From an uncultured Anaerobutyricum sp. (GTDB lineage Bacteria > Bacillota > Clostridia > Lachnospirales > Lachnospiraceae), in NCBI RefSeq assembly GCF_934307085.1, contig NZ_CAKRCF010000010.1:1-64000 (forward strand): a stretch of 64,000 bases of DNA, read 5' to 3'. Of this stretch, positions 1-64,000 are shown one piece after another (position 1 is the stretch's first letter; the number at the start of each line of letters is the position of its first letter). The notes below the pieces were generated by a model, which saw nothing but the letters and a program-made list of their open reading frames with translations, searched no databases and was not told the DNA's origin. The position numbers and the translations under genes were made by a program.

Positions 1-10
1 GAGGTCGATT

Positions 11-859
11 ATGTATAATGCAGGATTGATTTTAGAAGGAGGCGGAATGCGCGGGGTATATACAGCCGGTGTATTAGATGCTTTTTTAGATGCAGAAATT
101 GAATTTTCAAGTGTATATGGAGTATCTGCAGGAAGTTGTCATGCGTGTAGCTATCTTTCTAAGCAGAGGGGGCGTGCATTTCGAGTAAATGTAGATTATC
201 TTGATGATCCGAATTACTGTGGAGCAAAAACATTTTTAAAGACAGGAAATGTATTTGGATCGGAGATGCTTTATGAGCAGATTCCAGATGTATTAGATCC
301 ATTTGATTATCAGGCATTTTTGAATTATCCAGGAAAGTTTTATGCCGTAGTTACAGATGTAGAAACAGGAGCAGCAAGATATTTGAGAGTGCGTGATTTA
401 AGAAAGCAGATGTGGATGATTCGATCTTCAAGTTCTCTTCCATTAGTTTCTAAGACAATTGTTGTAAAGGGACATAAACTTCTTGACGGAGGAATCGCAG
501 ACAGTATTCCAATTCATAAATCAATAAAGGATGGCAATGAGAAGAATGTGGTCATTCTTACAAGAGACCATGGATATCGCAAAGAGCCAAATAAGCTGAT
601 GCCGATCATGCACCTGCGTTATCCTAAATATAAGGCATTTCTCCATGCTATGGAGACAAGACATATTCGTTATAATGAGACACTTGATTTCTTAGAAGAA
701 CAGGAAAAAGAGGGAAAAGTATTCATCATTCGTCCGGAAGCCAAAGTAGAAGTAGGAAGAATTGAGAAAGATAAGGCAAAACTTACAGTACTTTATAAGC
801 AGGGACTTCATGATGGAGAAAAAGCAGTTGAAGCAATGAAGGAATACCTTGAGAAATAG
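11..859 (+). CDS. Patatin-like phospholipase (YjjU type)
   Basis: This 282-residue protein is a probable cytoplasmic serine lipid acyl hydrolase. It carries the patatin features in order: a glycine-rich oxyanion motif GGGMRG at residues 10-15, the nucleophile elbow GVSAGS at 37-42 (Ser39 in GxSxG), and a DGG motif near residue 159 that supplies the dyad aspartate. Length and N-terminus fit the bacterial YjjU/RssA subgroup. A GAGG-type ribosome binding site sits just upstream at the window edge. Its substrate cannot be told from sequence. A carbamate kinase follows 65 bp later on the same strand, with no evident functional link. Confidence 0.85.
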   Translation: MYNAGLILEGGGMRGVYTAGVLDAFLDAEIEFSSVYGVSAGSCHACSYLSKQRGRAFRVNVDYLDDPNYCGAKTFLKTGNVFGSEMLYEQIPDVLDPFDYQAFLNYPGKFYAVVTDVETGAARYLRVRDLRKQMWMIRSSSSLPLVSKTIVVKGHKLLDGGIADSIPIHKSIKDGNEKNVVILTRDHGYRKEPNKLMPIMHLRYPKYKAFLHAMETRHIRYNETLDFLEEQEKEGKVFIIRPEAKVEVGRIEKDKAKLTVLYKQGLHDGEKAVEAMKEYLEK

Positions 860-924
860 TAGAAATTCCTCTCATTTTCTGATAGACTAGAAGACAAGTA
901 TAACTGCAGAAAGGATTAGAAGAT

Positions 925-1854
925 ATGAGCAAGAAAAAAGTAGTAGTAGCTCTTGGACACAGAGCATTAGGAACAACGATGCCAGAGCAGTACAAAGCAA
1001 CCAGAGAGACAGCAAAGGCAATTGCAGATTTAGTAGAGGCAGGAGCAGATGTTGTTATCTCACATAGTAATGCACCACAGGTTGGAATGATTCATACAGC
1101 GATGAATGAATTTAGTAAGGACAGGGAAGACTATACACAGGCACCGATGTCTGTATGTTCTGCTATGAGCCAGGGATATGTAGGATATGATTTACAGAAT
1201 GCGATTCGTGCAGAACTTTTAAAAAGAGGAGTATACCGTCCGGTATGTACGATTATTACACAGGTAATGGTAGATCCATATGATGATGCATTTAATGAAC
1301 CGGTAAAGGTAATTGGAAGACTCCTTTCTAAAGAAGAAGCAGAGCAGGAAGAAAAGCATGGAAATTATGTTACAGAGGTAGAAGGTGGATATCGTAGAAT
1401 TGTGGCAGCTCCAAAGCCACAGGGAATCATTGAGATTGATTCTATTAAGGCACTTTCTGATTTAGGACAGGTAGTTATTGCCTGCGGTGGCGGTGGAATC
1501 CCCGTATTAGCACAGGGAGTAGAGCTTCATGGTGCTAGTGCGGTTATTGAGAAGGACTATGCCAGCGGAAGAATGGCAGAGCTTTTGAATGCAGATGTAT
1601 TTATGGTTTTAACAAGCGTGGAGAATGTTTGTGTTGGCTACAATACAGATCAGGAATCTTCATTAGAGCATATTTCAGCGGCAGAAGCACAGAAATATAT
1701 CAATGAAGGCCAGTTTGAGCCAAACACAATGCTTCCAAAGATTGAAGCAGGTCTTTCTTTCCTTGAAAAAGGTAATAGTAGAAAGGTAATCATTACTTCT
1801 ATTGATAAAGCCTTAGAAGGCTATTTAGAAAAAACAGGAACGATTATTGAATAA
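925..1854 (+). CDS. arcC: Carbamate kinase
   Basis: It makes ATP and carbamate from carbamoyl phosphate and ADP in the cytosol, normally the last step of arginine deiminase or purine and agmatine fermentation. The 309-residue length is typical of the amino-acid kinase family. An N-terminal ALGHRALG segment takes the place of the usual ALGGNAL phosphate loop, followed by the ISHSNAPQVG and CGGGGIPV motifs. No arcA, arcB or antiporter lies next to it, so the source of carbamoyl phosphate is not visible here. A very large hairpin lies directly downstream, between this gene and the convergent SorC regulator. Confidence 0.9.
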   Translation: MSKKKVVVALGHRALGTTMPEQYKATRETAKAIADLVEAGADVVISHSNAPQVGMIHTAMNEFSKDREDYTQAPMSVCSAMSQGYVGYDLQNAIRAELLKRGVYRPVCTIITQVMVDPYDDAFNEPVKVIGRLLSKEEAEQEEKHGNYVTEVEGGYRRIVAAPKPQGIIEIDSIKALSDLGQVVIACGGGGIPVLAQGVELHGASAVIEKDYASGRMAELLNADVFMVLTSVENVCVGYNTDQESSLEHISAAEAQKYINEGQFEPNTMLPKIEAGLSFLEKGNSRKVIITSIDKALEGYLEKTGTIIE

Positions 1855-1880
1855 GTTTTGATTTGCAAGGCTGAATAGGT

Positions 1881-2119
1881 GCCGCTGTAGAGAAGTTTGT
1901 GGTCGGATTGCATCGTTAACTTTTAAAGGAGGGATTTATTCTAAGGTTGATTTTGTTCTGTTGCGCTAAACGTTCCGTTTTGACTATAACCTTGCTCAAA
2001 AACGAGCTCGCAAGGTTATAGTCAAAACTTCACAGCACAAAGTTACAAAATTCAACCTTAGAATAAATCCCTCCTTTTCAATTCTCTTGAGCAATCCGAT
2101 GAAGACTATCTACAGCAGC
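1881..2119. repeat. Long nested palindrome between convergent genes
   Basis: This fills most of the 412-bp gap between arcC and the convergent SorC gene. Outermost arms at 1881-1891 and 2109-2119 pair with one mismatch. A further CGGATTGC/GCAATCCG pair lies inside them. Then comes a perfect 26-bp stem (1925-1950 with 2052-2077) and a perfect 19-bp stem (1977-1995 with 2010-2028) around a 14-base loop. No long T-run follows, so simple intrinsic termination does not fully explain it. It could be a bidirectional terminator, a MITE-like repeat or a structured RNA. The rest of the gap shows nothing else. Confidence 0.85.
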
Positions 2120-2266
2120 TGCTTCATTTACATACATTATGAGAATTTTTATATAGCTTTACAAATCAGAATCGGATAAAAAAGAGGATTTATCAGAGGA
2201 TTATGAAAAAAACTATGTCTGATAAAGTCTTAGTATATTTATGCTATTTTTATTAGTGTTTCTTAG

Positions 2267-3217
2267 TTAAGAAGTATGATTTTTAAGAAGTTCTTCTGCC
2301 GTAGGAGCATCAATATAAAGACTGTCAGCAAGTCCGCCCTTTAAAGCAGCATGAATGACGGCAGTCTTTTTCTTGTCAGAAACGACAAGCATTTTGTTCG
2401 GGATTTTTTTGATGGTTTCCAGAGAAGGCCCAACAACGCGGGCATCCATTTCCTCATCAAATACACCGCCATCCTCATTTAAAAAGTGGGAGCAGCAGTC
2501 ACCAATTGCCCCCCGGTGAATCATGTCCTGATATTCTTCCGAGGTAATGAGCCCCATTTCATAAAGGATAGATGGACGCTCTAAGTTACCGACAGAAAAT
2601 ATAGCAGTTTCGCACACCTCTGCCATATCACAGACTTTTGCAATCTGGGAATCCTGTTTTAAGGCATCCACGATAAATGACTTTTCTACCATAGCGGGAG
2701 CGGGAATCTGATAGGCAGTTCCACCAAAACAATCGGCAAAGCTTCGAAGGATGGAGAGAGAGTTTGACTCATAAACCGCTCTGGAAAATCCTCCGGCGAG
2801 CTGGATGATGGAGACTCCTTTTCGCTTGATTCTCGGAAGCTGGCGGGCAAGAGCGGTTAGAGTATGACCGTAAAAAACACCGACAACACTATCATTTTTC
2901 ACATATCTTGGAAGGTCCTCAATCAAGGCAGCACAGACATCTTGAAGGAGAATCTGTTCATTTTCTACAAGATCAGGAACGATAACGGCACGTTTGATAG
3001 GGTAAGCATCAATCAGTTCTTTCTCCAGTTCCGTATCATTTAAAATAGAATCTTTGATACGGACTTCGATAATGCCCTTATCCATAGCCGCTTTTAAAAT
3101 TCTGCTGACCGTTGCTTTACTGATACCCTCTTTTTTCGCGATTTCAAGCTGTGTACGGTTTAGTTCGTAGTGCATCTTCGCAATGCGAATCATTTGAGTG
3201 ATTTTATTTGTATCCAT
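2267..3217 (-). CDS. SorC-family sugar-responsive transcriptional regulator
   Basis: This 316-residue protein has an N-terminal helix-turn-helix at about residues 5-50 (motif NRTQLEIAKKEGISKATVSR) followed by a SorC/DeoR-type sugar-phosphate-binding domain from about 60 to 315. SorC proteins bind a phosphorylated sugar or polyol and control the adjacent catabolic operon. It is divergent from the dehydrogenase and FGGY kinase genes at 3812-6438, across a 594-bp AT-rich region with repeated candidate operators. That context makes it the likely local regulator. The effector is unknown. A ribosome binding site (AAAGGGG) lies 8-10 bases before the ATG. Confidence 0.85.
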   Translation of the reverse strand: MDTNKITQMIRIAKMHYELNRTQLEIAKKEGISKATVSRILKAAMDKGIIEVRIKDSILNDTELEKELIDAYPIKRAVIVPDLVENEQILLQDVCAALIEDLPRYVKNDSVVGVFYGHTLTALARQLPRIKRKGVSIIQLAGGFSRAVYESNSLSILRSFADCFGGTAYQIPAPAMVEKSFIVDALKQDSQIAKVCDMAEVCETAIFSVGNLERPSILYEMGLITSEEYQDMIHRGAIGDCCSHFLNEDGGVFDEEMDARVVGPSLETIKKIPNKMLVVSDKKKTAVIHAALKGGLADSLYIDAPTAEELLKNHTS

Positions 3218-3291
3218 AAGTTAGTTATCCCCTTTGTAAAGTCATTTGTGAGTATTCAAAGCTAAAAGTAACGTCATAAAATATTTTATTA

Positions 3292-3531
3292 TATAATTAT
3301 AAATGAGCAAATGAAAAAATGCACAATTAAGTTTATCCTATATGGACATTAATAATATCAACGAAACTTAATGTATGTGAGATGTACACAATCAGTTATA
3401 GATTTTGTTCGCTTTTTGTATTTGCTCGCTTATAGTTATATAAATGTAATTCATCTATAATTGAAAATATATTAGATTTTGAATAGTTATAAATTAACAT
3501 AAGTATATCATAAAAGGAAATTTATAACTAT
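3292..3531. promoter_or_regulatory. Candidate SorC operator array in divergent gap
   Basis: The 594-bp gap holds no gene but has clear symmetry. Site A at 3292-3328 and site B at 3402-3440 are inverted copies sharing the core GAGCAAAT next to a TATARTTATA box. Further right, a perfect 13-bp inverted repeat (ATAGTTATAAATT at 3483-3495, its complement at 3519-3531) reuses the same box. The arrangement suits cooperative or looping binding by a tetrameric SorC regulator. That role is inferred from position and symmetry only. The stretch 3532-3811 is AT-rich leader with an AGGAGG ribosome binding site before the next gene. Confidence 0.55.
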
Positions 3532-3811
3532 ATTTAATTCCGATAATTTCTTATTCATTATTACCAATTTTTCTTCGTGAAATTTGTTTCATATGCCAAT
3601 TGACTTTTCTCACAATAAAATCTATACTAGAAACAACAGGTGAAATGATTCTCCTTAATAATGAGAAATATTTCAAAAATGATAAAGTAAAGGTTTCTTT
3701 ACGTCAGTGATGATAAGTAAGGGAAAGTTGCTTAACATAACAGCATAATAACAATAATACATAATCTGATAACACAGATAAGATGCGAATGATACTTGAG
3801 GAGGTATATCA

Positions 3812-4849
3812 ATGAGCGTTGTAACATTAATCGGAGCAGGCCAGATGGCTTCAGCACTTACATTTCCACTTTTTGAGAACGGACACGAAGTACGTTTAGT
3901 AGGGAGTCCATTAGATGACGAGGTTATCGACAGACTTCGTGAGGATAACTATCATGTGAACTTAAGAAGAACATTACATGACGGAATCAACTACATTAAG
4001 TGTGCAGACGTGAAGGAAGCTATCAAGGGAGCAGACTTAATTGTATGTGGGGTATCCAGTTTTGGTGTAGACTGGTTTGCAGATGAGATTCTTCCAATCC
4101 TTGACGAGAACATCCCATTAATTTCCGTAACAAAAGGTATGCTTGACTATGAAGACGGAACGATGCAGACTTATCCAGAATATTGGCAGAGCAAACTTCC
4201 AGAAGGAAGTAAGTTAAGATTATATGCTATTGGCGGACCTTGTACAGCAAGAGATTTATCCGACCATGACCCATCTTTTGTAGCTTACTGTGGTCCGGAC
4301 TTTGAGACATTGGAGTGGATTCGCAGCTTATTCTCCACAGAGTATTACATTATCAGTCTGACAAAAGATGTTGTTGGTCTGGAATGTGCCGTGGCATTGA
4401 AGAATGGCTATGCACTTGGAACAGCATTAGCAATCGGAATTAAGGAAAAACTTGGTGATGACGGTATCGATCATAACAACATGAAGTCCGCACTTTTCCA
4501 GGAGAGCGTAAAGGAAATGTTAGAATTGTTACGAATCGTAGGCGGCGGTGTGGATAACATTATGTTTGCAGCAGGAGACTTAGATGTTACCGTATCTGCT
4601 GGACGAAGCAGAACAGTAGGTTTACTTCTTGGTAAGGGTTACACCATTGAAGAGACCTTAGAACAGTTACAGGGACAGACCTTAGAGGCAGTTGTTATCG
4701 CAACAAGAACAGCCCGCGCAGTAAAAGCACTTGCAAAAGCAGGTAAGGTAAGCGAGGATGACTTCCCATTATTAATGCATGTAAATGCATTACTGAACGA
4801 ACATGCAACACTTAATATTCCGTGGAAGAAGTTTGAGAGACATATGTAA
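3812..4849 (+). CDS. NAD-dependent glycerol-3-phosphate dehydrogenase-like enzyme
   Basis: This 345-residue protein has a Rossmann nucleotide-binding start (GAGQMASAL at 8-16) and the overall plan of GpsA: an N-terminal NAD domain to about residue 185 and a helical substrate domain with the conserved ALKNGYALG lysine region near 197-205. It diverges from housekeeping GpsA and stands next to an FGGY kinase under a SorC regulator. I infer a catabolic role, oxidising a phosphorylated polyol or reducing a sugar phosphate, rather than phospholipid synthesis. The start has a good GAGGAGG ribosome binding site. The substrate is unknown. Confidence 0.75.
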   Translation: MSVVTLIGAGQMASALTFPLFENGHEVRLVGSPLDDEVIDRLREDNYHVNLRRTLHDGINYIKCADVKEAIKGADLIVCGVSSFGVDWFADEILPILDENIPLISVTKGMLDYEDGTMQTYPEYWQSKLPEGSKLRLYAIGGPCTARDLSDHDPSFVAYCGPDFETLEWIRSLFSTEYYIISLTKDVVGLECAVALKNGYALGTALAIGIKEKLGDDGIDHNNMKSALFQESVKEMLELLRIVGGGVDNIMFAAGDLDVTVSAGRSRTVGLLLGKGYTIEETLEQLQGQTLEAVVIATRTARAVKALAKAGKVSEDDFPLLMHVNALLNEHATLNIPWKKFERHM

Positions 4850-4920
4850 TTTGTGCAGAGTATTGAGGGAATCCATAAGAGAAACAAAATTATATTGAAA
4901 AAGGAAAATGGGGGTACATA

Positions 4921-6438
4921 ATGACATATTATTTAGGTTTGGATTTGGGAACAGGAAGTTTAAAAACTGTATTATTTGATGTAAATGGATTAGAAATCGC
5001 ATCTTCTGCAGTAGAATATCCACTGTATCAGCCACATAATGGATGGTCAGAGCAGAATCCGGAAGACTGGTATCAGGCAGCATTAAAGACAGTAAAAGAA
5101 GTTATGGATCAGTCTGGCATTGCGCCAGAACAGGTAATGGGACTTGGAATTTCCGGTCAGATGATGGGAGCAGTTATGCTTGATAAGAACGGACAGATTT
5201 TACGTCGTGCCATCTTATGGAATGACGGAAGAACTTCCGAATCCTGTGAGCATGTACGCCACATTGTAGGAGACGATTTATTCATGAAATATTCTCTCAC
5301 TCCTGCAAGACCAGGTCTTACTGCAGCAAAGATTCAGTGGGTAAAAGAGAACCAGCCACAGATTTATGAAAATGTAGCACACATTTTATTACCAAAAGAT
5401 TATCTGCGTTATCGTTTAACAGGAGAATATGCAACAGAAGTATCCGATGCCTCTGCAACACAGATTCTCGATATTCCTAACAGAAAATGGTCTGACGAAA
5501 TTATGGCAGCCATGGACTTAAACGAAGCAATGCTTGGTAAAGTATACGAATCACAGGAAATCACAGGTTACGTTCTCCCAGAAATTGCAAAATTAATGGG
5601 AATCACTGAAAAATGCGCCGTAGTCGGTGGTGCCAGTGATAACTCTGCCGGTGGTGTAGGAACCGGTGTCGTAGCACCAGGACGTGCCATGACAACCATC
5701 GGAACAAGTGGAACCGTATTCGCTTTCTCCGAAAAACCAGTACTTGACGTAAACAAATCCGTATATACATTCTGTATGCCAGTTCCAGGAGCATGGCATT
5801 TCATGGGAAGTGTAAACTCCTGTGGAGCTTCTCTTAAATGGTGGAGAAATAACTTCTATCCAGACGATTTAGAATATGAGCAGATTAACAAAGACGCAGC
5901 ATCCTCCAACCCAAGTGCAAACCGTCTTATCTATCTGCCATACTTAAATGGAGAACAGTCTCCTCACTTTAACTTAAATTGTCGTGGTTCCTTTGTAGGA
6001 CTCGCAGCAATTCATACAAGAGCAGACATGACAAGAGCCGTAATGGAAGGTGCAACTTACGCACTCCGTGACATCCTCACAGGAATCCGTAACTGCGGCG
6101 TACGCCCAGACGCAATGCGTATGTGCGGTGGCGGTTCTAAGAGCCCATTCTGGAGACAGCTTATGGCAGACATCTACAACATGCCAGTAACACTCCCAGA
6201 CATGAACTCCGAAAACAGTGCAGCCCTCGGTGTAGCAATCCTAGCAGCTGTAGGAACTGGTGCATACCCAAGTGTAGTTGATGCCTGCGATAAGATTATC
6301 AAAATGCGTGACGAAATCTATAAACCAGATGAGGAATTCGCATTTATTTATGATAAGGTATATCAGGAATTTGATGCATTGTATCCGAAGTTAAAGGAGA
6401 ACTGGAACTCTATCCTTAATATTGATTTCCAGTATTAG
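4921..6438 (+). CDS. FGGY-family carbohydrate kinase (xylulokinase-like)
   Basis: This 505-residue cytosolic kinase uses ATP to phosphorylate a sugar or polyol. It starts with the FGGY phosphate-1 motif DLGTGSLKT (8-16), has the GISGQMMGAV substrate region near residue 77, an adenosine-side GGASDNSAGGVG motif near 237, and the C-terminal MCGGGSKSPFWRQ motif near 401. These match XylB-like members best. It is 71 bp downstream of the dehydrogenase and probably co-transcribed. No transporter or isomerase is next to it, so D-xylulose is only one candidate substrate. A perfect hairpin terminator follows. Confidence 0.82.
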   Translation: MTYYLGLDLGTGSLKTVLFDVNGLEIASSAVEYPLYQPHNGWSEQNPEDWYQAALKTVKEVMDQSGIAPEQVMGLGISGQMMGAVMLDKNGQILRRAILWNDGRTSESCEHVRHIVGDDLFMKYSLTPARPGLTAAKIQWVKENQPQIYENVAHILLPKDYLRYRLTGEYATEVSDASATQILDIPNRKWSDEIMAAMDLNEAMLGKVYESQEITGYVLPEIAKLMGITEKCAVVGGASDNSAGGVGTGVVAPGRAMTTIGTSGTVFAFSEKPVLDVNKSVYTFCMPVPGAWHFMGSVNSCGASLKWWRNNFYPDDLEYEQINKDAASSNPSANRLIYLPYLNGEQSPHFNLNCRGSFVGLAAIHTRADMTRAVMEGATYALRDILTGIRNCGVRPDAMRMCGGGSKSPFWRQLMADIYNMPVTLPDMNSENSAALGVAILAAVGTGAYPSVVDACDKIIKMRDEIYKPDEEFAFIYDKVYQEFDALYPKLKENWNSILNIDFQY

Positions 6439-6450
6439 AGAAAAATAGTT

Positions 6451-6509
6451 ATTGAACAAAATCGCTGCATGTAACTTTCACAAGCTATCGTGCAGCGATT
6501 TTGTTCAAT
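6451..6509. terminator. Bidirectional hairpin terminator
   Basis: A perfect 19-bp stem pairs 6451-6469 with 6491-6509 around a 21-base loop, exactly between the convergent FGGY kinase and membrane-protein genes. Short A and T runs lie in each arm, so it could stop transcription from both sides. Confidence 0.8.
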
Positions 6510-6515
6510 CAGAAC

Positions 6516-8168
6516 TTACTTTTCAATTTTGATTACATTTGCCGGACTTCCCTCTGTATATTCGATAGTTACTTTGTCCCCCTCTTCCAGCAAGATTGCA
6601 TCTAAATGTTTAGATATATCCACATCATAAATCGTATCAGATTCAGTTAACACGATATAATAATGAGAGCTTCCTTCGATGACTGCCTGTGCAATCTTTT
6701 TGATAGTGCCGGTTGTTGTTTTAACGGAAGTTTTTTTACTTTCCTCATCGGAACCTATACCATTGGATTGAATAAGGGAACGATAGGCAGCTTCGCAGTC
6801 ATTGACGGTGTCACCGGTTGCTACAAGCTGGTAATTGTGTACATTTACCATTGCATACTTTTTAACCAGGCCGGAGGCATCTTTTAATGCCATAAAATAG
6901 GTTGGTTCAGCGTCAATATTTAGGAGAAGTGGGAAGGTTGCCTTATAACCTAAGTTCTGCACTTTTCCCTCTGCGGAAGTCATGGCAGAATCTTCAATGG
7001 CGCCCTCAATTTCATAATATTTTGTTTCCATAGTACGCTGGTTCATGAGAACAAATCCTACATTGGACTGGTCACTTGTGATAGAAGTAACACCGGTGTA
7101 TACCCACACATCATCATTGATGGCAAGGTAGTTGTAACCATTTGTTGTAGTCAGACAGTCTTTTTGACCGAGAATACTGTTGATAAAGCCGTGTTTTAAT
7201 GTGCCGTAATAATTGTAGAGATTTACAAGCAGGTCAGCAGAGTATACACGGTCCACCCATTTCGGAGTGTCTTCTACTTTGTAATCTTTGCATTCACCAG
7301 TGATGGCATTACATAAAACAACGCGGCCGACAGTCTGACCTCCGAAAAGACCAATGTTGTATTTTTTTACACTGCATACCCAGTAAGGTGTGCCTTCTTC
7401 ATTAATTTCAAAGTTAATGTCATCAAACATATAGGTCGGATATTTGAAACGAAGGTGGCGGTAAAGATAACGGCCAAAATGATCATAGGGAGTGTATTTC
7501 ATTCCTTCTTTTAAGCGGATAAGTTCTGTCTGCTGTGTTGCCATATCAATTTTAATATAGGCAGGGATACCCTCTTTTTTATTGGTAAACCATTTAACCA
7601 GATCAGCGTAGCGGAGGGGAGTGACACGAACCGGATTATTTTTATAGTTAATCTGGCTGTATTCGTCTGCAACCTCAAACTGAGAAGCAAGATCTACAAG
7701 ACTTCCCATCTTACGTTCTCCAAGAATTTCTGCGGAAGATTTATCAAGCAGAGGAATCTGGTCATAAGAAATCTGGTCGATATCCTTTGTAAACTCACTT
7801 TTTTCTAATTTCAGCAGCTTCTGATATTTGGAAGCATTAATAATAGGTGAGGATAAAAGTGTGCCGATAAAATAGGCAGCAGTAATGACAACGACAAGGG
7901 CGGCTAAAAACTTAAATGTTTTTGTTTTGTAATTGCCGCTGAAGTTGACTGGATGTCTCCGGTTTCCGGTAAATGTTGTCTTTGGAAGAGCATACAGTAC
8001 AAAAAGAATTACTGCTAAAAATAACACGAACTTCCATAATTCTGGATTATGAATGTTTATTGCAGGAAGGGCAATATAATAGTAAATTGCCGCAAGAATC
8101 AGGACAACAACAATAAGTGCTATAATCCATTTTTTTCCTGTAAAATGTTGTTTTTGTTTCGTTTTCAT
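6516..8168 (-). CDS. Conserved membrane protein of unknown function
   Basis: I do not recognise a named family. The 550-residue protein begins with a lysine-rich cytoplasmic stretch and three predicted membrane segments (about 14-36, 43-60 and 86-108), followed by a soluble part of about 430 residues, probably outside the membrane. The soluble part contains a repeated pattern of beta-rich segments and ends in a small OB-like module (GTIKKIAQAVIEGSSHYYIV to the end). It is on the strand opposite its neighbours, has an AAAGGAG ribosome binding site, and appears to be a single-gene unit. Surface or envelope maintenance is possible but is only a guess. Confidence 0.6.
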   Translation of the reverse strand: MKTKQKQHFTGKKWIIALIVVVLILAAIYYYIALPAINIHNPELWKFVLFLAVILFVLYALPKTTFTGNRRHPVNFSGNYKTKTFKFLAALVVVITAAYFIGTLLSSPIINASKYQKLLKLEKSEFTKDIDQISYDQIPLLDKSSAEILGERKMGSLVDLASQFEVADEYSQINYKNNPVRVTPLRYADLVKWFTNKKEGIPAYIKIDMATQQTELIRLKEGMKYTPYDHFGRYLYRHLRFKYPTYMFDDINFEINEEGTPYWVCSVKKYNIGLFGGQTVGRVVLCNAITGECKDYKVEDTPKWVDRVYSADLLVNLYNYYGTLKHGFINSILGQKDCLTTTNGYNYLAINDDVWVYTGVTSITSDQSNVGFVLMNQRTMETKYYEIEGAIEDSAMTSAEGKVQNLGYKATFPLLLNIDAEPTYFMALKDASGLVKKYAMVNVHNYQLVATGDTVNDCEAAYRSLIQSNGIGSDEESKKTSVKTTTGTIKKIAQAVIEGSSHYYIVLTESDTIYDVDISKHLDAILLEEGDKVTIEYTEGSPANVIKIEK

Positions 8169-8327
8169 AGAGATTTTTTCTCCTTTCTATTTTAACAGAG
8201 TATAGCACAGAGAAAGAAATAAGAAAATAGAAATTTGCCGCAGGCAAGACGGATGCTCCCAAATTAAAAATGTATAGAAAAAAAAACTTGACTTCTTCAC
8301 AGGCTGTGATATATTTGTAATCACTTG

Positions 8328-8412
8328 CTTTGATATTAAAACTATTTTGATTCAAAATAATAATAAATCAAAATAATAATATTTCAAAACAATAAGGTTT
8401 GAAAATAAAAAT
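8328..8412 (+). promoter_or_regulatory. AT-rich fabH control region with TTTGA boxes
   Basis: The 309-bp gap before fabH holds no gene. It contains several TTTGA/TCAAA half-sites, including the palindrome TTTTGATTCAAAA at about 8345 and further TCAAAAT and TTTGAAAA copies. FabT-type MarR regulators of other Firmicutes bind TTTGA-containing palindromes, and a FabT-like gene closes this cluster at 20023. The link is an inference. A similar ATTTGATTTTACGTTTTGAA pattern occurs before acpP at about 9539. Confidence 0.4.
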
Positions 8413-8477
8413 ATTTACAGCAGATATTGGAGTTAAGTAATCAGAAGTAATCCTATAAGCAAGAAAAGGAGAGAGCG

Positions 8478-9455
8478 ATGTTTGTCAAAATAAAAGGGAC
8501 AGGCTCCTGCCTTCCTGAGAAAGTGCTTGATAATTTTGAAATTTCTCAGTTGGTAGATACGAACGATGAGTGGATTCAGAGTCGTACCGGAATCAAGAGC
8601 CGGCATATTGTCGGGGAAGAGACAGCAGTTTCTATGGCAGCCGAGGCGGCGAAGAGAGCATTGGAGGATGCGCAGGTTGCGGCAGAGGAGATTGATCTTC
8701 TCATTGTGTCGAGTGTTTCATCAGAACAGCTTTTGCCATGTACAGCCTGCAGTGTTCAAAAAGAAATTGGTGCTGTGAATGCAGCGGCATTTGACTTAAA
8801 TGCAGCATGTTCAGGATTTATAGTGGCTTATCAGATGGCAGCCGGGCAGATTAAGGCCGGGCTTTCGAAGAAGGCATTGTTAATTGGTGTAGAGTGTCTG
8901 TCGCATATTGTAAACTGGGAAGACAGAGGTACCTGTATTTTATTTGGTGATGGTGCCGGAGCAGCAGTTGTCAGTGCCGATGAAGCCGGGAATATAGATG
9001 AAAAAGGAAATGTTGAGATTCCTTCCGTACTTCATTCTGATGGAAGCAGGGGCGAGGTACTTACCTGCAAGAATCCTACGGGCAAGAGAGCCAATGGTTC
9101 TTTAGAAGGTTATGTGGCGATGGACGGCAGAGAGATTTACAAGTTTGCAGTCAGACAGGTTCCTGTCGTGATAAAGGAGATTCTTGAAAAGGCAGGGAAG
9201 TCTGTAGAAGAGATAGATTTATTTGTTCTTCATCAGGCGAACAGAAGAATTGTGGAAGCGATTGCAAAGCGGTTAAAGCAGCCAATCGAAAAGTTCCCGA
9301 TGGACATGATGCAGAATGGAAATATGTCTTCTGCGAGCATTCCAGTACTACTTGATGAATTAAAGAAAGCCGGAAAGTTACAGCCGGGAATGAAGATTGT
9401 TGTTGCAGGGTTTGGTGCAGGCCTTACATGGGGCGGCATGTATTTAGAATGGTAA
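8478..9455 (+). CDS. fabH: Beta-ketoacyl-ACP synthase III
   Basis: It starts fatty-acid synthesis by condensing acetyl-CoA, or a branched acyl-CoA, with malonyl-ACP. The 325-residue protein shows the thiolase-fold Cys-His-Asn triad: the cysteine in LNAACSGF (Cys111), the histidine in LHQANRRI near residue 252, and the asparagine in NGNMSSASIP near 282. It is the first gene of the fab/acc cluster and lies behind the TTTGA-rich control region. A GGAGAGAG ribosome binding site precedes the ATG. Confidence 0.95.
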   Translation: MFVKIKGTGSCLPEKVLDNFEISQLVDTNDEWIQSRTGIKSRHIVGEETAVSMAAEAAKRALEDAQVAAEEIDLLIVSSVSSEQLLPCTACSVQKEIGAVNAAAFDLNAACSGFIVAYQMAAGQIKAGLSKKALLIGVECLSHIVNWEDRGTCILFGDGAGAAVVSADEAGNIDEKGNVEIPSVLHSDGSRGEVLTCKNPTGKRANGSLEGYVAMDGREIYKFAVRQVPVVIKEILEKAGKSVEEIDLFVLHQANRRIVEAIAKRLKQPIEKFPMDMMQNGNMSSASIPVLLDELKKAGKLQPGMKIVVAGFGAGLTWGGMYLEW

Positions 9456-9692
9456 TTCCCGGAACTTTCGTTCTGGATTACATATATTTGTTCAAGACTA
9501 TAAAACCATAAGAAGTTTTAAAAAATATTAAAACTATGATTTGATTTTACGTTTTGAATAATTATGATTGCATAGAAAAAATGTATTTTTAGAAGCAAAA
9601 GATTTGTCATTAAATATGTCTTATAGAGGCAGGCAAAAGGAGCTTACAAAATACATCAAAACAAAAAAGAAAGAAAAAGTGAGGTTTATATT

Positions 9693-9917
9693 ATGTTTGA
9701 AAAAATTAAAGAATTAATCGTGGAGTCCTTAGGAATTGAAGAAGATCAGGTAACAATGGAAGCATCTTTCAAAGATGATTTAAAAGTAGATTCTCTTGAC
9801 CTTTTTGAGATGGTTATGAGTCTTGAAGATGAGTTCGATGTAGAGATTCCTACAGAAGAGTTAGAGAAGATGGTAACTGTTGGAGACGTTGTAAAGTATA
9901 TCGAAGAACATAAATAG
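9693..9917 (+). CDS. acpP: Acyl carrier protein
   Basis: This 74-residue acidic helical protein carries growing acyl chains on 4'-phosphopantetheine. The attachment serine is Ser34 in [10 protein letters not shown], a slight variant of the common DSLE motif. It starts 237 bp after fabH, and that gap has its own AT-rich leader, so a second promoter is possible. The fabK gene follows 14 bp downstream, so the two are probably translated from one message. Confidence 0.95.
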
Positions 9918-9931
9918 GCAGAGGTAAAAGA

Positions 9932-10876
9932 ATGAAAACAGTGATTACAGAATTGCTTGGAATTGAGTACCCGGTAATTCAGGGCGGTATGGCATGGGTT
10001 GGAACAGCCGAGCTTGCCGCCGCTGTTTCCGAAGCCGGAGGACTTGGAATCATTGGTGCCGGCGGTGCACCAGCTTCCTGGGTAGAAGAACAGATTCACA
10101 AAGTGAAGGAAAAGACAGACAAGCCATTTGGTGTGAATCTGATGTTATTAAATCCAGAAGCAGATGCGATTGCAGAGTTGATTATTAAAGAAAATGTAAA
10201 AGTAGTAACAACAGGTGCCGGTAACCCGGAAAAATATATGGAAGCATGGAAGAATGCAGGCGTTCGTGTGATTCCAGTCGTAGCAAGTACTGCTCTTGCA
10301 AAACGAATGGAAAAGGCAGGCGCTGATGCGGTAATTGCAGAAGGTACAGAGTCTGGCGGACATATCGGAGAGACTACAACAATGGCATTAGTACCTCAGG
10401 TTGTTGATGCAGTAAATATTCCAGTTATCGCAGCTGGTGGAATTGCAGATGGAAGAGGAATGGCAGCTGCTTTTATGCTTGGTGCAAAGGCTATTCAGAT
10501 GGGAACAATTTTTGTTGCATCGAAAGAGTCTATTGTAAGTGACGCTTATAAAAATAAGGTAATTAAAGCAAGAGATATTGATACGAAAGTAACCGGAAGA
10601 ACAACAGGACATCCGGTACGATGTTTAAGAAATCAGCAAACAAGAGAGTATTTGAAGTTAGAGCAGGAAGGTGCTTCCTTTGAAGAACTTGAGAAGCTGA
10701 CACTTGGCGGTCTTAGAAAAGCAGTGATTGATGGCGATGTGATTCATGGCAGTGTGATGGCAGGCCAGATTGCCGGTCTTGTAAAGGACAGCAGAAGTTG
10801 TAAAGAAATTATCGAAGGAATCTGTAAGGAGATGAAAGAAGTCATTCTTTCACAGGCAGAGAATATCGGGAGGTAG
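9932..10876 (+). CDS. fabK: Flavin-dependent enoyl-ACP reductase II
   Basis: It reduces enoyl-ACP with NAD(P)H and FMN at the end of each elongation round, replacing the FabI-type enzyme. The 314-residue protein is a TIM barrel of the 2-nitropropane dioxygenase superfamily, with GIEYPVIQGGMAWVG at the start, the catalytic-region motif AEGTESGGHIGE near residue 130, and the phosphate-binding IAAGGIADGRG and GAKAIQMGT segments. A position between acpP and fabD is standard for FabK in streptococci and clostridia. No FabI is in the window. Confidence 0.92.
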   Translation: MKTVITELLGIEYPVIQGGMAWVGTAELAAAVSEAGGLGIIGAGGAPASWVEEQIHKVKEKTDKPFGVNLMLLNPEADAIAELIIKENVKVVTTGAGNPEKYMEAWKNAGVRVIPVVASTALAKRMEKAGADAVIAEGTESGGHIGETTTMALVPQVVDAVNIPVIAAGGIADGRGMAAAFMLGAKAIQMGTIFVASKESIVSDAYKNKVIKARDIDTKVTGRTTGHPVRCLRNQQTREYLKLEQEGASFEELEKLTLGGLRKAVIDGDVIHGSVMAGQIAGLVKDSRSCKEIIEGICKEMKEVILSQAENIGR

Positions 10877-10881
10877 AGTAA

Positions 10882-11808
10882 ATGAGTAAAATAGCATTTC
10901 TTTATCCGGGACAGGGAGCACAGGTCGCAGGAATGGGTAAAGATTTTTATGAACAAAGCCCACTGGCAAAAGAAGTATTTGATAAGAGCTGTGAGATTTT
11001 AGGACAGGATATGAAACATATCTGTTTTGAGGAAAATGAACTCCTTGACAGAACGGATTATACACAGGCTGCATTAGTTACTACCTGTATGGCAATGACA
11101 AAAGAGATTATGGCAAGAGGGCTTACACCAGACATGACAGCCGGACTTAGTCTTGGAGAATATTGTGCGATTACAACAGCAGGCGGCATGGAGCTTGAGG
11201 ATGCTATTAAGATGGTATGGATTCGTGGAAACCTCATGCATAATGCAGTGCCGGAAGGAAAAGGAGGCATGGCTGCAGTACTTGGTCTTTCGGGAGAAGC
11301 AGTAAATGAGGCGATTGCATACATGGAAGGTGTTTACGTTGCAAATTACAACTGCCCAGGACAGATTGTTATTACTGGAGATAAGGAAGCAGTAACCAAT
11401 GCAGCACCGTCGTTAAAAGAGGCAGGGGCAAAGCGTGTTATTCCATTAAATGTCAGCGGACCATTCCATTCCATTTACTTAAAAGAAGCAGGAGAGAAGC
11501 TTTATCAGGCACTTTCCGAAGTGACATTAGGAGAGTTAAAGATTCCTTATGTGACAAATGTGGATGCAAGTATCGTGACAGATACGACAAGAACAAAAGA
11601 ATTATTAAAAGAACAGGTTTATTCCTCCGTTTTATGGGAGCAGAGTGTGCGTGCCATGATAGCAGACGGTGTGGACGTTTTCGTAGAAATCGGTCCGGGA
11701 AAGACTTTGAGCGGCTTTATGAGAAAGATTGACCGTAACGTAAAGATGTTCCGAATCGGAACGATGAAAGATATCGACAAGACAGTGGAAGCTATAAAGG
11801 AGTTATAG
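10882..11808 (+). CDS. fabD: Malonyl-CoA:ACP transacylase
   Basis: It moves malonate from CoA to ACP to feed chain elongation. The 308-residue protein has the family signature: FLYPGQGAQ at the start, the nucleophile Ser90 in AGLSLGEYC, and the catalytic histidine in VSGPFHS near residue 195. It begins 5 bp after the fabK stop and ends 2 bp before fabG, so the genes are tightly coupled. Length and motif spacing are normal. Confidence 0.95.
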   Translation: MSKIAFLYPGQGAQVAGMGKDFYEQSPLAKEVFDKSCEILGQDMKHICFEENELLDRTDYTQAALVTTCMAMTKEIMARGLTPDMTAGLSLGEYCAITTAGGMELEDAIKMVWIRGNLMHNAVPEGKGGMAAVLGLSGEAVNEAIAYMEGVYVANYNCPGQIVITGDKEAVTNAAPSLKEAGAKRVIPLNVSGPFHSIYLKEAGEKLYQALSEVTLGELKIPYVTNVDASIVTDTTRTKELLKEQVYSSVLWEQSVRAMIADGVDVFVEIGPGKTLSGFMRKIDRNVKMFRIGTMKDIDKTVEAIKEL

Positions 11809-11810
11809 AT

Positions 11811-12554
11811 ATGTTATTAGAAGGAAAAACAGCAATTGTGACCGGCGCGTCCGGCGGAATCGGAAAAGCAGTTGCCATTGCTCTTGCAAAAGAAGGGGCA
11901 GCAGTAGCCGTACATTTTCACGGAAATGAAGAAAAGGCACTTCTCGTAAAAAAAGAAATTGAAGAGGCAGGTGGAAAAGCAGAAATTTTCCGTGCCAATG
12001 TTGCAGATTTTGAAGAATGTAATGCATTAGTAAAAGCGGTAGCCAAAACATTTGGCAGCATTGATATTCTTGTAAATAATGCGGGAATTACAAAAGATGG
12101 TCTTTTAATGGCTATGAGTGAGGCAGATTTCGATAATGTAATTGATACGAACTTAAAGGGATGTTTCCAGATGATTCGTTTTGCGAGCCGTCGCATGATG
12201 AAGCAGAGATATGGAAGAATCATCAATGTAAGTTCCGTTTCCGGCGTCGCCGGAAATGCCGGTCAGGCGAACTATAGTGCATCCAAAGCAGGAATAATTG
12301 GATTAACCAAATCCGCAGCAAAAGAATTAGCGTCCAGAGGAATTACCTGTAACGCCATTGCTCCGGGATTCGTAAAGACAGAGATGACAGATGTACTTTC
12401 TGATGAAGTAAAAGAAAATGCAAAGAAACAGATTCCACTTGGCCGTTTTGCGGAGCCGGAAGATATTGCGAATGCAGCAGTCTTTTTAGCTTCTGACAAA
12501 GCGTCTTATATTACTGGTCAGGTACTTTTAGTGGATGGCGGTATGGTGATGTAA
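11811..12554 (+). CDS. fabG: 3-oxoacyl-ACP reductase
   Basis: This short-chain dehydrogenase uses NADPH to reduce 3-ketoacyl-ACP. In its 247 residues it has the nucleotide-binding motif TGASGGIGKA (11-20), NNAGIT near 86-91, a catalytic serine near 139, and the YSASK pair (Tyr about 152, Lys about 156). It starts 2 bp after fabD. A 221-bp AT-rich gap then separates it from fabF. Confidence 0.95.
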   Translation: MLLEGKTAIVTGASGGIGKAVAIALAKEGAAVAVHFHGNEEKALLVKKEIEEAGGKAEIFRANVADFEECNALVKAVAKTFGSIDILVNNAGITKDGLLMAMSEADFDNVIDTNLKGCFQMIRFASRRMMKQRYGRIINVSSVSGVAGNAGQANYSASKAGIIGLTKSAAKELASRGITCNAIAPGFVKTEMTDVLSDEVKENAKKQIPLGRFAEPEDIANAAVFLASDKASYITGQVLLVDGGMVM

Positions 12555-12775
12555 GTTATTTGGTTTTTTGTAGAGAGTATTAAAAAAACAGATAGAGAAA
12601 AGTCAGATAAAAACAAATGAAATAGAGCCAATAGATAATGGAAAGCCAGACAGGAACGAATCAGATAAAAATTAAGCAAGTAAAAGTGGACTAAAAATCA
12701 GATAAAAAATCAGGCAGAGAGAATCAATGACGGAAATTGATAAAAAGTCGATATAAAAGAAAGGATTTTTCTGAT

Positions 12776-14014
12776 ATGAAAAGAAGAGTAGTAATTACCG
12801 GAATGGGTGCTGTGACTCCGATCGGAAACACATTAGACGAATTCTGGAATGGAATTAAAGAAGAGAAAGTAGGTATTGGAGCAATCACAAAGTTTGATAC
12901 CGAAGAATATAAAGTAAAGATTGCAGCTGAAGTAAAAGATTTTAACGTAAAAGAAAGACTTGATAACAAGGCAGCAAGAAGAATGGAAGTCTTTTCCCAG
13001 TATGCCGTAGCTGCATCAAGAGAAGCATTTGCTATGGCAGGTCTTGATATGGAAAAAGAAGATCCATATCGTGTCGGTGTCATTATCGGTTCTGGCATCG
13101 GTGGACTTTCTAGTATGGAAAAAGAACATGAAAAAATTATTACAAAGGGACCAAAGAGAGTTAGCCCAATGTTAATCCCTTTAATGATTTCGAATATGGC
13201 AGCAGGAAATGTAGCGATTGACTTAGGCTGCAAGGGTAAATGTACTGACGTAGTAACTGCCTGTGCGACAGGAAGTAACTCTATCGGAGATGCCCTTCGT
13301 GCCATTCAGTACGGAGATGCCGATGTTATGCTTGCCGGTGGAACAGAAAGCAGTATCACACCAGTTGCCGTTGCTGGATTTACAAATCTGACTGCACTTT
13401 CCAGTGAGAGCGACCCGTTACGCGCGTCTCTTCCGTTTGATGAGGCAAGAGGCGGATTCGTTATTGGCGAGGGAGCCGGTGTTGTTGTATTAGAGGAATT
13501 AGAGCATGCGAAAAAGCGTGGGGCAAAGATTCTTGCAGAGTTAGCTGGATACGGTTCTACCTGTGATGCCTTCCACATCACTTCTCCTGCCGAAGACGGA
13601 AGTGGTGCTGCAAAAGCAATGGAACTTGCGATGGAAGAAGCAGGTGTAAAACCAGAAGAGGTAGATTACATTAACGCACATGGAACAGGAACCCATCACA
13701 ACGATTTATTTGAGACAAGAGCGGTAAGACGTGCTTTTGGTGAAAGCGCAGACCATTTAAAAATGAGTTCTACAAAGTCAATGATCGGACATTTGCTTGG
13801 AGCAGCTGGAGCGGTAGAGTTAATCGTTTGTGTGAAGTCCATCGAAGAAGGCTATATCCATCCAACCGTAGGAACAACCAATCCTGGTGAGGGATGCGAT
13901 CTAGACTATGTAATTAACGGAGCAGTAGAGCAGGAAGTGAATGTAGCCATCTCCAACTCTCTTGGTTTTGGAGGACATAACGCTTCTCTTCTTGTAAAGA
14001 AATACGAGGAGTAG
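12776..14014 (+). CDS. fabF: Beta-ketoacyl-ACP synthase II
   Basis: It elongates acyl-ACP with malonyl-ACP. I place the start at the ATG giving MKRRVVITGMG, which has an AAAGGA site 10 bases upstream and matches the family N-terminus, rather than an in-frame ATG 39 bases earlier. The catalytic Cys-His-His set is visible: TACATGSNS near residue 162, NAHGTGTHHND near 300, and MIGHLLGAAGA near 340. The leader (12555-12775) has about three copies of the sequence ATCAGATAAAAA, which may be sequence drift rather than operators. Confidence 0.95.
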   Translation: MKRRVVITGMGAVTPIGNTLDEFWNGIKEEKVGIGAITKFDTEEYKVKIAAEVKDFNVKERLDNKAARRMEVFSQYAVAASREAFAMAGLDMEKEDPYRVGVIIGSGIGGLSSMEKEHEKIITKGPKRVSPMLIPLMISNMAAGNVAIDLGCKGKCTDVVTACATGSNSIGDALRAIQYGDADVMLAGGTESSITPVAVAGFTNLTALSSESDPLRASLPFDEARGGFVIGEGAGVVVLEELEHAKKRGAKILAELAGYGSTCDAFHITSPAEDGSGAAKAMELAMEEAGVKPEEVDYINAHGTGTHHNDLFETRAVRRAFGESADHLKMSSTKSMIGHLLGAAGAVELIVCVKSIEEGYIHPTVGTTNPGEGCDLDYVINGAVEQEVNVAISNSLGFGGHNASLLVKKYEE

Positions 14015-14020
14015 ACAGAT

Positions 14021-14527
14021 ATGGATTATCAGCAGATTTTAGAATTAGTAAAAGAAGTATCAAAAGCAGGACTTACGAACTTTGAATATACAGAGGGAAA
14101 CATCCGCATTGCCATGAGTTGTCCACAGCCAGAAGAAAAAATCGTTGTGCCAGCTTCAAACATTGCATTACAGGAGGCTATTGGTGTTGGAGTAAGCGGT
14201 GTGAATGAGGTAAACAGTAATGGTACGAATGCAGTGGGAACTACAAGCGCTGTAGCGGCACAGTCACAGACAGAAAACATCGGAGAAAAAGGTGGAAATC
14301 TTGTGAAGTCCCCATTGGTTGGTACATTTTATGCAGCACCTTCTGAAGATGCGGAACCTTTCGTAAAAGTTGGGGATACCGTAAAGAAGGGGCAGACATT
14401 AGCCATTGTTGAGGCAATGAAACTTATGAATGAGATTGAGAGCGAATTTGATGGCGTAGTCACAGAAATTCTTGTAGAGAATGAAGACAATGTGGAATAT
14501 GGACAGCCGTTATTCAGAATTCAGTAA
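14021..14527 (+). CDS. accB: Biotin carboxyl carrier protein of acetyl-CoA carboxylase
   Basis: This 168-residue carrier holds the biotin that shuttles carboxyl groups from AccC to AccDA. An N-terminal region and a low-complexity linker rich in Asn, Thr, Ala and Gln (about 58-90) lead into the biotinyl domain. The biotin lysine is in EAMKLMNEI near residue 133, and SPLVGTFYAAP marks the start of the domain. It begins 6 bp after fabF. No biotin ligase gene is in the window. Confidence 0.95.
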   Translation: MDYQQILELVKEVSKAGLTNFEYTEGNIRIAMSCPQPEEKIVVPASNIALQEAIGVGVSGVNEVNSNGTNAVGTTSAVAAQSQTENIGEKGGNLVKSPLVGTFYAAPSEDAEPFVKVGDTVKKGQTLAIVEAMKLMNEIESEFDGVVTEILVENEDNVEYGQPLFRIQ

Positions 14528-14593
14528 TGCATATTAATAACTACAAAAACATGTTTTTATAAATAAAGCAGTAAACGGGTTGAAAGAAAAATT

Positions 14594-15019
14594 ATGAGAT
14601 TAGGAATTAAAGAAATTGAACAGATTTTACCACACAGACATCCATTTCTCTTAGTTGATTATATTGAAGAAATGGAGCCAGGTGTTAGTGCCGTAGGATA
14701 TAAATGTGTAACATTTCATGAGGACTTTTTCCGTGGACATTTTCCGCAGGAGCCAGTTATGCCAGGCGTTCTTACAGTAGAAGCGTTAGCACAGGTAGGA
14801 GCAGTTGCCATTCTTTCTTTAGAAGAGAATAAAGGAAAGACCGCATATTTTGGTGGAATTAATAAATGTCGTTTTAAGGGGAAAATTGTTCCGGGTGATA
14901 AAGTAAAACTTGAGACAAAAATTGTAAAACGCAAAGGTCCAATGGGTGTGGGAGAAGCTACGGCCTACGTGGACGGAAAAGTAGTTGTAAAGGCAGAATT
15001 AACATTTATGGTTGGATAA
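14594..15019 (+). CDS. fabZ: 3-hydroxyacyl-ACP dehydratase
   Basis: This 141-residue hot-dog-fold enzyme dehydrates 3-hydroxyacyl-ACP. The N-terminal LPHRHPFLLVDYI motif and the FRGHFPQEPVMPGV motif with the catalytic histidine are intact, and GV-LTVEALAQVGA follows with the family glutamate. It sits between accB and accC as in many Firmicutes fab clusters. A 190-bp gap with a weak purine/pyrimidine hairpin near 15040-15080 separates it from accC. Confidence 0.95.
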   Translation: MRLGIKEIEQILPHRHPFLLVDYIEEMEPGVSAVGYKCVTFHEDFFRGHFPQEPVMPGVLTVEALAQVGAVAILSLEENKGKTAYFGGINKCRFKGKIVPGDKVKLETKIVKRKGPMGVGEATAYVDGKVVVKAELTFMVG

Positions 15020-15209
15020 TTAGTCAGACAAATTGAATAGGAAAAGGAAATAGATGAAAGAGTCAGTTTTTCTTTTCCTTATGTCGGTACAATGTTTTAT
15101 CAAAATAAGTCTTAAGAAAGATAGGCAGAACATAGAGATAGCATAGAAAGAATTTTAGGATAGAGAATTGTGACAAAAATTGTCATAATGAAGATAAAAG
15201 GAGAATGAA

Positions 15210-16574
15210 ATGATTCGGAAAATATTGATTGCAAACAGAGGAGAGATTGCCATCCGCATCATCCGTGCTTGCAGAGAGATGGGAATTGAAACTGTTGCAG
15301 TGTATTCCGAAGCAGACCGGGAGGCACTTCACACACAGCTTGCCGATGAGGCGGTCTGTATCGGACCTGCTGCAGCAAAAGACAGTTATTTGAATATGGA
15401 GCAGATTATCAGTGCAACGATAATTACTGGTGCGGATGCGATTCATCCGGGATTTGGTTTTTTATCAGAAAACAGCCAGTTTGCGAAGCTGTGTGAGGCC
15501 TGCCACATTACTTTTATTGGCCCAGATTCTGATATTATTGCCCGACTTGGCAATAAGGCAGTGGCAAGACAGACGATGGTAGATGCCGGTGTTCCGGTAA
15601 TTCCAGGTTGTCAGAAGGCACTTACCGATGTAAAAGAAGCATTGGAAATTGCCAAAGAAATCGGATTTCCAGTTATCGTAAAGGCCGTTCTTGGCGGCGG
15701 CGGTAAGGGAATGCGTGTTGCCTATACAGAGGACGAGTTTGAGAATGCATTCTTAATGGCACAGAAAGAATCAGGACTTGCTTTTGGTGATGAGAGTATG
15801 TACTTAGAGCATTTTGTAGAAAATCCTCGTCATATCGAGTTTCAGATTCTTGCCGATAACTATGGCAATGTTATTCATTTAGGAGAACGTGACTGTTCCG
15901 TACAGAGAAATCACCAGAAAGTCATCGAGGAATCTCCATCAGCAGCAGTTGATGAGGAACTTCGCGAAAAAATGGGACGGGCAGCTGTTCTTGCAGCAAA
16001 GGCAGCAGGTTATAAGAATGCCGGAACAATTGAATTTCTCCTTGAAAAAGATAAGAGTTTTTATTTTATGGAAATGAATACCCGTATTCAGGTAGAACAT
16101 CCTGTTACAGAATGGGTTACAGGTATTGATCTGATTAAGGCGCAGATTCGAATTGCTGACGGTGAGAAGTTAAAATGGAAGCAGGAAGATATTCAGATTA
16201 CAGGGCACGCGATTGAGTGTCGTATCAACGCAGAAGACCCTTCAAAGAACTTTCGCCCATGTCCAGGAAGAATTACCGATATGTATCTCCCAGGAGGAAA
16301 AGGTGTTCGTATCGATAGTGCAATCTACAGTGGATGTGAAGTATCTCCATATTATGATTCTATGATTACGAAGCTTATTGTATTTGCGGCAACAAGAAAA
16401 GAAGCGATTGCGAAAATGCATCGTGCATTAGGTGAAGTTATCATTGAGGGAATTACAACAAATATTGATTTCCTTTATGAGATTATGGAACGAGAGGATT
16501 ATCAGGAAGGCGATTTTACGATTCAGTATTTGGAAAAGGTTCTTGCAGAGCGTAGTCAGGAAATCGAAAAGTAA
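15210..16574 (+). CDS. accC: Biotin carboxylase subunit of acetyl-CoA carboxylase
   Basis: It carboxylates biotin on AccB using ATP and bicarbonate. The 454-residue ATP-grasp protein has the normal N-domain start (KILIANRGEIAIRIIRAC), a glycine-rich ATP loop GGGGKGMR near residue 165, RDCSVQRNHQK near 232, and the MNTRIQVEHPVTE active-site segment near 288. A strong AAAGGAG site precedes the ATG. It is followed, after 230 bp without a gene, by the fused AccDA. Confidence 0.95.
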   Translation: MIRKILIANRGEIAIRIIRACREMGIETVAVYSEADREALHTQLADEAVCIGPAAAKDSYLNMEQIISATIITGADAIHPGFGFLSENSQFAKLCEACHITFIGPDSDIIARLGNKAVARQTMVDAGVPVIPGCQKALTDVKEALEIAKEIGFPVIVKAVLGGGGKGMRVAYTEDEFENAFLMAQKESGLAFGDESMYLEHFVENPRHIEFQILADNYGNVIHLGERDCSVQRNHQKVIEESPSAAVDEELREKMGRAAVLAAKAAGYKNAGTIEFLLEKDKSFYFMEMNTRIQVEHPVTEWVTGIDLIKAQIRIADGEKLKWKQEDIQITGHAIECRINAEDPSKNFRPCPGRITDMYLPGGKGVRIDSAIYSGCEVSPYYDSMITKLIVFAATRKEAIAKMHRALGEVIIEGITTNIDFLYEIMEREDYQEGDFTIQYLEKVLAERSQEIEK

Positions 16575-16804
16575 GAGTCAAATCTTATTTTGCGATGTAT
16601 CTTTGGGATGTATTTCATATTTATTTGGTTGACGTATCTCATTGCGTGGTCTTCATTTAGGCGAAATCTTTTGTAAATTGTGATATACATCTTGAAGAAA
16701 AATTTTCCAGACATACTCTTGAAGAGATGGGAAAAATAAATAGTCAATGAACCGTAGTTAAAACATAACAGGTTTTCCTTTGTTATGTACGAAAGGATTT
16801 ATTT

Positions 16805-18598
16805 ATGAAATTAAAAAGTATATTTAAGAAAACACCCGTCACAAAACCGGAAGTAAAAGAAACTGCCAGCCAGGTAAAGCCGGAAGTTCCAGAAGGACTT
16901 TTAAAACGCTGTAATAAATGTGGAAAGGGTATTTTCACAGAAGATTATAAAAATAATTTATACATCTGTCCAAAGTGCGGCGGTTATCTGCGTATGCCTG
17001 CCCAGAAAAGAATTGAATTTTTAACAGAAAAGGATTCTTTTGAGGAATGGGATACCGGTCTTATGACAGAGAATCCCCTGCATATGATTGGATATCCGGA
17101 TAGAATCAAGTCCCTACAGGAAAAAACAAAGCTAGACGAAGCAGTTATTACAGGAAAAGCCCGTATAGGAGAAAATGAAGTTGCTCTTATGGTGATGGAT
17201 GGAAGATTTCTCATGGCAAGTATGGGAGAAGTTGTTGGTGAAAAAATCGCAAGAGGTGTAGAACGAGCTACAAAAGAAAAGCTTCCTGTTATTATTTTTA
17301 CTTGCTCTGGCGGTGCAAGAATGCAGGAAGGTATGACTTCACTTATGCAGATGGCAAAAACATCTGCCGCGTTAAAACGACACAGTGACGCCGGATTATT
17401 ATATATCACCGTTCTCACAGATCCGACAACAGGCGGTGTCACTGCAAGTTTTGCAATGCTTGGCGATATTATTTTAGCAGAGCCAAAGGCACTCATCGGA
17501 TTTGCAGGCCCACGAGTGATTGAGCAGACAATTCATAAGAAACTACCCAAAGGATTCCAGCGTTCCGAATTTCTCTTAAAACACGGTTTTATTGATAAAA
17601 TCGTTGAGAGAAAAGATATGAAAACAGTGTTGGAAAAGATTCTTACAATGCATCGGTTGACGGCAAACAATATAGCAGAGAATACAGCAAAAAATGTAGA
17701 ATTTAATAACAATGGTATTGTAGTGGCATCAAAACAGGGAGTAGATAAAACAACGAAAGTGGTTAAAATGTCCCGTAAACAAAAACTTTCCGCAACACAG
17801 AAAAAACGTGCTTCCGAAAAGACCGCCTGGGAACGTGTTCTGACTTCTCGTGAAAAAAATCGTCCAGTTGGTGAAGATTATATCAGTGGATTGTTCGAAG
17901 AATTTATCGAATTTCATGGAGACAGAAACTATGGGGATGATGCCGCCATCTGTGGAGGTATTGCTTATTTTCAAGGACAGCCGGTAACTGTTATTGCTCA
18001 GATGAAAGGAAAAAATACTTCAGAAAATATCGAGCGTAACTTTGGAATGCCAGAACCAGAGGGATATCGCAAGGCACTTCGTCTTATGAAGCAGGCAGAA
18101 AAGTTCCATCGTCCAATCATCTGTTTTGTCGATACACCGGGAGCTTTTTGTGGAATGGAAGCCGAGGAACGAGGACAGGGCGAAGCCATTGCCAGAAACC
18201 TCTATGAAATGTCAGCTTTAAAGACCCCTATTCTTTCCGTATTAATCGGAGAAGGAGGCAGCGGCGGTGCACTTGCAATGGCAGTGGCTGATGAAGTCTG
18301 GATTCTTGAAAATGCAGTATATTCCATTCTTTCCCCAGAAGGATATGCCGCTATTTTATGGAAAGATGGCAGTCAGGCAGCTCGCGCAGCAAAAGCGATG
18401 AAGCTGACTTCCTATGACTTGTACAAGGCAGGTTTTGTTGAAAAAATTATTCCAGAACCAGAATCTTATACTTTAGATTCAATCATGAATGTGTTTGATA
18501 ACTTAGAAGAAAATATCAGTATATTTTTAGAAGACAATAAAGCAATGACAGAGGAAGAAAGAGTTGAGACAAGATATCAGCGTTTTCGCAGTATGTAG
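16805..18598 (+). CDS. accDA: Fused acetyl-CoA carboxylase carboxyltransferase (AccD-AccA)
   Basis: One 597-residue protein carries both carboxyltransferase halves that make malonyl-CoA from carboxybiotin and acetyl-CoA. Residues about 30-290 are AccD, with the four-cysteine zinc ribbon (CNKCG near 36-40, CPKCG near 55-59) and the GGARMQEG crotonase-like core. Residues about 340-597 are AccA, with FEEFIEFHGDR, FVDTPGAFCG and GEGGSGGALA motifs. A basic linker of about 40 residues joins them. In many bacteria these are two genes. The reading frame is continuous, so this is a real fusion rather than a misread stop. Confidence 0.93.
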   Translation: MKLKSIFKKTPVTKPEVKETASQVKPEVPEGLLKRCNKCGKGIFTEDYKNNLYICPKCGGYLRMPAQKRIEFLTEKDSFEEWDTGLMTENPLHMIGYPDRIKSLQEKTKLDEAVITGKARIGENEVALMVMDGRFLMASMGEVVGEKIARGVERATKEKLPVIIFTCSGGARMQEGMTSLMQMAKTSAALKRHSDAGLLYITVLTDPTTGGVTASFAMLGDIILAEPKALIGFAGPRVIEQTIHKKLPKGFQRSEFLLKHGFIDKIVERKDMKTVLEKILTMHRLTANNIAENTAKNVEFNNNGIVVASKQGVDKTTKVVKMSRKQKLSATQKKRASEKTAWERVLTSREKNRPVGEDYISGLFEEFIEFHGDRNYGDDAAICGGIAYFQGQPVTVIAQMKGKNTSENIERNFGMPEPEGYRKALRLMKQAEKFHRPIICFVDTPGAFCGMEAEERGQGEAIARNLYEMSALKTPILSVLIGEGGSGGALAMAVADEVWILENAVYSILSPEGYAAILWKDGSQAARAAKAMKLTSYDLYKAGFVEKIIPEPESYTLDSIMNVFDNLEENISIFLEDNKAMTEEERVETRYQRFRSM

Positions 18599-18776
18599 GG
18601 GACGCTTTATGAAGAACTAATATTAATTCACATCAAATAAAATGAAATATCTGTATGATGCGTAGTGGCATTTAATGGAGTATGTCAGTTATTAGATTTT
18701 TCATGTTGAATATAAACGTAGAAAATGGTGTATTAGTTGGGTGAAAGATATTAGTACTTACAGGAGAATGTAATTT

Positions 18777-19844
18777 ATGAAGAAAAACGTATTTTTCATT
18801 GGAAAAAAACAATTAAAAGTTCCAATCGTGCAGGGGGGGATGGGTGTTGGTATCAGCCTTGGCAGGCTTGCTGGAACGGTTGCAAAAGAAGGTGGTGTCG
18901 GAACAATTTCCGCTGCACAGATTGGTTTTAAAGAGCCAGATTTTTATAAGAATCCTATCGAAGCGAATAAACGTGCCATTCATAAAGAAATGCAGAAAGC
19001 AAGAAAGATTTCACCAGATGGAGTTGTCGGTTTTAATCTTATGGTAGCTATGAATGATTACGAAACTTATGTCCGTGAAGTAATAGCAGCAGGAGCCGAC
19101 TTTATCGTATCGGGAGCAGGACTTCCCGTAGATTTACCTGCGTATACAGCAGACAGTGATATTGCAATCGCACCAATTGTATCCACACAGAAATCCGCGC
19201 ATGTTATTTTAAAATTCTGGGATAAAAAATATAAAAGAACTGCCGATTTTATTGTAATAGAAGGTCCGATGGCTGGAGGACATCTTGGTTTTCACAAAGA
19301 ACAGCTAGAACAATTTACTTCAGATATTTATGGAGAAGAAGTAAAGAAAATTATTACTGTAGTACAAAAGTATGAAGAAAAATACGAGAAGAAAATACCT
19401 GTTATTTTAGCAGGTGGCATTTATGATCATGCCGATTATGAGAGGGCATTTTCTCTTGGTGCAGACGGAGTTCAGATAGCGACCCGTTTTGTGACAACGG
19501 AAGAATGCGATGCAGATGAACACTATAAACAAACCTATATTCAAGCAAGTAAAGAAGATATCATTATCGTGAAAAGTCCCGTAGGGATGCCGGGAAGAGC
19601 AATAAGAAATCAATTTTTAGATAAAGTAAAATCAGAAGGCAGAATACCGCCGACAAAGTGTCTGCGTTGCATTCATACCTGTGACCCGGCAAAAACACCG
19701 TACTGTATTACCGAAGCACTCATTCATGCGGCAAAAGGAGAGGTAGAAAATGCTCTTTTATTCTGTGGAGGACGTGCTTATGAGTCAAAAACAATCGAAA
19801 CAGTAAAAAAAGTAATTGATTATTTCTGTAGTTCTTGTATATAA
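18777..19844 (+). CDS. FabK-like / nitronate monooxygenase-family flavoprotein
   Basis: This 355-residue FMN TIM-barrel protein belongs to the same superfamily as FabK but is clearly a different branch. It has VPIVQGGMGVGISLG at the start, an EGPMAGGHLGFH active-site segment near residue 161, an AGGIYDHADYERAFSLGADG phosphate-binding region, and a C-terminal cysteine cluster (CLRCIHTCDPAKTPYC) absent from the cluster's FabK. It lies between accDA and the FabT-like gene and could be a second enoyl reductase, a nitronate-detoxifying enzyme, or an enzyme acting on unsaturated acyl chains. Confidence 0.8.
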   Translation: MKKNVFFIGKKQLKVPIVQGGMGVGISLGRLAGTVAKEGGVGTISAAQIGFKEPDFYKNPIEANKRAIHKEMQKARKISPDGVVGFNLMVAMNDYETYVREVIAAGADFIVSGAGLPVDLPAYTADSDIAIAPIVSTQKSAHVILKFWDKKYKRTADFIVIEGPMAGGHLGFHKEQLEQFTSDIYGEEVKKIITVVQKYEEKYEKKIPVILAGGIYDHADYERAFSLGADGVQIATRFVTTEECDADEHYKQTYIQASKEDIIIVKSPVGMPGRAIRNQFLDKVKSEGRIPPTKCLRCIHTCDPAKTPYCITEALIHAAKGEVENALLFCGGRAYESKTIETVKKVIDYFCSSCI

Positions 19845-20022
19845 TGATAATATTAGGTGTAATGCACAGTATTTGATGATACGCTACACGAAAAGATTTA
19901 GAGGTTTTTTATAGTAATATGAAGAGCTTTTAAGCTTGAAACAAGAGATAACATTATAGTGGTAGTTTATCATGATGTTAATAAAGAAAAGATACGGTAT
20001 TAGATAAGGTGAGAATATAGGA

Positions 20023-20487
20023 ATGAACGATGTAAGAGAAACGATAAACACAATGTTAGTAAAGACTTTCCACGAGATTTTAGAGCTGGAAGAAAAAGCA
20101 ATTATCACAGATGAATTTTCCGATATCAGTAACAATGATATGCATATTATTGAAGCAATCGGGCTTGGAGAGGGAGCACGCATGAGTGTGGTAGCAAGAA
20201 GGCTGAATATTACTGTAGGCTCTCTCACAACCTCCATGAACAGTCTTGTGAATAAGGGATATGTAGCAAGAGCCAGAAGTGAGAAGGACAGACGTGTTGT
20301 CAATGTTTATCTCCTTGAAAAAGGAATTGCTGCTTATAAACACCATGAAGAATTTCATGAGAAGATGTTAGATGCTATCATGGAAACATTAAGTCAGGAG
20401 GAGCTTGTTGTCTGGGCAAAGTCATGTGATCGTTTGACGCAGTTTTTAAAATCTTACGACAAAAGCCACATTAAAAAGGCAAAATAG
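20023..20487 (+). CDS. MarR-family regulator, FabT-like
   Basis: This 154-residue winged-helix protein has its recognition helix around SVVARRLNITVGSLTTSMNSLV (about 61-82) and the wing SEKDRRVVNVYL. FabT, the MarR repressor of streptococcal fab genes, binds DNA with acyl-ACP as co-repressor. In streptococci fabT usually lies at the head of the cluster, whereas here it is at the tail. Position and similarity make it the likely regulator of 8478-19844, but this is inference. An intrinsic terminator follows at once. Confidence 0.8.
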   Translation: MNDVRETINTMLVKTFHEILELEEKAIITDEFSDISNNDMHIIEAIGLGEGARMSVVARRLNITVGSLTTSMNSLVNKGYVARARSEKDRRVVNVYLLEKGIAAYKHHEEFHEKMLDAIMETLSQEELVVWAKSCDRLTQFLKSYDKSHIKKAK

Positions 20488-20517
20488 AACAAAAAGTGAA
20501 AAAAGAAGAATAAATCG

Positions 20518-20558
20518 ATGCCTGTTTGCATAAAATTATAATGCAGACAGGTATTTTT
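20518..20558 (+). terminator. Intrinsic terminator after fabT-like gene
   Basis: A 14-bp stem (20518-20531 with 20541-20554, two G-U pairs) is followed by a T-run. It closes the fatty-acid cluster. Confidence 0.8.
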
Positions 20559-20727
20559 TGCGTTTTAAGATAATAAGTATCTAAAAATGATACAAAAATA
20601 TAGAAAAACATGAATGTAAAAAATAAATGTTAAAAAATTTAAAAAAATTGTTTATTTTTATTTTATTATAGTGTATAATATGTAAAAAAGATGGTGACAA
20701 AATAAAGAAGAGGGGAGGAGGGGATGA

Positions 20728-21873
20728 ATGATATCATTATATTCGTTAATATGGACATTTTTAATTAGTTGTCCCATGAGCTTCCTTATATTTATTTTGA
20801 GAAGAAGATCAGATTATCTGACAAGGTATGGAGTGGCCTTTATTTTAATCCTTTATATATTTTGTACAGTGAGAATGTTAGTTCCAGTGGAGTTCCCACA
20901 GTATCAAAAGGTTCTGCGAGATCCGTATTTGTTTTCTTATATTATGAAGATATATGCGGATTTAGGTCCTGAGAGAAGGATGATTGTTCTATATAGCATA
21001 CTGGGAATATGGTTAACTGGAATAATAGTGGCTTTTATTTATAATTTGAGAAAGTGGAACAGAGTAATATTTGCTGTAAAAGAACAGGGTTTTGTAGATG
21101 ATGGAAGAGCAGTGAAAATCTTGAAAACAATTGATTCGGATTGCAAAATAGAGATTCAATATAGTTTTGCTATTACAGAACCATTTATTCGAGGCTTAAT
21201 TCATCCAACAATTTATTTTCCAGACAAGGAATGTAGTGATAGAGAGTTAGAATTTATATTGATGCATGAATATCTTCATTGGACAAGGAAAGATTTGTGG
21301 AAAAAGCTTTTTCTTAATGTAATTAATATTATTTTTTGGTGGAATCCATTAGCCTACCTGCTATGCAGTGATTTGAGTCAGATTATCGAATTAAACTGTG
21401 ATAATGCTATGTCCCAAAGATATAGTGAGTTGGAACTTTTAGATTATTTAGATACATTGACTTATATGGCAGGAGGTAAGAGAAAAAAGTCGGATGTAGC
21501 GTCAGGTGATGCTTTAGGATTTATAAGGAAGATGGAGAGGAAAGCTCTAAGACAGAGATTTCAATATGTTATGTTTAAAAAGGAGAATAAGAAGCAGCAG
21601 AGAAAGGCTAATATATTTATTTTCTGTTTTAGTCTCCTTTGGATGATTAGTTCTTATTATTTTATTTTGCAGCCAGATTATAGAAATCCTGATACAGAAA
21701 GGGTTCAGGAGAATATGCCATTTGTTTCTGATGATACCAATTCTTATTTGGAAGAATTAGAAGATGGTTCTTATTTATTTCATTATTCCGGATTTACAGA
21801 TAAAGTCTCAAAAGAGGATGTAGATAGGGGAATATATGAGATTTATCCGATTGTAAAATACAAAGACAGATAA
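20728..21873 (+). CDS. BlaR1/MecR1-like M56 membrane metallopeptidase
   Basis: This 381-residue protein is an M56 family zinc peptidase. Predicted membrane segments lie at about 1-23, 35-53, 85-110 and 290-310. The HExxH zinc motif appears as LMHEYLHW near residue 180 and is followed by the LNCDNAMSQRY segment. Family members sense an external signal and cleave or trigger cleavage of a BlaI/MecI repressor. The C-terminus is only about 70 residues outside the last membrane segment and has no penicillin-binding sensor domain. The signal is therefore probably not a beta-lactam. A BlaI-like gene follows 100 bp later. Confidence 0.85.
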   Translation: MISLYSLIWTFLISCPMSFLIFILRRRSDYLTRYGVAFILILYIFCTVRMLVPVEFPQYQKVLRDPYLFSYIMKIYADLGPERRMIVLYSILGIWLTGIIVAFIYNLRKWNRVIFAVKEQGFVDDGRAVKILKTIDSDCKIEIQYSFAITEPFIRGLIHPTIYFPDKECSDRELEFILMHEYLHWTRKDLWKKLFLNVINIIFWWNPLAYLLCSDLSQIIELNCDNAMSQRYSELELLDYLDTLTYMAGGKRKKSDVASGDALGFIRKMERKALRQRFQYVMFKKENKKQQRKANIFIFCFSLLWMISSYYFILQPDYRNPDTERVQENMPFVSDDTNSYLEELEDGSYLFHYSGFTDKVSKEDVDRGIYEIYPIVKYKDR

Positions 21874-21973
21874 TACATAGTTCTTTAGGGATTAAAAGGG
21901 TAATTGTTGAATTTTTATGTGTTTTAGTATATGATATATTCAGTACTTAATTAATAAAAAAGAGGGTTATATC

Positions 21974-22390
21974 ATGAAGAGAAAAATTCCGAGAATTACT
22001 AACAGTGAAAAACAAATATTAGAAGTATTATGGGATGAGGGACAACCACTCACATCCTCTGAGATTGTTGAAGTTTCCAATGATAGAACATGGAAAGCGA
22101 GTTCAGTTCATTTATTATTAAATTCTCTTTTGAATAAAGAAATGGTAGAAGTGGGAGGATTTAAGAAGACAACAAAGAATTATGCAAGAACTTTCCAGCC
22201 AGTGATGTCAAGAGAGGAATATTCTATTCTTCAGCTTCGACAGGAACAGAAGAATACGTCTCGTACATTATCCAAATTTGTTACCGCTCTTTTAGGTGAT
22301 GAAGAAAGCGATACTGTATTACAGGAATTGTCAGCTATGGTTGACGAAAGAAGAAATGCACTAATGAAAAAGGAAACAGAGAAGAAATAA
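21974..22390 (+). CDS. BlaI/MecI/CopY-family repressor
   Basis: This 138-residue winged-helix repressor has the family pattern: ITNSEKQILEVLWDEGQPLT at the start, the recognition region around ASSVHLLLNSLLNKEMV, and a dimerising helical C-terminus from about residue 85. BlaI proteins repress their own operon and the target gene until cut by the partner M56 protease. The gene order here is protease, then repressor, then a small secreted peptide. The peptide gene is the most obvious candidate target. Confidence 0.85.
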   Translation: MKRKIPRITNSEKQILEVLWDEGQPLTSSEIVEVSNDRTWKASSVHLLLNSLLNKEMVEVGGFKKTTKNYARTFQPVMSREEYSILQLRQEQKNTSRTLSKFVTALLGDEESDTVLQELSAMVDERRNALMKKETEKK

Positions 22391-22488
22391 CAGCTTTTGC
22401 TTTGATTTTTCTATTTCTCTCTGCTGATAAGTTGCTTATGAATATGGTAGTAACCCTATTATAAAGTTTACATAAAGGAGAGAGAAGA

Positions 22489-22743
22489 ATGAAGAAAGCA
22501 AAGTGGAGAAAGTTTGTAACTGCAGGAGCGATTGTATTAAGCCTTGGTATGGCAGTACCTTTTACAAATATTCAAGCAGAAGAATGTCCTGTAGAAGTGG
22601 CTTCTGAAGGAGATATCAGTACATGTGCGGATGAATATATCATGTACTATCGCATTTATAAAGGAAGAAGACAGAAACGTCTCTGGAATAGAACACAGGG
22701 CGAGTGGGCAGATAAAAAGTGGACTGACCTTGGTCCAGCATAG
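22489..22743 (+). CDS. Small secreted peptide beside M56/BlaI pair
   Basis: This 84-residue protein has a classical signal peptide: KKAKWRK, a hydrophobic core to about residue 26, and a likely cut after IQA at 30. The mature part of about 54 residues has two cysteines (CPVEVASEGDISTC) and a basic aromatic tail with the pattern YYRIYKGRRQKRLWN..GEWADKKW. I do not recognise a named family; the tail resembles short Tyr/Trp-rich modules seen in small secreted clostridial proteins. It may be a signal, a bacteriocin-like peptide or a wall-binding product. It has its own GGAGAG site, and a strong terminator follows. Confidence 0.7.
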   Translation: MKKAKWRKFVTAGAIVLSLGMAVPFTNIQAEECPVEVASEGDISTCADEYIMYYRIYKGRRQKRLWNRTQGEWADKKWTDLGPA

Positions 22744-22790
22744 AATATGTAATAATAAATTTTAGTCATTAAAAATAATAGGGATTATTA

Positions 22791-22822
22791 CCCGGCTGTG
22801 GTTAAACACAGCCGGGCTTTTT
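22791..22822 (+). terminator. Intrinsic terminator
   Basis: A perfect 10-bp GC-rich stem (22791-22800 with 22807-22816), six-base loop and T-run end the M56/BlaI/peptide unit. Confidence 0.92.
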
Positions 22823-22952
22823 ATAGTATTAATAATATTTAAATATGTTGATTACAAAGAGAAGAGACATTGTAATAAATAGAGCCCTATAAATTTTCAC
22901 GTTCTGTTTTTCGGTGAATATACTGTTGTAGAATAAAACAGGAGTATTAGCC

Positions 22953-23945
22953 ATGCGAAGATATCTCATAATATTAATGATGCCATGTTTTGTAATGCTG
23001 TTTGGTATTTGCTGTCTGGCAGGATGTGAGGGAAGCCGCCATCATTTGAAAAAAGTACGTTTGAATGAAGTGGCACATTCTATTTTTTATGCCCCTCAGT
23101 ATGTAGCTATTGAAAAAGGATATTTTGAAAAAGAGGGGATTAAACTGGAACTTACCACTGGATTTGGTGCAGATAAGACAGCAACGGCAGTAATCAGTGG
23201 AGATGCAGATATTGCATTTATGGGGCCGGAAGCGACAATTTATCAGTTTAATCAAGGAAATGCGGACTACTTGATAAATTTTGCCCAACTAACACAGAGA
23301 GCAGGCAATTTTGTTGTGAGTCGTGAAAAGGAAGACAGTTTTAAGTGGGGAGATTTAAAAGGGAAAAAAGTCATTGGCGGAAGACCAGGTGGTATGCCAG
23401 AAATGGTATTTGAATATGTATTGAAAAAACATGGAATGAATCCACAAAAAGATATTAATCTTGTACAAAATATTGACTTTGCCAATACGTCGGGGGCATT
23501 TGTTGCTGGCGAGGCAGACTACACGGTAGAATTTGAGCCAGCGGCAACTTTAATTGAAGAACAGGGAGCAGGTTATGTTGTTGCTTCTGTCGGAAAAGAG
23601 AGTGGCTATGTCCCTTACACGGCTTATAGTGTGAAGAAAAGTTATTTGGAAACCCATAAAGAATTATTAGAGGCATTTACTCGTGCTATCGAAAAAGGCC
23701 AGAAATATGTTAATACTCATACTCCAAAGCAGATTGCAAAAGTAATTGCACCGCAATTTAAAGACACGGACAGGAAAACACTCGAAAAAATAATAGAACG
23801 TTATGCCGAGCAGGACAGCTACAAGGAAAATACAAAATTTGAAAAAGAAAGCTTTACATTAATTCAGGATATATTAGAAGAAGCGGGAGAACTCGAAAAA
23901 CGTGTAGACTATGAGACTTTAGTAACCACAGAGTTTTCAAAATAA
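22953..23945 (+). CDS. Orphan NMT1/SsuA-type substrate-binding lipoprotein
   Basis: This 330-residue protein has a lipoprotein signal (lipobox LAGC, Cys25) and an NMT1/ThiY/SsuA-like periplasmic-binding fold. Motifs include HSIFYAPQYVAIEKGYFEKE, GDADIAFMGPEATIY and GGRPGGMPEMVFEYVL. Such proteins feed ABC importers for sulfonates, thiamine precursors or nitrate, but no permease or ATPase gene is adjacent. Either the partner is elsewhere or the protein senses a ligand. It has a weak ribosome binding site and its own terminator. Confidence 0.82.
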   Translation: MRRYLIILMMPCFVMLFGICCLAGCEGSRHHLKKVRLNEVAHSIFYAPQYVAIEKGYFEKEGIKLELTTGFGADKTATAVISGDADIAFMGPEATIYQFNQGNADYLINFAQLTQRAGNFVVSREKEDSFKWGDLKGKKVIGGRPGGMPEMVFEYVLKKHGMNPQKDINLVQNIDFANTSGAFVAGEADYTVEFEPAATLIEEQGAGYVVASVGKESGYVPYTAYSVKKSYLETHKELLEAFTRAIEKGQKYVNTHTPKQIAKVIAPQFKDTDRKTLEKIIERYAEQDSYKENTKFEKESFTLIQDILEEAGELEKRVDYETLVTTEFSK

Positions 23946-23972
23946 ATTCTGATTTGAGAAGCAAAACAAATG

Positions 23973-24015
23973 AAACCTGAGAATCAAATATGGATGATTT
24001 GCTTCTCAGGTTTTT
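23973..24015. terminator. Hairpin terminator between convergent genes
   Basis: A 17-bp stem with one mismatch pairs 23973-23989 with 23997-24013, followed by a T-run on the + strand. It lies between the lipoprotein gene and the convergent murI. Confidence 0.85.
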
Positions 24016-24139
24016 GTTTTCTGGTAGCTGGAACAAATTTAGAGTTTCATGCTAGAGAACGTTTTGGAAAACTCAGCATAGCTGGCAATTCGAGATAAAT
24101 CCTTTCTTTAGTCTTCAGTGTTAATCTTATCTATGCAAA

Positions 24140-24919
24140 TCAGGAATTCAGCAATTTTTTCGATCTCTGAATTAACGCTGGATCATCGGAACTATTCAAA
24201 AACATGACACTGCCTTTCCTTGTTTTGTCGACCTGTGTCAAATCTGCTACAGTCAATCGACGGAGAAGCTCCTTTGCAGTTCCATAGCCACCATCGAAGA
24301 TAGTAACAGACGGACCAGCAATTTTTTGAATGGTTTCTTTTAAAAATGGATAATGTGTACAGCCTAAAACAATACCAGTAATGTTTTTATCTTTGTATGG
24401 ATCAAGCAGGTTATGGAGAAAACTTTCAAGTGTCTCACCAGATAAAATACCCTGTTCAACAAATTCCATAAGACCTGGACAAGGCAGTGGATAAATGTTT
24501 GCCTGTTTATCGTAAAGACTTTCTAATTTGTGGAACTTTTCTTCTCGTAATGTCATAGGAGTAGCCATGACAACAACTTTTGCGTGTTCAGTAGCGAGCA
24601 CGGCAGGCTTGATAGCGGGTTCTACACCAACTAAGGGTAAGTCTGGATACATATCTCTTAAAATGCGGACAGCAGCACTGGTTGCAGTGTTACATGCAAC
24701 AGCAACAGCTTTTACATGTTTTTCTTTGATAAGATATGTAATATGTTCAATAGTAAGTGCACGCACTTCTTCTAGTGTTTTTGTTCCATAAGGGGCATGT
24801 TTGGAATCTCCATAATAAATAAAATCTTCATTTGGCATCAGTTTTGTCATCTCTCTTAAAACACTGATACCACCCATGCCAGAATCAAATACTGCAATAG
24901 GATCAGATAGTTGGTTCAT
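24140..24919 (-). CDS. murI: Glutamate racemase
   Basis: It converts L- to D-glutamate for peptidoglycan. The 259-residue protein has the FDSGMGGISVLREM start, the first catalytic cysteine in VACNTATS (Cys76) and the second in LGCTHYPFL near residue 186, along with YGDSKHAPYG. Length is normal. It is a single gene on the minus strand with an AGGAGG ribosome binding site. The neighbours are not cell-wall genes. Confidence 0.95.
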   Translation of the reverse strand: MNQLSDPIAVFDSGMGGISVLREMTKLMPNEDFIYYGDSKHAPYGTKTLEEVRALTIEHITYLIKEKHVKAVAVACNTATSAAVRILRDMYPDLPLVGVEPAIKPAVLATEHAKVVVMATPMTLREEKFHKLESLYDKQANIYPLPCPGLMEFVEQGILSGETLESFLHNLLDPYKDKNITGIVLGCTHYPFLKETIQKIAGPSVTIFDGGYGTAKELLRRLTVADLTQVDKTRKGSVMFLNSSDDPALIQRSKKLLNS

Positions 24920-25134
24920 AAAATTATGTTCCTCCTAATTATATTTTCTTAAAATAGTATAGTGTCTTTTGATAGCGAAATCAAGTGAATTATGCATAAA
25001 CAGTAGCTAATTTGAACATTTCCGTTGAAAGGTAGCGAGGGATGTGGTATCATTTAATTCGCTTTAATGAAAATGAATTATATTATAGAATGAAAATGAA
25101 TAAATAAAAGGAACGGACAAGAGTAGAGGAAAGG

Positions 25135-25641
25135 ATGGCGAGTATGGGACAGAAATATTTGGTGGTTAGCGATAATCATGGAAACATGTCAAATCTTGAA
25201 TATGTGATTGAAAGATTTCGTGGAAAGATTGTGGCTCTCATTCATTGCGGAGATATGGAGATTCCACCGGAGATGTTAGAGGAACTGGCAGGCTGTCCGG
25301 TTTATATGGCCGTCGGGAATTGTGATTATAATTTTAGCAGAGATAAAGAAGATATTTTTGAGATGGGAGACCATGTAGCGTTTGTGACACATGGAGATGC
25401 CTATGGTGTAAGTTGGGGAGAAGAAGAACTGATAAGCAGAGCTTTAGAGATGGGGGCAGATGTGGTCTTTTATGGACATACGCATTGTCCGGCATACAGT
25501 TATCATGAAAAGGAAGGTGTAACTGTATTTAATCCAGGAAGTATTGCATTGCCAAGACAGATGACACCGACGGGACCGACATTTTTAGTTGTAGACTTAG
25601 CAGATGACGGAAGTCTGACACCGGAATTATATACGTTATAG
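25135..25641 (+). CDS. YfcE/MJ0936-type metallophosphoesterase
   Basis: This 168-residue cytoplasmic phosphodiesterase has the calcineurin-like metal motifs in order: SDNHGN (12-17), CGDME near 38, GNCDYN near 60, THGD near 82 and GHTH near 111. Family members hydrolyse phosphodiester model substrates in vitro, and the physiological substrate is unsettled. Two in-frame starts three codons apart are possible, and the second (25144) would have better ribosome binding site spacing. It lies 111 bp before the pyridoxal kinase. Confidence 0.88.
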   Translation: MASMGQKYLVVSDNHGNMSNLEYVIERFRGKIVALIHCGDMEIPPEMLEELAGCPVYMAVGNCDYNFSRDKEDIFEMGDHVAFVTHGDAYGVSWGEEELISRALEMGADVVFYGHTHCPAYSYHEKEGVTVFNPGSIALPRQMTPTGPTFLVVDLADDGSLTPELYTL

Positions 25642-25752
25642 AGAATATTTTAGAAGGTGTTGCTACATTTTGGAGGCGGAGAAGTTCGACAGATATTATA
25701 GAAAAAGAAAGTAATAACAAGGAAATAAGAGTTGGAGGTAAATAACGCCAAT

Positions 25753-26574
25753 ATGAAACGACAGAAAAGAGTAGCGGTGATTAATGATGTGACTGGATTT
25801 GGCAGGTGTTCTGCTGCTGTGGCACAGCCAATTATTTCCGCGATGAAGATACAGTGCTGTGTGATGCCAACAGCAATTTTGTCCGTACATACGGGATTTC
25901 CGAACTATTTTTTACAGGATTATACGCCATATCTTGAAACATATATGAATAGCTGGGTGGAGACAGGTATTGAATTTGATGGAATTACGACGGGATTTAT
26001 TGGTTCTAAGGAACAGATAGAACTTGTTATTGAATTTTTTAAACGATTTAAAAAGGAGAATACATTAGCAGTTGTTGATCCGGTTATGGGAGATTATGGT
26101 AAGCTGTATTCTTCTTATACAGATGATATGTGTCAGGAGATGAAGAAGCTTCTTCCGTATGCAGATGTGCTTACTCCGAATCTTACAGAAGCCTGCCGTA
26201 TTCTTGATTTAGACTATCATAAAGTAGATTTGTCTGAAGAAGGGTTAGAGGCTATCTGTGAAGCATTAAGTGATATGGGACCAAACAGAATCGTAATCAC
26301 AGGCTTACAGCAGGGAGATTTGATATTTAACTATATTTTTGAGAAAAATAAAACTTCGGAACTGTTATCAACAAGAAAAATCGGTGGGGATCGTTCAGGA
26401 ACAGGAGATGTATTTTCTTCTATCGTAACAGGAGCATTGATTCAGGGACAGGATTTTAAGACAGCAGTAAAAAGGGCAGTTACATTTCTTGATAAAGCGA
26501 TTGCTTATACAGCACAGATGGAATTGCCATGGAATTACGGAATATGTTTTGAAGAATATTTAGAGGAGATTTAG
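25753..26574 (+). CDS. Pyridoxal/pyridoxamine kinase
   Basis: This ribokinase-superfamily enzyme phosphorylates vitamin B6 vitamers. I start it at the ATG giving MKRQKRVAVINDVTGFGRCS because GGAGG lies upstream of it. The alternative is a TTG 21 bases earlier that overlaps that site. Signature parts are VINDVTGFGRCSAA, VDPVMGDYG near residue 108, TPNLTEA and the C-terminal GGDRSGTGDVFSSI phosphate-binding and base motif. The next gene, a radical SAM protein, starts 2 bp after the stop, so the two are probably co-translated. Confidence 0.88.
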   Translation: MKRQKRVAVINDVTGFGRCSAAVAQPIISAMKIQCCVMPTAILSVHTGFPNYFLQDYTPYLETYMNSWVETGIEFDGITTGFIGSKEQIELVIEFFKRFKKENTLAVVDPVMGDYGKLYSSYTDDMCQEMKKLLPYADVLTPNLTEACRILDLDYHKVDLSEEGLEAICEALSDMGPNRIVITGLQQGDLIFNYIFEKNKTSELLSTRKIGGDRSGTGDVFSSIVTGALIQGQDFKTAVKRAVTFLDKAIAYTAQMELPWNYGICFEEYLEEI

Positions 26575-26576
26575 AG

Positions 26577-27245
26577 ATGATTTTATATACAGTGAAAAAA
26601 GGCGTTTACTATAATTTAGAAGATTTTAAAGAAGATTTATCCGATCTTGGAGAGAACGGATTTCCAAATAAGATTTACATTAATATGACAAACAGATGCT
26701 CCTGTTCCTGCACATTTTGTTTAAGAAGTTTAAAAGAATTTAATGAGCATAATAGTTTGTGGCTTAAGGAAGAACCTTCTGTGGAACTGGTAAAAGAATT
26801 ATTTTCTAAGTATGACTGGTCTAAAGTAGCAGAGATTATTTTCTGTGGATTTGGTGAACCTACAATGCGTTTTGACGATGTAGTAGAGGTAGGAAAGTGG
26901 TTAAAGAGCGTTCATCCTGATATTCCTCTGCGCATTAATACGAATGGTTTGTCTGATTTAGTATTTGGGGAGCCGACAGCAAGTCGTCTTGCAGGAATTT
27001 TTGATACGGTTTCTATCAGTTTAAATTCTTCCACCGCTCAGAAGTATCTTGATGTGACAAGAAACCGTTTTGGACTTGCTTCTTATGATGCAATGCTTAG
27101 TTTTGCAAAAGCTTGTCAGCGTTATGTACCAAATGTAGTAATGACAGTTGTTGATATTATTGGCGAAGAAGAAGTTGCAGCTTGTCAGAAAGTTTGTGAT
27201 ACACACGGATTAAATCTTCGTGTACGTCCTTATGAAGCGAATTAA
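26577..27245 (+). CDS. Radical SAM protein, TatD-associated type
   Basis: This 222-residue protein has the radical SAM iron-sulfur motif C-x3-C-x2-C (Cys41, Cys45, Cys48 in NRCSCSCTFCLR) and a CGFGEPTMRFDDV glycine motif near residue 96. Length and the ILYTVKKGVYYNL start match the small radical SAM family known for its link to TatD nucleases. No TatD gene is adjacent in this window. It is tightly coupled to the pyridoxal kinase. Its reaction is unknown. Confidence 0.78.
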   Translation: MILYTVKKGVYYNLEDFKEDLSDLGENGFPNKIYINMTNRCSCSCTFCLRSLKEFNEHNSLWLKEEPSVELVKELFSKYDWSKVAEIIFCGFGEPTMRFDDVVEVGKWLKSVHPDIPLRINTNGLSDLVFGEPTASRLAGIFDTVSISLNSSTAQKYLDVTRNRFGLASYDAMLSFAKACQRYVPNVVMTVVDIIGEEEVAACQKVCDTHGLNLRVRPYEAN

Positions 27246-27440
27246 TATAGTTCATTTATGAAAACTTTTTTGAGACAGTAGTACATTAAGTGCTGTTATA
27301 ATTGAGTAATATAATCCATTTATAAAACTATATGTATATTTTAAGGATTTTGCAGATGATACAGAATTGAATTTGAAAAATTCCTGTATACATTTTATAT
27401 GTATGAAATGTTTTGCATATTTTCTTTGAAAATAGCAGAG

Positions 27441-27468
27441 AATACCTCCGGTAAGGAGGTATTTTTTT
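27441..27468 (+). promoter_or_regulatory. Terminator-like hairpin that encloses the ldh ribosome binding site
   Basis: A perfect 9-bp stem (AATACCTCC at 27441-27449, GGAGGTATT at 27455-27463) closes on a 5-base loop and runs into seven T's, ending at the ATG. Wobble pairs can extend the stem. The right arm is the AAGGAGG ribosome binding site, so folding would both hide it and resemble an intrinsic terminator. Confidence 0.75.
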
Positions 27469-28413
27469 ATGGAAAAAACAGATAAAAGAAAAATTGTTTT
27501 AGTCGGAACCGGAATGGTAGGAATGAGCTATGCCTACGCACTTTTAAACCAGAATTTATGTGATGAACTTGTCCTCATTGATATTAATAAAAAAAGAGCC
27601 GAGGGAGAGGCAATGGACTTAAATCACGGGGTGGCATTTAGTGGTGGAAATATGGAAATCTATGCGGGAGAATATACCGACTGCCGGGATGCAGATTTAG
27701 TTGTTCTGACAGCAGGTCTACCGCAAAAAGAAGGGCAGAACCGTTTGGATTTATTAAAGGAAAATCGGAAAATATTTGAGATGATTCTTCAATCCGTCCT
27801 AGAAAATGGATTTCATGGTATTTTTCTTGTTGCGACGAATCCGGTAGATATTATGACAAGAATTGTATATGAAATCAGCGGATTTCCGCCAGAAAAAGTG
27901 ATTGGCACGGGAACAGCACTTGATACGGCAAGACTCAGGTATCTTCTTGGAGAAAAATTTATGATAGACCCGAGAAATATGCATGCATATGTCATGGGAG
28001 AACACGGGGACAGTGAATTTGTTCCGTGGAGTCAGGCAATGATGGCAACAAAACCGATTTTTGATTTATGTGGAGAGACAGAAGGGTGTCATTTTCAGGA
28101 ATTACTTGAGTTAGAAGAGGAGGTACGTATGGCAGCCTATAAAATTATTGAGGCAAAAAAGGCGACGTATTATGGAATCGGTATGGCGATGGCACGTATT
28201 ACAAAAGCTATTTTTGGAAATGAATATAGCGTGCTTACGGTTTCTGCATATTTACAGGGAGAATATGGAGAGAGAGGAATTTATATTGGAATTCCATGTG
28301 TTGTAAATCGGATGGGAATACAACGAATTGTGGAGCTTCCATTAGGCAGTGAGGAAAAACAACGACTGCATTCTTCCTGTGAAACATTAGAAAACACATA
28401 TCAGGAAATTTAA
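27469..28413 (+). CDS. ldh: L-lactate dehydrogenase
   Basis: It reduces pyruvate to L-lactate with NADH in fermentation. In its 314 residues it has a Rossmann motif VGTGMVGMSYA (12-22), the LTAGLPQKEGQNRLDLL active-site loop with the substrate arginine, ATNPVDIMT, and the catalytic histidine in MGEHGDSEF near residue 178. The last motif favours lactate over malate dehydrogenase. It appears monocistronic, and its start codon follows directly on a hairpin that contains the ribosome binding site. Confidence 0.92.
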   Translation: MEKTDKRKIVLVGTGMVGMSYAYALLNQNLCDELVLIDINKKRAEGEAMDLNHGVAFSGGNMEIYAGEYTDCRDADLVVLTAGLPQKEGQNRLDLLKENRKIFEMILQSVLENGFHGIFLVATNPVDIMTRIVYEISGFPPEKVIGTGTALDTARLRYLLGEKFMIDPRNMHAYVMGEHGDSEFVPWSQAMMATKPIFDLCGETEGCHFQELLELEEEVRMAAYKIIEAKKATYYGIGMAMARITKAIFGNEYSVLTVSAYLQGEYGERGIYIGIPCVVNRMGIQRIVELPLGSEEKQRLHSSCETLENTYQEI

Positions 28414-28481
28414 CTATAAAAATTTTAGAAAATATGATATACTATGAAACTGTGATGATTTATTACGTTAATGTATGAGTG

Positions 28482-28506
28482 AGGTTCCCGTATTTTCCGG
28501 GAACCT
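28482..28506 (+). other. Short perfect hairpin between ldh and PHP gene
   Basis: A 9-bp GC-rich stem (28482-28490 with 28498-28506) with a 7-base loop. No T-run follows directly, so termination is uncertain. It lies in the leader of the PHP-domain gene. Confidence 0.5.
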
Positions 28507-28632
28507 GCCAGTTTAAAAAAGTAATGTGATTATATGAATCGGATTCTTCAAAGAATATCTGTAGTAATGAGGATTGAAGAGATAAACAGTTTCAATAGTA
28601 TGATTATAAACAGTATAAAGGATGAAGTGAAA

Positions 28633-29358
28633 ATGGATTATTTATTAGATGTGCATACCCACACGATTGCCAGTGGTCATGCATATAACACAATTATGGA
28701 GATGGCGAAAGCAGGTTTTGATAAAGGATTAAAACTAATTGGAATTACTGAACATGCACCGATGATGCCAGGAAGCTGTCATGCAATGTATTTTCATAAT
28801 TTAAAGGTAGTTCCAAGGACGATGTGTGGTATTGAGTTAATGCTTGGGGTGGAACTTAACATTTTAGATTATGACGGGCATATAGATTTAGATACCCGTG
28901 TATTAAAACAGTTAGATCTTAAGATTGCAAGTCTGCATAGCGTTTGCATTCAGCCGGGAACAAAGAAAGAAAATACGCAGGCAGTTTTAGGGGCAATTCA
29001 TAATCCATTAGTGGATATTATCGGGCATCCAGATGATGGAATTTATCCTCTTGAATATGAACCAATCGTGGAAGCGGCAAAAGAAACAAACACGCTTCTT
29101 GAGGTAAATAATAACTCTTTAAATCCAGCAGGTTCCAGAAAGCATACAAAAGAGAATCTCATTGCGATGTTAGAGTTGTGCAAAGAATATAAACAGCCAG
29201 TCATTATGAATAGTGATTCACATGTATTTTGTGATGTGGCAAGAAGAGATTTCTCAGAAAAATTAATAAAAGAAATAGATTTTCCAGAAGAATTAATTGT
29301 AAACAGTTCTGTCGATGTATTTAAAGAATATATCCATCGAAAATATGAAGAAAAATAA
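28633..29358 (+). CDS. PHP-domain phosphoesterase (histidinol-phosphatase-like)
   Basis: This metal-dependent phosphatase begins with the PHP motif DVHTHTIASGHA (metal ligands His8 and His10), then TEHAPMMPG near residue 40, a GVELNILD segment, ASLHSVC near 98, IIGHPDDG near 130 and a terminal NSDSHV near 197. The YcdX-like subfamily fits better than the larger HisK enzymes. I use the internal ATG with an AAGGA site, since the 33 residues upstream of it do not look like the family. The yerC gene follows 56 bp later. Confidence 0.8.
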   Translation: MDYLLDVHTHTIASGHAYNTIMEMAKAGFDKGLKLIGITEHAPMMPGSCHAMYFHNLKVVPRTMCGIELMLGVELNILDYDGHIDLDTRVLKQLDLKIASLHSVCIQPGTKKENTQAVLGAIHNPLVDIIGHPDDGIYPLEYEPIVEAAKETNTLLEVNNNSLNPAGSRKHTKENLIAMLELCKEYKQPVIMNSDSHVFCDVARRDFSEKLIKEIDFPEELIVNSSVDVFKEYIHRKYEEK

Positions 29359-29414
29359 ATACAAAGAAAAATAAATTAAGACGATAAAAGTTTTAAAGGA
29401 AGAGGTGAAACTTT

Positions 29415-29708
29415 ATGGGGAAAAGTGTACATAATGAGGAAACCGGGAAGTTAATGGAGGGAATTTTAAAACTACAGTCCGTAGAGGAATGCTATGCTTT
29501 TTTTGAAGATTTGTGCACAGTTAATGAATTACTGTCATTAGGACAGCGTTTTGAAGTGGCAAATATGCTTCGTAATCATAAGACTTACAATGAAGTAGCA
29601 GAAGCAACAGGGGCATCTACTGCGACAATCAGCAGGGTAAATCGTTGCCTGAATTATGGGACAGACGGTTACCAGTTAGTACTTGGTCGCATGGAAGAAG
29701 ATAAATAA
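29415..29708 (+). CDS. TrpR-related YerC/YecD-type DNA-binding protein
   Basis: This 97-residue all-helical protein matches the YerC family, a relative of the Trp repressor found in Firmicutes. The helix-turn-helix is at about residues 55-78 (TYNEVAEATGASTATISRVN). The N-terminal part is a dimer core that includes ECYAFFEDLCTVNELLSLGQRF. Target genes are unknown, and no trp genes are nearby. A large nested hairpin follows directly. Confidence 0.85.
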   Translation: MGKSVHNEETGKLMEGILKLQSVEECYAFFEDLCTVNELLSLGQRFEVANMLRNHKTYNEVAEATGASTATISRVNRCLNYGTDGYQLVLGRMEEDK

Positions 29709-29739
29709 TTGAGTTTATCTGATAAGTAAATGGATTCCG

Positions 29740-29853
29740 AAAGCACAATAATCCATCTCCGTAACTTTATAGGCATTGTGTTGTGGTGAAGGTTCTTTTG
29801 AATCTTATATTTCAACACATGCTTTGTGTTATAGATATGGATTATTGTGCTTT
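29740..29853. terminator. Large nested hairpin between convergent genes
   Basis: A perfect 17-bp outer stem pairs 29740-29756 with 29837-29853, and an inner GCATTGTGTTG/CAACACATGC-type stem lies at about 29772-29822. T-runs follow on the + side. It lies between yerC and the convergent DUF1836 gene, so bidirectional termination is likely. Confidence 0.78.
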
Positions 29854-29883
29854 TAAGCTTTTTTTGTCTGTTAGATCAGAGAG

Positions 29884-30504
29884 CTATTTTTTCTTTGAAG
29901 ACTTCTTTTTTTGGGGATTTTCGTCCCGTCTTTTATCGATAAGCTTCTCAATGATTTGTTTTCGAATATAAATATCGTATCCAAGCTGGTAGATGAAAGA
30001 AAAATCATCAAGGTATTCAGCCTCTTCTCTAGAAGGTGAATGCTCGGCAAAGGAATTACGGCTTCGTTCCCACGTTTTTATAATATCTTCGGAAATAGAC
30101 TGTTCATTCGATGCGTTATCGTCAATAATCTTTTGATAAATGTCAGAAAGTGTTAATCCATTTTCTGTATTCTCCGGAAAATACTTCTCAGAAAGCGGCT
30201 CTAACAAACTTTGAATATCTGAGATGGACAACATACTCTTCAGATAATAAATCATAATAAGAAGAAAAATGTGTTCTCTGGAGTACTTCTTCTTATCAGA
30301 AGGGGGAAGAAGATGGTTCTTTGTATAGTTGTTGATCATCGTTTTAGTGAGAATTTTATCGTCGGGATATCTTTTTGAATCAGCTAATCTCGTATCCATT
30401 AATGTTGTTACCTGATCCATATATAATCCGATATCTGGGATATCTTCCGGTGGAATCGCTTCGGTTTTTAATAAGGTGTATAACCAATCTCTATAATTAT
30501 CCAA
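29884..30504 (-). CDS. DUF1836 domain protein
   Basis: This 206-residue cytoplasmic protein matches DUF1836: an N-terminal MerR-like region with YMDQVTTLMDTRL and KILTKTMINNYTKNHLLPPS (about 28-72), followed by YSREHIFLLIMIYYLKSMLSIS. A DNA-binding regulatory role is suspected for this family but not shown. The start is a TTG codon six bases after GGAGGT. The C-terminus is lysine-rich. Confidence 0.8.
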   Translation of the reverse strand: MDNYRDWLYTLLKTEAIPPEDIPDIGLYMDQVTTLMDTRLADSKRYPDDKILTKTMINNYTKNHLLPPSDKKKYSREHIFLLIMIYYLKSMLSISDIQSLLEPLSEKYFPENTENGLTLSDIYQKIIDDNASNEQSISEDIIKTWERSRNSFAEHSPSREEAEYLDDFSFIYQLGYDIYIRKQIIEKLIDKRRDENPQKKKSSKKK

Positions 30505-30703
30505 AATGGTACCTCCATATGTTTTGCAAATGTTTGTGTAACTATATTATATGGTTTTTATTACTATATAGCAAGGGAAAATATCGAGAAAATAAAATTC
30601 AGAACTTAAGTGACAAGGATGAGAAAGTAATGTATAATAAAATATAAAGATGTAATTTTACAGCAGATGTAAAAAATGTAATATGTGTGCAAGGAGGTAA
30701 ATT

Positions 30704-31723
30704 ATGGGATTATTCAAAAGTCAGCTTGCCAATGTAATAGAATGGGAAGAATATAGAGATGATGTTATTTTTTATAAATGGAATAACAGCGAAATTAAAA
30801 AGGGTTCCCGTTTAATTATCCGTCCGGGTCAGGGCGCTATTTTTTTATACAATGGAGTTACAGAAGGCGTTTTTGAAAAAGAAGGAAACTATGATATAGA
30901 GTCAGATATCATTCCATTCCTCTCTACACTGAAGGGATTTAAGTTCGGGTTTAACAGCGGTATCCGTGCAGAAGTGATTTTCATTAATACAAAGGAATTT
31001 ACCATGAAGTGGGGAACCAAGCAGGCTGTCAATATTCCAACGCAGGCACTTCCAGGTGGGATGCCAATTCGTGCAAACGGTACGTTTCAGTTTAAAGTAG
31101 GAGACTATCAGATGCTGATTGATAAAGTGGCAGGAATTAAAAAGCAGTATACAATAGATGAAGTAAGGGAGCGTGTATTATCTGTACTTAATCAGCTTCT
31201 TCTTCGCTGGATTGTCCGTGAAGGGAAGGATATGTTTAATATTCAGGCCAATGCTCTGGAGATTTCGCAGGGAATTTTGGGAGAACTGGATATAGAGATA
31301 CAAAAAATCGGTCTTACTGCAACGGGGTTTCAGATTGATTCTGTAAGCTATCCGGAAGAAGTACAGAATATGGTAACAAAGGTAGCAAGTCAGAGTATGG
31401 TAGGTGATATGGGCAGATATCAGCAGATGGCAATGATTGATGCCATGACGAATACAAGCAATAATGGCGGAAATAATATGGCGGCAGATATGGCTTCTAT
31501 GCAGATGGGAATGATGATGGGTCAGCAGATGGTAAATCAGATGCAAAATACGATGCAGCAGAGCCAAAATAATCAAGATCAGCAGATGCAGAATAATGCT
31601 TCGGTATCACAGAATGCGGCAACGCAACAGACAGGCAATATACCAAACTTCTGTCCGAACTGCGGACAAAAAATAGAAGGAAGTAAGTTCTGTCCAAACT
31701 GTGGTCAAAAGTTAGTGAATTAA
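30704..31723 (+). CDS. SPFH/Band 7 protein with C-terminal zinc ribbon (YdjI-like)
   Basis: This 339-residue protein has a Band-7/SPFH domain in residues 1-230 (LIIRPGQGAIFLYNGV, MKWGTKQAVNIPTQ) of the kind once labelled virion core protein. A Met/Gln/Asn-rich low-complexity stretch (about 245-310) follows, then a double CxxC zinc ribbon (CPNCGQKIEGSKFCPNCGQK). Relatives such as YdjI work at membranes with phage-shock or stress systems. It has no membrane segment of its own. A good AAGGAGG site precedes it. Confidence 0.85.
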   Translation: MGLFKSQLANVIEWEEYRDDVIFYKWNNSEIKKGSRLIIRPGQGAIFLYNGVTEGVFEKEGNYDIESDIIPFLSTLKGFKFGFNSGIRAEVIFINTKEFTMKWGTKQAVNIPTQALPGGMPIRANGTFQFKVGDYQMLIDKVAGIKKQYTIDEVRERVLSVLNQLLLRWIVREGKDMFNIQANALEISQGILGELDIEIQKIGLTATGFQIDSVSYPEEVQNMVTKVASQSMVGDMGRYQQMAMIDAMTNTSNNGGNNMAADMASMQMGMMMGQQMVNQMQNTMQQSQNNQDQQMQNNASVSQNAATQQTGNIPNFCPNCGQKIEGSKFCPNCGQKLVN

Positions 31724-31777
31724 AAGGTTGATATCGTGCTTAACTTATCCATGTACTAGTTTTAGAAAGGTTGAACA

Positions 31778-33994
31778 ATGAGTATTTACGATACTTTAAA
31801 TAACGAACAAAGGGAGGCGGTCTTCTGCACAGAAGGCCCCCTTTTAATGCTTGCGGGTGCAGGCTCAGGAAAGACACGGTCATTAACACACCGTATTGCG
31901 TATTTAATAGAAGAAAAAAATGTGGCACCGTGGAATATTTTAGCAATTACTTTTACCAATAAAGCGGCGCAGGAGATGAGAGAGAGAGTAGATGCATTAG
32001 TAGGGTATGGTTCTGAAGACATCTGGATTAGTACCTTCCATGCAACTTGTAGTCGGATTTTACGTAGACATATCGATTTATTAGGATACGATAGAAACTT
32101 TACGATTTATGATGCAAGTGATCAAAAATCCCTCATGAAAGAAGTCTTAAAAGAGATGAAAATTGATACAAAGCAGTTTCCAGAAAGGGCTGTGATGTCA
32201 GAAATCTCTTCTGCAAAGAATGAATATAAATCTCCTCTTGATTATCGTAATGAATATGGAAGTAATTTTAGAAATCAGAGAATTGCAGATATTTATGAAC
32301 GTTATCAGAAGCGTTTAAAGGAAAACAATGCATTAGATTTTGATGATTTGCTTGTGAAGATGGTAGATTTGTTTCAGACTAATCCAGAAGTATTAGAGCA
32401 TTATCAGGATCGATTTCGGTATATTATGGTGGATGAATACCAGGATACAAATACAGTACAGTTTCTTTTGGTAAGTCTTCTTGCAAAAAAATACAGAAAT
32501 CTTTGTGTAGTTGGAGATGATGATCAGTCTATTTACAAGTTTAGAGGAGCAAATATTTATAATATTTTAAACTTTGAAAAGGTATTTCCAGATGCACAGG
32601 TGATTCGCTTAGAGCAGAATTACCGTTCTACGCAGAATATCTTAAATGCAGCGAATGGTGTAATTGCGAATAATAAAGGAAGGAAAGAAAAGAGGCTGTG
32701 GACAAAGAATCCGAAAGGAGAGCTGGTTCATTTTAAGCAGTATGATACAGAATATGAAGAAGCGGAAGGAGTAGTTTCTGGAATTAAATTTCTCTCTATG
32801 CGAGGGGTAGAATATAAAGATATGGCTATTTTATATAGGACAAATGCTCAGTCTCGTATTTTTGAGGAAAAGTTAAAACAGAAAAATATCCCTTATGCAA
32901 TTGTAAGGGGAATTAGCTTCTATGACAGAAAAGAAATCAAAGATTTGATGAGCTATTTAAAAGTAGTAGACAGTGGACTGGACGACCTTTCTGTAAAACG
33001 AATAATTAATGTGCCAAAGCGAGGCATTGGACAGACAACAATTAACCGTTTGCAGGAATTTGCGATTTTAAACCAGATGAGTTTCCTTGATGCAGTATTT
33101 AATGCAGATGAAATTCCAGAAGTAGCACGGGCACTTGCAAAGCTTCGTAAATTTGCAGAAATGATTGAGGAGTTTCGGGAATATAGCAGTGAACATGGAA
33201 TTAGTGAATTGTTAGAACATATTCTTGAGGTGACACAGTACAGGGCAGAGTTAGAAACAGAAGGAACGGATGAGTCAATAAGTCGTTTAGAAGACATTGA
33301 AGAATTATTTAATGATATTATTTATTATGAAGAAGAAGAGGAAAAACCTAATCTTCGCGATTTTCTTGCAGAGAAAGATATGTATACTTTAAATGCAGGA
33401 ATTGATAATTTGGAAGAAGAGAATAATAAGGTACTGCTTATGACCCTTCATAATGCAAAAGGACTTGAATTTGATAATGTTTTTCTTGGTGGAATGGAAG
33501 AAGGTGTCTTTCCGGGCTTTGGAGCAATGCTATCTGGCGATGAATCAGAAATAGAAGAAGAACGTCGTCTTTGTTATGTAGGTATTACTAGAGCAAAGCA
33601 AAGACTGTTCCTGAGTGCAGCAAAACGCAGAATGCTTAGAGGACAGACACAGTACAACCGGCATTCCCGTTTTATTGACGAAATTCCGGCACAGTACCTT
33701 GATACACCAAAGCGTGCTTCTGAACAGAGTGTTGTCAAAAACACAGAACGTTCATCAAAATATCAATATGGAGCTCGTGCGGGTAAACCATATAATTTGA
33801 GTGATTTTAAAGTAAAACCAGTGGGCGAGCTAGACTATCAGGTAGGTGATCGCGTGAAGCATATTAAGTTTGGTGTGGGAACTGTGCAGGAAATCACAAA
33901 AGGCGGGAGAGATTTTGAAGTGGCAGTAGATTTTGAAAGAGTGGGACGTAAAAAAATGTTTGCATCCTTTGCAAAATTGAAAAAAGTAAAATAG
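31778..33994 (+). CDS. pcrA: ATP-dependent DNA helicase PcrA/UvrD
   Basis: This 738-residue superfamily 1A helicase acts in repair and rolling-circle replication. It has Walker A AGAGSGKT (26-33), motif II DEYQDTN near residue 222, GDDDQSIYKFRGA, QNYRST, motif V TLHNAKGLEFD and motif VI VGITRAKQRL. The C-terminal 60 residues form a Tudor-like YQVGDRVKHIKFGVGTV module, typical of Gram-positive PcrA. Length is normal. Confidence 0.95.
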   Translation: MSIYDTLNNEQREAVFCTEGPLLMLAGAGSGKTRSLTHRIAYLIEEKNVAPWNILAITFTNKAAQEMRERVDALVGYGSEDIWISTFHATCSRILRRHIDLLGYDRNFTIYDASDQKSLMKEVLKEMKIDTKQFPERAVMSEISSAKNEYKSPLDYRNEYGSNFRNQRIADIYERYQKRLKENNALDFDDLLVKMVDLFQTNPEVLEHYQDRFRYIMVDEYQDTNTVQFLLVSLLAKKYRNLCVVGDDDQSIYKFRGANIYNILNFEKVFPDAQVIRLEQNYRSTQNILNAANGVIANNKGRKEKRLWTKNPKGELVHFKQYDTEYEEAEGVVSGIKFLSMRGVEYKDMAILYRTNAQSRIFEEKLKQKNIPYAIVRGISFYDRKEIKDLMSYLKVVDSGLDDLSVKRIINVPKRGIGQTTINRLQEFAILNQMSFLDAVFNADEIPEVARALAKLRKFAEMIEEFREYSSEHGISELLEHILEVTQYRAELETEGTDESISRLEDIEELFNDIIYYEEEEEKPNLRDFLAEKDMYTLNAGIDNLEEENNKVLLMTLHNAKGLEFDNVFLGGMEEGVFPGFGAMLSGDESEIEEERRLCYVGITRAKQRLFLSAAKRRMLRGQTQYNRHSRFIDEIPAQYLDTPKRASEQSVVKNTERSSKYQYGARAGKPYNLSDFKVKPVGELDYQVGDRVKHIKFGVGTVQEITKGGRDFEVAVDFERVGRKKMFASFAKLKKVK

Positions 33995-34101
33995 AAATCC
34001 AATTTTGTTGTGCTGTAAACTAGTATTTAATAAATATTTTGTTGGTAAAGTCTTTCGTCTCGTGATATACTAAAGACAAAATCAATAAGGAGGATTGCAC
34101 A

Positions 34102-34392
34102 ATGAAAAATATTGATGAATTACTCGGTGTTGCAAAATTATCAGAATTAATGAGTAACGACAAAAAAGATGAATCAAAGAAAGTTTTATGGGTTCTGGCA
34201 ATTATCGGAGCAGTTGCAGCAGTTGCAGGAATCGCAGCCGTAGTTTACAAATATCTTTCCCCAGATTATTTAGAAGATATTGATGATGACTATGACGATT
34301 TTGAAGATGATTTCTTTGATGAAGATGATGAAGTAGAAGAAGCAGAGAAAGAAGAAGAGAAAAAATCTGAAGAATCTACAGAAGAAAAATAG
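34102..34392 (+). CDS. Small membrane-anchored acidic protein
   Basis: This 96-residue protein has one membrane segment (about 27-50, alanine/valine rich), a short N-terminal cytoplasmic part and a strongly acidic, low-complexity tail (Asp/Glu over about residues 55-96). I do not recognise a functional domain. Similar short proteins are common in Lachnospiraceae. A TATACT -10-like box at about 34065 and an AAGGAGG site suggest its own promoter, and a terminator follows. Confidence 0.7.
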   Translation: MKNIDELLGVAKLSELMSNDKKDESKKVLWVLAIIGAVAAVAGIAAVVYKYLSPDYLEDIDDDYDDFEDDFFDEDDEVEEAEKEEEKKSEESTEEK

Positions 34393-34420
34393 GAATAGGA
34401 ATTGTACAGATTCGAAGCAA

Positions 34421-34460
34421 AGAGTCGGCGTAACAGTGTAAAGTTACGTCGGCTCTTTTA
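34421..34460 (+). terminator. Intrinsic terminator
   Basis: A 14-bp stem with several G-U pairs (34421-34434 with 34443-34456) is followed by a short T-run. The next 160 bp up to the tRNA promoter hold no gene. Confidence 0.75.
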
Positions 34461-34618
34461 ATAATAAGCCAATGAAGAATGTTATCAGATGGCTCTTTTA
34501 TGCGGCAGATTGAAGAAAAAACAGAAAAATTAAAATATCATAAAATAAGCAGTTAGTTGAGTTAATTGTCTAAAAAAAATATATTATTAAAAAAATTAAA
34601 AAAAGTTGAAAAAAACTG

Positions 34619-34647
34619 TTGACATTTCCTTTGGGGTGGTATATAAT
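34619..34647 (+). promoter_or_regulatory. Strong sigma-A promoter for tRNA cluster
   Basis: TTGACA at 34619-34624 and TATAAT at 34642-34647 are both consensus and 17 bp apart, 47 bp before the first tRNA, with an A/T-rich upstream element. Confidence 0.92.
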
Positions 34648-34693
34648 GCATATTGTCAGCGCGAGAGAACAGCGCAGACAAAGAAGTGAATAT

Positions 34694-34768
34694 CGGGGTG
34701 TGGCTCAGCTTGGCTAGAGCGCTTGATTTGGGATCAAGAGGCCGCAGGTTCGAATCCTGTCACCCCGA
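34694..34768 (+). tRNA. tRNA-Pro (UGG), copy 1
   Basis: The cloverleaf is complete: 7-bp acceptor CGGGGTG/CACCCCG, anticodon stem CTTGA/TCAAG with loop anticodon TGG, and T arm GGTTCGAATCC. CCA is not encoded. It forms a Pro-Gly pair that is repeated at 35315-35465. Confidence 0.95.
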
Positions 34769-34773
34769 TATCT

Positions 34774-34844
34774 GCGGGTGTAGTTCAATGGTAGAACACT
34801 AGCCTTCCAAGCTAGATACGTGGGTTCGATTCCCATCACCCGCT
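34774..34844 (+). tRNA. tRNA-Gly (UCC), copy 1
   Basis: Acceptor GCGGGTG/CACCCGC, anticodon stem CTAGC/GCTAG with anticodon TCC, and T arm GGTTCGATTCC. CCA is not encoded. Confidence 0.95.
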
Positions 34845-34892
34845 TCTGCAAGAGCAGAGTTTGCAATTATATATTGTAACTAACTATTTATG

Positions 34893-34968
<76 letters not shown>

Positions 34969-34989
34969 TTGTCAGGTTGTCCTGGCTAT

Positions 34990-35064
34990 GGTGGGTGTGG
35001 CGCAGTTGGTTAGCGCGCCAGATTGTGGCTCTGGAGGCCGAGGGTTCGAATCCCTCTACCCACC
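34990..35064 (+). tRNA. tRNA-His (GUG)
   Basis: Acceptor GTGGGTG/TACCCAC preceded by an encoded G at 34990 that can pair with the C at 35064, the usual extra histidine base pair. The anticodon is GTG in a CCAGA/TCTGG stem. Confidence 0.94.
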
Positions 35065-35070
35065 TTATAA

Positions 35071-35142
35071 TGGGCTATCGCCAAGCGGTAAGGCACAGGA
35101 CTTTGACTCCTGCATTCGCTGGTTCGAATCCAGCTAGTCCAG
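35071..35142 (+). tRNA. tRNA-Gln (UUG)
   Basis: Acceptor TGGGCTA/TAGTCCA with one wobble pair, anticodon TTG in the loop of a CAGGA/TCCTG stem, and T arm GGTTCGAATCC. It starts six bases after tRNA-His. Confidence 0.94.
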
Positions 35143-35186
35143 TAGGATCAGTGATTCGAAAAGCTGGCTTATTAATAATTTAATAT

Positions 35187-35259
35187 GGGATATTAGCTCA
35201 GTTGGTAGAGCACTTGACTTTTAATCAAGTTGTCCGGGGTTCGAATCCCCGATGTCTCA
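35187..35259 (+). tRNA. tRNA-Lys (UUU)
   Basis: Acceptor GGGATAT/ATGTCTC with two wobble pairs, anticodon TTT in a CTTGA/TCAAG stem, and T arm GGTTCGAATCC. Confidence 0.94.
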
Positions 35260-35314
35260 TTCGAAAATCGTTGCTATAGCGGTTTTGGATTTTAAACAAT
35301 ATTATATAGTATAC

Positions 35315-35389
35315 CGGGGTGTGGCTCAGCTTGGCTAGAGCGCTTGATTTGGGATCAAGAGGCCGCAGGTTCGAATCCTGTCACCCCGA
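35315..35389 (+). tRNA. tRNA-Pro (UGG), copy 2
   Basis: Identical to copy 1 at 34694-34768 over all 75 bases. With the next tRNA-Gly it forms a 151-bp duplication. Confidence 0.95.
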
Positions 35390-35394
35390 TATTT

Positions 35395-35465
35395 GCGGGT
35401 GTAGTTCAATGGTAGAACACTAGCCTTCCAAGCTAGATACGTGGGTTCGATTCCCATCACCCGCT
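35395..35465 (+). tRNA. tRNA-Gly (UCC), copy 2
   Basis: Identical to copy 1 at 34774-34844 over all 71 bases. Only the five-base spacer to tRNA-Pro differs, by one base. Confidence 0.95.
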
Positions 35466-35509
35466 TTCTTTTTTCGCCTGCGAGAAAAGATAATTGAATT
35501 ACAGGATAT

Positions 35510-35589
35510 GCGGATATGGCGGAACTGGCAGACGCGCTAGACTTAGGATCTAGTTCTTCGGAGTGCAGGTTCGATTCCTGTTATCCGCA
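35510..35589 (+). tRNA. tRNA-Leu (UAG), integration target
   Basis: Acceptor GCGGATA/TATCCGC, anticodon TAG in a CTAGA/TCTAG stem, and a short variable arm around TTCTTCGGAGT. The last 15 bases of the gene lie inside the 26-bp repeat that bounds the mobile element, so integration keeps the tRNA intact. Confidence 0.95.
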
Positions 35590-35600
35590 TAGTAAAAGCC
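35575..35600 (+). repeat. attL, 26-bp core repeat
   Basis: It is identical to 43897-43922. It covers the last 15 bases of tRNA-Leu plus 11 bases beyond (AGTAAAAGCC region). The sequences diverge immediately on both sides. Confidence 0.93.
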
Positions 35601-35640
35601 GGAGAGCCGCTATTTTAGTAGGTTTCCGGTTTTTATTTTT
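35599..35640 (+). terminator. Element-supplied terminator for tRNA-Leu
   Basis: A CCGGA/TCCGG-based hairpin (35599-35629) with two T-runs lies just inside the left end of the element. It replaces the native tRNA terminator, which is now beyond the right end at 43921-43957. Confidence 0.7.
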
Positions 35641-35646
35641 TGGTAG

Positions 35647-35665
35647 TGGTAATAAAATGGTAATA
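35647..35665 (+). repeat. Left pair of TGGTAATA sites (integrase arm-site candidate)
   Basis: TGGTAATA occurs at 35647-35654 and 35658-35665, 11 bp apart. The same motif pair with the same 11-bp spacing occurs at the right end (43777-43795). Paired short repeats near both ends are usual for the arm-binding domain of tyrosine integrases. Confidence 0.6.
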
Positions 35666-35694
35666 TTTTTTTTGAACGGTTAGAATCAAAAGGC

Positions 35695-35793
35695 ATTATC
35701 AAAATCATAGTCAAAACCCTCAGAAGTTTTGATAATATGTTTTGATAAAGCGAGTACCGCTTGTTTCTGTGTATTCGCTGCCTTTATCAAAAC
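35695..35793. other. Two stem-loops inside left end
   Basis: A 10-bp stem (ATTATCAAAA at 35695-35704 with its complement at 35727-35736) is followed by a 12-bp stem (35739-35750 with 35782-35793). Both reuse the ATCAAAA word. They could terminate leftward transcription or bind integrase or host factors. Confidence 0.55.
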
Positions 35794-35859
35794 TTAACAG
35801 TATTGACAATGTGCAAGAAATTCCTCTATTGATGGCAGTCAGTAGGGGTTTTTTATTGT

Positions 35860-36522
35860 CTAGAGATTATTAATGTTCTCGGACACTTCATCCCAATGCT
35901 GATTCATACTAATAACATAATCTGGCCCGTAGTTGGTTCTTTTGTATCCTGCGTAACAACTTGCTGTTGCCACAAGGCTATCCCAACTTTTGATAATATC
36001 ATCTTTTTCATGTGCCAGTTTGGCGGAAAAAGACAGCAGGGAAGCACGAGAACCTTCAAATTTTGTATCGTCTGCCATTTTGCCGGCATGGTCCGCAATA
36101 AGGCGGCGCATAGTAGGATTGTCGGAATATTTATCACTCATTCGGAATACATCTTCCGGGGTCATAATTCCCGAATTGAGTAAAGATAAGGCGTTATCGT
36201 CAACAAGTTCCGGTTTAACAGAATAATAAGATGCGGCCGCTTCGTTGAATTCCTCAGTAATTTTTGATACGGTATTTTCGTAATCGTCCCAGATGTTTCT
36301 TGAAGCGTTCTTAAAAATATTTTCAGCATAAAGATAATTTGCTTTAGTTGATGCTATTCGGGCTGCTCGTTCACCTGAAAAAACCTCTGGTCTGTCAGAA
36401 GTGGACGCTTTGTCATAAGCTTCTTTTGCCTCTGTTAATTCGGCGAATGCTTCTAAATAGTTGGCTCTGGCTCTTTTAAATGCTTTGTCTAATTTGATTG
36501 CATTTTCTTTGTATGGATTCAT
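35860..36522 (-). CDS. Unknown phage-island protein, largely helical
   Basis: I do not recognise a family for this 220-residue protein. It is helical throughout, with a probable coiled coil over residues 10-95 (alternating Ala, Lys, Glu), and a second part containing SLLNSGIMTPEDVFRMSDKY and PTMRRLIADHAGKMAD. There is no signal peptide or membrane segment. It is the last gene of the leftward operon, next to the left end, where satellites often carry helper-interference or cargo genes. AGGAG precedes the ATG. Real coding is supported by length, ribosome binding site and operon position. Confidence 0.6.
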   Translation of the reverse strand: MNPYKENAIKLDKAFKRARANYLEAFAELTEAKEAYDKASTSDRPEVFSGERAARIASTKANYLYAENIFKNASRNIWDDYENTVSKITEEFNEAAASYYSVKPELVDDNALSLLNSGIMTPEDVFRMSDKYSDNPTMRRLIADHAGKMADDTKFEGSRASLLSFSAKLAHEKDDIIKSWDSLVATASCYAGYKRTNYGPDYVISMNQHWDEVSENINNL

Positions 36523-36618
36523 TTTTTACTCCTTTTCTGTATTATATGTTTTTTTGGGACTCGGGTATAAAGTTACAGTGTATATTTTTTCTACCACCCC
36601 CTTTAAGTGAAAACGCCT

Positions 36619-36990
36619 TTATAATCTTGTTACGCCTTTACCTGCCAAAGCACGAATATGAACTAATACAATTCTCTGGCGTCTTTCGTCTAAAGAATCA
36701 AACAGTTGCATGATTTCTTCTTTTTGTCTTACCTTTGCGGTATCTTCCTGTGGTAACTTGTTTACTGTGTTCGACATGATAATTTCTTTCTTGTAACCTG
36801 TGTTACAATTCTCTTTGTAAACGCATCCACGTTGTAAGCCTAAGTAGTATGATGTTGTAACCAAATCTAATTTGTCCCGGCTATAGTCCCGTATAGCGTT
36901 GGTTTCTGGTATGGTGAGGTCATATTCTTCATTGGCTAAAGCAAGTTCTAAGCCTTTTCGGGACAGTTCAATTATTTGTTCTGTGTTCAT
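36619..36990 (-). CDS. Unknown small island protein
   Basis: This 123-residue protein has no recognised domain. The N-terminal part (1-65) has one CxxxxxC pair (GCVYKENC), and the C-terminal part (70-123, from MSNTVNKLPQEDTAK) is basic and helical with DERRQRIVLVHIRALAGKG. An internal ATG at the second part could give a 52-residue product, but GGAG-type spacing favours the full-length start. It lies between the AntA and last island genes. Confidence 0.55.
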   Translation of the reverse strand: MNTEQIIELSRKGLELALANEEYDLTIPETNAIRDYSRDKLDLVTTSYYLGLQRGCVYKENCNTGYKKEIIMSNTVNKLPQEDTAKVRQKEEIMQLFDSLDERRQRIVLVHIRALAGKGVTRL

Positions 36991-37050
36991 GTTTTTATGT
37001 TCTCCTTTCTTGGTAAATGGTGGGGTGTTCCGTATGGGGTTATTGTTAGT

Positions 37051-37470
37051 CTAAAGTGCATAATATGCACTTCCGAAAATTACGGTGGGGTATTCCGTAT
37101 GAGGTCTCATTTCAGTGACTCCCCTTATCTTTAAAACTCTAGCAAAAACCTGTTCCGGCGTGTTCCATGCTTTCTCAAGGTCGAGAAAATATTGTCTGTA
37201 TAATCTGCCTTTTTCGGAACGCTGAATCATGCAAATCTGTTTTGCCATGTCAACTGAAATTTGATAGTCTATGATTTCCCGTTCAGCACCATTGTTTACA
37301 AGTGTGGAACTTTTCACGCTTGTAAAATCATTACCCTCGTTGAAGCCATAAGCTGACATTCTCTCGAACCACCTTGAAAATCTATCCGTAATTCCCAAGC
37401 CAGTATGCAAATCTCTTGCAGAAACAGTTGGCTGCTCCGCATCATAGTTGACAGGAATTAAATTTTCCAT
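37051..37470 (-). CDS. AntA-type antirepressor, apparently truncated
   Basis: Residues 1-115 match the AntA/AntB antirepressor domain closely: LIPVNYDAEQPTVSARDLH, RFSRWFERMSAYGFNEGNDF and VDMAKQICMIQRSEKGRLYR. Phage AntA proteins normally continue for another 100 or more residues with a KilAC or Ant C-terminal domain. Here the family match stops near ARVLKIRG and a short unrelated tail of about 22 residues ends the protein. A partial direct repeat (37018-37040 and 37083-37105) lies at the break, so a deletion is likely. Confidence 0.8.
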   Translation of the reverse strand: MENLIPVNYDAEQPTVSARDLHTGLGITDRFSRWFERMSAYGFNEGNDFTSVKSSTLVNNGAEREIIDYQISVDMAKQICMIQRSEKGRLYRQYFLDLEKAWNTPEQVFARVLKIRGVTEMRPHTEYPTVIFGSAYYAL

Positions 37471-37514
37471 CTAGTCACCATTGCAACCGTACTTGATGTA
37501 CACTTGTTAAAATT

Positions 37515-37718
37515 TTAGGATAAAAAAATATCAATTTTTTCTTTTCCTGTCATTCCAAGAAAATCCCCTAAATTGTTAGCTTCTTCAATGCCAAACATTG
37601 ATGAACCATGCATTTTTTTAGTAAATGTCTGCGGACTAACATGGATTACAGCCGCACATTTTTTATAGGTTTGTCCCTTTTCTGCAATCATTTCTTTTAA
37701 TCTGGTAAGTTTTATCAT
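37515..37718 (-). CDS. Small Cro/XRE-type DNA-binding protein
   Basis: This 67-residue protein reads as a phage-type helix-turn-helix: LKEMIAEKGQTYKKCAAVIHVSPQTFTKKMHGSSMF over residues 8-43, with recognition helix around VSPQTFTKKM. It has an AAGGAGTG site and overlaps the end of the BRO gene by 56 bp in another frame. It is likely a second regulator of the leftward operon, or an activator paired with the antirepressors. Confidence 0.7.
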   Translation of the reverse strand: MIKLTRLKEMIAEKGQTYKKCAAVIHVSPQTFTKKMHGSSMFGIEEANNLGDFLGMTGKEKIDIFLS

Positions 37719-38166
37719 AACACTCCTTTTCGTCTATATCTGACGATGTTAGATTCTCTGAAAGCATTTTTATCTGCTCCTTTATGTTTGGTTTAGGGTA
37801 ACAGCCATATTTTCTGATAGTTGGTAAGACATCATCAAATACCCAATCTTTGAAACGTTCTAATTTTTCAATTCTGGAATTTATCCGGGCATCGTTTTGT
37901 GTCACACCCCTAGCACGTTGGGGTTCCATTGCGAACAAGAGAGAATAGAATCCGGATTCGTTAACTATAGTCATTTGCTGTTTGCCGCCTTTAGTTTGAA
38001 TTGGTGCAGTTCTTTTGTCGTCATCGGGTACTCTGGCAAGGCTCCGGCGATAGTGAGTATCACCGAACGCAGTGCAAACATCTTTACCAACAAACCAGGA
38101 TTCTTCATCAATGAGGATTGTTCTCATGGTCCCAAACTCTTTATTAATACAGGTTAAATAGTCCAT
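37663..38166 (-). CDS. BRO-N domain antirepressor-like protein
   Basis: Residues 5-105 are a BRO N-terminal domain: CINKEFGTMRTILIDEESWFVGKDVC, SLARVPDDDKRTAPIQTKGGKQQMTIVNESGFYSLLF (in pieces) and IEKLERFKDWVFDDVLPTIRKYG. Such proteins are phage antirepressors or DNA-binding regulators. I choose the ATG giving MDYLTCINKEFG. The TTG 30 bases upstream lies inside a repeat shared with the end of the previous small gene. The C-terminus of about 50 residues is short and lacks an ANT domain. Confidence 0.78.
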   Translation of the reverse strand: MDYLTCINKEFGTMRTILIDEESWFVGKDVCTAFGDTHYRRSLARVPDDDKRTAPIQTKGGKQQMTIVNESGFYSLLFAMEPQRARGVTQNDARINSRIEKLERFKDWVFDDVLPTIRKYGCYPKPNIKEQIKMLSENLTSSDIDEKECYDKTYQIKRNDCRKGTNL

Positions 38167-38268
38167 GCTGTTAGTGGTACACCCCTTTCTATACAATCAA
38201 TTTTAAATACCATGCGTGGCGGTCAATATCTCGACTACCATTTCGGTACCTGTCAAAATTGGTATGCT

Positions 38269-38412
38269 CTATACAACTGATTTCAAATACCATGTATTGA
38301 TATACAGATACATCCGGGCGACTTCTTCATCTGGCAGGAGTGCCAGTAAGTTCGCTAACTCTTTTATCATGGTTTCTTTGTCCTTTATCTTTGTCATTTG
38401 TTTCAAGTTCAT
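38269..38412 (-). CDS. 47-residue island protein
   Basis: A short reading frame with a good GAAGGTGAG ribosome binding site codes for a helical, charged protein with the core LANLLALLPDEEVARMYLYI. Its last eight codons and stop lie in a repeat of about 27 bp (38268-38294), imperfectly copied at 38188-38214 before the BRO gene. The rest of the 38167-38603 gap holds the 87-bp repeat and a hairpin. Confidence 0.5.
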   Translation of the reverse strand: MNLKQMTKIKDKETMIKELANLLALLPDEEVARMYLYINTWYLKSVV

Positions 38413-38433
38413 TGTTGCTCACCTTCGTTCTTT

Positions 38434-38520
38434 GCTTGATTTTCAGATTTTATAGCCTTAGAGGATAAATAACACCTTGAAGGGATTATATACTCCGTAA
38501 TTTGAGTTATTTATGCATCT
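38434..38520. repeat. 87-bp direct repeat, copy 1
   Basis: It matches 40143-40229 at 81 of 87 positions. It contains the inverted repeat ATAAATAAC/GTTATTTAT. A leftward hairpin (CTTGCC...GGCAAG, about 38556-38602) lies beside this copy. Confidence 0.85.
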
Positions 38521-38603
38521 ACGAGAAATAGAATGCATTTTGTGAGGTAGCCTCTTGCCCTACAGTTCGTAAATGATATAGAACTCTAAGGCAAGTGTAT
38601 GTT

Positions 38604-38780
38604 TTACTGGTAATTCTCTGTCAGTAATACAAAGGCATTTAGAGGGGCGTAGTTATGAGACCCCGATATAGGGTCATTGTGTGCGACTATATCGCCCCAA
38701 CTTAGGAAGACCCAAAGAATGAAAGCCGCTGACAGTGTTATAATTAAATTCTTTGTTACGGTAAATATTATGTTTTTCAT
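38604..38780 (-). CDS. Small single-span membrane protein
   Basis: This 58-residue protein starts at the ATG after AGAGGAAACC and begins MKNIIFTVTKNL. One hydrophobic segment (about 8-27, ending VFLSWGDIV) is followed by a short polar tail with SHNYAPLNAFVLL. It has no recognised family. It could be a holin-like or superinfection-exclusion peptide, but nothing in the sequence decides this. Confidence 0.5.
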   Translation of the reverse strand: MKNIIFTVTKNLIITLSAAFILWVFLSWGDIVAHNDPISGSHNYAPLNAFVLLTENYQ

Positions 38781-38897
38781 GGTTTCCTCTTTTCTTTCTA
38801 CAGAAACCATGATAAATTATATGTGTGTGTTAATTTATACGGTTTCGTGTAGATGCTTTCCCCGTCCAGAAGTGGCTGCTTCTGTATGGGGATTTTT

Positions 38898-39797
38898 TTA
38901 GTTATCGAAGGCTCCGTCTTTGATTTCTTTTGAATGTTCTAAAATCCAACCAAAATCAACAGGGGATTCTTCGTCATGTATTCTTGCTTTCAAGGTGCTA
39001 CTTTGTTCTGCTTTTTGAAAAATAGTAGAGTAGTCGGCTTTTGAATATCTATCAAACATTAAGCTGTTTGATAATGCTGTAGAATATTGAGTGATGTCAT
39101 TGACTGTGGGGTATGTAGTACATATGCCATTGAATAAGCCTGCAATGTCATCGGCTGTCAGTTGTTGAGATTGTGGATAACTAGGAGAGGAGCATTGTGG
39201 ACAACTTGTCTCGTTTGGTTCCTTCCTCTCTCTTTCCTTCTTTCCCCCATACCCCCTATTATCTATACTCTCTCTATCTTCTACTTTCTCTATACTATCT
39301 CTATACTTACCTAACTCTATACTACTCTTATCTATACTATCCTTATCTATACTATACTTACCTATACTAACCTGTTCCGACGTTTTGTCGGCAACTCGTT
39401 GACATTCTTCCGACATTTTGTCGGCATCTTGTTGACAAGGTTCTGACGAGTTATTAAAAATCAAGTATTTCCCTTGTTCATCAACAAGCAGTAGTCCCTT
39501 TTCATCAGTGAATATGGTTTTAGTTTTTCTACTTGGCTGTATCTTGTTTTGCATTTCCCAGTGAGTTACAACTACTACGCCGCTTTGAAAACTTATCAAG
39601 AATCCTTTGGCAATAAGCAATCTTAACGAGTCCTTGCTAAAGCCGGTCATTCTTCTAATAGTCTCTGGATTTCCTACAAATCCCTCATCGTCTGCATTTA
39701 AAACAAGATGCATATACAAAGCCTGTGAGTCTGCTGGCATTTCAAAAAATGGGTCTGATTCAACGACCGTTTTGTTTAACATTCGTCTATTTGCCAT
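38898..39797 (-). CDS. Phage replisome organiser (DnaD-like N-domain)
   Basis: Residues 1-95 match the phage replisome-organiser N-terminal domain, with MANRRMLNKTVVESDPFFEM, LYMHLVLNADDEGFVGNPE and SGVVVVTHWEMQNKIQPSR. These proteins bind the phage origin and recruit host helicase loading. A linker of about 40 residues repeats SIDK/SIEK units (about 143-178), and the C-terminal 100 residues carry a helical region ending VDFGWILEHSKEIKDGAF. It supports autonomous replication after excision. It starts one base inside the previous gene's stop. Confidence 0.82.
   Translation of the reverse strand: MANRRMLNKTVVESDPFFEMPADSQALYMHLVLNADDEGFVGNPETIRRMTGFSKDSLRLLIAKGFLISFQSGVVVVTHWEMQNKIQPSRKTKTIFTDEKGLLLVDEQGKYLIFNNSSEPCQQDADKMSEECQRVADKTSEQVSIGKYSIDKDSIDKSSIELGKYRDSIEKVEDRESIDNRGYGGKKERERKEPNETSCPQCSSPSYPQSQQLTADDIAGLFNGICTTYPTVNDITQYSTALSNSLMFDRYSKADYSTIFQKAEQSSTLKARIHDEESPVDFGWILEHSKEIKDGAFDN
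39236..39385. repeat. Tandem CTATACT repeats inside rep gene, candidate origin
   Basis: At least eight spaced copies of a TCTATACT-like word, separated by short variable AT-rich pieces, form the linker region of the replication gene. Many phage origins lie within the initiator gene as direct repeats. The DNA repeat also explains the SIDK protein repeat. Confidence 0.6.
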
Positions 39798-39991
39798 TAT
39801 TCGTTATTATCCTTCCTTCCGCTGTACATTCTTTCGTGAAAATAAGTTTTGTTCACTTTGCCTTGAAAAATCAAGAACCCTTTGGCTGCCAGCTCACTAT
39901 TAAGTTCCCTGATAACAGAATATGCTTTTGACTGTTTGCAGCCGCATATTGCCATAATGTCATTCACATCATAAAAAGTGTTATTCCCCAT
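39797..39991 (-). CDS. Small helix-turn-helix protein, excisionase-like
   Basis: This 64-residue protein begins MGNNTFYDVNDIMAICGCKQ and continues SKAYSVIRELNSELAAKG, a MerR/excisionase-style helix-turn-helix (about 8-35). The position next to the replication gene fits a phage Xis or a small replication regulator. Its start overlaps the previous small gene by 11 bp and its stop overlaps the rep start by one base, so all three are translationally coupled. Confidence 0.65.
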   Translation of the reverse strand: MGNNTFYDVNDIMAICGCKQSKAYSVIRELNSELAAKGFLIFQGKVNKTYFHERMYSGRKDNNE

Positions 39992-40130
39992 TGTGCTTCA
40001 TCTCCTTTCTGGCGTCTTCAATCATCTGCATGAGTTCATTATGCTGCTTCATTAATTCCTCATGACGTTTTTTCTCTTGTTCAAGTAAATCATGAAGAAA
40101 TTCTTCTAAGCTTTTGTCTTCTTCTGCCAT
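39981..40130 (-). CDS. 49-residue coiled-coil island protein
   Basis: A short frame with an AAAGGAG site encodes an almost wholly helical charged peptide (LEEFLHDLLEQEKKRHEELM) with heptad leucine and methionine spacing. It overlaps the next gene by 11 bp. Function unknown; an oligomerising adaptor is plausible. Confidence 0.6.
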   Translation of the reverse strand: MAEEDKSLEEFLHDLLEQEKKRHEELMKQHNELMQMIEDARKEMKHNGE

Positions 40131-40142
40131 ATTGCTCCTTTC

Positions 40143-40229
40143 GCTTGATTTTCGCATTTTACAGTTTTAGAGGATAAATAACACCTTGAAGGGGTTATAT
40201 ACTCCGTAATTTGAGTTATTTATGCATCT
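40143..40229. repeat. 87-bp direct repeat, copy 2
   Basis: Same length as 38434-38520 with six mismatches. It covers the last codons and stop of the 93-residue gene at 40216, which may mean that copy 1 is a leftover of a duplicated gene end. Confidence 0.85.
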
Positions 40230-40497
40230 GTGAAAGCTGAAAGCCAACAGGAGCACTAGGTTTCTTGTTACCTTTACGGAAAGAAATACAATCTTTGGGG
40301 CAGGTATAAGTTTTACCAATAATTTCTCCTGTGTCTTGCAAGCTGTGAGTTTCTTTCAGTTTCCATTTTCCTTCTGGTAAAGCAATTAATTTATCTAATT
40401 TTGTCATGGTTGTGCTGTCAGAAGTATAAATAACTGCCATGTCACTGTTTCTTGTGAAAATTATATTAGTTTCTTGTTCGTGGACTGGTAAAGCCAC
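40216..40497 (-). CDS. Conserved-looking 93-residue phage protein
   Basis: I place the start at a GTG (protein MALPVHEQETN) because an AAAGGAG site lies 7 bases before it. An upstream ATG would include sequence that is repeated near int. Two parts are visible: IIFTRNSDMAVIYTSDSTTMTKLDKL and IGKTYTCPKDCISFRKG. This resembles small early proteins in Gram-positive phages, but I cannot name a family or function. It is the second gene of the leftward operon after the Cro-like gene. Confidence 0.6.
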   Translation of the reverse strand: MALPVHEQETNIIFTRNSDMAVIYTSDSTTMTKLDKLIALPEGKWKLKETHSLQDTGEIIGKTYTCPKDCISFRKGNKKPSAPVGFQLSQMHK

Positions 40498-40605
40498 ACT
40501 ATCACTCCTTTCATCCGATACCGCCGCCCGGCTGGTGTTATTAGTTATCGGTGTCAATAAGGTAGGTTTCTCCTAATTCTGGGAAAAACTCATTTCCCTG
40601 TGTTA

Positions 40606-40803
40606 TTAGTTATCGGTGTCGATAAGGTCTAGGACATCAACTCCAAGAACTTTAGCAAGTCTTCCGGCTGTTTCTGGCTTAACGTTCTTACCTGTCATAG
40701 CGTTGGTAAGTGTTCCGGCTGGAAATCCTGCCGCCACAATCTCTTTCTGTCCCATACAGGCTCTCGCTTTAGCAAGTTCTAATTTCTTTCTGTTGATTCT
40801 CAT
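40606..40803 (-). CDS. Cro-like XRE helix-turn-helix protein
   Basis: This 65-residue DNA-binding protein has the XRE fold: KLELAKARACMGQKEIVAAG, then FPAGTLTNAMTG as recognition helix and KPETAGRLAKVLGVDVLDLI. I start at the ATG eight bases after AAAGGTGG. It is divergent from the double-HTH repressor across 150 bp that holds both promoters and operator-like repeats, as in cI/cro or SaPI stl/str switches. It should favour early leftward expression. Its last bases are repeated just downstream (40540-40563). Confidence 0.78.
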   Translation of the reverse strand: MRINRKKLELAKARACMGQKEIVAAGFPAGTLTNAMTGKNVKPETAGRLAKVLGVDVLDLIDTDN

Positions 40804-40844
40804 TTGTTTTACCACCTTTCAAAGTTGTATTTTCTACACTTTGA

Positions 40845-40930
40845 ATATTATCACCACTTTTTATGGTTGTCAATCATTTTTCACAACTTTTTTTGGTTGT
40901 ATTTGACGTTATTGCGTGGTAATATATAAT
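40845..40930. promoter_or_regulatory. Divergent promoters and operators of the lysogeny switch
   Basis: The leftward promoter reads TTGACA (40873-40868) and TAATAT (40850-40845), 17 bp apart. The rightward one reads TTGACG (40903-40908) and TATAAT (40925-40930), 16 bp apart. Two similar sites, 40852-40875 and 40882-40905, share ACTTTTT-x-TGGTTGT with ACNAC/GTTGT symmetry. The first covers the whole leftward promoter and the second touches the rightward -35. Confidence 0.72.
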
Positions 40931-40953
40931 CAAAAAGGAGTGCATAAAAATTT

Positions 40954-41973
40954 ATGAGTTTTTCAGATAGATTAAGACAAGCACGCAAAAGACAGGGGTT
41001 AACACAAGAAGAACTTGGTAAAAAAAGCGGACTTTCAACATATACCATTCAACGCTATGAATACGGGAAATTAAATCCAAAGAAAAATACAGTAGCCAAA
41101 CTTGCTACAGCTTTAAATCTTGGATATGATTACACAAAAAGCGGTGAGCCATATTTTTACACTTTCGTTGATACCGTACCAAGTCCAGAATATGAAGATG
41201 CCGAAGATTTTAACCAAGAACAGTACCGAAATGCAATAGAAAAAGCATTAGAAGATGTAACTTTGTCAACGATAGGAGAAAAAATAAAATGGTTACGAAA
41301 GAATAAAAAAATCAGTCAGAGAGAACTTGCTCAAAAAACCGGACTTTCCATTGGTTCCATACAGGGATTCGAGCAAGGGCGATATAATCCGAAATTAGAG
41401 ACAGTTTTAAAAATAGCGGATGCGTTGGAGATTAGTATAAATGTTTTTTATGAGAATTTATCTAAAGATGAATACCAAAATATTTTAGAGACAAAAGCCA
41501 GGAAAGCAGATATAGACAATTTCAACAGCGTTGTAAATATTTTAAGTAACCTTAATGATAGTTATTCCTTGTATAACAAAGAAGAGGATTGCTATATTTT
41601 TGGAACAGGTGATAATGCTTTTGTATTAAAGTCGAAATCAGTTCGAGCATTACAAAAAGCAATAGAAAGTTTTATTCCATGTATTACAGAACAACTAAAA
41701 GATATGGAGCCTGTACCGAAAATATTAGAAAGTATGTTTGGTAATGAAGAAAACTGTATTAGAGCATTTTCAAAAGACGAACAACTTTTTGATAAATGTT
41801 GTAAGAATATATCATTGCTATTATGTATGGACTATGGTGTTGTTGGTGAGGAAATATCTGGTTATTTAGAACAATATTGTATAGAGAAAGATATAACTCG
41901 AAAAATTATAGCTGGACAAGGAGAAGAATGGATTATCAATCCACATGCTGGTGATAAAACTAAGACAAATTAA
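40954..41973 (+). CDS. Double-HTH XRE repressor (CI/Stl-like)
   Basis: This 339-residue protein has two separate XRE helix-turn-helix domains: residues 2-62 (LRQARKRQGLTQEELGKKSG) and 107-165 (IKWLRKNKKISQRELAQKTG). A C-terminal part of about 170 residues has no recognised protease motif, so RecA-driven self-cleavage is not evident. SaPI Stl repressors are inactivated by binding a helper-phage protein, and that mode is possible here. It faces rightward, away from the Cro-like gene, with an AAGGAG site. Confidence 0.82.
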   Translation: MSFSDRLRQARKRQGLTQEELGKKSGLSTYTIQRYEYGKLNPKKNTVAKLATALNLGYDYTKSGEPYFYTFVDTVPSPEYEDAEDFNQEQYRNAIEKALEDVTLSTIGEKIKWLRKNKKISQRELAQKTGLSIGSIQGFEQGRYNPKLETVLKIADALEISINVFYENLSKDEYQNILETKARKADIDNFNSVVNILSNLNDSYSLYNKEEDCYIFGTGDNAFVLKSKSVRALQKAIESFIPCITEQLKDMEPVPKILESMFGNEENCIRAFSKDEQLFDKCCKNISLLLCMDYGVVGEEISGYLEQYCIEKDITRKIIAGQGEEWIINPHAGDKTKTN

Positions 41974-42001
41974 AAAACTCATGAAAAAGGAGAGAAAAAG
42001 C

Positions 42002-42148
42002 ATGAACGAACCGCCAAGAAGCGAATATGTTGCAAGATTGCTTGCTACCCTCTTGGGTGCAGAACACGGTTGCGAATATGATGAGGTGTCCTACATCGAC
42101 AAAGAGGGCGTAGAGCATGAAGTAAAAAAGGAAGAGCCTTACCATTAA
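42002..42148 (+). CDS. 48-residue protein downstream of repressor
   Basis: A small frame with an AAAGGAGAG site, 28 bp after the repressor stop, encodes MNEPPRSEYVARLLATLLG and an acidic tail. No family is recognised. Co-transcription with the repressor suggests a role in the lysogenic state. Confidence 0.55.
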   Translation: MNEPPRSEYVARLLATLLGAEHGCEYDEVSYIDKEGVEHEVKKEEPYH

Positions 42149-42277
42149 TTTTGGTTTACTAAGGCATATTAATTTAAAGCTCGTAAAACCAAAAAAAGTG
42201 CAGAAAAATATAATATATTTAATTAGGCAGCCGGGGACGGCTTCACCTGTTCCGAGTCTTGCGGAAGGGGTGATATT

Positions 42278-42361
42278 ATGGTTACATACACAGACCTTTT
42301 TACATACACCATCATGCTATGTGCTGTAATCACGCTAGCTATTAATATACACAAAAAATAG
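42278..42361 (+). CDS. Holin-like type I toxin peptide
   Basis: This 27-residue peptide begins MVTYTDLFTYTIMLC and is mostly one membrane helix with a short basic end (HKK). It matches the small putative holin-like toxins of Firmicutes type I systems (TxpA/BsrG-like class). A GGAAGGGGTGAT ribosome binding site precedes it, and a -10 box TATAAT lies at 42209-42214. Arms before and after the gene (42228-42254 with 42416-42444) can pair, folding the message end to end. An antisense promoter points back from the right. Confidence 0.75.
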   Translation: MVTYTDLFTYTIMLCAVITLAINIHKK

Positions 42362-42450
42362 CCGTCCTGCTCCCTGCAAAGAAACGGACGACTACTTTTT
42401 AAACTAAATCTTTACCGGGACAGGTGCCGCACACCTTCCGGCTGTCTTGT
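42355..42450 (-). ncRNA. Predicted antisense antitoxin RNA
   Basis: On the minus strand TTGACT (42486-42481) and TATAAT (42463-42458) are 17 bp apart. They would start an RNA at about 42450 that runs leftward into the toxin 3' region. A hairpin with stem AGTCGTCC/GGACGGCT followed by six T's (to about 42355) would end it. This is the RatA/SR4-type layout. Confidence 0.68.
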
Positions 42451-42495
42451 TAAGTATATTATATTCTAAACACTTATATTAGTCAATAATAAAAA

Positions 42496-42521
42496 GCACT
42501 TCATTACCCCTAATGAAGTGC
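42496..42521 (-). terminator. Minus-strand hairpin terminator
   Basis: A perfect 11-12-bp stem (GCACTTCATTA with its complement) is followed by a T-run only on the minus strand. It shields the antisense promoter from upstream leftward transcription. To its right, 42541-42582, another imperfect hairpin (CTAGAAG/CTTCTAG) lies before int; the rest of 42522-42693 holds no gene. Confidence 0.75.
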
Positions 42522-42647
42522 CTGTCAAGTATGAGGGACGCTAGAAGTGACAAAGAAAGAAACTTTGATAGCTTCTAGGTGAGCCTGTTTTGAACGTAAT
42601 ATACAATATAAACTGACACATTGTCAATATGCAATATGTTTTTATCT

Positions 42648-42666
42648 ATCCGATACCGCCGCCCGG
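42648..42666. repeat. 19-bp GC-rich repeat before int
   Basis: It is identical to 40513-40531, which lies before the 93-residue gene on the other strand. The copy here ends 28 bp before the int start. Confidence 0.75.
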
Positions 42667-42693
42667 TCATCAAAGAATAGGAGTGATAACGAT

Positions 42694-43782
42694 ATGTCCG
42701 CATATTATGACAAGATAACAAAGAACTGGTATTGTATTTTTTATTTTACAGACTGGAAAGGAACCAAGAAACAGAAGAAAAAGAGAGGGTTCAGCCGAAA
42801 AAAAGATGCTTTAGAGTATGAGAGAGAGTTTCTTGATAAATTATCAAGTAGCCCGGATATAGCTTTTTCTGGCATGGTAGAGCTTTATCTGGCTGATAAA
42901 AAGATGCATACAAAACTAAAGACGTACAAGACGAAGAAAAGTAGAATTTTCACCTGGATATTGCCATATTTCAACGATAAGGCTATAAATGCAATTACAG
43001 CCGCAGACATACGCCAATGGCAGGGGGAACTAAAAGAAGCCGTAGGAGCAACCGGGGAAGTGTTAAGTCCTGCATATATGCAAAATTTAGTTACGGAACT
43101 TTCTGGAATATTTAATTTTGCAGTACGTTTTTATAATCTTCCTGCTAATCCCTGCAGGGTTGCCGGGAATCTGGTTGGAAAGAAGGGAAAAAGCCTTGAT
43201 TTCTGGACAAGAGAAGAATTTGACCGCTTTGTAGATACCTTTGACAAGACAGACCCTTATTATGCGGCATTCATGACGCTGTATTATACAGGAATGCGAA
43301 TAGGAGAGTTGCAGGCTCTTACCATTGCGGATGTAGATTTGAAAGAGGGTGTAATACATATATCCAAGACGTATTCAGTAATTGACGGCAAAGAAGTGAT
43401 AACCGCTCCCAAAACTGAAAAGTCGAATAGAGATGTATTAATACCGCATTTTCTCTGTGAGATATTAAAAGAGCAGGTGCAACGCTACTATAAGGTGCCC
43501 CCAAATACTAGGCTCTTTCAAATGTCCCGGCAGCCGTACCGGGAACAAATGAAAAAACATTGTAGACTGGCAGGAGTGAAGAAGATAAGGCTTCACGACC
43601 TGCGACATTCTCACGCTTCTCTGCTCATTGAGTTGGGATTCTCTGCCCTGTTGGTGTCAGAAAGGTTAGGGCATGAAAGTGTATCCACGACTTTAGACAT
43701 ATATGCTCATTTATTCCCATCGAAGCAAGTGCAAGTAGTAGAGCGTTTGAATAAGCTGTACGATGGAACTTTACAGTGGTAA
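42694..43782 (+). CDS. int: Tyrosine site-specific integrase
   Basis: This 362-residue phage-type integrase has an N-terminal arm-binding domain (WYCIFYFTDWKGTKKQKKKR), a core-binding helical domain (about 60-165) and a catalytic domain with Arg in TGMRIGEL near residue 201, HDLRHSH near 300-306, GHES near 327 and the tyrosine in LDIYAHLF near 336. All catalytic residues are intact. It lies at the right end, 115 bp from attR, and its stop codon overlaps the first right-hand arm-site candidate. A good AGGAGTGAT site precedes the ATG. Confidence 0.95.
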   Translation: MSAYYDKITKNWYCIFYFTDWKGTKKQKKKRGFSRKKDALEYEREFLDKLSSSPDIAFSGMVELYLADKKMHTKLKTYKTKKSRIFTWILPYFNDKAINAITAADIRQWQGELKEAVGATGEVLSPAYMQNLVTELSGIFNFAVRFYNLPANPCRVAGNLVGKKGKSLDFWTREEFDRFVDTFDKTDPYYAAFMTLYYTGMRIGELQALTIADVDLKEGVIHISKTYSVIDGKEVITAPKTEKSNRDVLIPHFLCEILKEQVQRYYKVPPNTRLFQMSRQPYREQMKKHCRLAGVKKIRLHDLRHSHASLLIELGFSALLVSERLGHESVSTTLDIYAHLFPSKQVQVVERLNKLYDGTLQW

Positions 43783-43795
43783 TATTTTGGTAATA
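43777..43795 (+). repeat. Right pair of TGGTAATA sites (integrase arm-site candidate)
   Basis: TGGTAATA at 43777-43784 and 43788-43795, 11 bp apart, mirrors the left pair at 35647-35665 in the same orientation. The first copy overlaps the int stop codon. Confidence 0.6.
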
Positions 43796-43896
43796 AAAAA
43801 GTGTGCAAACAGAATAATAGTCGTAAATTATATTAGATAAGGCGTGAAAAAGTGGCTAAAATAAAGGGTTATAACAGGAAAAAATAGCAATGTGGT

Positions 43897-43922
43897 TTCC
43901 TGTTATCCGCATAGTAAAAGCC
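43897..43922 (+). repeat. attR, 26-bp core repeat
   Basis: It is an exact copy of 35575-35600. It carries only the last 15 bases of tRNA-Leu, so it is the junction and not a second gene. Confidence 0.93.
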
Positions 43923-43957
43923 TAATAACTACTGATATAGTGGTTGTTAGGTTTTTC
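43921..43957 (+). terminator. Former tRNA-Leu terminator
   Basis: A 12-bp stem (43921-43932 with 43940-43951, G-U pairs included) and T-run lie directly after attR. Before integration it would have followed tRNA-Leu. The rest of 43958-44167 is AT-rich leader with no gene. Confidence 0.75.
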
Positions 43958-44167
43958 TTGTTTTGGGGAGGTAAGAGAGTGTTCTTGATAATTTAGTTGT
44001 CGGGTTTTATTGCAGCGGGCAATAATGAACAGAAAAAAACGATTATGAAGCAAAATGCCAAAATAAATATTACAAAAAGGTTTCTAAAGTGTTAACTTTT
44101 ACTATAGAAAAATTTAAAAACAGGTGCTATAATCAGATGCAAATATTTGATACAAAGAGGTATAAAG

Positions 44168-45316
44168 ATGAGTGAAGCAGTGAAAGAAAGCACAAAGCGC
44201 ATTTATAAGTGGGATAATCTGAAGTGTTTTTTAATTGTTATGGTTGTTATTGGACATTTTGTAAATCAATATGCCCCGATATCGAATACAATGAAAAGTA
44301 TTTCTCTTTTTATTTATTCCTTCCATATGCCGCTTTTTATTTTTTTGTCTGGATTACTACAAAAAAAGTGGACGCAGAGATGTCCGTTCCGTTGGGATAA
44401 ACCGTTATATTATATTATGATAGGGTATACATTGAAAGTTTGTATTTATGGAATTAAAATTTTGTTCCATCAGAAAGCAGTTTTTCAGTGGTTTGGGGAT
44501 ACGGGGATTCCATGGTATATGTTTGCAATGGCAGCATTTATGATTATCACATATCTGATTAAAGAACTGCCGTTATGGTTTGTACTGCCGATAAGTATTT
44601 TGGCGGCGTGTCTTGCCGGATATGATGAAAATATTGGAAGCTTTTTGTATCTTTCAAGAATTCTTGTTTTTTTCCCTTTTTATTATACGGGGTATTGCCT
44701 GGATATAAAGAAGCTGCAGGAAGTGTTGAATAAAACATGGATAAAGTGTTTGTCAGCAATTTTTCTTACGGACGTGATTTTATATACATTAGCAAAGATT
44801 GAAGATAACTATTCGTACATCCGGCTTTTTACAGGGAGAAATGCGTATTCGCTTATTAATGTAGAGGGTTGTGGAGCGGTACATAGGTTAATATTCTATG
44901 TAATTGCATTTTTGATGGGAATTGCAATCATAAGCCTGACACCGAACTGCAAAGTACCGGTGCTAGGGACGGTGGGAAAGAGGACATTACAAATATATTT
45001 CTGGCATCGTCTGTTTTTATATGTACTTACTTTTTCTGGTGTGACAGGCAGTCTTATAAAAAATGTTCCATTGGGATGGGTATGGATTTATCTTGCGATA
45101 GCAATGGTTCTTCCGTTCGTGTTGTCAGCGAAGATTTTTTCGGTACCGCTTACTGCACTTAAAAATGGAGAGAACGTTATGATTGTTGGAGTAGAAAAGT
45201 TAAGTATAAATTTTTACAAATGGAAAGAGAGCACCCTTACGGTACTCCCTGTGTTAGAATTTATTACAATTGTCCTAATGCTCATCTATTATGGTGAGGA
45301 TGTCGGCATCCTGTAA
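44168..45316 (+). CDS. Acyltransferase family 3 membrane protein
   Basis: This multi-span O-acyltransferase probably acetylates a cell-surface sugar. I start at the ATG giving MSEAVKESTKRIYKWDNLKCF, after AGAGGTATAAAG. The family signs are WDNLKCFLIVMVVIGHFVNQY with the catalytic-region histidine, FIYSFHMPLFIFLSGLL, and about ten hydrophobic segments to the C-terminus, in the fucose-4-O-acetylase-like branch. The last 42 bases overlap the convergent barstar gene. Confidence 0.82.
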   Translation: MSEAVKESTKRIYKWDNLKCFLIVMVVIGHFVNQYAPISNTMKSISLFIYSFHMPLFIFLSGLLQKKWTQRCPFRWDKPLYYIMIGYTLKVCIYGIKILFHQKAVFQWFGDTGIPWYMFAMAAFMIITYLIKELPLWFVLPISILAACLAGYDENIGSFLYLSRILVFFPFYYTGYCLDIKKLQEVLNKTWIKCLSAIFLTDVILYTLAKIEDNYSYIRLFTGRNAYSLINVEGCGAVHRLIFYVIAFLMGIAIISLTPNCKVPVLGTVGKRTLQIYFWHRLFLYVLTFSGVTGSLIKNVPLGWVWIYLAIAMVLPFVLSAKIFSVPLTALKNGENVMIVGVEKLSINFYKWKESTLTVLPVLEFITIVLMLIYYGEDVGIL

Positions 45317-45535
45317 TACTTTTAGAAGCTGTTGGCAAAAAGATATGCCCAGCTGGTTTTGCATCTTGTTATAATGAAGAAACTTCATCTGTAAAATGTC
45401 TGGCTGTTCTGTTAGTATATCATACAGGGCATCCAGATTATTTCCAAAATATTCAGGAGCATCTAGTTCTTTTTTTATATTCTGATAAAAATCTTTTTTC
45501 TTTTTCATGGATAAACCATCGATTGTAATTATCAT
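45275..45535 (-). CDS. Barstar-family RNase inhibitor (immunity protein)
   Basis: This 86-residue protein matches barstar: an IITIDGLSMKKKKDFYQNIKKELDAPEYFGNNLDALYDIL core (given as one region, residues 2-41) with the helix that plugs the barnase active site, and the YFGNNLDALYD signature at about 29-39. Its start overlaps the barnase stop by 4 bp, so the pair is co-translated. It should neutralise the RNase in the cytoplasm. Confidence 0.92.
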   Translation of the reverse strand: MIITIDGLSMKKKKDFYQNIKKELDAPEYFGNNLDALYDILTEQPDILQMKFLHYNKMQNQLGISFCQQLLKVLQDADILTIIDEH

Positions 45536-46134
45536 TGTATATCATCTCCATAGAGTAAAGTGAAGGTTTTATAGTGATTGTCTGTGTAATAAATCTGTCC
45601 GTCATTGGAATATATGATTCGTTTGGCACCGCGGCTGTTGGCATTAAGGGTATCAATGTCGCATTCGTGGTAAGTTCTGCCAGAAACAACAGGGAGAACT
45701 TTTTCATAGTTACCAAAATAATCTCCGCCAATGCATTTGCCGGGAGCGTAAGGTTCCAGGTTGCCGCCGGACCAGCCAAGTTTCTTTGCTTCCTTTTTTG
45801 TAATAAAATTGCTTGGAAGCTGTCCATATTCGATGAGGTAATTCATGACATCTTCCTTGGAAGTGTAACTGCCATCTTTATCAAGATAACCGTCAGTCTC
45901 ATCAATCTGTTTTTTCTCAATGGTAGATGTATTTTTACTTCCTGTTTTACTTTGTTCAGTGGCAGAATCTAAAGCAGAGTTATTGTCCGTGGTTTCCGAA
46001 AGAGTAGTGTAAGTTTCTGTTTTAGTAGTACTTTCCTCACTGAAAGAATAGTCACATCCGGAAATCGGAAGAATAACAAGTAATAAAGTAGAAAGAACGG
46101 ATAACAATCGCCATAATTTCTTTTTAAAGTTCAT
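45532..46134 (-). CDS. Barnase-like secreted lipoprotein RNase
   Basis: This 200-residue lipoprotein has a signal peptide with lipobox ISGC (Cys27), a Ser/Thr-rich linker (about 30-80), then a barnase domain from about 82 to 200 with LPSNFITKKEAKKLGW, APGKCIGGDYF and SGRTYHECDID. The catalytic set is intact: Glu157, Arg172 and His187 (barnase Glu73, Arg87, His102). Lipid anchoring is unlike the freely secreted Bacillus enzyme and suggests contact-range use or release by shedding. AGGAGG precedes the start. Confidence 0.92.
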   Translation of the reverse strand: MNFKKKLWRLLSVLSTLLLVILPISGCDYSFSEESTTKTETYTTLSETTDNNSALDSATEQSKTGSKNTSTIEKKQIDETDGYLDKDGSYTSKEDVMNYLIEYGQLPSNFITKKEAKKLGWSGGNLEPYAPGKCIGGDYFGNYEKVLPVVSGRTYHECDIDTLNANSRGAKRIIYSNDGQIYYTDNHYKTFTLLYGDDIQ

Positions 46135-46201
46135 AAAATTCCTCCTATGTTATTTATATGTACGCCTGGAGCTTTCCCTACAAATTGTAACGCACATCTT
46201 A

Positions 46202-46431
46202 CAGAAAGCATTTTTCAAACACGCTCTGGCAGTTGTACTTGAATTCCTGTAAAATTAAGTAGAGAAAGATTGCAAGAATACATTATGTTATGATTAAATT
46301 TAGTATATCAAAAAGAAAAGAGGCAGTAAAGAAGATGTAAAGAAATTCGTTTACACAAATTTACACTTCTTTGCTGCCTGTTTTGTTAGAGTGCATAGAG
46401 TGCAGGAATGATTTTTAAACACGCTCTAGAA
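46202..46431. repeat. Two partial copies of a dispersed MITE-like repeat
   Basis: The 345-bp gap upstream of barnase has no gene. Copy a (46202-46229) and copy b (46411-46431) match the right arm of the element at 61470-61562, sharing ATTTTT-x-AAACACGCTCT. They lie in the same orientation. Nothing else recognisable is in the gap. Confidence 0.65.
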
Positions 46432-46479
46432 TATAAATGTTGTTAGAGCATAAAAATAGAGGGAATAGAATATAGATGC

Positions 46480-46680
46480 TTACATATCGCGTCCGATTCG
46501 GCCAAATAAGGTAAGTAAATATAAACCGGATAAGCCGACGAGGTCATAAATGAGTCTGGAAAACCAGCTATTTTCTCCGAAAAAGAAGGAGACAAGATTA
46601 AACTGGAATACACCAATCAATCCCCATACAATAGCTCCGATGATAGCCAGAGTCAGTGCGGTATAGTCAATCCATTTCAT
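46480..46680 (-). CDS. DUF378 membrane protein
   Basis: This 66-residue protein has two membrane segments and matches DUF378: WIDYTALTLAIIGAIVWGLIG, then GVFQFNLVSFFFG and LIYDLVGLSGLYLL. Members are common in Firmicutes and their role is unknown. An AAAGGAG site precedes the start. It stands alone on the minus strand. Confidence 0.88.
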   Translation of the reverse strand: MKWIDYTALTLAIIGAIVWGLIGVFQFNLVSFFFGENSWFSRLIYDLVGLSGLYLLTLFGRIGRDM

Positions 46681-46816
46681 AATAAATAAACTCCTTTCTG
46701 TGTTTGGTTTTATCAGTATAACCGTTTTCTATAAATTTATGAAAAAGGAAAGAAAAAATTATATTTTTTGAAAAAATGCAGATAATACTTTTAAAATCAA
46801 TGGAAGGAGTTTTGTT

Positions 46817-47311
46817 ATGAAAAAACAAAAAACTTATGTAGCAATGTTGTTAGCAGTGTTTGTGATTTTATCACTTGTTGGTTGTGGGATGAAAAATTCA
46901 AAAGATAATGCAGAGACAACAACAGGATGGAGTGTGGCGGATTCTGATAATACAACAGAAAATAAGAAAACGACGGAATCCACAGGTACAGACAATAATG
47001 CACAGAATAATGTAGAAGAAGATACGGATGGCATTATGGACAACCTGGGAGCAGGAACCTTTGACACGTATGAAGATGCCAAAAATTATCTTATGGATAA
47101 ATTGACAGCAGATAATGAAGATATTGCTTATGAATTTAGGGAGGAAGACGAGAATCTGACTTCTTATGATAGTAATAATCCAGGAGCAGAAGGCTATCAG
47201 TTCCATGTATATGAGTCGGAAGGTGGAAAAAAAACAGGGGATTATTATGTAGATAAAGATACAGGAAAAGTGTATCGTTATACAAAGGATAATAAAATTA
47301 CAGAGTTTTAA
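46817..47311 (+). CDS. Unknown secreted lipoprotein
   Basis: This 164-residue protein has a lipoprotein signal (lipobox LVGC, Cys near residue 23), a Thr/Asn/Glu-rich acidic linker (about 30-75), and a small C-terminal domain with YDVDKDTGKVYRY-like text (GDYYVDKDTGKVYRYTKDN). No family is assigned. Its lipoprotein-plus-linker layout resembles the barnase lipoprotein upstream, but the domain is different. AAGGAG precedes the ATG. Confidence 0.65.
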   Translation: MKKQKTYVAMLLAVFVILSLVGCGMKNSKDNAETTTGWSVADSDNTTENKKTTESTGTDNNAQNNVEEDTDGIMDNLGAGTFDTYEDAKNYLMDKLTADNEDIAYEFREEDENLTSYDSNNPGAEGYQFHVYESEGGKKTGDYYVDKDTGKVYRYTKDNKITEF

Positions 47312-47464
47312 AGAGATGTTGGCAGGTTGATTTTTTTCTCCAACCTGCCATAAAATAAATGAAATAGAAAAAATAGAAAAATACTGGAAAAATATTGCAA
47401 TATAAGGTATAATTATGTCCATAATAAATAAAAAAAGAAATATTATGGAAAGGAAGAAAGAAAA

Positions 47465-48367
47465 ATGACATTTGAAATGTTTCAGTTATACATAAGGGAG
47501 CATATTCTTGAAGGATGGAAGGAGGATGCAGATGTTGAGACATCAATTGTAAAGAAAAATAATGGTATTGAATTGTGTGGTCTTTATATAAAGAGAAAGG
47601 AAGAACAGATTTCTCCTACTATTTATTTAGACGAATACTATGATTATTATTTAAAGGGAGAGGGTTTAGAGGAGATTATCATAAGAATCAGGGAAGAATA
47701 TGAATGGAAAGTATCCAGAGTGACAAGTTATCATTTTAATTTGGAGAAGTTTGAATATGTTCGTGACAGGATTGTATACCGACTTGTTAATTATGAGAAG
47801 AATCGGGAGATATTAGAGGAATGCCCACATTTGAAGCTATATGATCTTGCACTGACGTTTCGATGGGTAGCGCACAGTGATGATATTGGGATTTCTACAG
47901 CCTTAGTAACAAATCAGGAGATGAGAGCATGGGAGATTTCTATGAATGAACTGTTATTAGCGGCCAGGGAGAATACACCTCGATTATTTCCTGCGCACAT
48001 GATTGATATGGAGGAAATGATTCAGAAGGCAGGAATTCATGTGCCTGAAGATGAATCTTCAATTCCTATGTATATTATGACGAATCAACAGGAAGTGAAT
48101 GGAGCCTCCGTTCTTTTGTATGATAATGTTTTAGAAAGATTTGCACAAAGAAAAAAGACGGATTTTTATATTTTGCCAAGCAGCATACATGAAGTTATAT
48201 TAGTGCCATCAGATCGGATTGATGATCCTTCTTTGCTTTTTACAATGGTAGAGGATGCCAATAATACGGTGGTTGCATTGGGAGATATTTTATCAGATTC
48301 TGTGTATTATTATAGTAGGAGAAAGAATCAGATTATTCCGGTGAAGGAAGGACGAAAGATTATGTAA
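47465..48367 (+). CDS. DUF5688 protein
   Basis: This 300-residue cytoplasmic protein matches the DUF5688 family of Clostridia, with the start MTFEMFQLYIREHILEGWKE, the YLDEYYDYYLKGEGLEEII segment near residue 55, and SSIHEVILVPSD near the C-terminus. Such genes often occur in many copies in Lachnospiraceae. Function unknown, and the neighbours give no clue. Confidence 0.82.
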   Translation: MTFEMFQLYIREHILEGWKEDADVETSIVKKNNGIELCGLYIKRKEEQISPTIYLDEYYDYYLKGEGLEEIIIRIREEYEWKVSRVTSYHFNLEKFEYVRDRIVYRLVNYEKNREILEECPHLKLYDLALTFRWVAHSDDIGISTALVTNQEMRAWEISMNELLLAARENTPRLFPAHMIDMEEMIQKAGIHVPEDESSIPMYIMTNQQEVNGASVLLYDNVLERFAQRKKTDFYILPSSIHEVILVPSDRIDDPSLLFTMVEDANNTVVALGDILSDSVYYYSRRKNQIIPVKEGRKIM

Positions 48368-48419
48368 AAAGGATAGAACATTCAAAGTCTTTCAATTTTC
48401 TGTTGCTAAGTATATTTTC

Positions 48420-48447
48420 TTGAAAATACAGAGTGCTGTGATATACT
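48420..48447 (+). promoter_or_regulatory. Promoter for ytvI-like gene
   Basis: TTGAAA at 48420-48425 and TATACT at 48442-48447, 16 bp apart, about 37 bp before the start codon. Confidence 0.6.
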
Positions 48448-48483
48448 TGTATTTATGTATTTTACTAAGAGCAGGTGATTAGA

Positions 48484-49620
48484 ATGAGAAAGTGGAAGAT
48501 ATTATTTAATATAGTCATGGAAACAGTTATATTTTTGGGTATAGCAATACTGTTGATTATAGGAATTCCTAAATTGATGGGGTTTTTCTGGCCTTTTGTG
48601 GCAAGTTGGATACTGGCATTACTGGCAACGCCGTTATGCAACCTTTTGGAGAAGCATATTAAGCTTAATAAAAAGTGGGCTTCGGCAGTTATTATTATTC
48701 TTGTTCTGGTGGCAATTGCAGGAATCGGTTATCTTGCTGTAACGAAACTTGGGCGGGAGCTGATGGGATTATTTTCAGGAGCACCGGAATACTATGTTTA
48801 TGTACAGAGAACGATTAAGGTCTTTGGAGACAGTCTTACGAATATTGTATCTCCGATTTCTGCTGATTTTGGAAAGCAGATACAGGGATTTTTTACGGAC
48901 TTTTTGAGTCAGATGGGAGGCATTATTAATAAATTTGCTCCGAAAGGAGTTAAGATGATGGGGTCTGCGGCAGCAGATTTAACCAATGGCTTTATTGGAA
49001 CGGTTGTTATGATTATTTCTGCATACTTTTTTATTGCAGATAGAGAACGGCTTACAGAAGGGTTTTGGAGAATCGTTCCAGAAGATTTGAAATCGACTGT
49101 CCGTGATATTAAAGATAAAGTAATTGCGGCGTTGGGTGGATTTCTTCTTGCACAATTTAAGATTATGTGTATTGTATTTGTGATTTTGCTGGCAGGATTT
49201 TTTCTGATGGGTAATCCATATGCATTACTGCTTGCTCTGGTAATTTCGTTTGTTGATTTATTGCCTATTCTGGGGACGGGTACGATATTAATCCCGTGGA
49301 CGTTATTCTGTTTTGTACAGAGAGATTATCGTCAGGCGGTGTTTCTGGTTGTTCTTTATGTAATTTGTCTTGTGGCACGTCAGTTTCTGCAGCCCAAAAT
49401 GATTGCAGATAGTATGGGGCTTGATTCTATGGCAACACTGGTGTTGATTTATACAGGATACAAGTTGGATGGAATGAAGGGAATGATTCTTGCATTGCTG
49501 GCAGGGGTAATTATTTTGAGCCTTTATCGACTAGGTTTGTTCGATCGAAAAATAAAACGAATGAGTAAGTTATTATATGAATACAGACATTGCGAAGAAA
49601 ATATTACTCGAAAAATGTAA
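48484..49620 (+). CDS. ytvI: AI-2E/PerM-family membrane protein, YtvI-like
   Basis: This protein of about 378 residues has eight or so membrane segments and the AI-2E exporter-family layout: two N-terminal spans, a soluble middle region (about 95-155), then GFLLAQFKIMCIVFVILLAG and a C-terminal VDLLPILGTGTILIPW motif. The YtvI branch is linked to sporulation. I start at the ATG six bases after AGGTG rather than the GTG upstream. Its substrate is unknown. Confidence 0.8.
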   Translation: MRKWKILFNIVMETVIFLGIAILLIIGIPKLMGFFWPFVASWILALLATPLCNLLEKHIKLNKKWASAVIIILVLVAIAGIGYLAVTKLGRELMGLFSGAPEYYVYVQRTIKVFGDSLTNIVSPISADFGKQIQGFFTDFLSQMGGIINKFAPKGVKMMGSAAADLTNGFIGTVVMIISAYFFIADRERLTEGFWRIVPEDLKSTVRDIKDKVIAALGGFLLAQFKIMCIVFVILLAGFFLMGNPYALLLALVISFVDLLPILGTGTILIPWTLFCFVQRDYRQAVFLVVLYVICLVARQFLQPKMIADSMGLDSMATLVLIYTGYKLDGMKGMILALLAGVIILSLYRLGLFDRKIKRMSKLLYEYRHCEENITRKM

Positions 49621-49676
49621 AATAAGATAAAAAAACAGAAAATTATATCTAATAAATGAAATTGTCAGAAAATATA

Positions 49677-49705
49677 TTGACTTGTATTATATACTATGCT
49701 AAAAT
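49677..49705 (+). promoter_or_regulatory. Promoter for cold shock gene
   Basis: TTGACT (49677-49682) and TAAAAT (49700-49705), 17 bp apart, followed by a leader of about 45 bases. Confidence 0.7.
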
Positions 49706-49758
49706 AGAGGTGTCCTGAAAGGAAGAGAGCAGGAATTTTTGATTATGGAGGTATTCCG

Positions 49759-49959
49759 ATGTTTAAGGGAACAGTGAAATGGTTTAACAATCAGAAGGGG
49801 TATGGCTTTATACAGGATGAGAGTGGCAAAGATATCTTTGTACATTATACAGGACTGAATATGCCAGGCTTTAAGTCATTAGAAGAAGGGAATGAAGTAG
49901 AGTTTGACATTGTTCAGGGAGAGAAAGGACCTCAGGCTTCGAACGTAGTGAAGCTGTAA
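49759..49959 (+). CDS. Cold shock protein
   Basis: This 66-residue single OB-fold RNA chaperone has both RNP motifs, KGYGFI (RNP1) and DIFVHY (RNP2, in IFVHYTGL). It binds single-stranded RNA and melts structure. It ends with [14 protein letters not shown] site precedes the start, and it has its own promoter. Confidence 0.95.
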
Positions 49960-50069
49960 GGATAAGATACATGGAACATTGCCGTTGCAGGAATTGATTT
50001 GCAGCGGCTTTTTTCGTATAATAAATAAGTGCAGGATAACAAAATAATCATATAAAATAAAAGCTTGAA

Positions 50070-50093
50070 GAGTTTTTAAATACACTCTGGAAT
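50070..50093. repeat. Partial copy of dispersed MITE-like repeat
   Basis: A GAGTTTTTAAATACACTCTGG segment matches the arm shared by 46202, 46411 and 61533. Confidence 0.5.
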
Positions 50094-50173
50094 AATACCT
50101 TTAAGGGAATATAAGAGTTTTTATTTTATATAAAAAATACGAAGTAGATAATGTGTTAGATTGAGGAAAAAGG

Positions 50174-50788
50174 ATGAAACTTTATTTGGTTCGGCATGGA
50201 GAAACGGCCCTGAATGAGAAAGGGTGTTATTATGGAAAAACAGATGCAATTCTTTCTGCAAAAGGAATGGAACAGGCAAAATATTTGCAGCATATTTTTA
50301 AGAATATTTCTTTTGACTATGTGGTGGCAAGTCCGTTGGTTCGTGCTTATAATACGGCACAGTTTATAATAGAAGAAAGAGAACAACAGATCTTTGGAGA
50401 TAGTCGTTTGATGGAACAGGATTTTGGTATTTTTGAAGGTCTTACTTATAAGGAGATTAAAGAAAAATATCCGCAGGAATTAGCACGCTGGAATAAAGAA
50501 TTTTCTACATATCAGATTCCAGAAGGAGAGAGTTTTCTTGATGTGAGAAGAAGAGTGGAAGCGTTTCTTAAAGATATCCCGTCGGGAGAGGAGAACAAAT
50601 CGGAGAAGATGCTGGTTACTGCACATAAAGGAACATTAGGGCATTTGTTAGCTGCAATGTTGAAGCTTCCGCCAGAAGGTTACTGGAACTTTGTATTTGA
50701 TCAGGGATGTTACAGCGAGGTGGATTTAGAAGATGGTTACGCAATTATACGAAAATTAAACGCAAAGGAAATTCCTATGAATATTTAA
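50174..50788 (+). CDS. Histidine phosphatase superfamily protein
   Basis: This 204-residue protein has the phosphoglycerate-mutase fold: catalytic RHGE at residues 7-10 (LVRHGETALNE), SPLVRAYNTA near residue 55 and the second histidine in VTAHKGTLGHLL near 157. It could be an alpha-ribazole phosphatase (CobC) or a general sugar phosphatase, and no cobalamin genes are nearby to decide. rarA follows 155 bp later. Confidence 0.85.
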   Translation: MKLYLVRHGETALNEKGCYYGKTDAILSAKGMEQAKYLQHIFKNISFDYVVASPLVRAYNTAQFIIEEREQQIFGDSRLMEQDFGIFEGLTYKEIKEKYPQELARWNKEFSTYQIPEGESFLDVRRRVEAFLKDIPSGEENKSEKMLVTAHKGTLGHLLAAMLKLPPEGYWNFVFDQGCYSEVDLEDGYAIIRKLNAKEIPMNI

Positions 50789-50943
50789 AGAATAGTGAAA
50801 GTATTTTTGATATAGAATAGTGTGGAACAAAAATGCGGCGTATTGCAATATATAGTGCAATAAATTTTTATAGTATGATTGTTGTTGGTTATTTATTTAC
50901 ATAATACATTTATGTAAGATGGAGAAATGGAAAGAGGCAAAAG

Positions 50944-52269
50944 ATGGATTTATTTGAGTATATGAGTATGCAGAGGAAAAAGGAAGAATCCCCTCTTGCA
51001 GTGAGAATGCGTCCAAAGAATCTTGATGAGGTTGTAGGACAGCAACACATTATAGGGAAGGACAAATTATTATATCGGGCGATTAGGGCAGACAAGATCA
51101 GTTCTTTGATTTTTTATGGTCCACCGGGGACGGGAAAGACTACGTTGGCAAAGGTTATTGCGAATACAACGAGTGCTAATTTTGTGCAGATGAATGCAAC
51201 TACTTCTGGGAAGAAAGATATGGAGCAGGCGGTATCACAGGCAAAAGATGCTTTTGGAATGTATGGAAAGAAAACAATATTATTTATTGATGAGATACAC
51301 CGCTTTAATAAAGCACAGCAGGATTATCTTCTGCCGTTTGTGGAAGATGGTACAGTGATTTTGATTGGTGCGACAACAGAAAATCCATACTTTGAAGTAA
51401 ATAGTGCGCTTCTTTCAAGATCCCAGATTTTTCATTTGGAGCCACTCGCAGAGAATGATATTTATAACTTAGTAAAAACTGCAGTGCAGGATAATGAGAG
51501 AGGTATGGGTGCATATGGGGCAGTAATTACTGAAGAGGCTGCCAAGTTTATTGCTGAGATGGCGTGTGGAGATGCCAGAAGAGCGTTGAATGCGGTAGAG
51601 CTTGGTGTACTTACTACACAGCCGAATGATAAAGGAAAACTGGTCATCGATTTGTCTGTAGCAGAAGAGTGTATTCAGCGTAAAGCAATTAACTATGATA
51701 GAGATGGAGATAATCACTATGATAATATTTCGGCGTTTATTAAAAGTATGCGGGGGACAGATCCAGATGCTGCAGTCTTTTATCTTGCCAGAATGCTTGA
51801 TGCAGGAGAAGATCCCAAGTTTATAGCCAGAAGAATTATGATATGTGCTTCAGAAGATGTGGGAAATGCAGATCCTCAGGCATTGGTTGTTGCGGTAGCG
51901 GCATCACAGGGCATAGAACGAATCGGAATGCCGGAAGCAAGAATTTTATTATCACAGGCAGCAGCTTATGTTGCCAGTGCACCGAAAAGTAATGCGTGCA
52001 TTATGGCAGTGGATAAGGCCTTAGAGCTGGTAAGAAGCCAGAATACCGGTCAGGTACCACCATATTTAAGAGATGCACATTATGGAGGGGCAAAGAAGTT
52101 AGGATATGGCATTGGATACAAATATGCCCACGACTACCCGGAACATTATGTAAAGCAGCAATATCTGCCAGATGAACTGAAGGAAGAAAGATTTTATCTT
52201 CCAACAGAGAATGGATACGAAAAAAGAATAAAAGCACATCTGAAACATTTAAGAGAACGAGAAGAGTAG
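50944..52269 (+). CDS. rarA: Replication-associated recombination protein A
   Basis: This 441-residue AAA+ ATPase (MgsA/RarA) acts at stalled forks. It has [20 protein letters not shown], Walker [10 protein letters not shown] near residue 60, Walker B FIDEIHRF near 115, sensor-1 IGATTENP, and the C-terminal tetramerisation domain with [20 protein letters not shown]. Length is normal. Confidence 0.95.
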
Positions 52270-52298
52270 AGAAAATAAAGAATAAAAAAGAAAGAAGA

Positions 52299-52505
52299 AT
52301 GAGAAGAAACATGAAGAAAATAAAGCGAATATTGGCGTTGTTGCTGGTGATTTTTCTGATAGCAATGGTTTTTGTTACATTGTATTGTGCACTTACGGGA
52401 AGTCCATATTTTATGGCATCTCTTTTTGTGATGTTGGGATTACCGTTATTAATCTATGCCTATATGTTCATTTATCGCCTTGTAAAAGATAAAGATGAGA
52501 GATAA
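52299..52505 (+). CDS. Small two-span membrane protein
   Basis: This 68-residue protein has two hydrophobic segments (about 10-30 and 34-56, IFLIAMVFVTLYCAL and VMLGLPLLIYAYMF) and a charged end KDKDER. An internal ATG four codons in is an equally possible start. No family function. It starts 30 bp after rarA and may share its message. Confidence 0.65.
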   Translation: MRRNMKKIKRILALLLVIFLIAMVFVTLYCALTGSPYFMASLFVMLGLPLLIYAYMFIYRLVKDKDER

Positions 52506-52521
52506 ATATGAAAAATCCTTC

Positions 52522-52572
52522 TTGACAATTATTTATTAATAAGGTAAAATATAAATAGTAAAAGTTACTATT
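52522..52572 (+). promoter_or_regulatory. Rubrerythrin promoter with PerR/Fur-like operator
   Basis: TTGACA (52522-52527) and TAAAAT (52545-52550) are 17 bp apart. A perfect 19-bp palindrome AATAGTAA-N3-TTACTATT (52554-52572) lies just after the -10, where a repressor would block initiation. A peroxide or redox regulator is inferred. Confidence 0.7.
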
Positions 52573-52642
52573 ATTAAAAGTGACGAGGAGTAATCAAAAT
52601 ATGTTACAATAATGCATATTGCATAGAAGAAAGGGGTTAATT

Positions 52643-53185
52643 ATGCCAGAATTAAAAGGAACAAAAACAGAACAGAACTTAATGACAGCTTTTGCAGGAG
52701 AATCTCAGGCAAGAAATAAATATACTTACTTTGCAAGCAAAGCAAAAAAAGAAGGTTATGTTCAGATTGCAAGTATTTTTGAAGAGACAGCCAACAACGA
52801 GAAAGAACATGCTAAGATGTGGTTTAAACTTCTTGAAGGCGGCGCTATCCGCTCTACAATTGAGAATCTTCAGGCAGCAGCAGATGGCGAGAACTATGAG
52901 TGGACAGATATGTATGCTACATTTGCAAAAGAAGCAAGAGAAGAAGGATTCGATGATATTGCAGAGAAGTTTGAAGGTGTAGGAGCAATCGAGAAAGAAC
53001 ATGAAGCAAGATACTTAAAACTTCTTGATAACGTAAAAAAAGAAATCGTATTCTCAAGAGATGGAGATACAATTTGGCAGTGTGCAAACTGTGGACATAT
53101 CTGCATCGGAAAGAAAGCTCCAGATGTATGCCCTGTATGTGATCACCCACAGGCTTATTTCCAGATTAAAGCAGAGAATTTCTAG
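52643..53185 (+). CDS. rbr: Rubrerythrin
   Basis: This protein of about 180 residues reduces peroxide in anaerobes. A diiron ferritin-like domain (about 1-135) has the ligand motifs [10 protein letters not shown] and [11 protein letters not shown], plus the EKEHEARY helix. A C-terminal rubredoxin domain has [10 protein letters not shown] and CPVCDHP. I start at [12 protein letters not shown] after AAAGGGG, since the eight upstream residues do not fit. Regulation by the palindrome upstream is likely. Confidence 0.95.
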
Positions 53186-53224
53186 TTTCGCTGGCAAAAC
53201 TGGCGAGGCCGGATGAACTTAGAA

Positions 53225-53332
53225 AATAAAAAAGTCTATATTTGTGACCTAAGAACAAAGGTTGGATGTAAGTGTTTATAAGCGAGCATTCAACCTGCAG
53301 CGACTAAAGTCACAAATATAGACTTTTTTATT
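53225..53332. terminator. Large nested hairpin after rubrerythrin
   Basis: A perfect 24-bp outer stem pairs 53225-53248 with 53309-53332, and an inner 10-bp stem with one G-U (53259-53268 with 53287-53296) lies inside it. The A/T-runs in the arms support termination in both directions. The remaining 300 bp to ylxM hold a promoter and no gene. Confidence 0.82.
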
Positions 53333-53559
53333 CTTTGAGATTTTATCTGTTGATATGTAGAAAAATAGAAAGTTTGTCAGAAGTTTTAAAAAATTAAAGT
53401 GCGGTGAAAAAATGTTTCAGATTTGTAGATTTATAGATGAAGGAATACATTCGAGCGAGGAATGTGGAAGAGTTATGAAAAAGGGGGATTTAGCACACGA
53501 TTTGCAGAAAGAAACTCTAAAAAATATTCTATTTTAAAGAAAAAAGCAAGGGAAAGTAC

Positions 53560-53588
53560 TTGACAAAGTTTTCTGATTCATATATAAT
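53560..53588 (+). promoter_or_regulatory. Consensus promoter for ylxM-ffh operon
   Basis: TTGACA (53560-53565) and TATAAT (53583-53588) with a 17-bp spacer, 50 bp before the ylxM start. Confidence 0.88.
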
Positions 53589-53637
53589 ACCCAACTGTAA
53601 AGCAAAACTACTTTACATGACATGAGGTGAGAGACTA

Positions 53638-53994
53638 TTGGATAGAATAGTAGAGAAGTCATTACTTTTTGATTTTTATGGTGAGTTGTTAACGCAGCAC
53701 CAGAAAGAAGTGTATGGAGAATATATTCAGAATGATTTATCTCCTACAGAGATTGCGGCTCTTCGAGGTATCAGTCGACAGGGAGCACATGATTTGATTA
53801 AAAGATGTGAGAAGATTCTTTCGGATTATGAGAATCGCCTGCATCTTGTAGAACATTTTCAAAAAGTAAAGAAGACAGTAGCTTCCATTCATACCTGTGC
53901 AGAAGAGATTGCGGAGTGTGATGATAAGTCCATTATTCGTGAGAAGATTGCACAGATTGCAGAACTATCCAGTAATATACTGGAAGAGTATTAA
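53638..53994 (+). CDS. ylxM: YlxM/p13-like SRP-operon DNA-binding protein
   Basis: This 118-residue protein (UPF0122) has a sigma-70 region 4-like helix-turn-helix at about 22-60: LTQHQKEVYGEYIQNDLSPT and EIAALRGISRQGAHDLIKR. YlxM is coded before ffh in many Firmicutes and is thought to assist the signal recognition particle. The start is a TTG nine bases after GAGGTGAG. ffh begins 18 bp after its stop. Confidence 0.9.
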   Translation: MDRIVEKSLLFDFYGELLTQHQKEVYGEYIQNDLSPTEIAALRGISRQGAHDLIKRCEKILSDYENRLHLVEHFQKVKKTVASIHTCAEEIAECDDKSIIREKIAQIAELSSNILEEY

Positions 53995-54012
53995 GAACAG
54001 GGAGATTTTGTT

Positions 54013-55368
54013 ATGGCATTTGAGAGCCTTACCGATAAATTACAGAATGTCTTTAAGAATTTGAGAAGCAAGGGTCGTCTGACAGAAGCTGACGTAAAGG
54101 AAGCGATGAAAGAAGTAAAGAGAGCCCTGCTGGAAGCGGATGTTAACTTCCGTGTAGTTAAGTCTTTTGTCAAGACAGTGACGGACAGAGCGATAGGACA
54201 GGATGTTCTGACTGGTTTGAATCCAGGGCAGATGGTAATAAAGATTGTAAAAGAAGAGATGGAATCTTTGATGGGTTCCGAGATGACAGAGCTGGTAATC
54301 AAGCCAGGGAATGAGATTACGGTTTTCCTTATGGCCGGTCTTCAGGGGGCTGGTAAGACAACAACCTGTGCCAAGATTGCAGGACAGCTCAAGAAAAAAG
54401 GTAAGAAACCTTTATTAGTTGCCTGTGACGTATATCGTCCGGCAGCGATTAAGCAGTTGGAAGTGAATGGTGCAAAGCAGGGAGTTCCTGTGTTCACTAT
54501 GGGAGATAAGCAGAATCCTGTAGATATTGCTAAAGCTTCTATTGAACATGCCAGAGAGAATGACAATAATATTGTTATTTTGGATACTGCAGGTCGTCTT
54601 CATGTAGATGAATCTATGATGGAGGAGCTGCAGAATATAAAAGCGAACGTTGATGTGACACAGACTGTATTAGTTGTAGATGCTATGACTGGTCAGGATG
54701 CGGTGAATGTAGCTAAGACTTTCGAGGAGAAAGTTGGCATTGACGGCGTTATCTTAACCAAGCTTGACGGTGATACCAGAGGTGGTGCAGCACTTTCTAT
54801 CCGTGCAGTAACAGGTAAGCCGATATTATATGTAGGTATGGGTGAGAAACTTGAAGATTTACAGCAGTTTTACCCAGATCGTATGACAAGCCGAATTCTT
54901 GGAATGGGAGATGTATTTACTCTTATCGAGAAGGCGGAGAATGCAGTGGATGAGGAAGAGGCAAGAAAGTTAGAGCAAAAGCTTCGCAAGGCAGAGTTTG
55001 GCTTTGACGATTTCCTTTCTCAGATGCAGCAGATTAAGAAGATGGGCGGTCTTACAGACCTGCTTTCCATGATTCCAGGTGTGGGAAGTCAGCTTAAGAA
55101 TGTGGATATTGATGACAGTGCGATGGACAGCATTGAGGCGATTATTTACTCCATGACACCGGAAGAGAGAGCGAACCCTAACATTTTAAATCCTTCCAGA
55201 AAGAAGCGAATTGCAGCTGGAGCTGGAGTAAAGCTTCAGGATGTGAATAAGCTTTGCAAGCAGTTTGAACAGTCACGTAAGATGATGAAGCAGATGAATG
55301 GAATGATGGGCAAGGGCGGCCGCAGAAAAGGCGGATTTAACCTTGGTGGAATGAAGCTTCCATTTTAA
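54013..55368 (+). CDS. ffh: Signal recognition particle protein Ffh
   Basis: This 451-residue GTPase targets nascent membrane proteins with SRP RNA. The N domain (1-85) leads to G1 GLQGAGKTTT near residue 107, the DTAGR motif near 190 and TKLDGD near 248. The M domain (about 300-451) is methionine-rich and ends MMGKGGRRKGGFNLGGMKLPF-like (last residues glycine-rich and basic). It is the second gene of the ylxM operon. Confidence 0.97.
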   Translation: MAFESLTDKLQNVFKNLRSKGRLTEADVKEAMKEVKRALLEADVNFRVVKSFVKTVTDRAIGQDVLTGLNPGQMVIKIVKEEMESLMGSEMTELVIKPGNEITVFLMAGLQGAGKTTTCAKIAGQLKKKGKKPLLVACDVYRPAAIKQLEVNGAKQGVPVFTMGDKQNPVDIAKASIEHARENDNNIVILDTAGRLHVDESMMEELQNIKANVDVTQTVLVVDAMTGQDAVNVAKTFEEKVGIDGVILTKLDGDTRGGAALSIRAVTGKPILYVGMGEKLEDLQQFYPDRMTSRILGMGDVFTLIEKAENAVDEEEARKLEQKLRKAEFGFDDFLSQMQQIKKMGGLTDLLSMIPGVGSQLKNVDIDDSAMDSIEAIIYSMTPEERANPNILNPSRKKRIAAGAGVKLQDVNKLCKQFEQSRKMMKQMNGMMGKGGRRKGGFNLGGMKLPF

Positions 55369-55457
55369 AAAGCTTTGATGAATGATGGTATCCGGGGTAC
55401 CGGTTCCAATATAGATGAATTAATTTATACACAAATATTATGAAAGAGGTGAATCAC

Positions 55458-55703
55458 ATGGCAGTAAAAATGAGATTAAAAAGAATGGGTAAAAAGAGAA
55501 ATCCTATCTATAGAATTGTAGTTGCAGATGCAAGATCTCCAAGAGATGGAAGAAACATCGACGAAATCGGTTTATACGATCCTAACCAGGAACCATGCGT
55601 AGTTAAAATCGACGAAGAAGCAGCAAAAGACTGGCTTTCTAAAGGAGCTCAGCCTACAGATACAGTTGCAAGATTATTAAAGAATGCCGGTATTGAGAAA
55701 TAA
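55458..55703 (+). CDS. rpsP: Ribosomal protein bS16
   Basis: This small-subunit protein of 81 residues has the family start [21 protein letters not shown] and [12 protein letters not shown] use the ATG after AGAGGTG and drop six upstream in-frame codons that overlap the ribosome binding site. khpA follows 18 bp later, the normal order in Firmicutes. Confidence 0.97.
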
Positions 55704-55721
55704 TAACTGGAGGCTAATATA

Positions 55722-55952
55722 ATGAAAGAATTAGTAAGAGTTATAGCAGTTTCTCTTGTTGATCATCCGGATGAGATTGTTGTTACAGAGAAGGAGACAG
55801 AGAGCTCCATTATCTTAGAATTACATGTTGCCCCAGATGATATGGGAAAGGTAATCGGAAAGCAAGGACGTATTGCCAAGGCAATTCGTACTGTTGTAAA
55901 GGCAGCAGCATCTCGCGATGATAAAAAAGTGATAGTTGATATCGCACAGTAA
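55722..55952 (+). CDS. khpA: KH-domain RNA-binding protein KhpA
   Basis: This 76-residue protein has one KH domain with the GKVIGKQGRIAKAIR loop that contacts RNA. KhpA (YlqC) partners KhpB in controlling cell length and translation in Gram-positives. It starts 18 bp after rpsP, and an intrinsic terminator ends the unit. Confidence 0.93.
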   Translation: MKELVRVIAVSLVDHPDEIVVTEKETESSIILELHVAPDDMGKVIGKQGRIAKAIRTVVKAAASRDDKKVIVDIAQ

Positions 55953-55962
55953 TAGGCATTTG

Positions 55963-56002
55963 AAATGTTACCTGTAAACGTTTGAACAGGTAACATTTTT
56001 TT
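55963..56002 (+). terminator. Intrinsic terminator after khpA
   Basis: A perfect 13-bp stem (55963-55975 with 55986-55998) and T-run lie 10 bp after khpA. rimM therefore needs readthrough or its own promoter in the 162-bp leader. Confidence 0.9.
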
Positions 56003-56164
56003 CTATATAACAAAGTATATATATTAGATTGACTTCAGCGGGGGCGGAGTAAAATCGGTATCCCCTTCTGATAAGATATTAATCACCAGTTGTATCTGGT
56101 TGTTCAGACTCCGTAAATTATCGATTGTGGATTGAAACGACGGAAGAATGGAGATAACAAAGGT

Positions 56165-56674
56165 ATGGAAGATTTATTTCAAGTTGGTATCATCACAGGA
56201 ACACATGGACTGAAGGGTGAGGTCAAAGTTTTTCCTACAACAGATGATAAGGAGAGATTTCTTGACTTAGATACAGTTCTGATTGATACAGGAAAAGAAT
56301 TGATTGAGAAAAAAGTGCAATACTGTAAGTTTTTTAAACAGTTTGTATTTGTAAAGTTTGAGGGAATTGATGATATTAATGATGTAGAAAAATATAAGAG
56401 ATGCCCTCTTAAAGTTACCAGAGAGAATGCTGTTCCTTTGGAAGAAGATGAATATTATGTTGCAGATTTGCTTGGGCTTACAATTGTAGACGAGAGTGGT
56501 GTAACAATCGGTGAACTTGTTGATGTAATAGAAACAGGTGCGAATGATGTGTATGAGGTGAAAACTCCAGATGGAGGACATGTACTTCTTCCTGCGATCA
56601 AGGATTGTATTTTAGATGTAGATATGGAAGAAAAGATTATTTTAGTTCATATGCTGAAAGGTCTGGTGGATTAA
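56165..56674 (+). CDS. rimM: Ribosome maturation factor RimM
   Basis: This protein of 169 residues helps 30S assembly. The RimM domain has [23 protein letters not shown], and the PRC-barrel part has [13 protein letters not shown] and [21 protein letters not shown] start at MEDLFQVG, ten bases after GGAG. Its stop overlaps the trmD start by one base. Confidence 0.95.
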
Positions 56675-57420
56675 TGAATTTCCACGTACTCACCCTGTTT
56701 CCAGATATGATTGAGGCAGGGCTTCATACGAGTGTAACAGGAAGAGCATTAAAGAATGGATATATTCATCTGAATGCGGTAAATATCCGGGATTATTCCA
56801 AAGATAAGCATAAACATGTAGATGATTATCCTTATGGCGGAGGAGCGGGAATGGTGATGCAGCCGGAGCCGATTTATCTTGCCTATGAGGATGTGACTCA
56901 GAATATAGAGAAAAAGCCTCGGGTGGTTTATGTGACACCGCAAGGGTCTGTATTTAACCAGTCAATGGCGGAAGAATTTTCGAAAGAAGAAGATCTGATT
57001 TTTCTATGTGGACATTATGAGGGCGTAGATGAGAGAATTTTAGAAGAAATCGTTACAGACTATGTGTCTATTGGTGACTATGTGCTCACGGGGGGAGAAC
57101 TTCCGGCAATGGTTATGATTGATGCGGTTTCCCGTCTTGTACCTGGTGTTCTTAATAATGAGGAATCTGCAGAGTTTGAATCGTTCCATGACAATCTTTT
57201 AGAACATCCCCAGTATACACGTCCGGTAGAATTTCTGAGAAGAAAGGTACCAGATGTACTTCTTTCCGGTCACCATGGCAATATAGATAAATGGAGAAGA
57301 GAACAGTCGTTAAAAAGAACATTAGAAAGACGGCCAGATCTCCTCGAAACAGCTATTTTATCTAAAGAAGATGAAAAGTATTTAAAAAAGCTAAAAAAAA
57401 GCTTGCATGAGCCGGAATAA
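56674..57420 (+). CDS. trmD: tRNA (guanine-37-N1)-methyltransferase
   Basis: This SPOUT-fold enzyme of 248 residues methylates G37 of tRNAs such as tRNA-Leu and tRNA-Pro. It starts [16 protein letters not shown] at the overlap with rimM and has [28 protein letters not shown] and [14 protein letters not shown], the knot region. An earlier in-frame start would lie inside rimM and is rejected. Confidence 0.96.
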
Positions 57421-57507
57421 TATGTTATTATTAAAAAGTTGTGAAAAAAGGTGGTCCGCTTTTACGTTTAGGTATTAAGAACACCGAGAATATATAGGAG
57501 GTCACAC

Positions 57508-57855
57508 ATGAAAGATATTATTAAAAGCATTGAAGATGCCCAGTTAAAAGCAGAAGTTGACAGCTTCCGTGTTGGAGATACAGTTCGTGTTTCCGCTAAG
57601 GTAGTAGAAGGTTCCCGTGAAAGAATCCAGGTATTCGAAGGAACTGTTATTAAGAGACAGAACGGTGGAGCAAAAGAAACTTTCACAGTAAGAAAGTTCT
57701 CTAACGGTGTTGGTGTTGAAAAAACATGGCCATTACATTCTCCAATCGTTACAAAGATTCAGGTAGTAAGAAGAGGTAAAGTAAGAAGAGCTAAACTTTA
57801 CTACTTACGTGATAGAATCGGTAAGAGAGCTAAGGTAAAAGAATTAGTTAAATAG
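57508..57855 (+). CDS. rplS: Ribosomal protein bL19
   Basis: This 115-residue large-subunit protein has the start [20 protein letters not shown] and the signature [17 protein letters not shown]. It follows trmD after 87 bp. That leader ends in a perfect AGGAGGT site and may contain an autoregulatory leader, but I could not confirm a known L19-leader fold by eye. Confidence 0.97.
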
Positions 57856-57931
57856 TATCACAAAAATCGGGGCGAGTATTTATACTTGCCCTATTTTTCC
57901 ATACAGATTTCCGGGAAAAAGGTGAAAGCAG

Positions 57932-58477
57932 ATGAAAAATTATCGGTATTTAGAAAGAAGAAACATGATGATTCGTCGAATTGGTCTCTGGGTTGGAGAG
58001 GTTGTTGTAGCAATCCTGTTAGCATTTTTAGTGATTCAGTTTTGCTTTCAGACAGTAACAGTGCACGGAGACTCCATGCAGCCGGCATATTATGACGGAG
58101 ATACTGTGTTGGTGAATAAGCTGGATTATCGAATTGGAAGCCCGAAAAGGCTTGATGCAGTCATTTTAGAGCTGGAGAATGGCTCTACCACGCACTATTC
58201 AGTAAAAAGAGTTGTGGGATTACCGGGTGAGACCGTTAAGATAGAGAATGGACAGATTTATATAAATAATAAAGAATTAGAAGGGTTTTCAGAAGAAGAC
58301 ATCCTTTCAGCGGGACTTGCTGCCTACGATGTAGAACTTGGTGAGGATGAGTATTTTGTAATGGGAGATAATTGCAATAACAGCGAAGATTCCAGAGTAT
58401 CCAATATTGGAAACATCAAACGTTCACAATTTGTAGGTAAAATAGCAGGAACGCTTCATAAAGTAACAAGACAGTAA
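57932..58477 (+). CDS. lepB: Signal peptidase I, paralog 1
   Basis: This 181-residue membrane protease cleaves secretory signal peptides. One N-terminal membrane segment (about 18-40) is followed by catalytic Ser48 in HGDSMQPAYYDGD and Lys92 in SVKRVVGLPGE, then the MGDNCNNSEDSR box. It lies between rplS and rbgA as in many Firmicutes. It differs in sequence from the two copies at 59356 and 60036. Confidence 0.94.
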   Translation: MKNYRYLERRNMMIRRIGLWVGEVVVAILLAFLVIQFCFQTVTVHGDSMQPAYYDGDTVLVNKLDYRIGSPKRLDAVILELENGSTTHYSVKRVVGLPGETVKIENGQIYINNKELEGFSEEDILSAGLAAYDVELGEDEYFVMGDNCNNSEDSRVSNIGNIKRSQFVGKIAGTLHKVTRQ

Positions 58478-58517
58478 AAAGTTAAGCATAGATTAATGTA
58501 TAGAAGGAGGAAAAAAG

Positions 58518-59366
58518 ATGCATTTTCAGTGGTATCCTGGCCACATGACGAAGGCCAGAAGAATGATGCAGGAGAATATCAAGCTGATTGATATTGTGGT
58601 AGAATTAGTAGATGCCAGAGTACCATTTAGCAGCAAGAATCCGGATATAGATGAACTGGCAAAGAATAAATATCGTCTTATCGTGCTGAATAAAGCAGAT
58701 ATGGCAGATGCTAAGACAACAGCAGCATGGCAGAATTATTTTGAGGCAAAGGGTTTCTTTGTAGCGAAGGTGAACTCACAAAAGGGTGCTGGAATGAAGG
58801 AAGTAAAGTCTCTGATTGAGAAGGCGTGTCAGGAAAAAAAAGCAAGAGATAAAAAGAGAGGAATCTTAAATCGTCCGCTTCGTGCGATGGTAGTGGGAAT
58901 CCCGAATGTTGGAAAGTCTACCTTTATTAACTCTTTTGCAGGAAAAGCCTGTGCAAAAACAGGAAATAAGCCAGGTGTCACAAAGGGAAAACAGTGGATT
59001 AAGATTAATAAGAATGTAGAACTTTTGGATACTCCGGGTATTTTATGGCCAAAGTTTGAAGACCAGGCAGTAGGACTTCGTCTGGCACTTATTGGTTCTA
59101 TTAAGGAAGAGATTCTTAATACGACAGAGATGGCGATGGAATTCATCAGCTTTTTGAAAAAAGTTTATCCGGGAGTGTTAACAGAACGTTATTCTGTAGA
59201 TGAGAGTAAGGAAAACTTAGAGATTCTTGAAGAGATTGCAAGAATAAGAGGCTGTCTGATGAAAGGAAATCAGACAGATATTGATAAAGCGGGCAGACTG
59301 CTTTTAGAAGATTTCCGCGCTTTACGTCTTGGGAAGTTATCTTTGGAGGTGCCAGATGAGCAGTAA
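58518..59366 (+). CDS. rbgA: Ribosome biogenesis GTPase RbgA/YlqF
   Basis: This 282-residue circularly permuted GTPase matures the 50S subunit. G4 (LNKADMAD) near residue 54 comes before G1 (VVGIPNVGKST) near 125, the permuted order, and G3 is DTPGI near 174. The start HFQWYPGHMTKARR is characteristic. Its last 11 bases overlap the next signal peptidase gene. Confidence 0.95.
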   Translation: MHFQWYPGHMTKARRMMQENIKLIDIVVELVDARVPFSSKNPDIDELAKNKYRLIVLNKADMADAKTTAAWQNYFEAKGFFVAKVNSQKGAGMKEVKSLIEKACQEKKARDKKRGILNRPLRAMVVGIPNVGKSTFINSFAGKACAKTGNKPGVTKGKQWIKINKNVELLDTPGILWPKFEDQAVGLRLALIGSIKEEILNTTEMAMEFISFLKKVYPGVLTERYSVDESKENLEILEEIARIRGCLMKGNQTDIDKAGRLLLEDFRALRLGKLSLEVPDEQ

Positions 59367-59949
59367 GGAGATTGAGACAGAAAAGAAAAAGGAAAGTGAA
59401 CAACCAGAAAAAAGTACTGCTAAGAATATTTTAGGTACGATTGCATACATAGTTGGAGTTTGTGTTTTTGTATTTTTAATTTTGCATTTTGTAGGTCAGA
59501 GGACAGTTGTAAATGGAAGTTCTATGGATACAACTCTGGCCAATGGACAAAATCTCATTATGGATAAGTTTTCCTATCGATTCCATGATCCAGAAAGATA
59601 TGATATTATTATTTTCCCGGGTCCAGAAGAATACGGACAGCATCCATATTATATTAAGCGAATTATTGGGATGCCAGGAGAGACTGTACAGATTAAAGAT
59701 GGCAAAGTATATATCAATGATAAAGAGTTGAAGAGTGATGTGTATGGTATCACAGATTATATCGATTATCCGGGAATTGCGGAAGAACCGATTACGCTTG
59801 GTGATGATGAATATTTTTGTTTAGGAGATAACCGTCCGGTTAGTCAGGACAGCCGTTATGAACAAGTTGGACCAGTAAAACGGTCGATTATTGTTGGTAA
59901 GGTATGGATAAGAATCTGGCCATTAAATAAGTTTGGTAAAGTATCTTAG
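59356..59949 (+). CDS. Signal peptidase I, paralog 2
   Basis: This 197-residue protease has a charged N-terminus, one membrane segment (about 24-46), catalytic Ser56 in VNGSSMDTTL, Lys101 in YYIKRIIGMPGE, and LGDNRPVSQDSRY. I start at the ATG inside the rbgA end because GGAGGTG precedes it. It is closely similar to the next gene, so the two arose by tandem duplication. Confidence 0.93.
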   Translation: MSSKEIETEKKKESEQPEKSTAKNILGTIAYIVGVCVFVFLILHFVGQRTVVNGSSMDTTLANGQNLIMDKFSYRFHDPERYDIIIFPGPEEYGQHPYYIKRIIGMPGETVQIKDGKVYINDKELKSDVYGITDYIDYPGIAEEPITLGDDEYFCLGDNRPVSQDSRYEQVGPVKRSIIVGKVWIRIWPLNKFGKVS

Positions 59950-60035
59950 ATATCGAAGAGTATTTTAAATATTTACAAAGTATCTTATAAAAATGTTTTA
60001 CAGAAGTATTTTATAAGGAAAGGTGTCTGCGAAGT

Positions 60036-60647
60036 ATGGGTAGGAGAACAAAGAAAGCCCCGGAAGTAACGCTGGGAAGACGACAACGCAGAAGAAAAGA
60101 GCAGAAAAGGAAGAACGTGAAAGAGATTATCAGTACAGTTCTGTATCTGATTATTCTATGTGCAGCAGTCTATTTTATTCTTCATTATGTAGGACAGAGA
60201 ACGGTTGTACGCGGAGACTCAATGGATACAACATTGTCAGATGGACAAAATCTCATTATGGATAGGATGAGCTATCATTTCCATGACCCGGAAAGATATG
60301 ATATTGTTATTTTCCCGGGTCCGGAGGAGTATGGGGAACATCCATATTATATTAAAAGGGTGATAGCCTTGCCAGGGGAGACGGTTCAGATAAAAAAGGG
60401 TAAAGTTTATATTGACGGAAAGAAACTAAAAAGTGATGTTTACGGTATTACTGATTATATTGATGAGCCGGGAATTGCAAAAGAATCGTTGAAACTTGGC
60501 GAAAATGAATATTTTTGTCTGGGAGATAACCGCCCGGTAAGTTATGACAGCCGTTATGAGGAAGTTGGACCAGTAAATCGCTCAGAGATTATTGGTAAGG
60601 TGTGGATAAGAATCTGGCCTTTAAGTAAGTTTGGAAAGGTTTCTTAA
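60036..60647 (+). CDS. Signal peptidase I, paralog 3
   Basis: This 203-residue near copy of the preceding gene has a longer, very basic N-terminus (RRQRRRKEQKRK), a membrane segment about 30-50, catalytic Ser62 in RGDSMDTTL and Lys107 in YYIKRVIALPGE. Most of the domain from the first box on matches the neighbour residue for residue (FHDPERYDI, FPGPEEYG, DVYGITDYID). The divergent N-terminus may change partner or location. rnhB begins 2 bp after its stop. Confidence 0.93.
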   Translation: MGRRTKKAPEVTLGRRQRRRKEQKRKNVKEIISTVLYLIILCAAVYFILHYVGQRTVVRGDSMDTTLSDGQNLIMDRMSYHFHDPERYDIVIFPGPEEYGEHPYYIKRVIALPGETVQIKKGKVYIDGKKLKSDVYGITDYIDEPGIAKESLKLGENEYFCLGDNRPVSYDSRYEEVGPVNRSEIIGKVWIRIWPLSKFGKVS

Positions 60648-60649
60648 AA

Positions 60650-61414
60650 ATGAAAAGCATTAGTGTGATAAAAGAGGAGTTTAAAAATCTGACTCCAGAG
60701 CAGATTACGGCACAGATTGCACTGTATCAGGAAGATGAGAGAAAAGGCGTACAGAGTTTTTTACTCTCTCAGCAAAAGAAAGTAGACAAATACTATCAGG
60801 AAGTGGAACGGATAGAGAAATTGTGCCAGTATGAGAAAGAGTACGAGCAGTATGACTTTATTTGTGGGATTGATGAAGTAGGACGAGGACCATTAGCTGG
60901 TCCGGTTGTGGCAGGAGCTGTCGTTTTGCCAAAAGGAAGTCGTATTTTGTATATTAATGATTCAAAGAAGCTTTCAGCAAAGAAGAGAGAAGAATTATTT
61001 GATATTATAAAGGAAGAAGCGGTATCTGTAGGTATTGGCATGGCTTCGCCAGAACGAATTGATGAAATCAATATTTTACAGGCAACTTATGAGGCGATGC
61101 GTCAGGCGATTGCCAATCTTTCTGTAAAGCCGGGCCTTTTGCTTAATGATGCGGTGACAATTCCAGGAGTAGATATAAAGCAGGTGCCGATTATCAAAGG
61201 AGATGCAAAAAGTATTTCTGTTGGAGCAGCGAGCATTATGGCAAAGGTTTACCGAGATCACATGATGGAAGAATACGATAAAGTTTTTCCAGGATATGAT
61301 TTTGCTTCAAATAAGGGGTATGGTTCGAAGGAACATATCGAGGCATTGCACCGTCTTGGGCCATGTTCGATTCATCGTCGTAGTTTTCTAAAGAATATTT
61401 GTGGAGAACAATAA
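60650..61414 (+). CDS. rnhB: Ribonuclease HII
   Basis: This 254-residue enzyme removes RNA from RNA-DNA hybrids. It has the acidic active site DEVGRGPLAG near residue 75, NDSKKLSAKKRE, LLNDAVTIPG and KGYGSKEHIEAL. An N-terminal extension of about 70 helical residues precedes the catalytic domain, as in Gram-positive RNase HII. It is tightly coupled to the signal peptidase gene before it. Confidence 0.95.
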   Translation: MKSISVIKEEFKNLTPEQITAQIALYQEDERKGVQSFLLSQQKKVDKYYQEVERIEKLCQYEKEYEQYDFICGIDEVGRGPLAGPVVAGAVVLPKGSRILYINDSKKLSAKKREELFDIIKEEAVSVGIGMASPERIDEINILQATYEAMRQAIANLSVKPGLLLNDAVTIPGVDIKQVPIIKGDAKSISVGAASIMAKVYRDHMMEEYDKVFPGYDFASNKGYGSKEHIEALHRLGPCSIHRRSFLKNICGEQ

Positions 61415-61469
61415 TCTGTATGGATAATTGGTCAGTTAGTTCTGAGAATTTAATGATTTATAATATCTA

Positions 61470-61562
61470 TTTTAGAGTGTGTTTGGAAAATCATTTCTGC
61501 AATTTGCACGTCCCAATGTGTGGTATGTTTTACAGAAAGCATTTTTCAAATACATTCTAGAA
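61470..61562. repeat. MITE-like element with 30-bp inverted ends
   Basis: Inverted ends at 61470-61499 and 61533-61562 match at 24 of 30 positions around a 33-base middle. Partial copies of the right arm occur at 46202, 46411 and 50070. It has no coding capacity and no clear target duplication. It fills most of the gap between rnhB and yraN. Confidence 0.72.
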
Positions 61563-61624
61563 AAAATAGAGAAATCTTTAACGAAAAATTTGGTTTTGTA
61601 ATAAAAAGAATGGAGACATAGACT

Positions 61625-61978
61625 GTGCGAAAGAATCTTGGAGGTGCTGCGGAGAAAGCAGCAGTCCTTTTTCTTGAGGGAAAGGGAATTCGCATACTGG
61701 AGAGAAACTTTCGAAGTTACCACGGAGAAATTGACATTATTGCATTAGAAAAGCATACAATTCTTGTTGTAGAAGTGAAGATGCGAAGTCATAGAGATTG
61801 TGGAACGGCAGCAGAGGCAGTAGATTTTAAAAAACAGAAAAGAATCTGCTATACATTTAATTATTATCGTATGAAGAAGCAAATAGCAGAAAATACAGAA
61901 GTGAGATTTGATGTAATAGAGGTGAATCGAGCTTTTCAGTGTCACTGGATAAAGAATGCATTTGAATTTCGAGAGTGA
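61625..61978 (+). CDS. YraN/UPF0102 nuclease-like protein
   Basis: This 117-residue protein has an endonuclease-like fold: GGAAEKAAVLFLEGKGIRIL, then NFRSYHGEIDIIA with the catalytic-type aspartates and VVEVKMRSH. It starts at a GTG. Members lie near rnhB in many bacteria, and their function is not settled. A 13-bp gap leads to pgeF. Confidence 0.88.
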   Translation: MRKNLGGAAEKAAVLFLEGKGIRILERNFRSYHGEIDIIALEKHTILVVEVKMRSHRDCGTAAEAVDFKKQKRICYTFNYYRMKKQIAENTEVRFDVIEVNRAFQCHWIKNAFEFRE

Positions 61979-61991
61979 TTGGAGGAAAAAT

Positions 61992-62828
61992 ATGGATTTT
62001 GTATATGCCAATGAGAATCATTCAACAATTATAAATGAGAAAAACGGAGTGATATTTTTTACATTTCCCAAGCTTGTGAAGGCAGGAGTCTGTCATGGAT
62101 TTTCTACAAGAATCGGCGGAGTGAGTGAGGGATACCTTTCTTCTATGAATCTGTCTTTTACCCGTGGGGATGACCCGGAAAAAGTACAGGAGAATTTCCG
62201 AAGAATCGGAGAGGCGATAGGATTTGATGCAAAAGATTTGGTGTTGTCATCTCAGATTCATGAGACAAAAATCCGCAAAGTTACAGCGAAGGATAAAGGT
62301 GATGGTATTGTAAGAGAAACTATGCCGGGAATCGATGCTCTTGTGACGGACGAGCTGGGAATTCCAATGTATACTTCTTACGCTGACTGTGTTCCACTTC
62401 TTTTTTATGATCCGGAACACCATGTTGTTGGGATGGCACATTCCGGTTGGAGAGGAACAGTAGCGAAAATCGGTGCGAAGTTTATTGCATATATGCAGCA
62501 GGAATACGGAAGTAAGCCTGAGAATATTATCGCGGCAATTGGACCGTCTATCTGCCGAAGCTGTTATGAAGTTGGAGAAGAAGTTGCTGAAGAGTTTAAA
62601 AAGATATTTTCTTCAGAGGAAATTCTATTAATTATGGACGACAAAGGTAACGGTAAATACCAGCTGGATTTGTGGAAAGTAAATGAACTGATACTCACAC
62701 AGGCAGGTATTCGTAAGGAAAATCTAGATATTACCGATATTTGTACCTGCTGTAATAGCGATAAACTGTTTTCTCACCGGGCAAGTCACGGGAAAAGAGG
62801 AAATCTTGGCTGTTTTATGTGTCTATAA
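61992..62828 (+). CDS. pgeF: Laccase-domain purine nucleoside phosphorylase/peptidoglycan editing factor
   Basis: This protein of 278 residues (YfiH/PgeF, DUF152) has the three metal-site motifs: CHGFSTRIGG, VGMAHSGWRGT and CTCCNSDKLFSHR, with SYADCVPLLFYD. Such proteins release wrongly linked peptidoglycan peptides or act on adenosine. I start at MDFVYANENHS after GGAGG. An upstream ATG would lie inside yraN. Confidence 0.9.
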   Translation: MDFVYANENHSTIINEKNGVIFFTFPKLVKAGVCHGFSTRIGGVSEGYLSSMNLSFTRGDDPEKVQENFRRIGEAIGFDAKDLVLSSQIHETKIRKVTAKDKGDGIVRETMPGIDALVTDELGIPMYTSYADCVPLLFYDPEHHVVGMAHSGWRGTVAKIGAKFIAYMQQEYGSKPENIIAAIGPSICRSCYEVGEEVAEEFKKIFSSEEILLIMDDKGNGKYQLDLWKVNELILTQAGIRKENLDITDICTCCNSDKLFSHRASHGKRGNLGCFMCL

Positions 62829-62936
62829 TTCTTTAAAATAATACAGAACTGCGGAACGAGCGAAGTAGATTACTTGTAAAGTCTAAATAATAGTATATAC
62901 AATTTATAATAGAATCTTTGAAGATGAGGAAAGAAA

Positions 62937-64000
62937 ATGAAGAAACATTTGCATAAAATCGCCTCAATCGCGCCAGGAAGTATTGCGGAAGAGCTTGGAT
63001 TAGAGCCGGGAGATGCGATAGAAGAAATTAATGGAAATGAAATAGAGGATATATTTGATTATCAGTATTATGTGGAAGATGAATATTTAGATGTTCTAGT
63101 TCTCACAAAGGACGGCGAAGAGTGTGTTCTGGAAATTGAAAAGGACGAGGATGAAGATTTAGGAATCACCTTTGAATCTTCTCTTATGGACGAATATCAT
63201 TCCTGTTGTAATAAGTGTATGTTCTGCTTTATCGACCAGATGCCGCCGGGAATGAGAGATACGCTTTATTTTAAGGATGATGATTCTCGCCTTTCTTTCT
63301 TGCAGGGAAATTATATTACCCTTACGAATATGAGAGATAAAGATATTGACAGAGTAATCAAATATCATCTTTCTCCGATTAATATTTCTGTGCATACAAC
63401 GAACCCGGAACTTCGCTGTAAGATGCTCCATAACCGTTTTGCCGGCGATGTTTTAGAGAAAATAGGACGTTTCTATGAGGCAGGTATCCGCATGAATAGC
63501 CAGGTAGTACTATGTCAGGGGTTAAATGATGAGGAAGAACTTGACCGTACCATTTCTGATTTGGGCAAATTTATTCCACATATGGAAAGTCTGTCTGTTG
63601 TTCCAGTTGGACTTACGAAATACAGAGAGGGACTTGCACCACTTAAGCTTTTTGGAAAAGAGGATGCCGAAAAGGTATTAAAGCAGATTCATAAATGGCA
63701 GGATTACTTTCGTGAGAATTATGGAACAACCTTTGTTCATGCCAGTGATGAGTGGTTTATCCTTGCCGGGCAGGAATTTCCGGATGAGGCTTACTATGAA
63801 GGCTATGGACAGCTTGAAAATGGTGTGGGAATGATGCGACTTTTATTAGAAGAGGTAAAGGAACGTTTAGAAGAGCTTTCCGGAGATGACAGGGAAAAGA
63901 CAGTATCCATTGCAACAGCAAAACTTGCTTTCCCAACCATTGAGAAACTTGCGAGAGATGTGGAGAAAAAGTTTCCACACATAAAAGTACATGTGTACTG
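62937..64000 (+). CDS. DUF512 radical SAM-like protein, partial
   Basis: The gene runs off the right edge after 354 codons. It starts MKKHLHKIASIAPGSIAEEL with a PDZ-like domain (about 5-80), then an SPASM-type or radical-SAM-like CNKCMFCFIDQ cysteine motif near residue 86, and GNYITLTNMRD. The PDZ-radical SAM-DUF512 order is characteristic of this family, common in Clostridia. Function unknown. A GAGGAAAG site precedes the ATG. Confidence 0.88.
   Translation, partial: MKKHLHKIASIAPGSIAEELGLEPGDAIEEINGNEIEDIFDYQYYVEDEYLDVLVLTKDGEECVLEIEKDEDEDLGITFESSLMDEYHSCCNKCMFCFIDQMPPGMRDTLYFKDDDSRLSFLQGNYITLTNMRDKDIDRVIKYHLSPINISVHTTNPELRCKMLHNRFAGDVLEKIGRFYEAGIRMNSQVVLCQGLNDEEELDRTISDLGKFIPHMESLSVVPVGLTKYREGLAPLKLFGKEDAEKVLKQIHKWQDYFRENYGTTFVHASDEWFILAGQEFPDEAYYEGYGQLENGVGMMRLLLEEVKERLEELSGDDREKTVSIATAKLAFPTIEKLARDVEKKFPHIKVHVY

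Follow-up and report, generated by a model that had tools for sequence, protein, structure and literature searches.

Introduction

Among the described phage satellites, P4 is known by its gene set of psu, delta, sid and the alpha primase, and the capsid-forming phage-inducible chromosomal islands (PICIs) are satellites that carry part of a structural module, with a capsid-formation and packaging module of their own. In passages of PMC10803314 and PMC13376191, PICIs are described as having an integrase between direct repeats together with regulatory and DNA replication genes, and the average size given in the former is 9.5 kb. SaPIbov5 redirects the helper capsid by means of a capsid-protein homologue, as stated in excerpts of PMC8569155, and the PICMIs of the Vibrionaceae are presented in part of PMC10803314 as satellites of minimal gene content, with a core of AlpA and primase and no capsid remodelling genes.

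The window analyzed here is a stretch of DNA of 64 kb, in which an earlier note had reported a PICI-like satellite in a gut-type Clostridium. The host lies outside Clostridium proper; of the genomes searched, the nearest belonged to the family of Blautia glucerasea, the Lachnospiraceae. This family is one of the dominant bacterial groups of the human gut. Among the literature matches listed, none dealt with phage satellites in Lachnospiraceae, and PMC11318856, on the prophages of Clostridium clostridioforme, mentions such islands just in passing in the portion available. The element described below is probably a phage satellite, PICI-like in layout, and most likely belongs to a little-described gut type.

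Results

Insertion site and limits of the element

The integrated element occupies positions 35575-43922, which is 8,348 bp (8.3 kb) from attL to attR, and the following features define its limits:

35509..35590, + strand: tRNA-Leu(tag), the integration target (ARAGORN; empty site in the sister genome G401)
35575..35600, no strand: attL, 26-bp direct repeat (exact)
43897..43922, no strand: attR, 26-bp direct repeat (exact), with chromosomal flank beyond

Both the 8.3-kb element at tRNA-Leu and the 26-bp repeat of the earlier note were confirmed. The repeat was exact and was found only at these two positions when the whole window was searched, and attL overlaps the 3' end of the tRNA-Leu(tag), so that the element carries that tRNA 3' end. 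In G401 the site was empty, with the tRNA at L039 13580-13661 and a downstream flank that reads like the flank of the right copy. In another sister genome, G321, the same site holds what reads as a remnant of the element. The empty site and the apparent remnant indicate that the element is more than a chance pattern.

Integrase, regulators and replication gene

From the right end to the replication gene, the features recognized were these:

42694..43782, + strand: tyrosine integrase, full length (Pfam Phage_integrase, 3.4e-26; PHROG integrase, 4.7e-80)
42278..42361, + strand: 27-aa hydrophobic peptide, from its sequence (identical peptide in a sister genome, L068 8989-9129)
41945..42148, + strand: 67-aa ORF (81% identical over 48 residues in the faecal phage contig L012)
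40954..41973, + strand: repressor with two HTH stretches (Pfam/PHROG)
40606..40815, - strand: Cro-like HTH protein, encoded by the gene that opens the leftward run (weak Pfam/PHROG matches)
40216..40557, - strand: 113-aa ORF with a TTG start (phrog_1709, a PHROG without known function)
40140..40229, no strand: 90-nt repeat, copy 2 (92% identical to copy 1)
39981..40157, - strand: 58-aa early protein (by eye, L066 has a comparable stretch in fusion with a phrog_989-like part)
39797..39991, - strand: 64-aa protein (phrog_989, a PHROG without known function)
38898..39797, - strand: DnaD-like helicase loader or replisome organizer (phrog_5708, 6.4e-54)
39172..39437, no strand: origin-like cluster within the loader gene (DnaA-box-like words, CTATACT copies, tandem repeat)
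38431..38520, no strand: 90-nt repeat, copy 1, which precedes a 47-aa ORF (repeat scan)

The integrase frame was open and matched in both libraries, in agreement with the intact gene claimed earlier. The claim of divergent repressor and Cro-like genes, an arrangement also shown by PICIs, held as well, with a weak match on the Cro-like side, where the Pfam matches fell below the curated cut-offs; a 40% identical counterpart of this protein was present in L006. No peptidase domain was matched in the repressor (Pfam, PHROGs). The 27-aa peptide, without a Pfam or PHROG match, is a putative type I toxin. Homologues of the phrog_989 protein lie close to the integrase in many of the loci compared, and this protein is a possible excisionase.

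The replisome organizer proposed earlier was recovered as the DnaD-like loader by its PHROG match, Pfam giving none. The cluster within its gene contains two DnaA-box-like words (at 39172 and 39196), eight CTATACT copies (39263-39368) and a 33-bp tandem repeat (39375-39437). Seven non-overlapping CTATACT copies fall within 110 bp, against a maximum of three for any 7-mer counted in 200 Markov simulations of the element; both DnaA-box words were found two more times each elsewhere in the window. No primase was matched in the element (Pfam, PHROGs), and a DnaD-like loader is present instead of the primase-replicase of PICIs.

Integrases 57-66% identical to that of the element were found in 4 of 397 genomes, two of them in complete elements, L006 (9.2 kb, at tRNA-Gly) and L064 (8.9 kb, at tRNA-Leu(tag)). 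The order integrase, repressor/Cro-like, phrog_989, replication and late genes was repeated in both, with replication and late genes different from those of the window element. The earlier note advised a search for the same gene order at tRNA-Leu in related genomes, and L064 shows this layout there. L064 has a weak scaffold match (2.6e-05), a major-head gene and a sigma-factor-like gene, and no terminase, portal or tail gene was seen among its eight scanned ORFs.

Leftward genes

The remaining leftward genes end with p220, next to attL:

37663..38196, - strand: Bro-N antirepressor-type protein, 177 aa (Pfam PF02498, 2.7e-16; PHROG anti-repressor, 1.2e-32)
37515..37718, - strand: small HTH protein (counterpart of 79% identity in the faecal phage contig L012)
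37051..37470, - strand: AntA antirepressor domain protein, 139 aa (Pfam PF08346, 3.8e-25; PHROG anti-repressor)
36619..36990, - strand: 123-aa protein (29 proteins match its whole length or a part of it)
35860..36522, - strand: p220, a 220-aa protein predicted to be entirely helical, encoded by the gene nearest to attL (family found repeatedly in satellite-like elements)

The AntA domain (PF08346) was also present in 9 of the 29 proteins matched by the 123-aa protein. Neither the 10 larger proteins nor six small ORFs matched a capsid, portal, terminase, tail, lysis or relaxase function (Pfam and PHROGs), as the earlier note had stated for capsid, terminase, relaxase and lysis genes.

Larger gut phage contigs (L012, L013) also contain the repressor, the small HTH gene and the antirepressors, and the AntA and Bro-N proteins of the element, of 139 and 177 aa, are smaller than their homologues in L013 (252 and 243 aa). 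These observations would fit a stripped, decaying prophage, the other origin allowed by the earlier note, in which a temperate phage lost its late genes and kept its lysogeny and early replication region. However, the element retains intact att sites on both sides together with an intact integrase and replication gene, elements of about this size and of the same layout but with other late genes recur (L006, L064), and five p220-family queries found no full-size phage with p220 among 50,697 phage records, a collection in which gut phages of Lachnospiraceae may be sparse. Given the intact ends and the recurrence of comparable elements, this origin is improbable, and a satellite remains the preferred reading.

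p220 and its family

The closest protein cluster to p220 stands for 647 sequences, and a full-length match was obtained with MT837364 (L075; 3e-21). Relatives were detected in 18 further loci, one of them doubtful: three in the 397 genomes, three in the 50,697 phage records, all three shorter than 11.5 kb, and 12, including the doubtful one, in viral contigs. The doubtful match (L091) adjoins head-morphogenesis and neck genes. An HMM-recognized terminase, portal, tape-measure or minor head gene was present in 11 of the 17 non-doubtful loci, and no major capsid gene was recognized in a partial HMM scan of contigs that are mostly incomplete. This count covers chosen proteins plus 75 of 110 further ORFs of at least 100 aa; the other 35 were assigned by eye to tape-measure, terminase, p220, integrase, repressor, replication, sigma or host proteins, and L085 and L091 lay outside the set of 75. 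The scan of the 75 ORFs gave the best 25 of 70 matching families, a capsid match being possible among the rest, and the minor head match of L081 came from a separate scan and is absent among the 75-ORF matches listed.

A human faecal record (L077) of 11,458 bases has a 124-base terminal overlap, that is, circular ends and a size of 11.3 kb. It carries an integrase, terL and p220 and, judged by eye, a repressor, a DinD/Bro-N-like gene and a primase-like gene. The window element falls within the grouping made here, namely p220 in a compact element without a recognized major capsid gene. Since the relatives of p220 were found mainly in small phage-like elements without a recognized capsid gene, the element is most likely a phage parasite.

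In L006 and L064, p220 was not detectable (E limit 1e-4); the alignment of p220 with a 216-aa gene of L006 gave 18%. Since p220 was undetectable in both complete elements with the same type of integrase, integrase and p220 do not form one lineage.

Otherwise, the element could be a self-sufficient integrative element, a replicating genomic island whose spread depends on transformation or mobilization and not on packaging by phages. Its own integrase, loader and origin-like cluster, the lack of a recognized packaging gene and the possible toxin peptide are consistent with this, but the relaxase that a mobilizable or conjugative element would carry was not matched in Pfam, neither p220 nor similar plasmid DNA was found among 72,556 plasmid records, and in other loci members of the p220 family lie together with terminase, portal and tape-measure genes. 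We consider self-sufficiency very unlikely and a phage satellite the better account.

Discussion

A life cycle can be proposed for this probable satellite. In the quiet state, the element lies in tRNA-Leu and restores its 3' end, a layout seen in the window, and the rightward repressor would hold it. A helper-phage protein, or its own Bro-N and AntA antirepressors, would inactivate the repressor and open the leftward genes. The integrase, with a small wHTH/Cro-type protein, would excise the element at the 26-bp repeats, which were observed together with the empty site. The DnaD-like protein may load the host helicase at the cluster found in its own gene, a putative origin. Since the element has no recognized terminase or capsid gene, we propose that the excised circle is packaged by a helper phage. 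The last gene product, p220, may act on helper virion assembly or packaging, a role suggested by the company its family keeps. More speculatively, the antirepressors may also induce resident prophages and thereby supply the helper.

Tentatively, and at somewhat less than an even chance as a whole, p220 may be the signature gene of a widespread and so far undescribed class of satellites of gut Clostridia and, as their shared factor, redirect helper virion assembly, with the window element as a minimal form. Members of the class would possess no more than a few architecture-setting helper genes, or a single one (tape measure, terminase, portal), related integrase lineages would carry a scaffold and a major head protein, and the minimal window element would have p220 alone plus antirepressors that wake a helper prophage. 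As a single marker gene, p220 would allow gut metagenomes and particle DNA to be searched for elements of this kind, and a satellite reduced to one candidate morphogenesis gene would be a simple system in which to ask which genes a satellite needs for taking over a virion.

With regard to known systems, the PICI-like satellite of the earlier note is the best-supported reading, with two complete relatives of the same layout (L006, L064). As in the PICIs, including SaPIs and the S. thermophilus islands, in so far as the cited passages describe them, the element has an integrase, att direct repeats at a defined site, regulators, replication genes and a similar size (8,348 bp, near 9.5 kb). Unlike them, it has a DnaD-like loader, antirepressor-type genes and p220 at its end, with no primase match and no terS, capsid-size or interference gene recognized by HMMs (Pfam, PHROGs). 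PICI status proper is not established, since primase, terS and capsid-size genes were unrecognized. A canonical PICI in which terS and interference genes escaped recognition or gave way to proteins of unknown kind, a sub-case of the satellite reading that shares in its likelihood, would suit the size, the att layout, the divergent regulators and the replication module (PMC10803314 and PMC13376191, in the parts available), but the missing HMM matches for terS, primase, capsid-size and interference genes speak against it, and it is less likely than not; p220 is a candidate for a terS, capsid-size or interference role.

No P4-like gene set was matched in the window element (Pfam, PHROGs). The minimal content without capsid remodelling genes recalls the PICMIs as outlined in PMC10803314, whereas site and host are different and no AlpA or primase was recognized with Pfam or PHROGs. 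No capsid-protein homologue of the SaPIbov5 type (Ccm) was recognized in the window element; its relative L064 resembles that type, in so far as the excerpts of PMC8569155 describe it, in carrying a homologue of a phage major head protein, to which it adds the weakly scaffold-like and sigma-factor-like genes. Finally, the capsid-forming PICIs differ from the window element, which gave no capsid, portal or terminase match (Pfam, PHROGs), and from the p220 relatives, which have subsets of terminase, portal and tape-measure genes and no recognized major capsid gene; these relatives are nevertheless like the capsid-forming PICIs in that they also carry part of a structural module.

Structure and gene content of the element

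The element occupies 8.3 kb (35575-43922) between two exact copies of a 26-bp direct repeat, the only ones in the 64-kb window. A cluster of nine tRNA genes finishes with tRNA-Leu(tag), and the left copy lies over the end of this gene. The anatomy of the element was read directly, with the following landmarks:

35575-35600, left copy of the 26-bp repeat (attL)
35860..36522 (-), 220-aa protein (p220) adjoining attL
39797..39991 (-), 64-aa member of phrog_989, a family of unknown function
43897-43922, right copy of the 26-bp repeat (attR)

The interval between the copies encodes a tyrosine integrase of full length and, reading rightward, a repressor with two HTH stretches, with a weak Cro-like HTH divergent from it. 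A DnaD-like helicase loader, Bro-N and AntA antirepressor-type proteins and a small HTH protein are also encoded, alongside proteins of unknown function, p220 among them. The repeat, intact integrase and replisome organiser described in an earlier note were thereby recovered; of its divergent repressor/Cro-like pair, the arrangement and the repressor held, while the Cro-like match remained weak. When 16 ORFs (ten larger and six smaller) were scanned against Pfam and PHROGs, no match to capsid, portal, terminase, tail, lysis or relaxase families was obtained, in agreement with the absence of capsid, terminase, relaxase and lysis genes claimed by the note.

A 156-nt tRNA-Pro/tRNA-Gly pair was duplicated in the tRNA cluster (34690-35466; 99% identical, 621 nt apart). 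A 90-nt repeat (38431-38520 and 40140-40229, 92% identical), located before or over the starts of two small ORFs, is possibly their shared leader or operator; its core had no exact match in the viral contigs. A 27-aa hydrophobic peptide (42278-42361), which looks like a mobile type I toxin, had an identical copy elsewhere on the chromosome of the related genome G401 (L068 8989-9129).

Inside the loader gene, the word CTATACT was present eight times in 106 bp, with three more copies elsewhere in the window (both strands), together with a 33-bp tandem repeat and two DnaA-box words, each with two further occurrences in the window. When the element was simulated 200 times with a first-order Markov model, 7-mers with at least three different letters reached a maximum of 3 non-overlapping copies per 110 bp, as did the rest of the window, against 7 observed for CTATACT. 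Origins can sit in replication-protein genes, and this cluster, resembling them, is a predicted origin.

Insertion at tRNA-Leu in sister genomes

The closest of the genomes searched were reached through the Lachnospiraceae, the family of Blautia glucerasea, with 397 genomes, and then through the genus of G321, with 24. An empty site was directly observed in G401, whose flank is 87% identical to the window and carries the same tRNA cluster without the element; past tRNA-Leu, its sequence continues like the flank of attR. In the sister genome G321 (flank 78% identical), tRNA-Leu is followed by 54 bp that share 94% identity with the element sequence adjoining attL, and then by an inverted piece, 73% identical to the region beside the toxin-like peptide. 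Since no integrase ORF was present between tRNA-Leu and the host flank, this locus was read as the remnant of a same-site element. Taken together, both loci indicated that attR borders old chromosome and that the left terminator was brought by the element.

Relatives sharing the integrase

Integrase matches at E 1e-110 or better were obtained in four of the 397 Lachnospiraceae genomes (66, 62, 60 and 57% identity), two of them with complete elements. That of Blautia glucerasea (L006) lies at tRNA-Gly, where copies of a 61-nt repeat (93%) bound it at a distance of 9.19 kb; its genes include one resembling a primase/helicase, one resembling a sigma factor and one for a 216-aa protein. That of genome G324 (L064; integrase 62% identical) lies at tRNA-Leu(tag) between 19-nt repeats with one mismatch, 8.9 kb apart, and carries a helicase and a late module (8500-10712) in which a weakly scaffold-like gene (2.6e-05) is accompanied by one for a major head protein (phrog_422, 5e-55) and by a sigma-factor-like gene. 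Its head protein was at most 45% identical to phage records among the best 12 of 110 matches. The third locus (L066) is partial, ending with its contig and having the integrase split over two ORFs, and the fourth (L065) is a 3.9-kb contig.

The order integrase, repressor, divergent Cro-like gene, phrog_989, replication gene was directly observed, partly by eye, in L006, L064 and the available part of L066; L064 has this layout at tRNA-Leu, where the earlier note had proposed to search for the element's gene order. No p220 match at E 1e-4 was found in L006 or L064. The phrog_351 sigma-factor-like genes recur late in elements (L006 2101-2985; L064 9807-10712; L076, a p220 locus, 3202-4083), where they are perhaps late-gene regulators; the window element gave no phrog_351 match.

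Spread and neighbours of the p220 family

The protein search with p220 returned 9 proteins, the closest cluster (95% identical) standing for 647 sequences, and a profile search scored 7,995 candidates, of which 167 were matches. Three of the 397 genomes carried p220, by single sequence and by profile alike. The predicted structure was all-helical and confident, with no meaningful fold match. Plasmid records gave no match to the window p220. When five family members (window, L020, L076, L082 and L087) were used as queries against 50,697 phage records, only MT837364 (L075, 7.0 kb), MT837714 (6.3 kb) and MT836267 (L077, 11.5 kb) were matched. The L020 and L087 queries matched nothing, missing even these three, and the test therefore detects only fairly close kin.

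Twelve loci in viral contigs had p220 relatives; L080-L082, compared by eye, have one protein in common, and L091 is a doubtful member. The neighbours were directly observed to include terminase subunits, portal, tape measure and minor head protein. A packaging or virion gene was recognised by HMM in 11 of 18 p220 loci (L020, L021, L022, L075, L077, L081, L082, L083, L087, L088 and L090) and, additionally, in the doubtful L091; for L080, L084, L085, L086 and L089 the assignment of such genes was by eye only. In L076, a replication-type gene and a sigma-factor-like gene accompany p220, and no packaging or virion gene was seen. No major capsid gene was recognised in these loci, whose contigs are mostly incomplete and whose ORF scan was partial. 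A tape-measure gene lies near the p220 homologue, without a recognised major capsid gene, in L020, L021, L022, L082 and L087, accompanied by terS or terL in all but L021.

Because its ends overlap by 124 bases, MT836267 reads as an 11,334-bp circle. It encodes an integrase, terL and p220 and, by eye, a repressor and DinD/Bro-N-like and primase-like genes. Human faecal samples from Mexico are the source of all three matched records, and we infer that they stem from a study of Mexican children in which DNase-treated virus-like particles are described (PMC8361208); its text does not contain their accession prefix.

Proposed mode of life and comparison with known systems

The element probably works like a satellite and is possibly a phage-inducible chromosomal island. 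The repressor would keep it quiet; on release it would excise and replicate, a helper would package its DNA and p220 would act on the virion. In Salmonella, trans-acting antirepressors coordinate the induction of several prophages (PMC3121763); speculatively, the Bro-N and AntA genes could coordinate prophage induction likewise.

Compared with phage-inducible chromosomal islands, as portrayed in PMC10803314 and PMC13376191, the element differs in having a DnaD-like loader and no primase match among its 16 ORFs in Pfam and PHROGs. Nor did these ORFs match terS, capsid-size or interference families in the two libraries, a role for which p220 is a candidate. It is like them in size, att sites and integrase, divergent regulators and a replication gene. 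Among its relatives, the late module of L064, with its weakly scaffold-like and major-head genes, is reminiscent of the Ccm of SaPIbov5 (PMC8569155).
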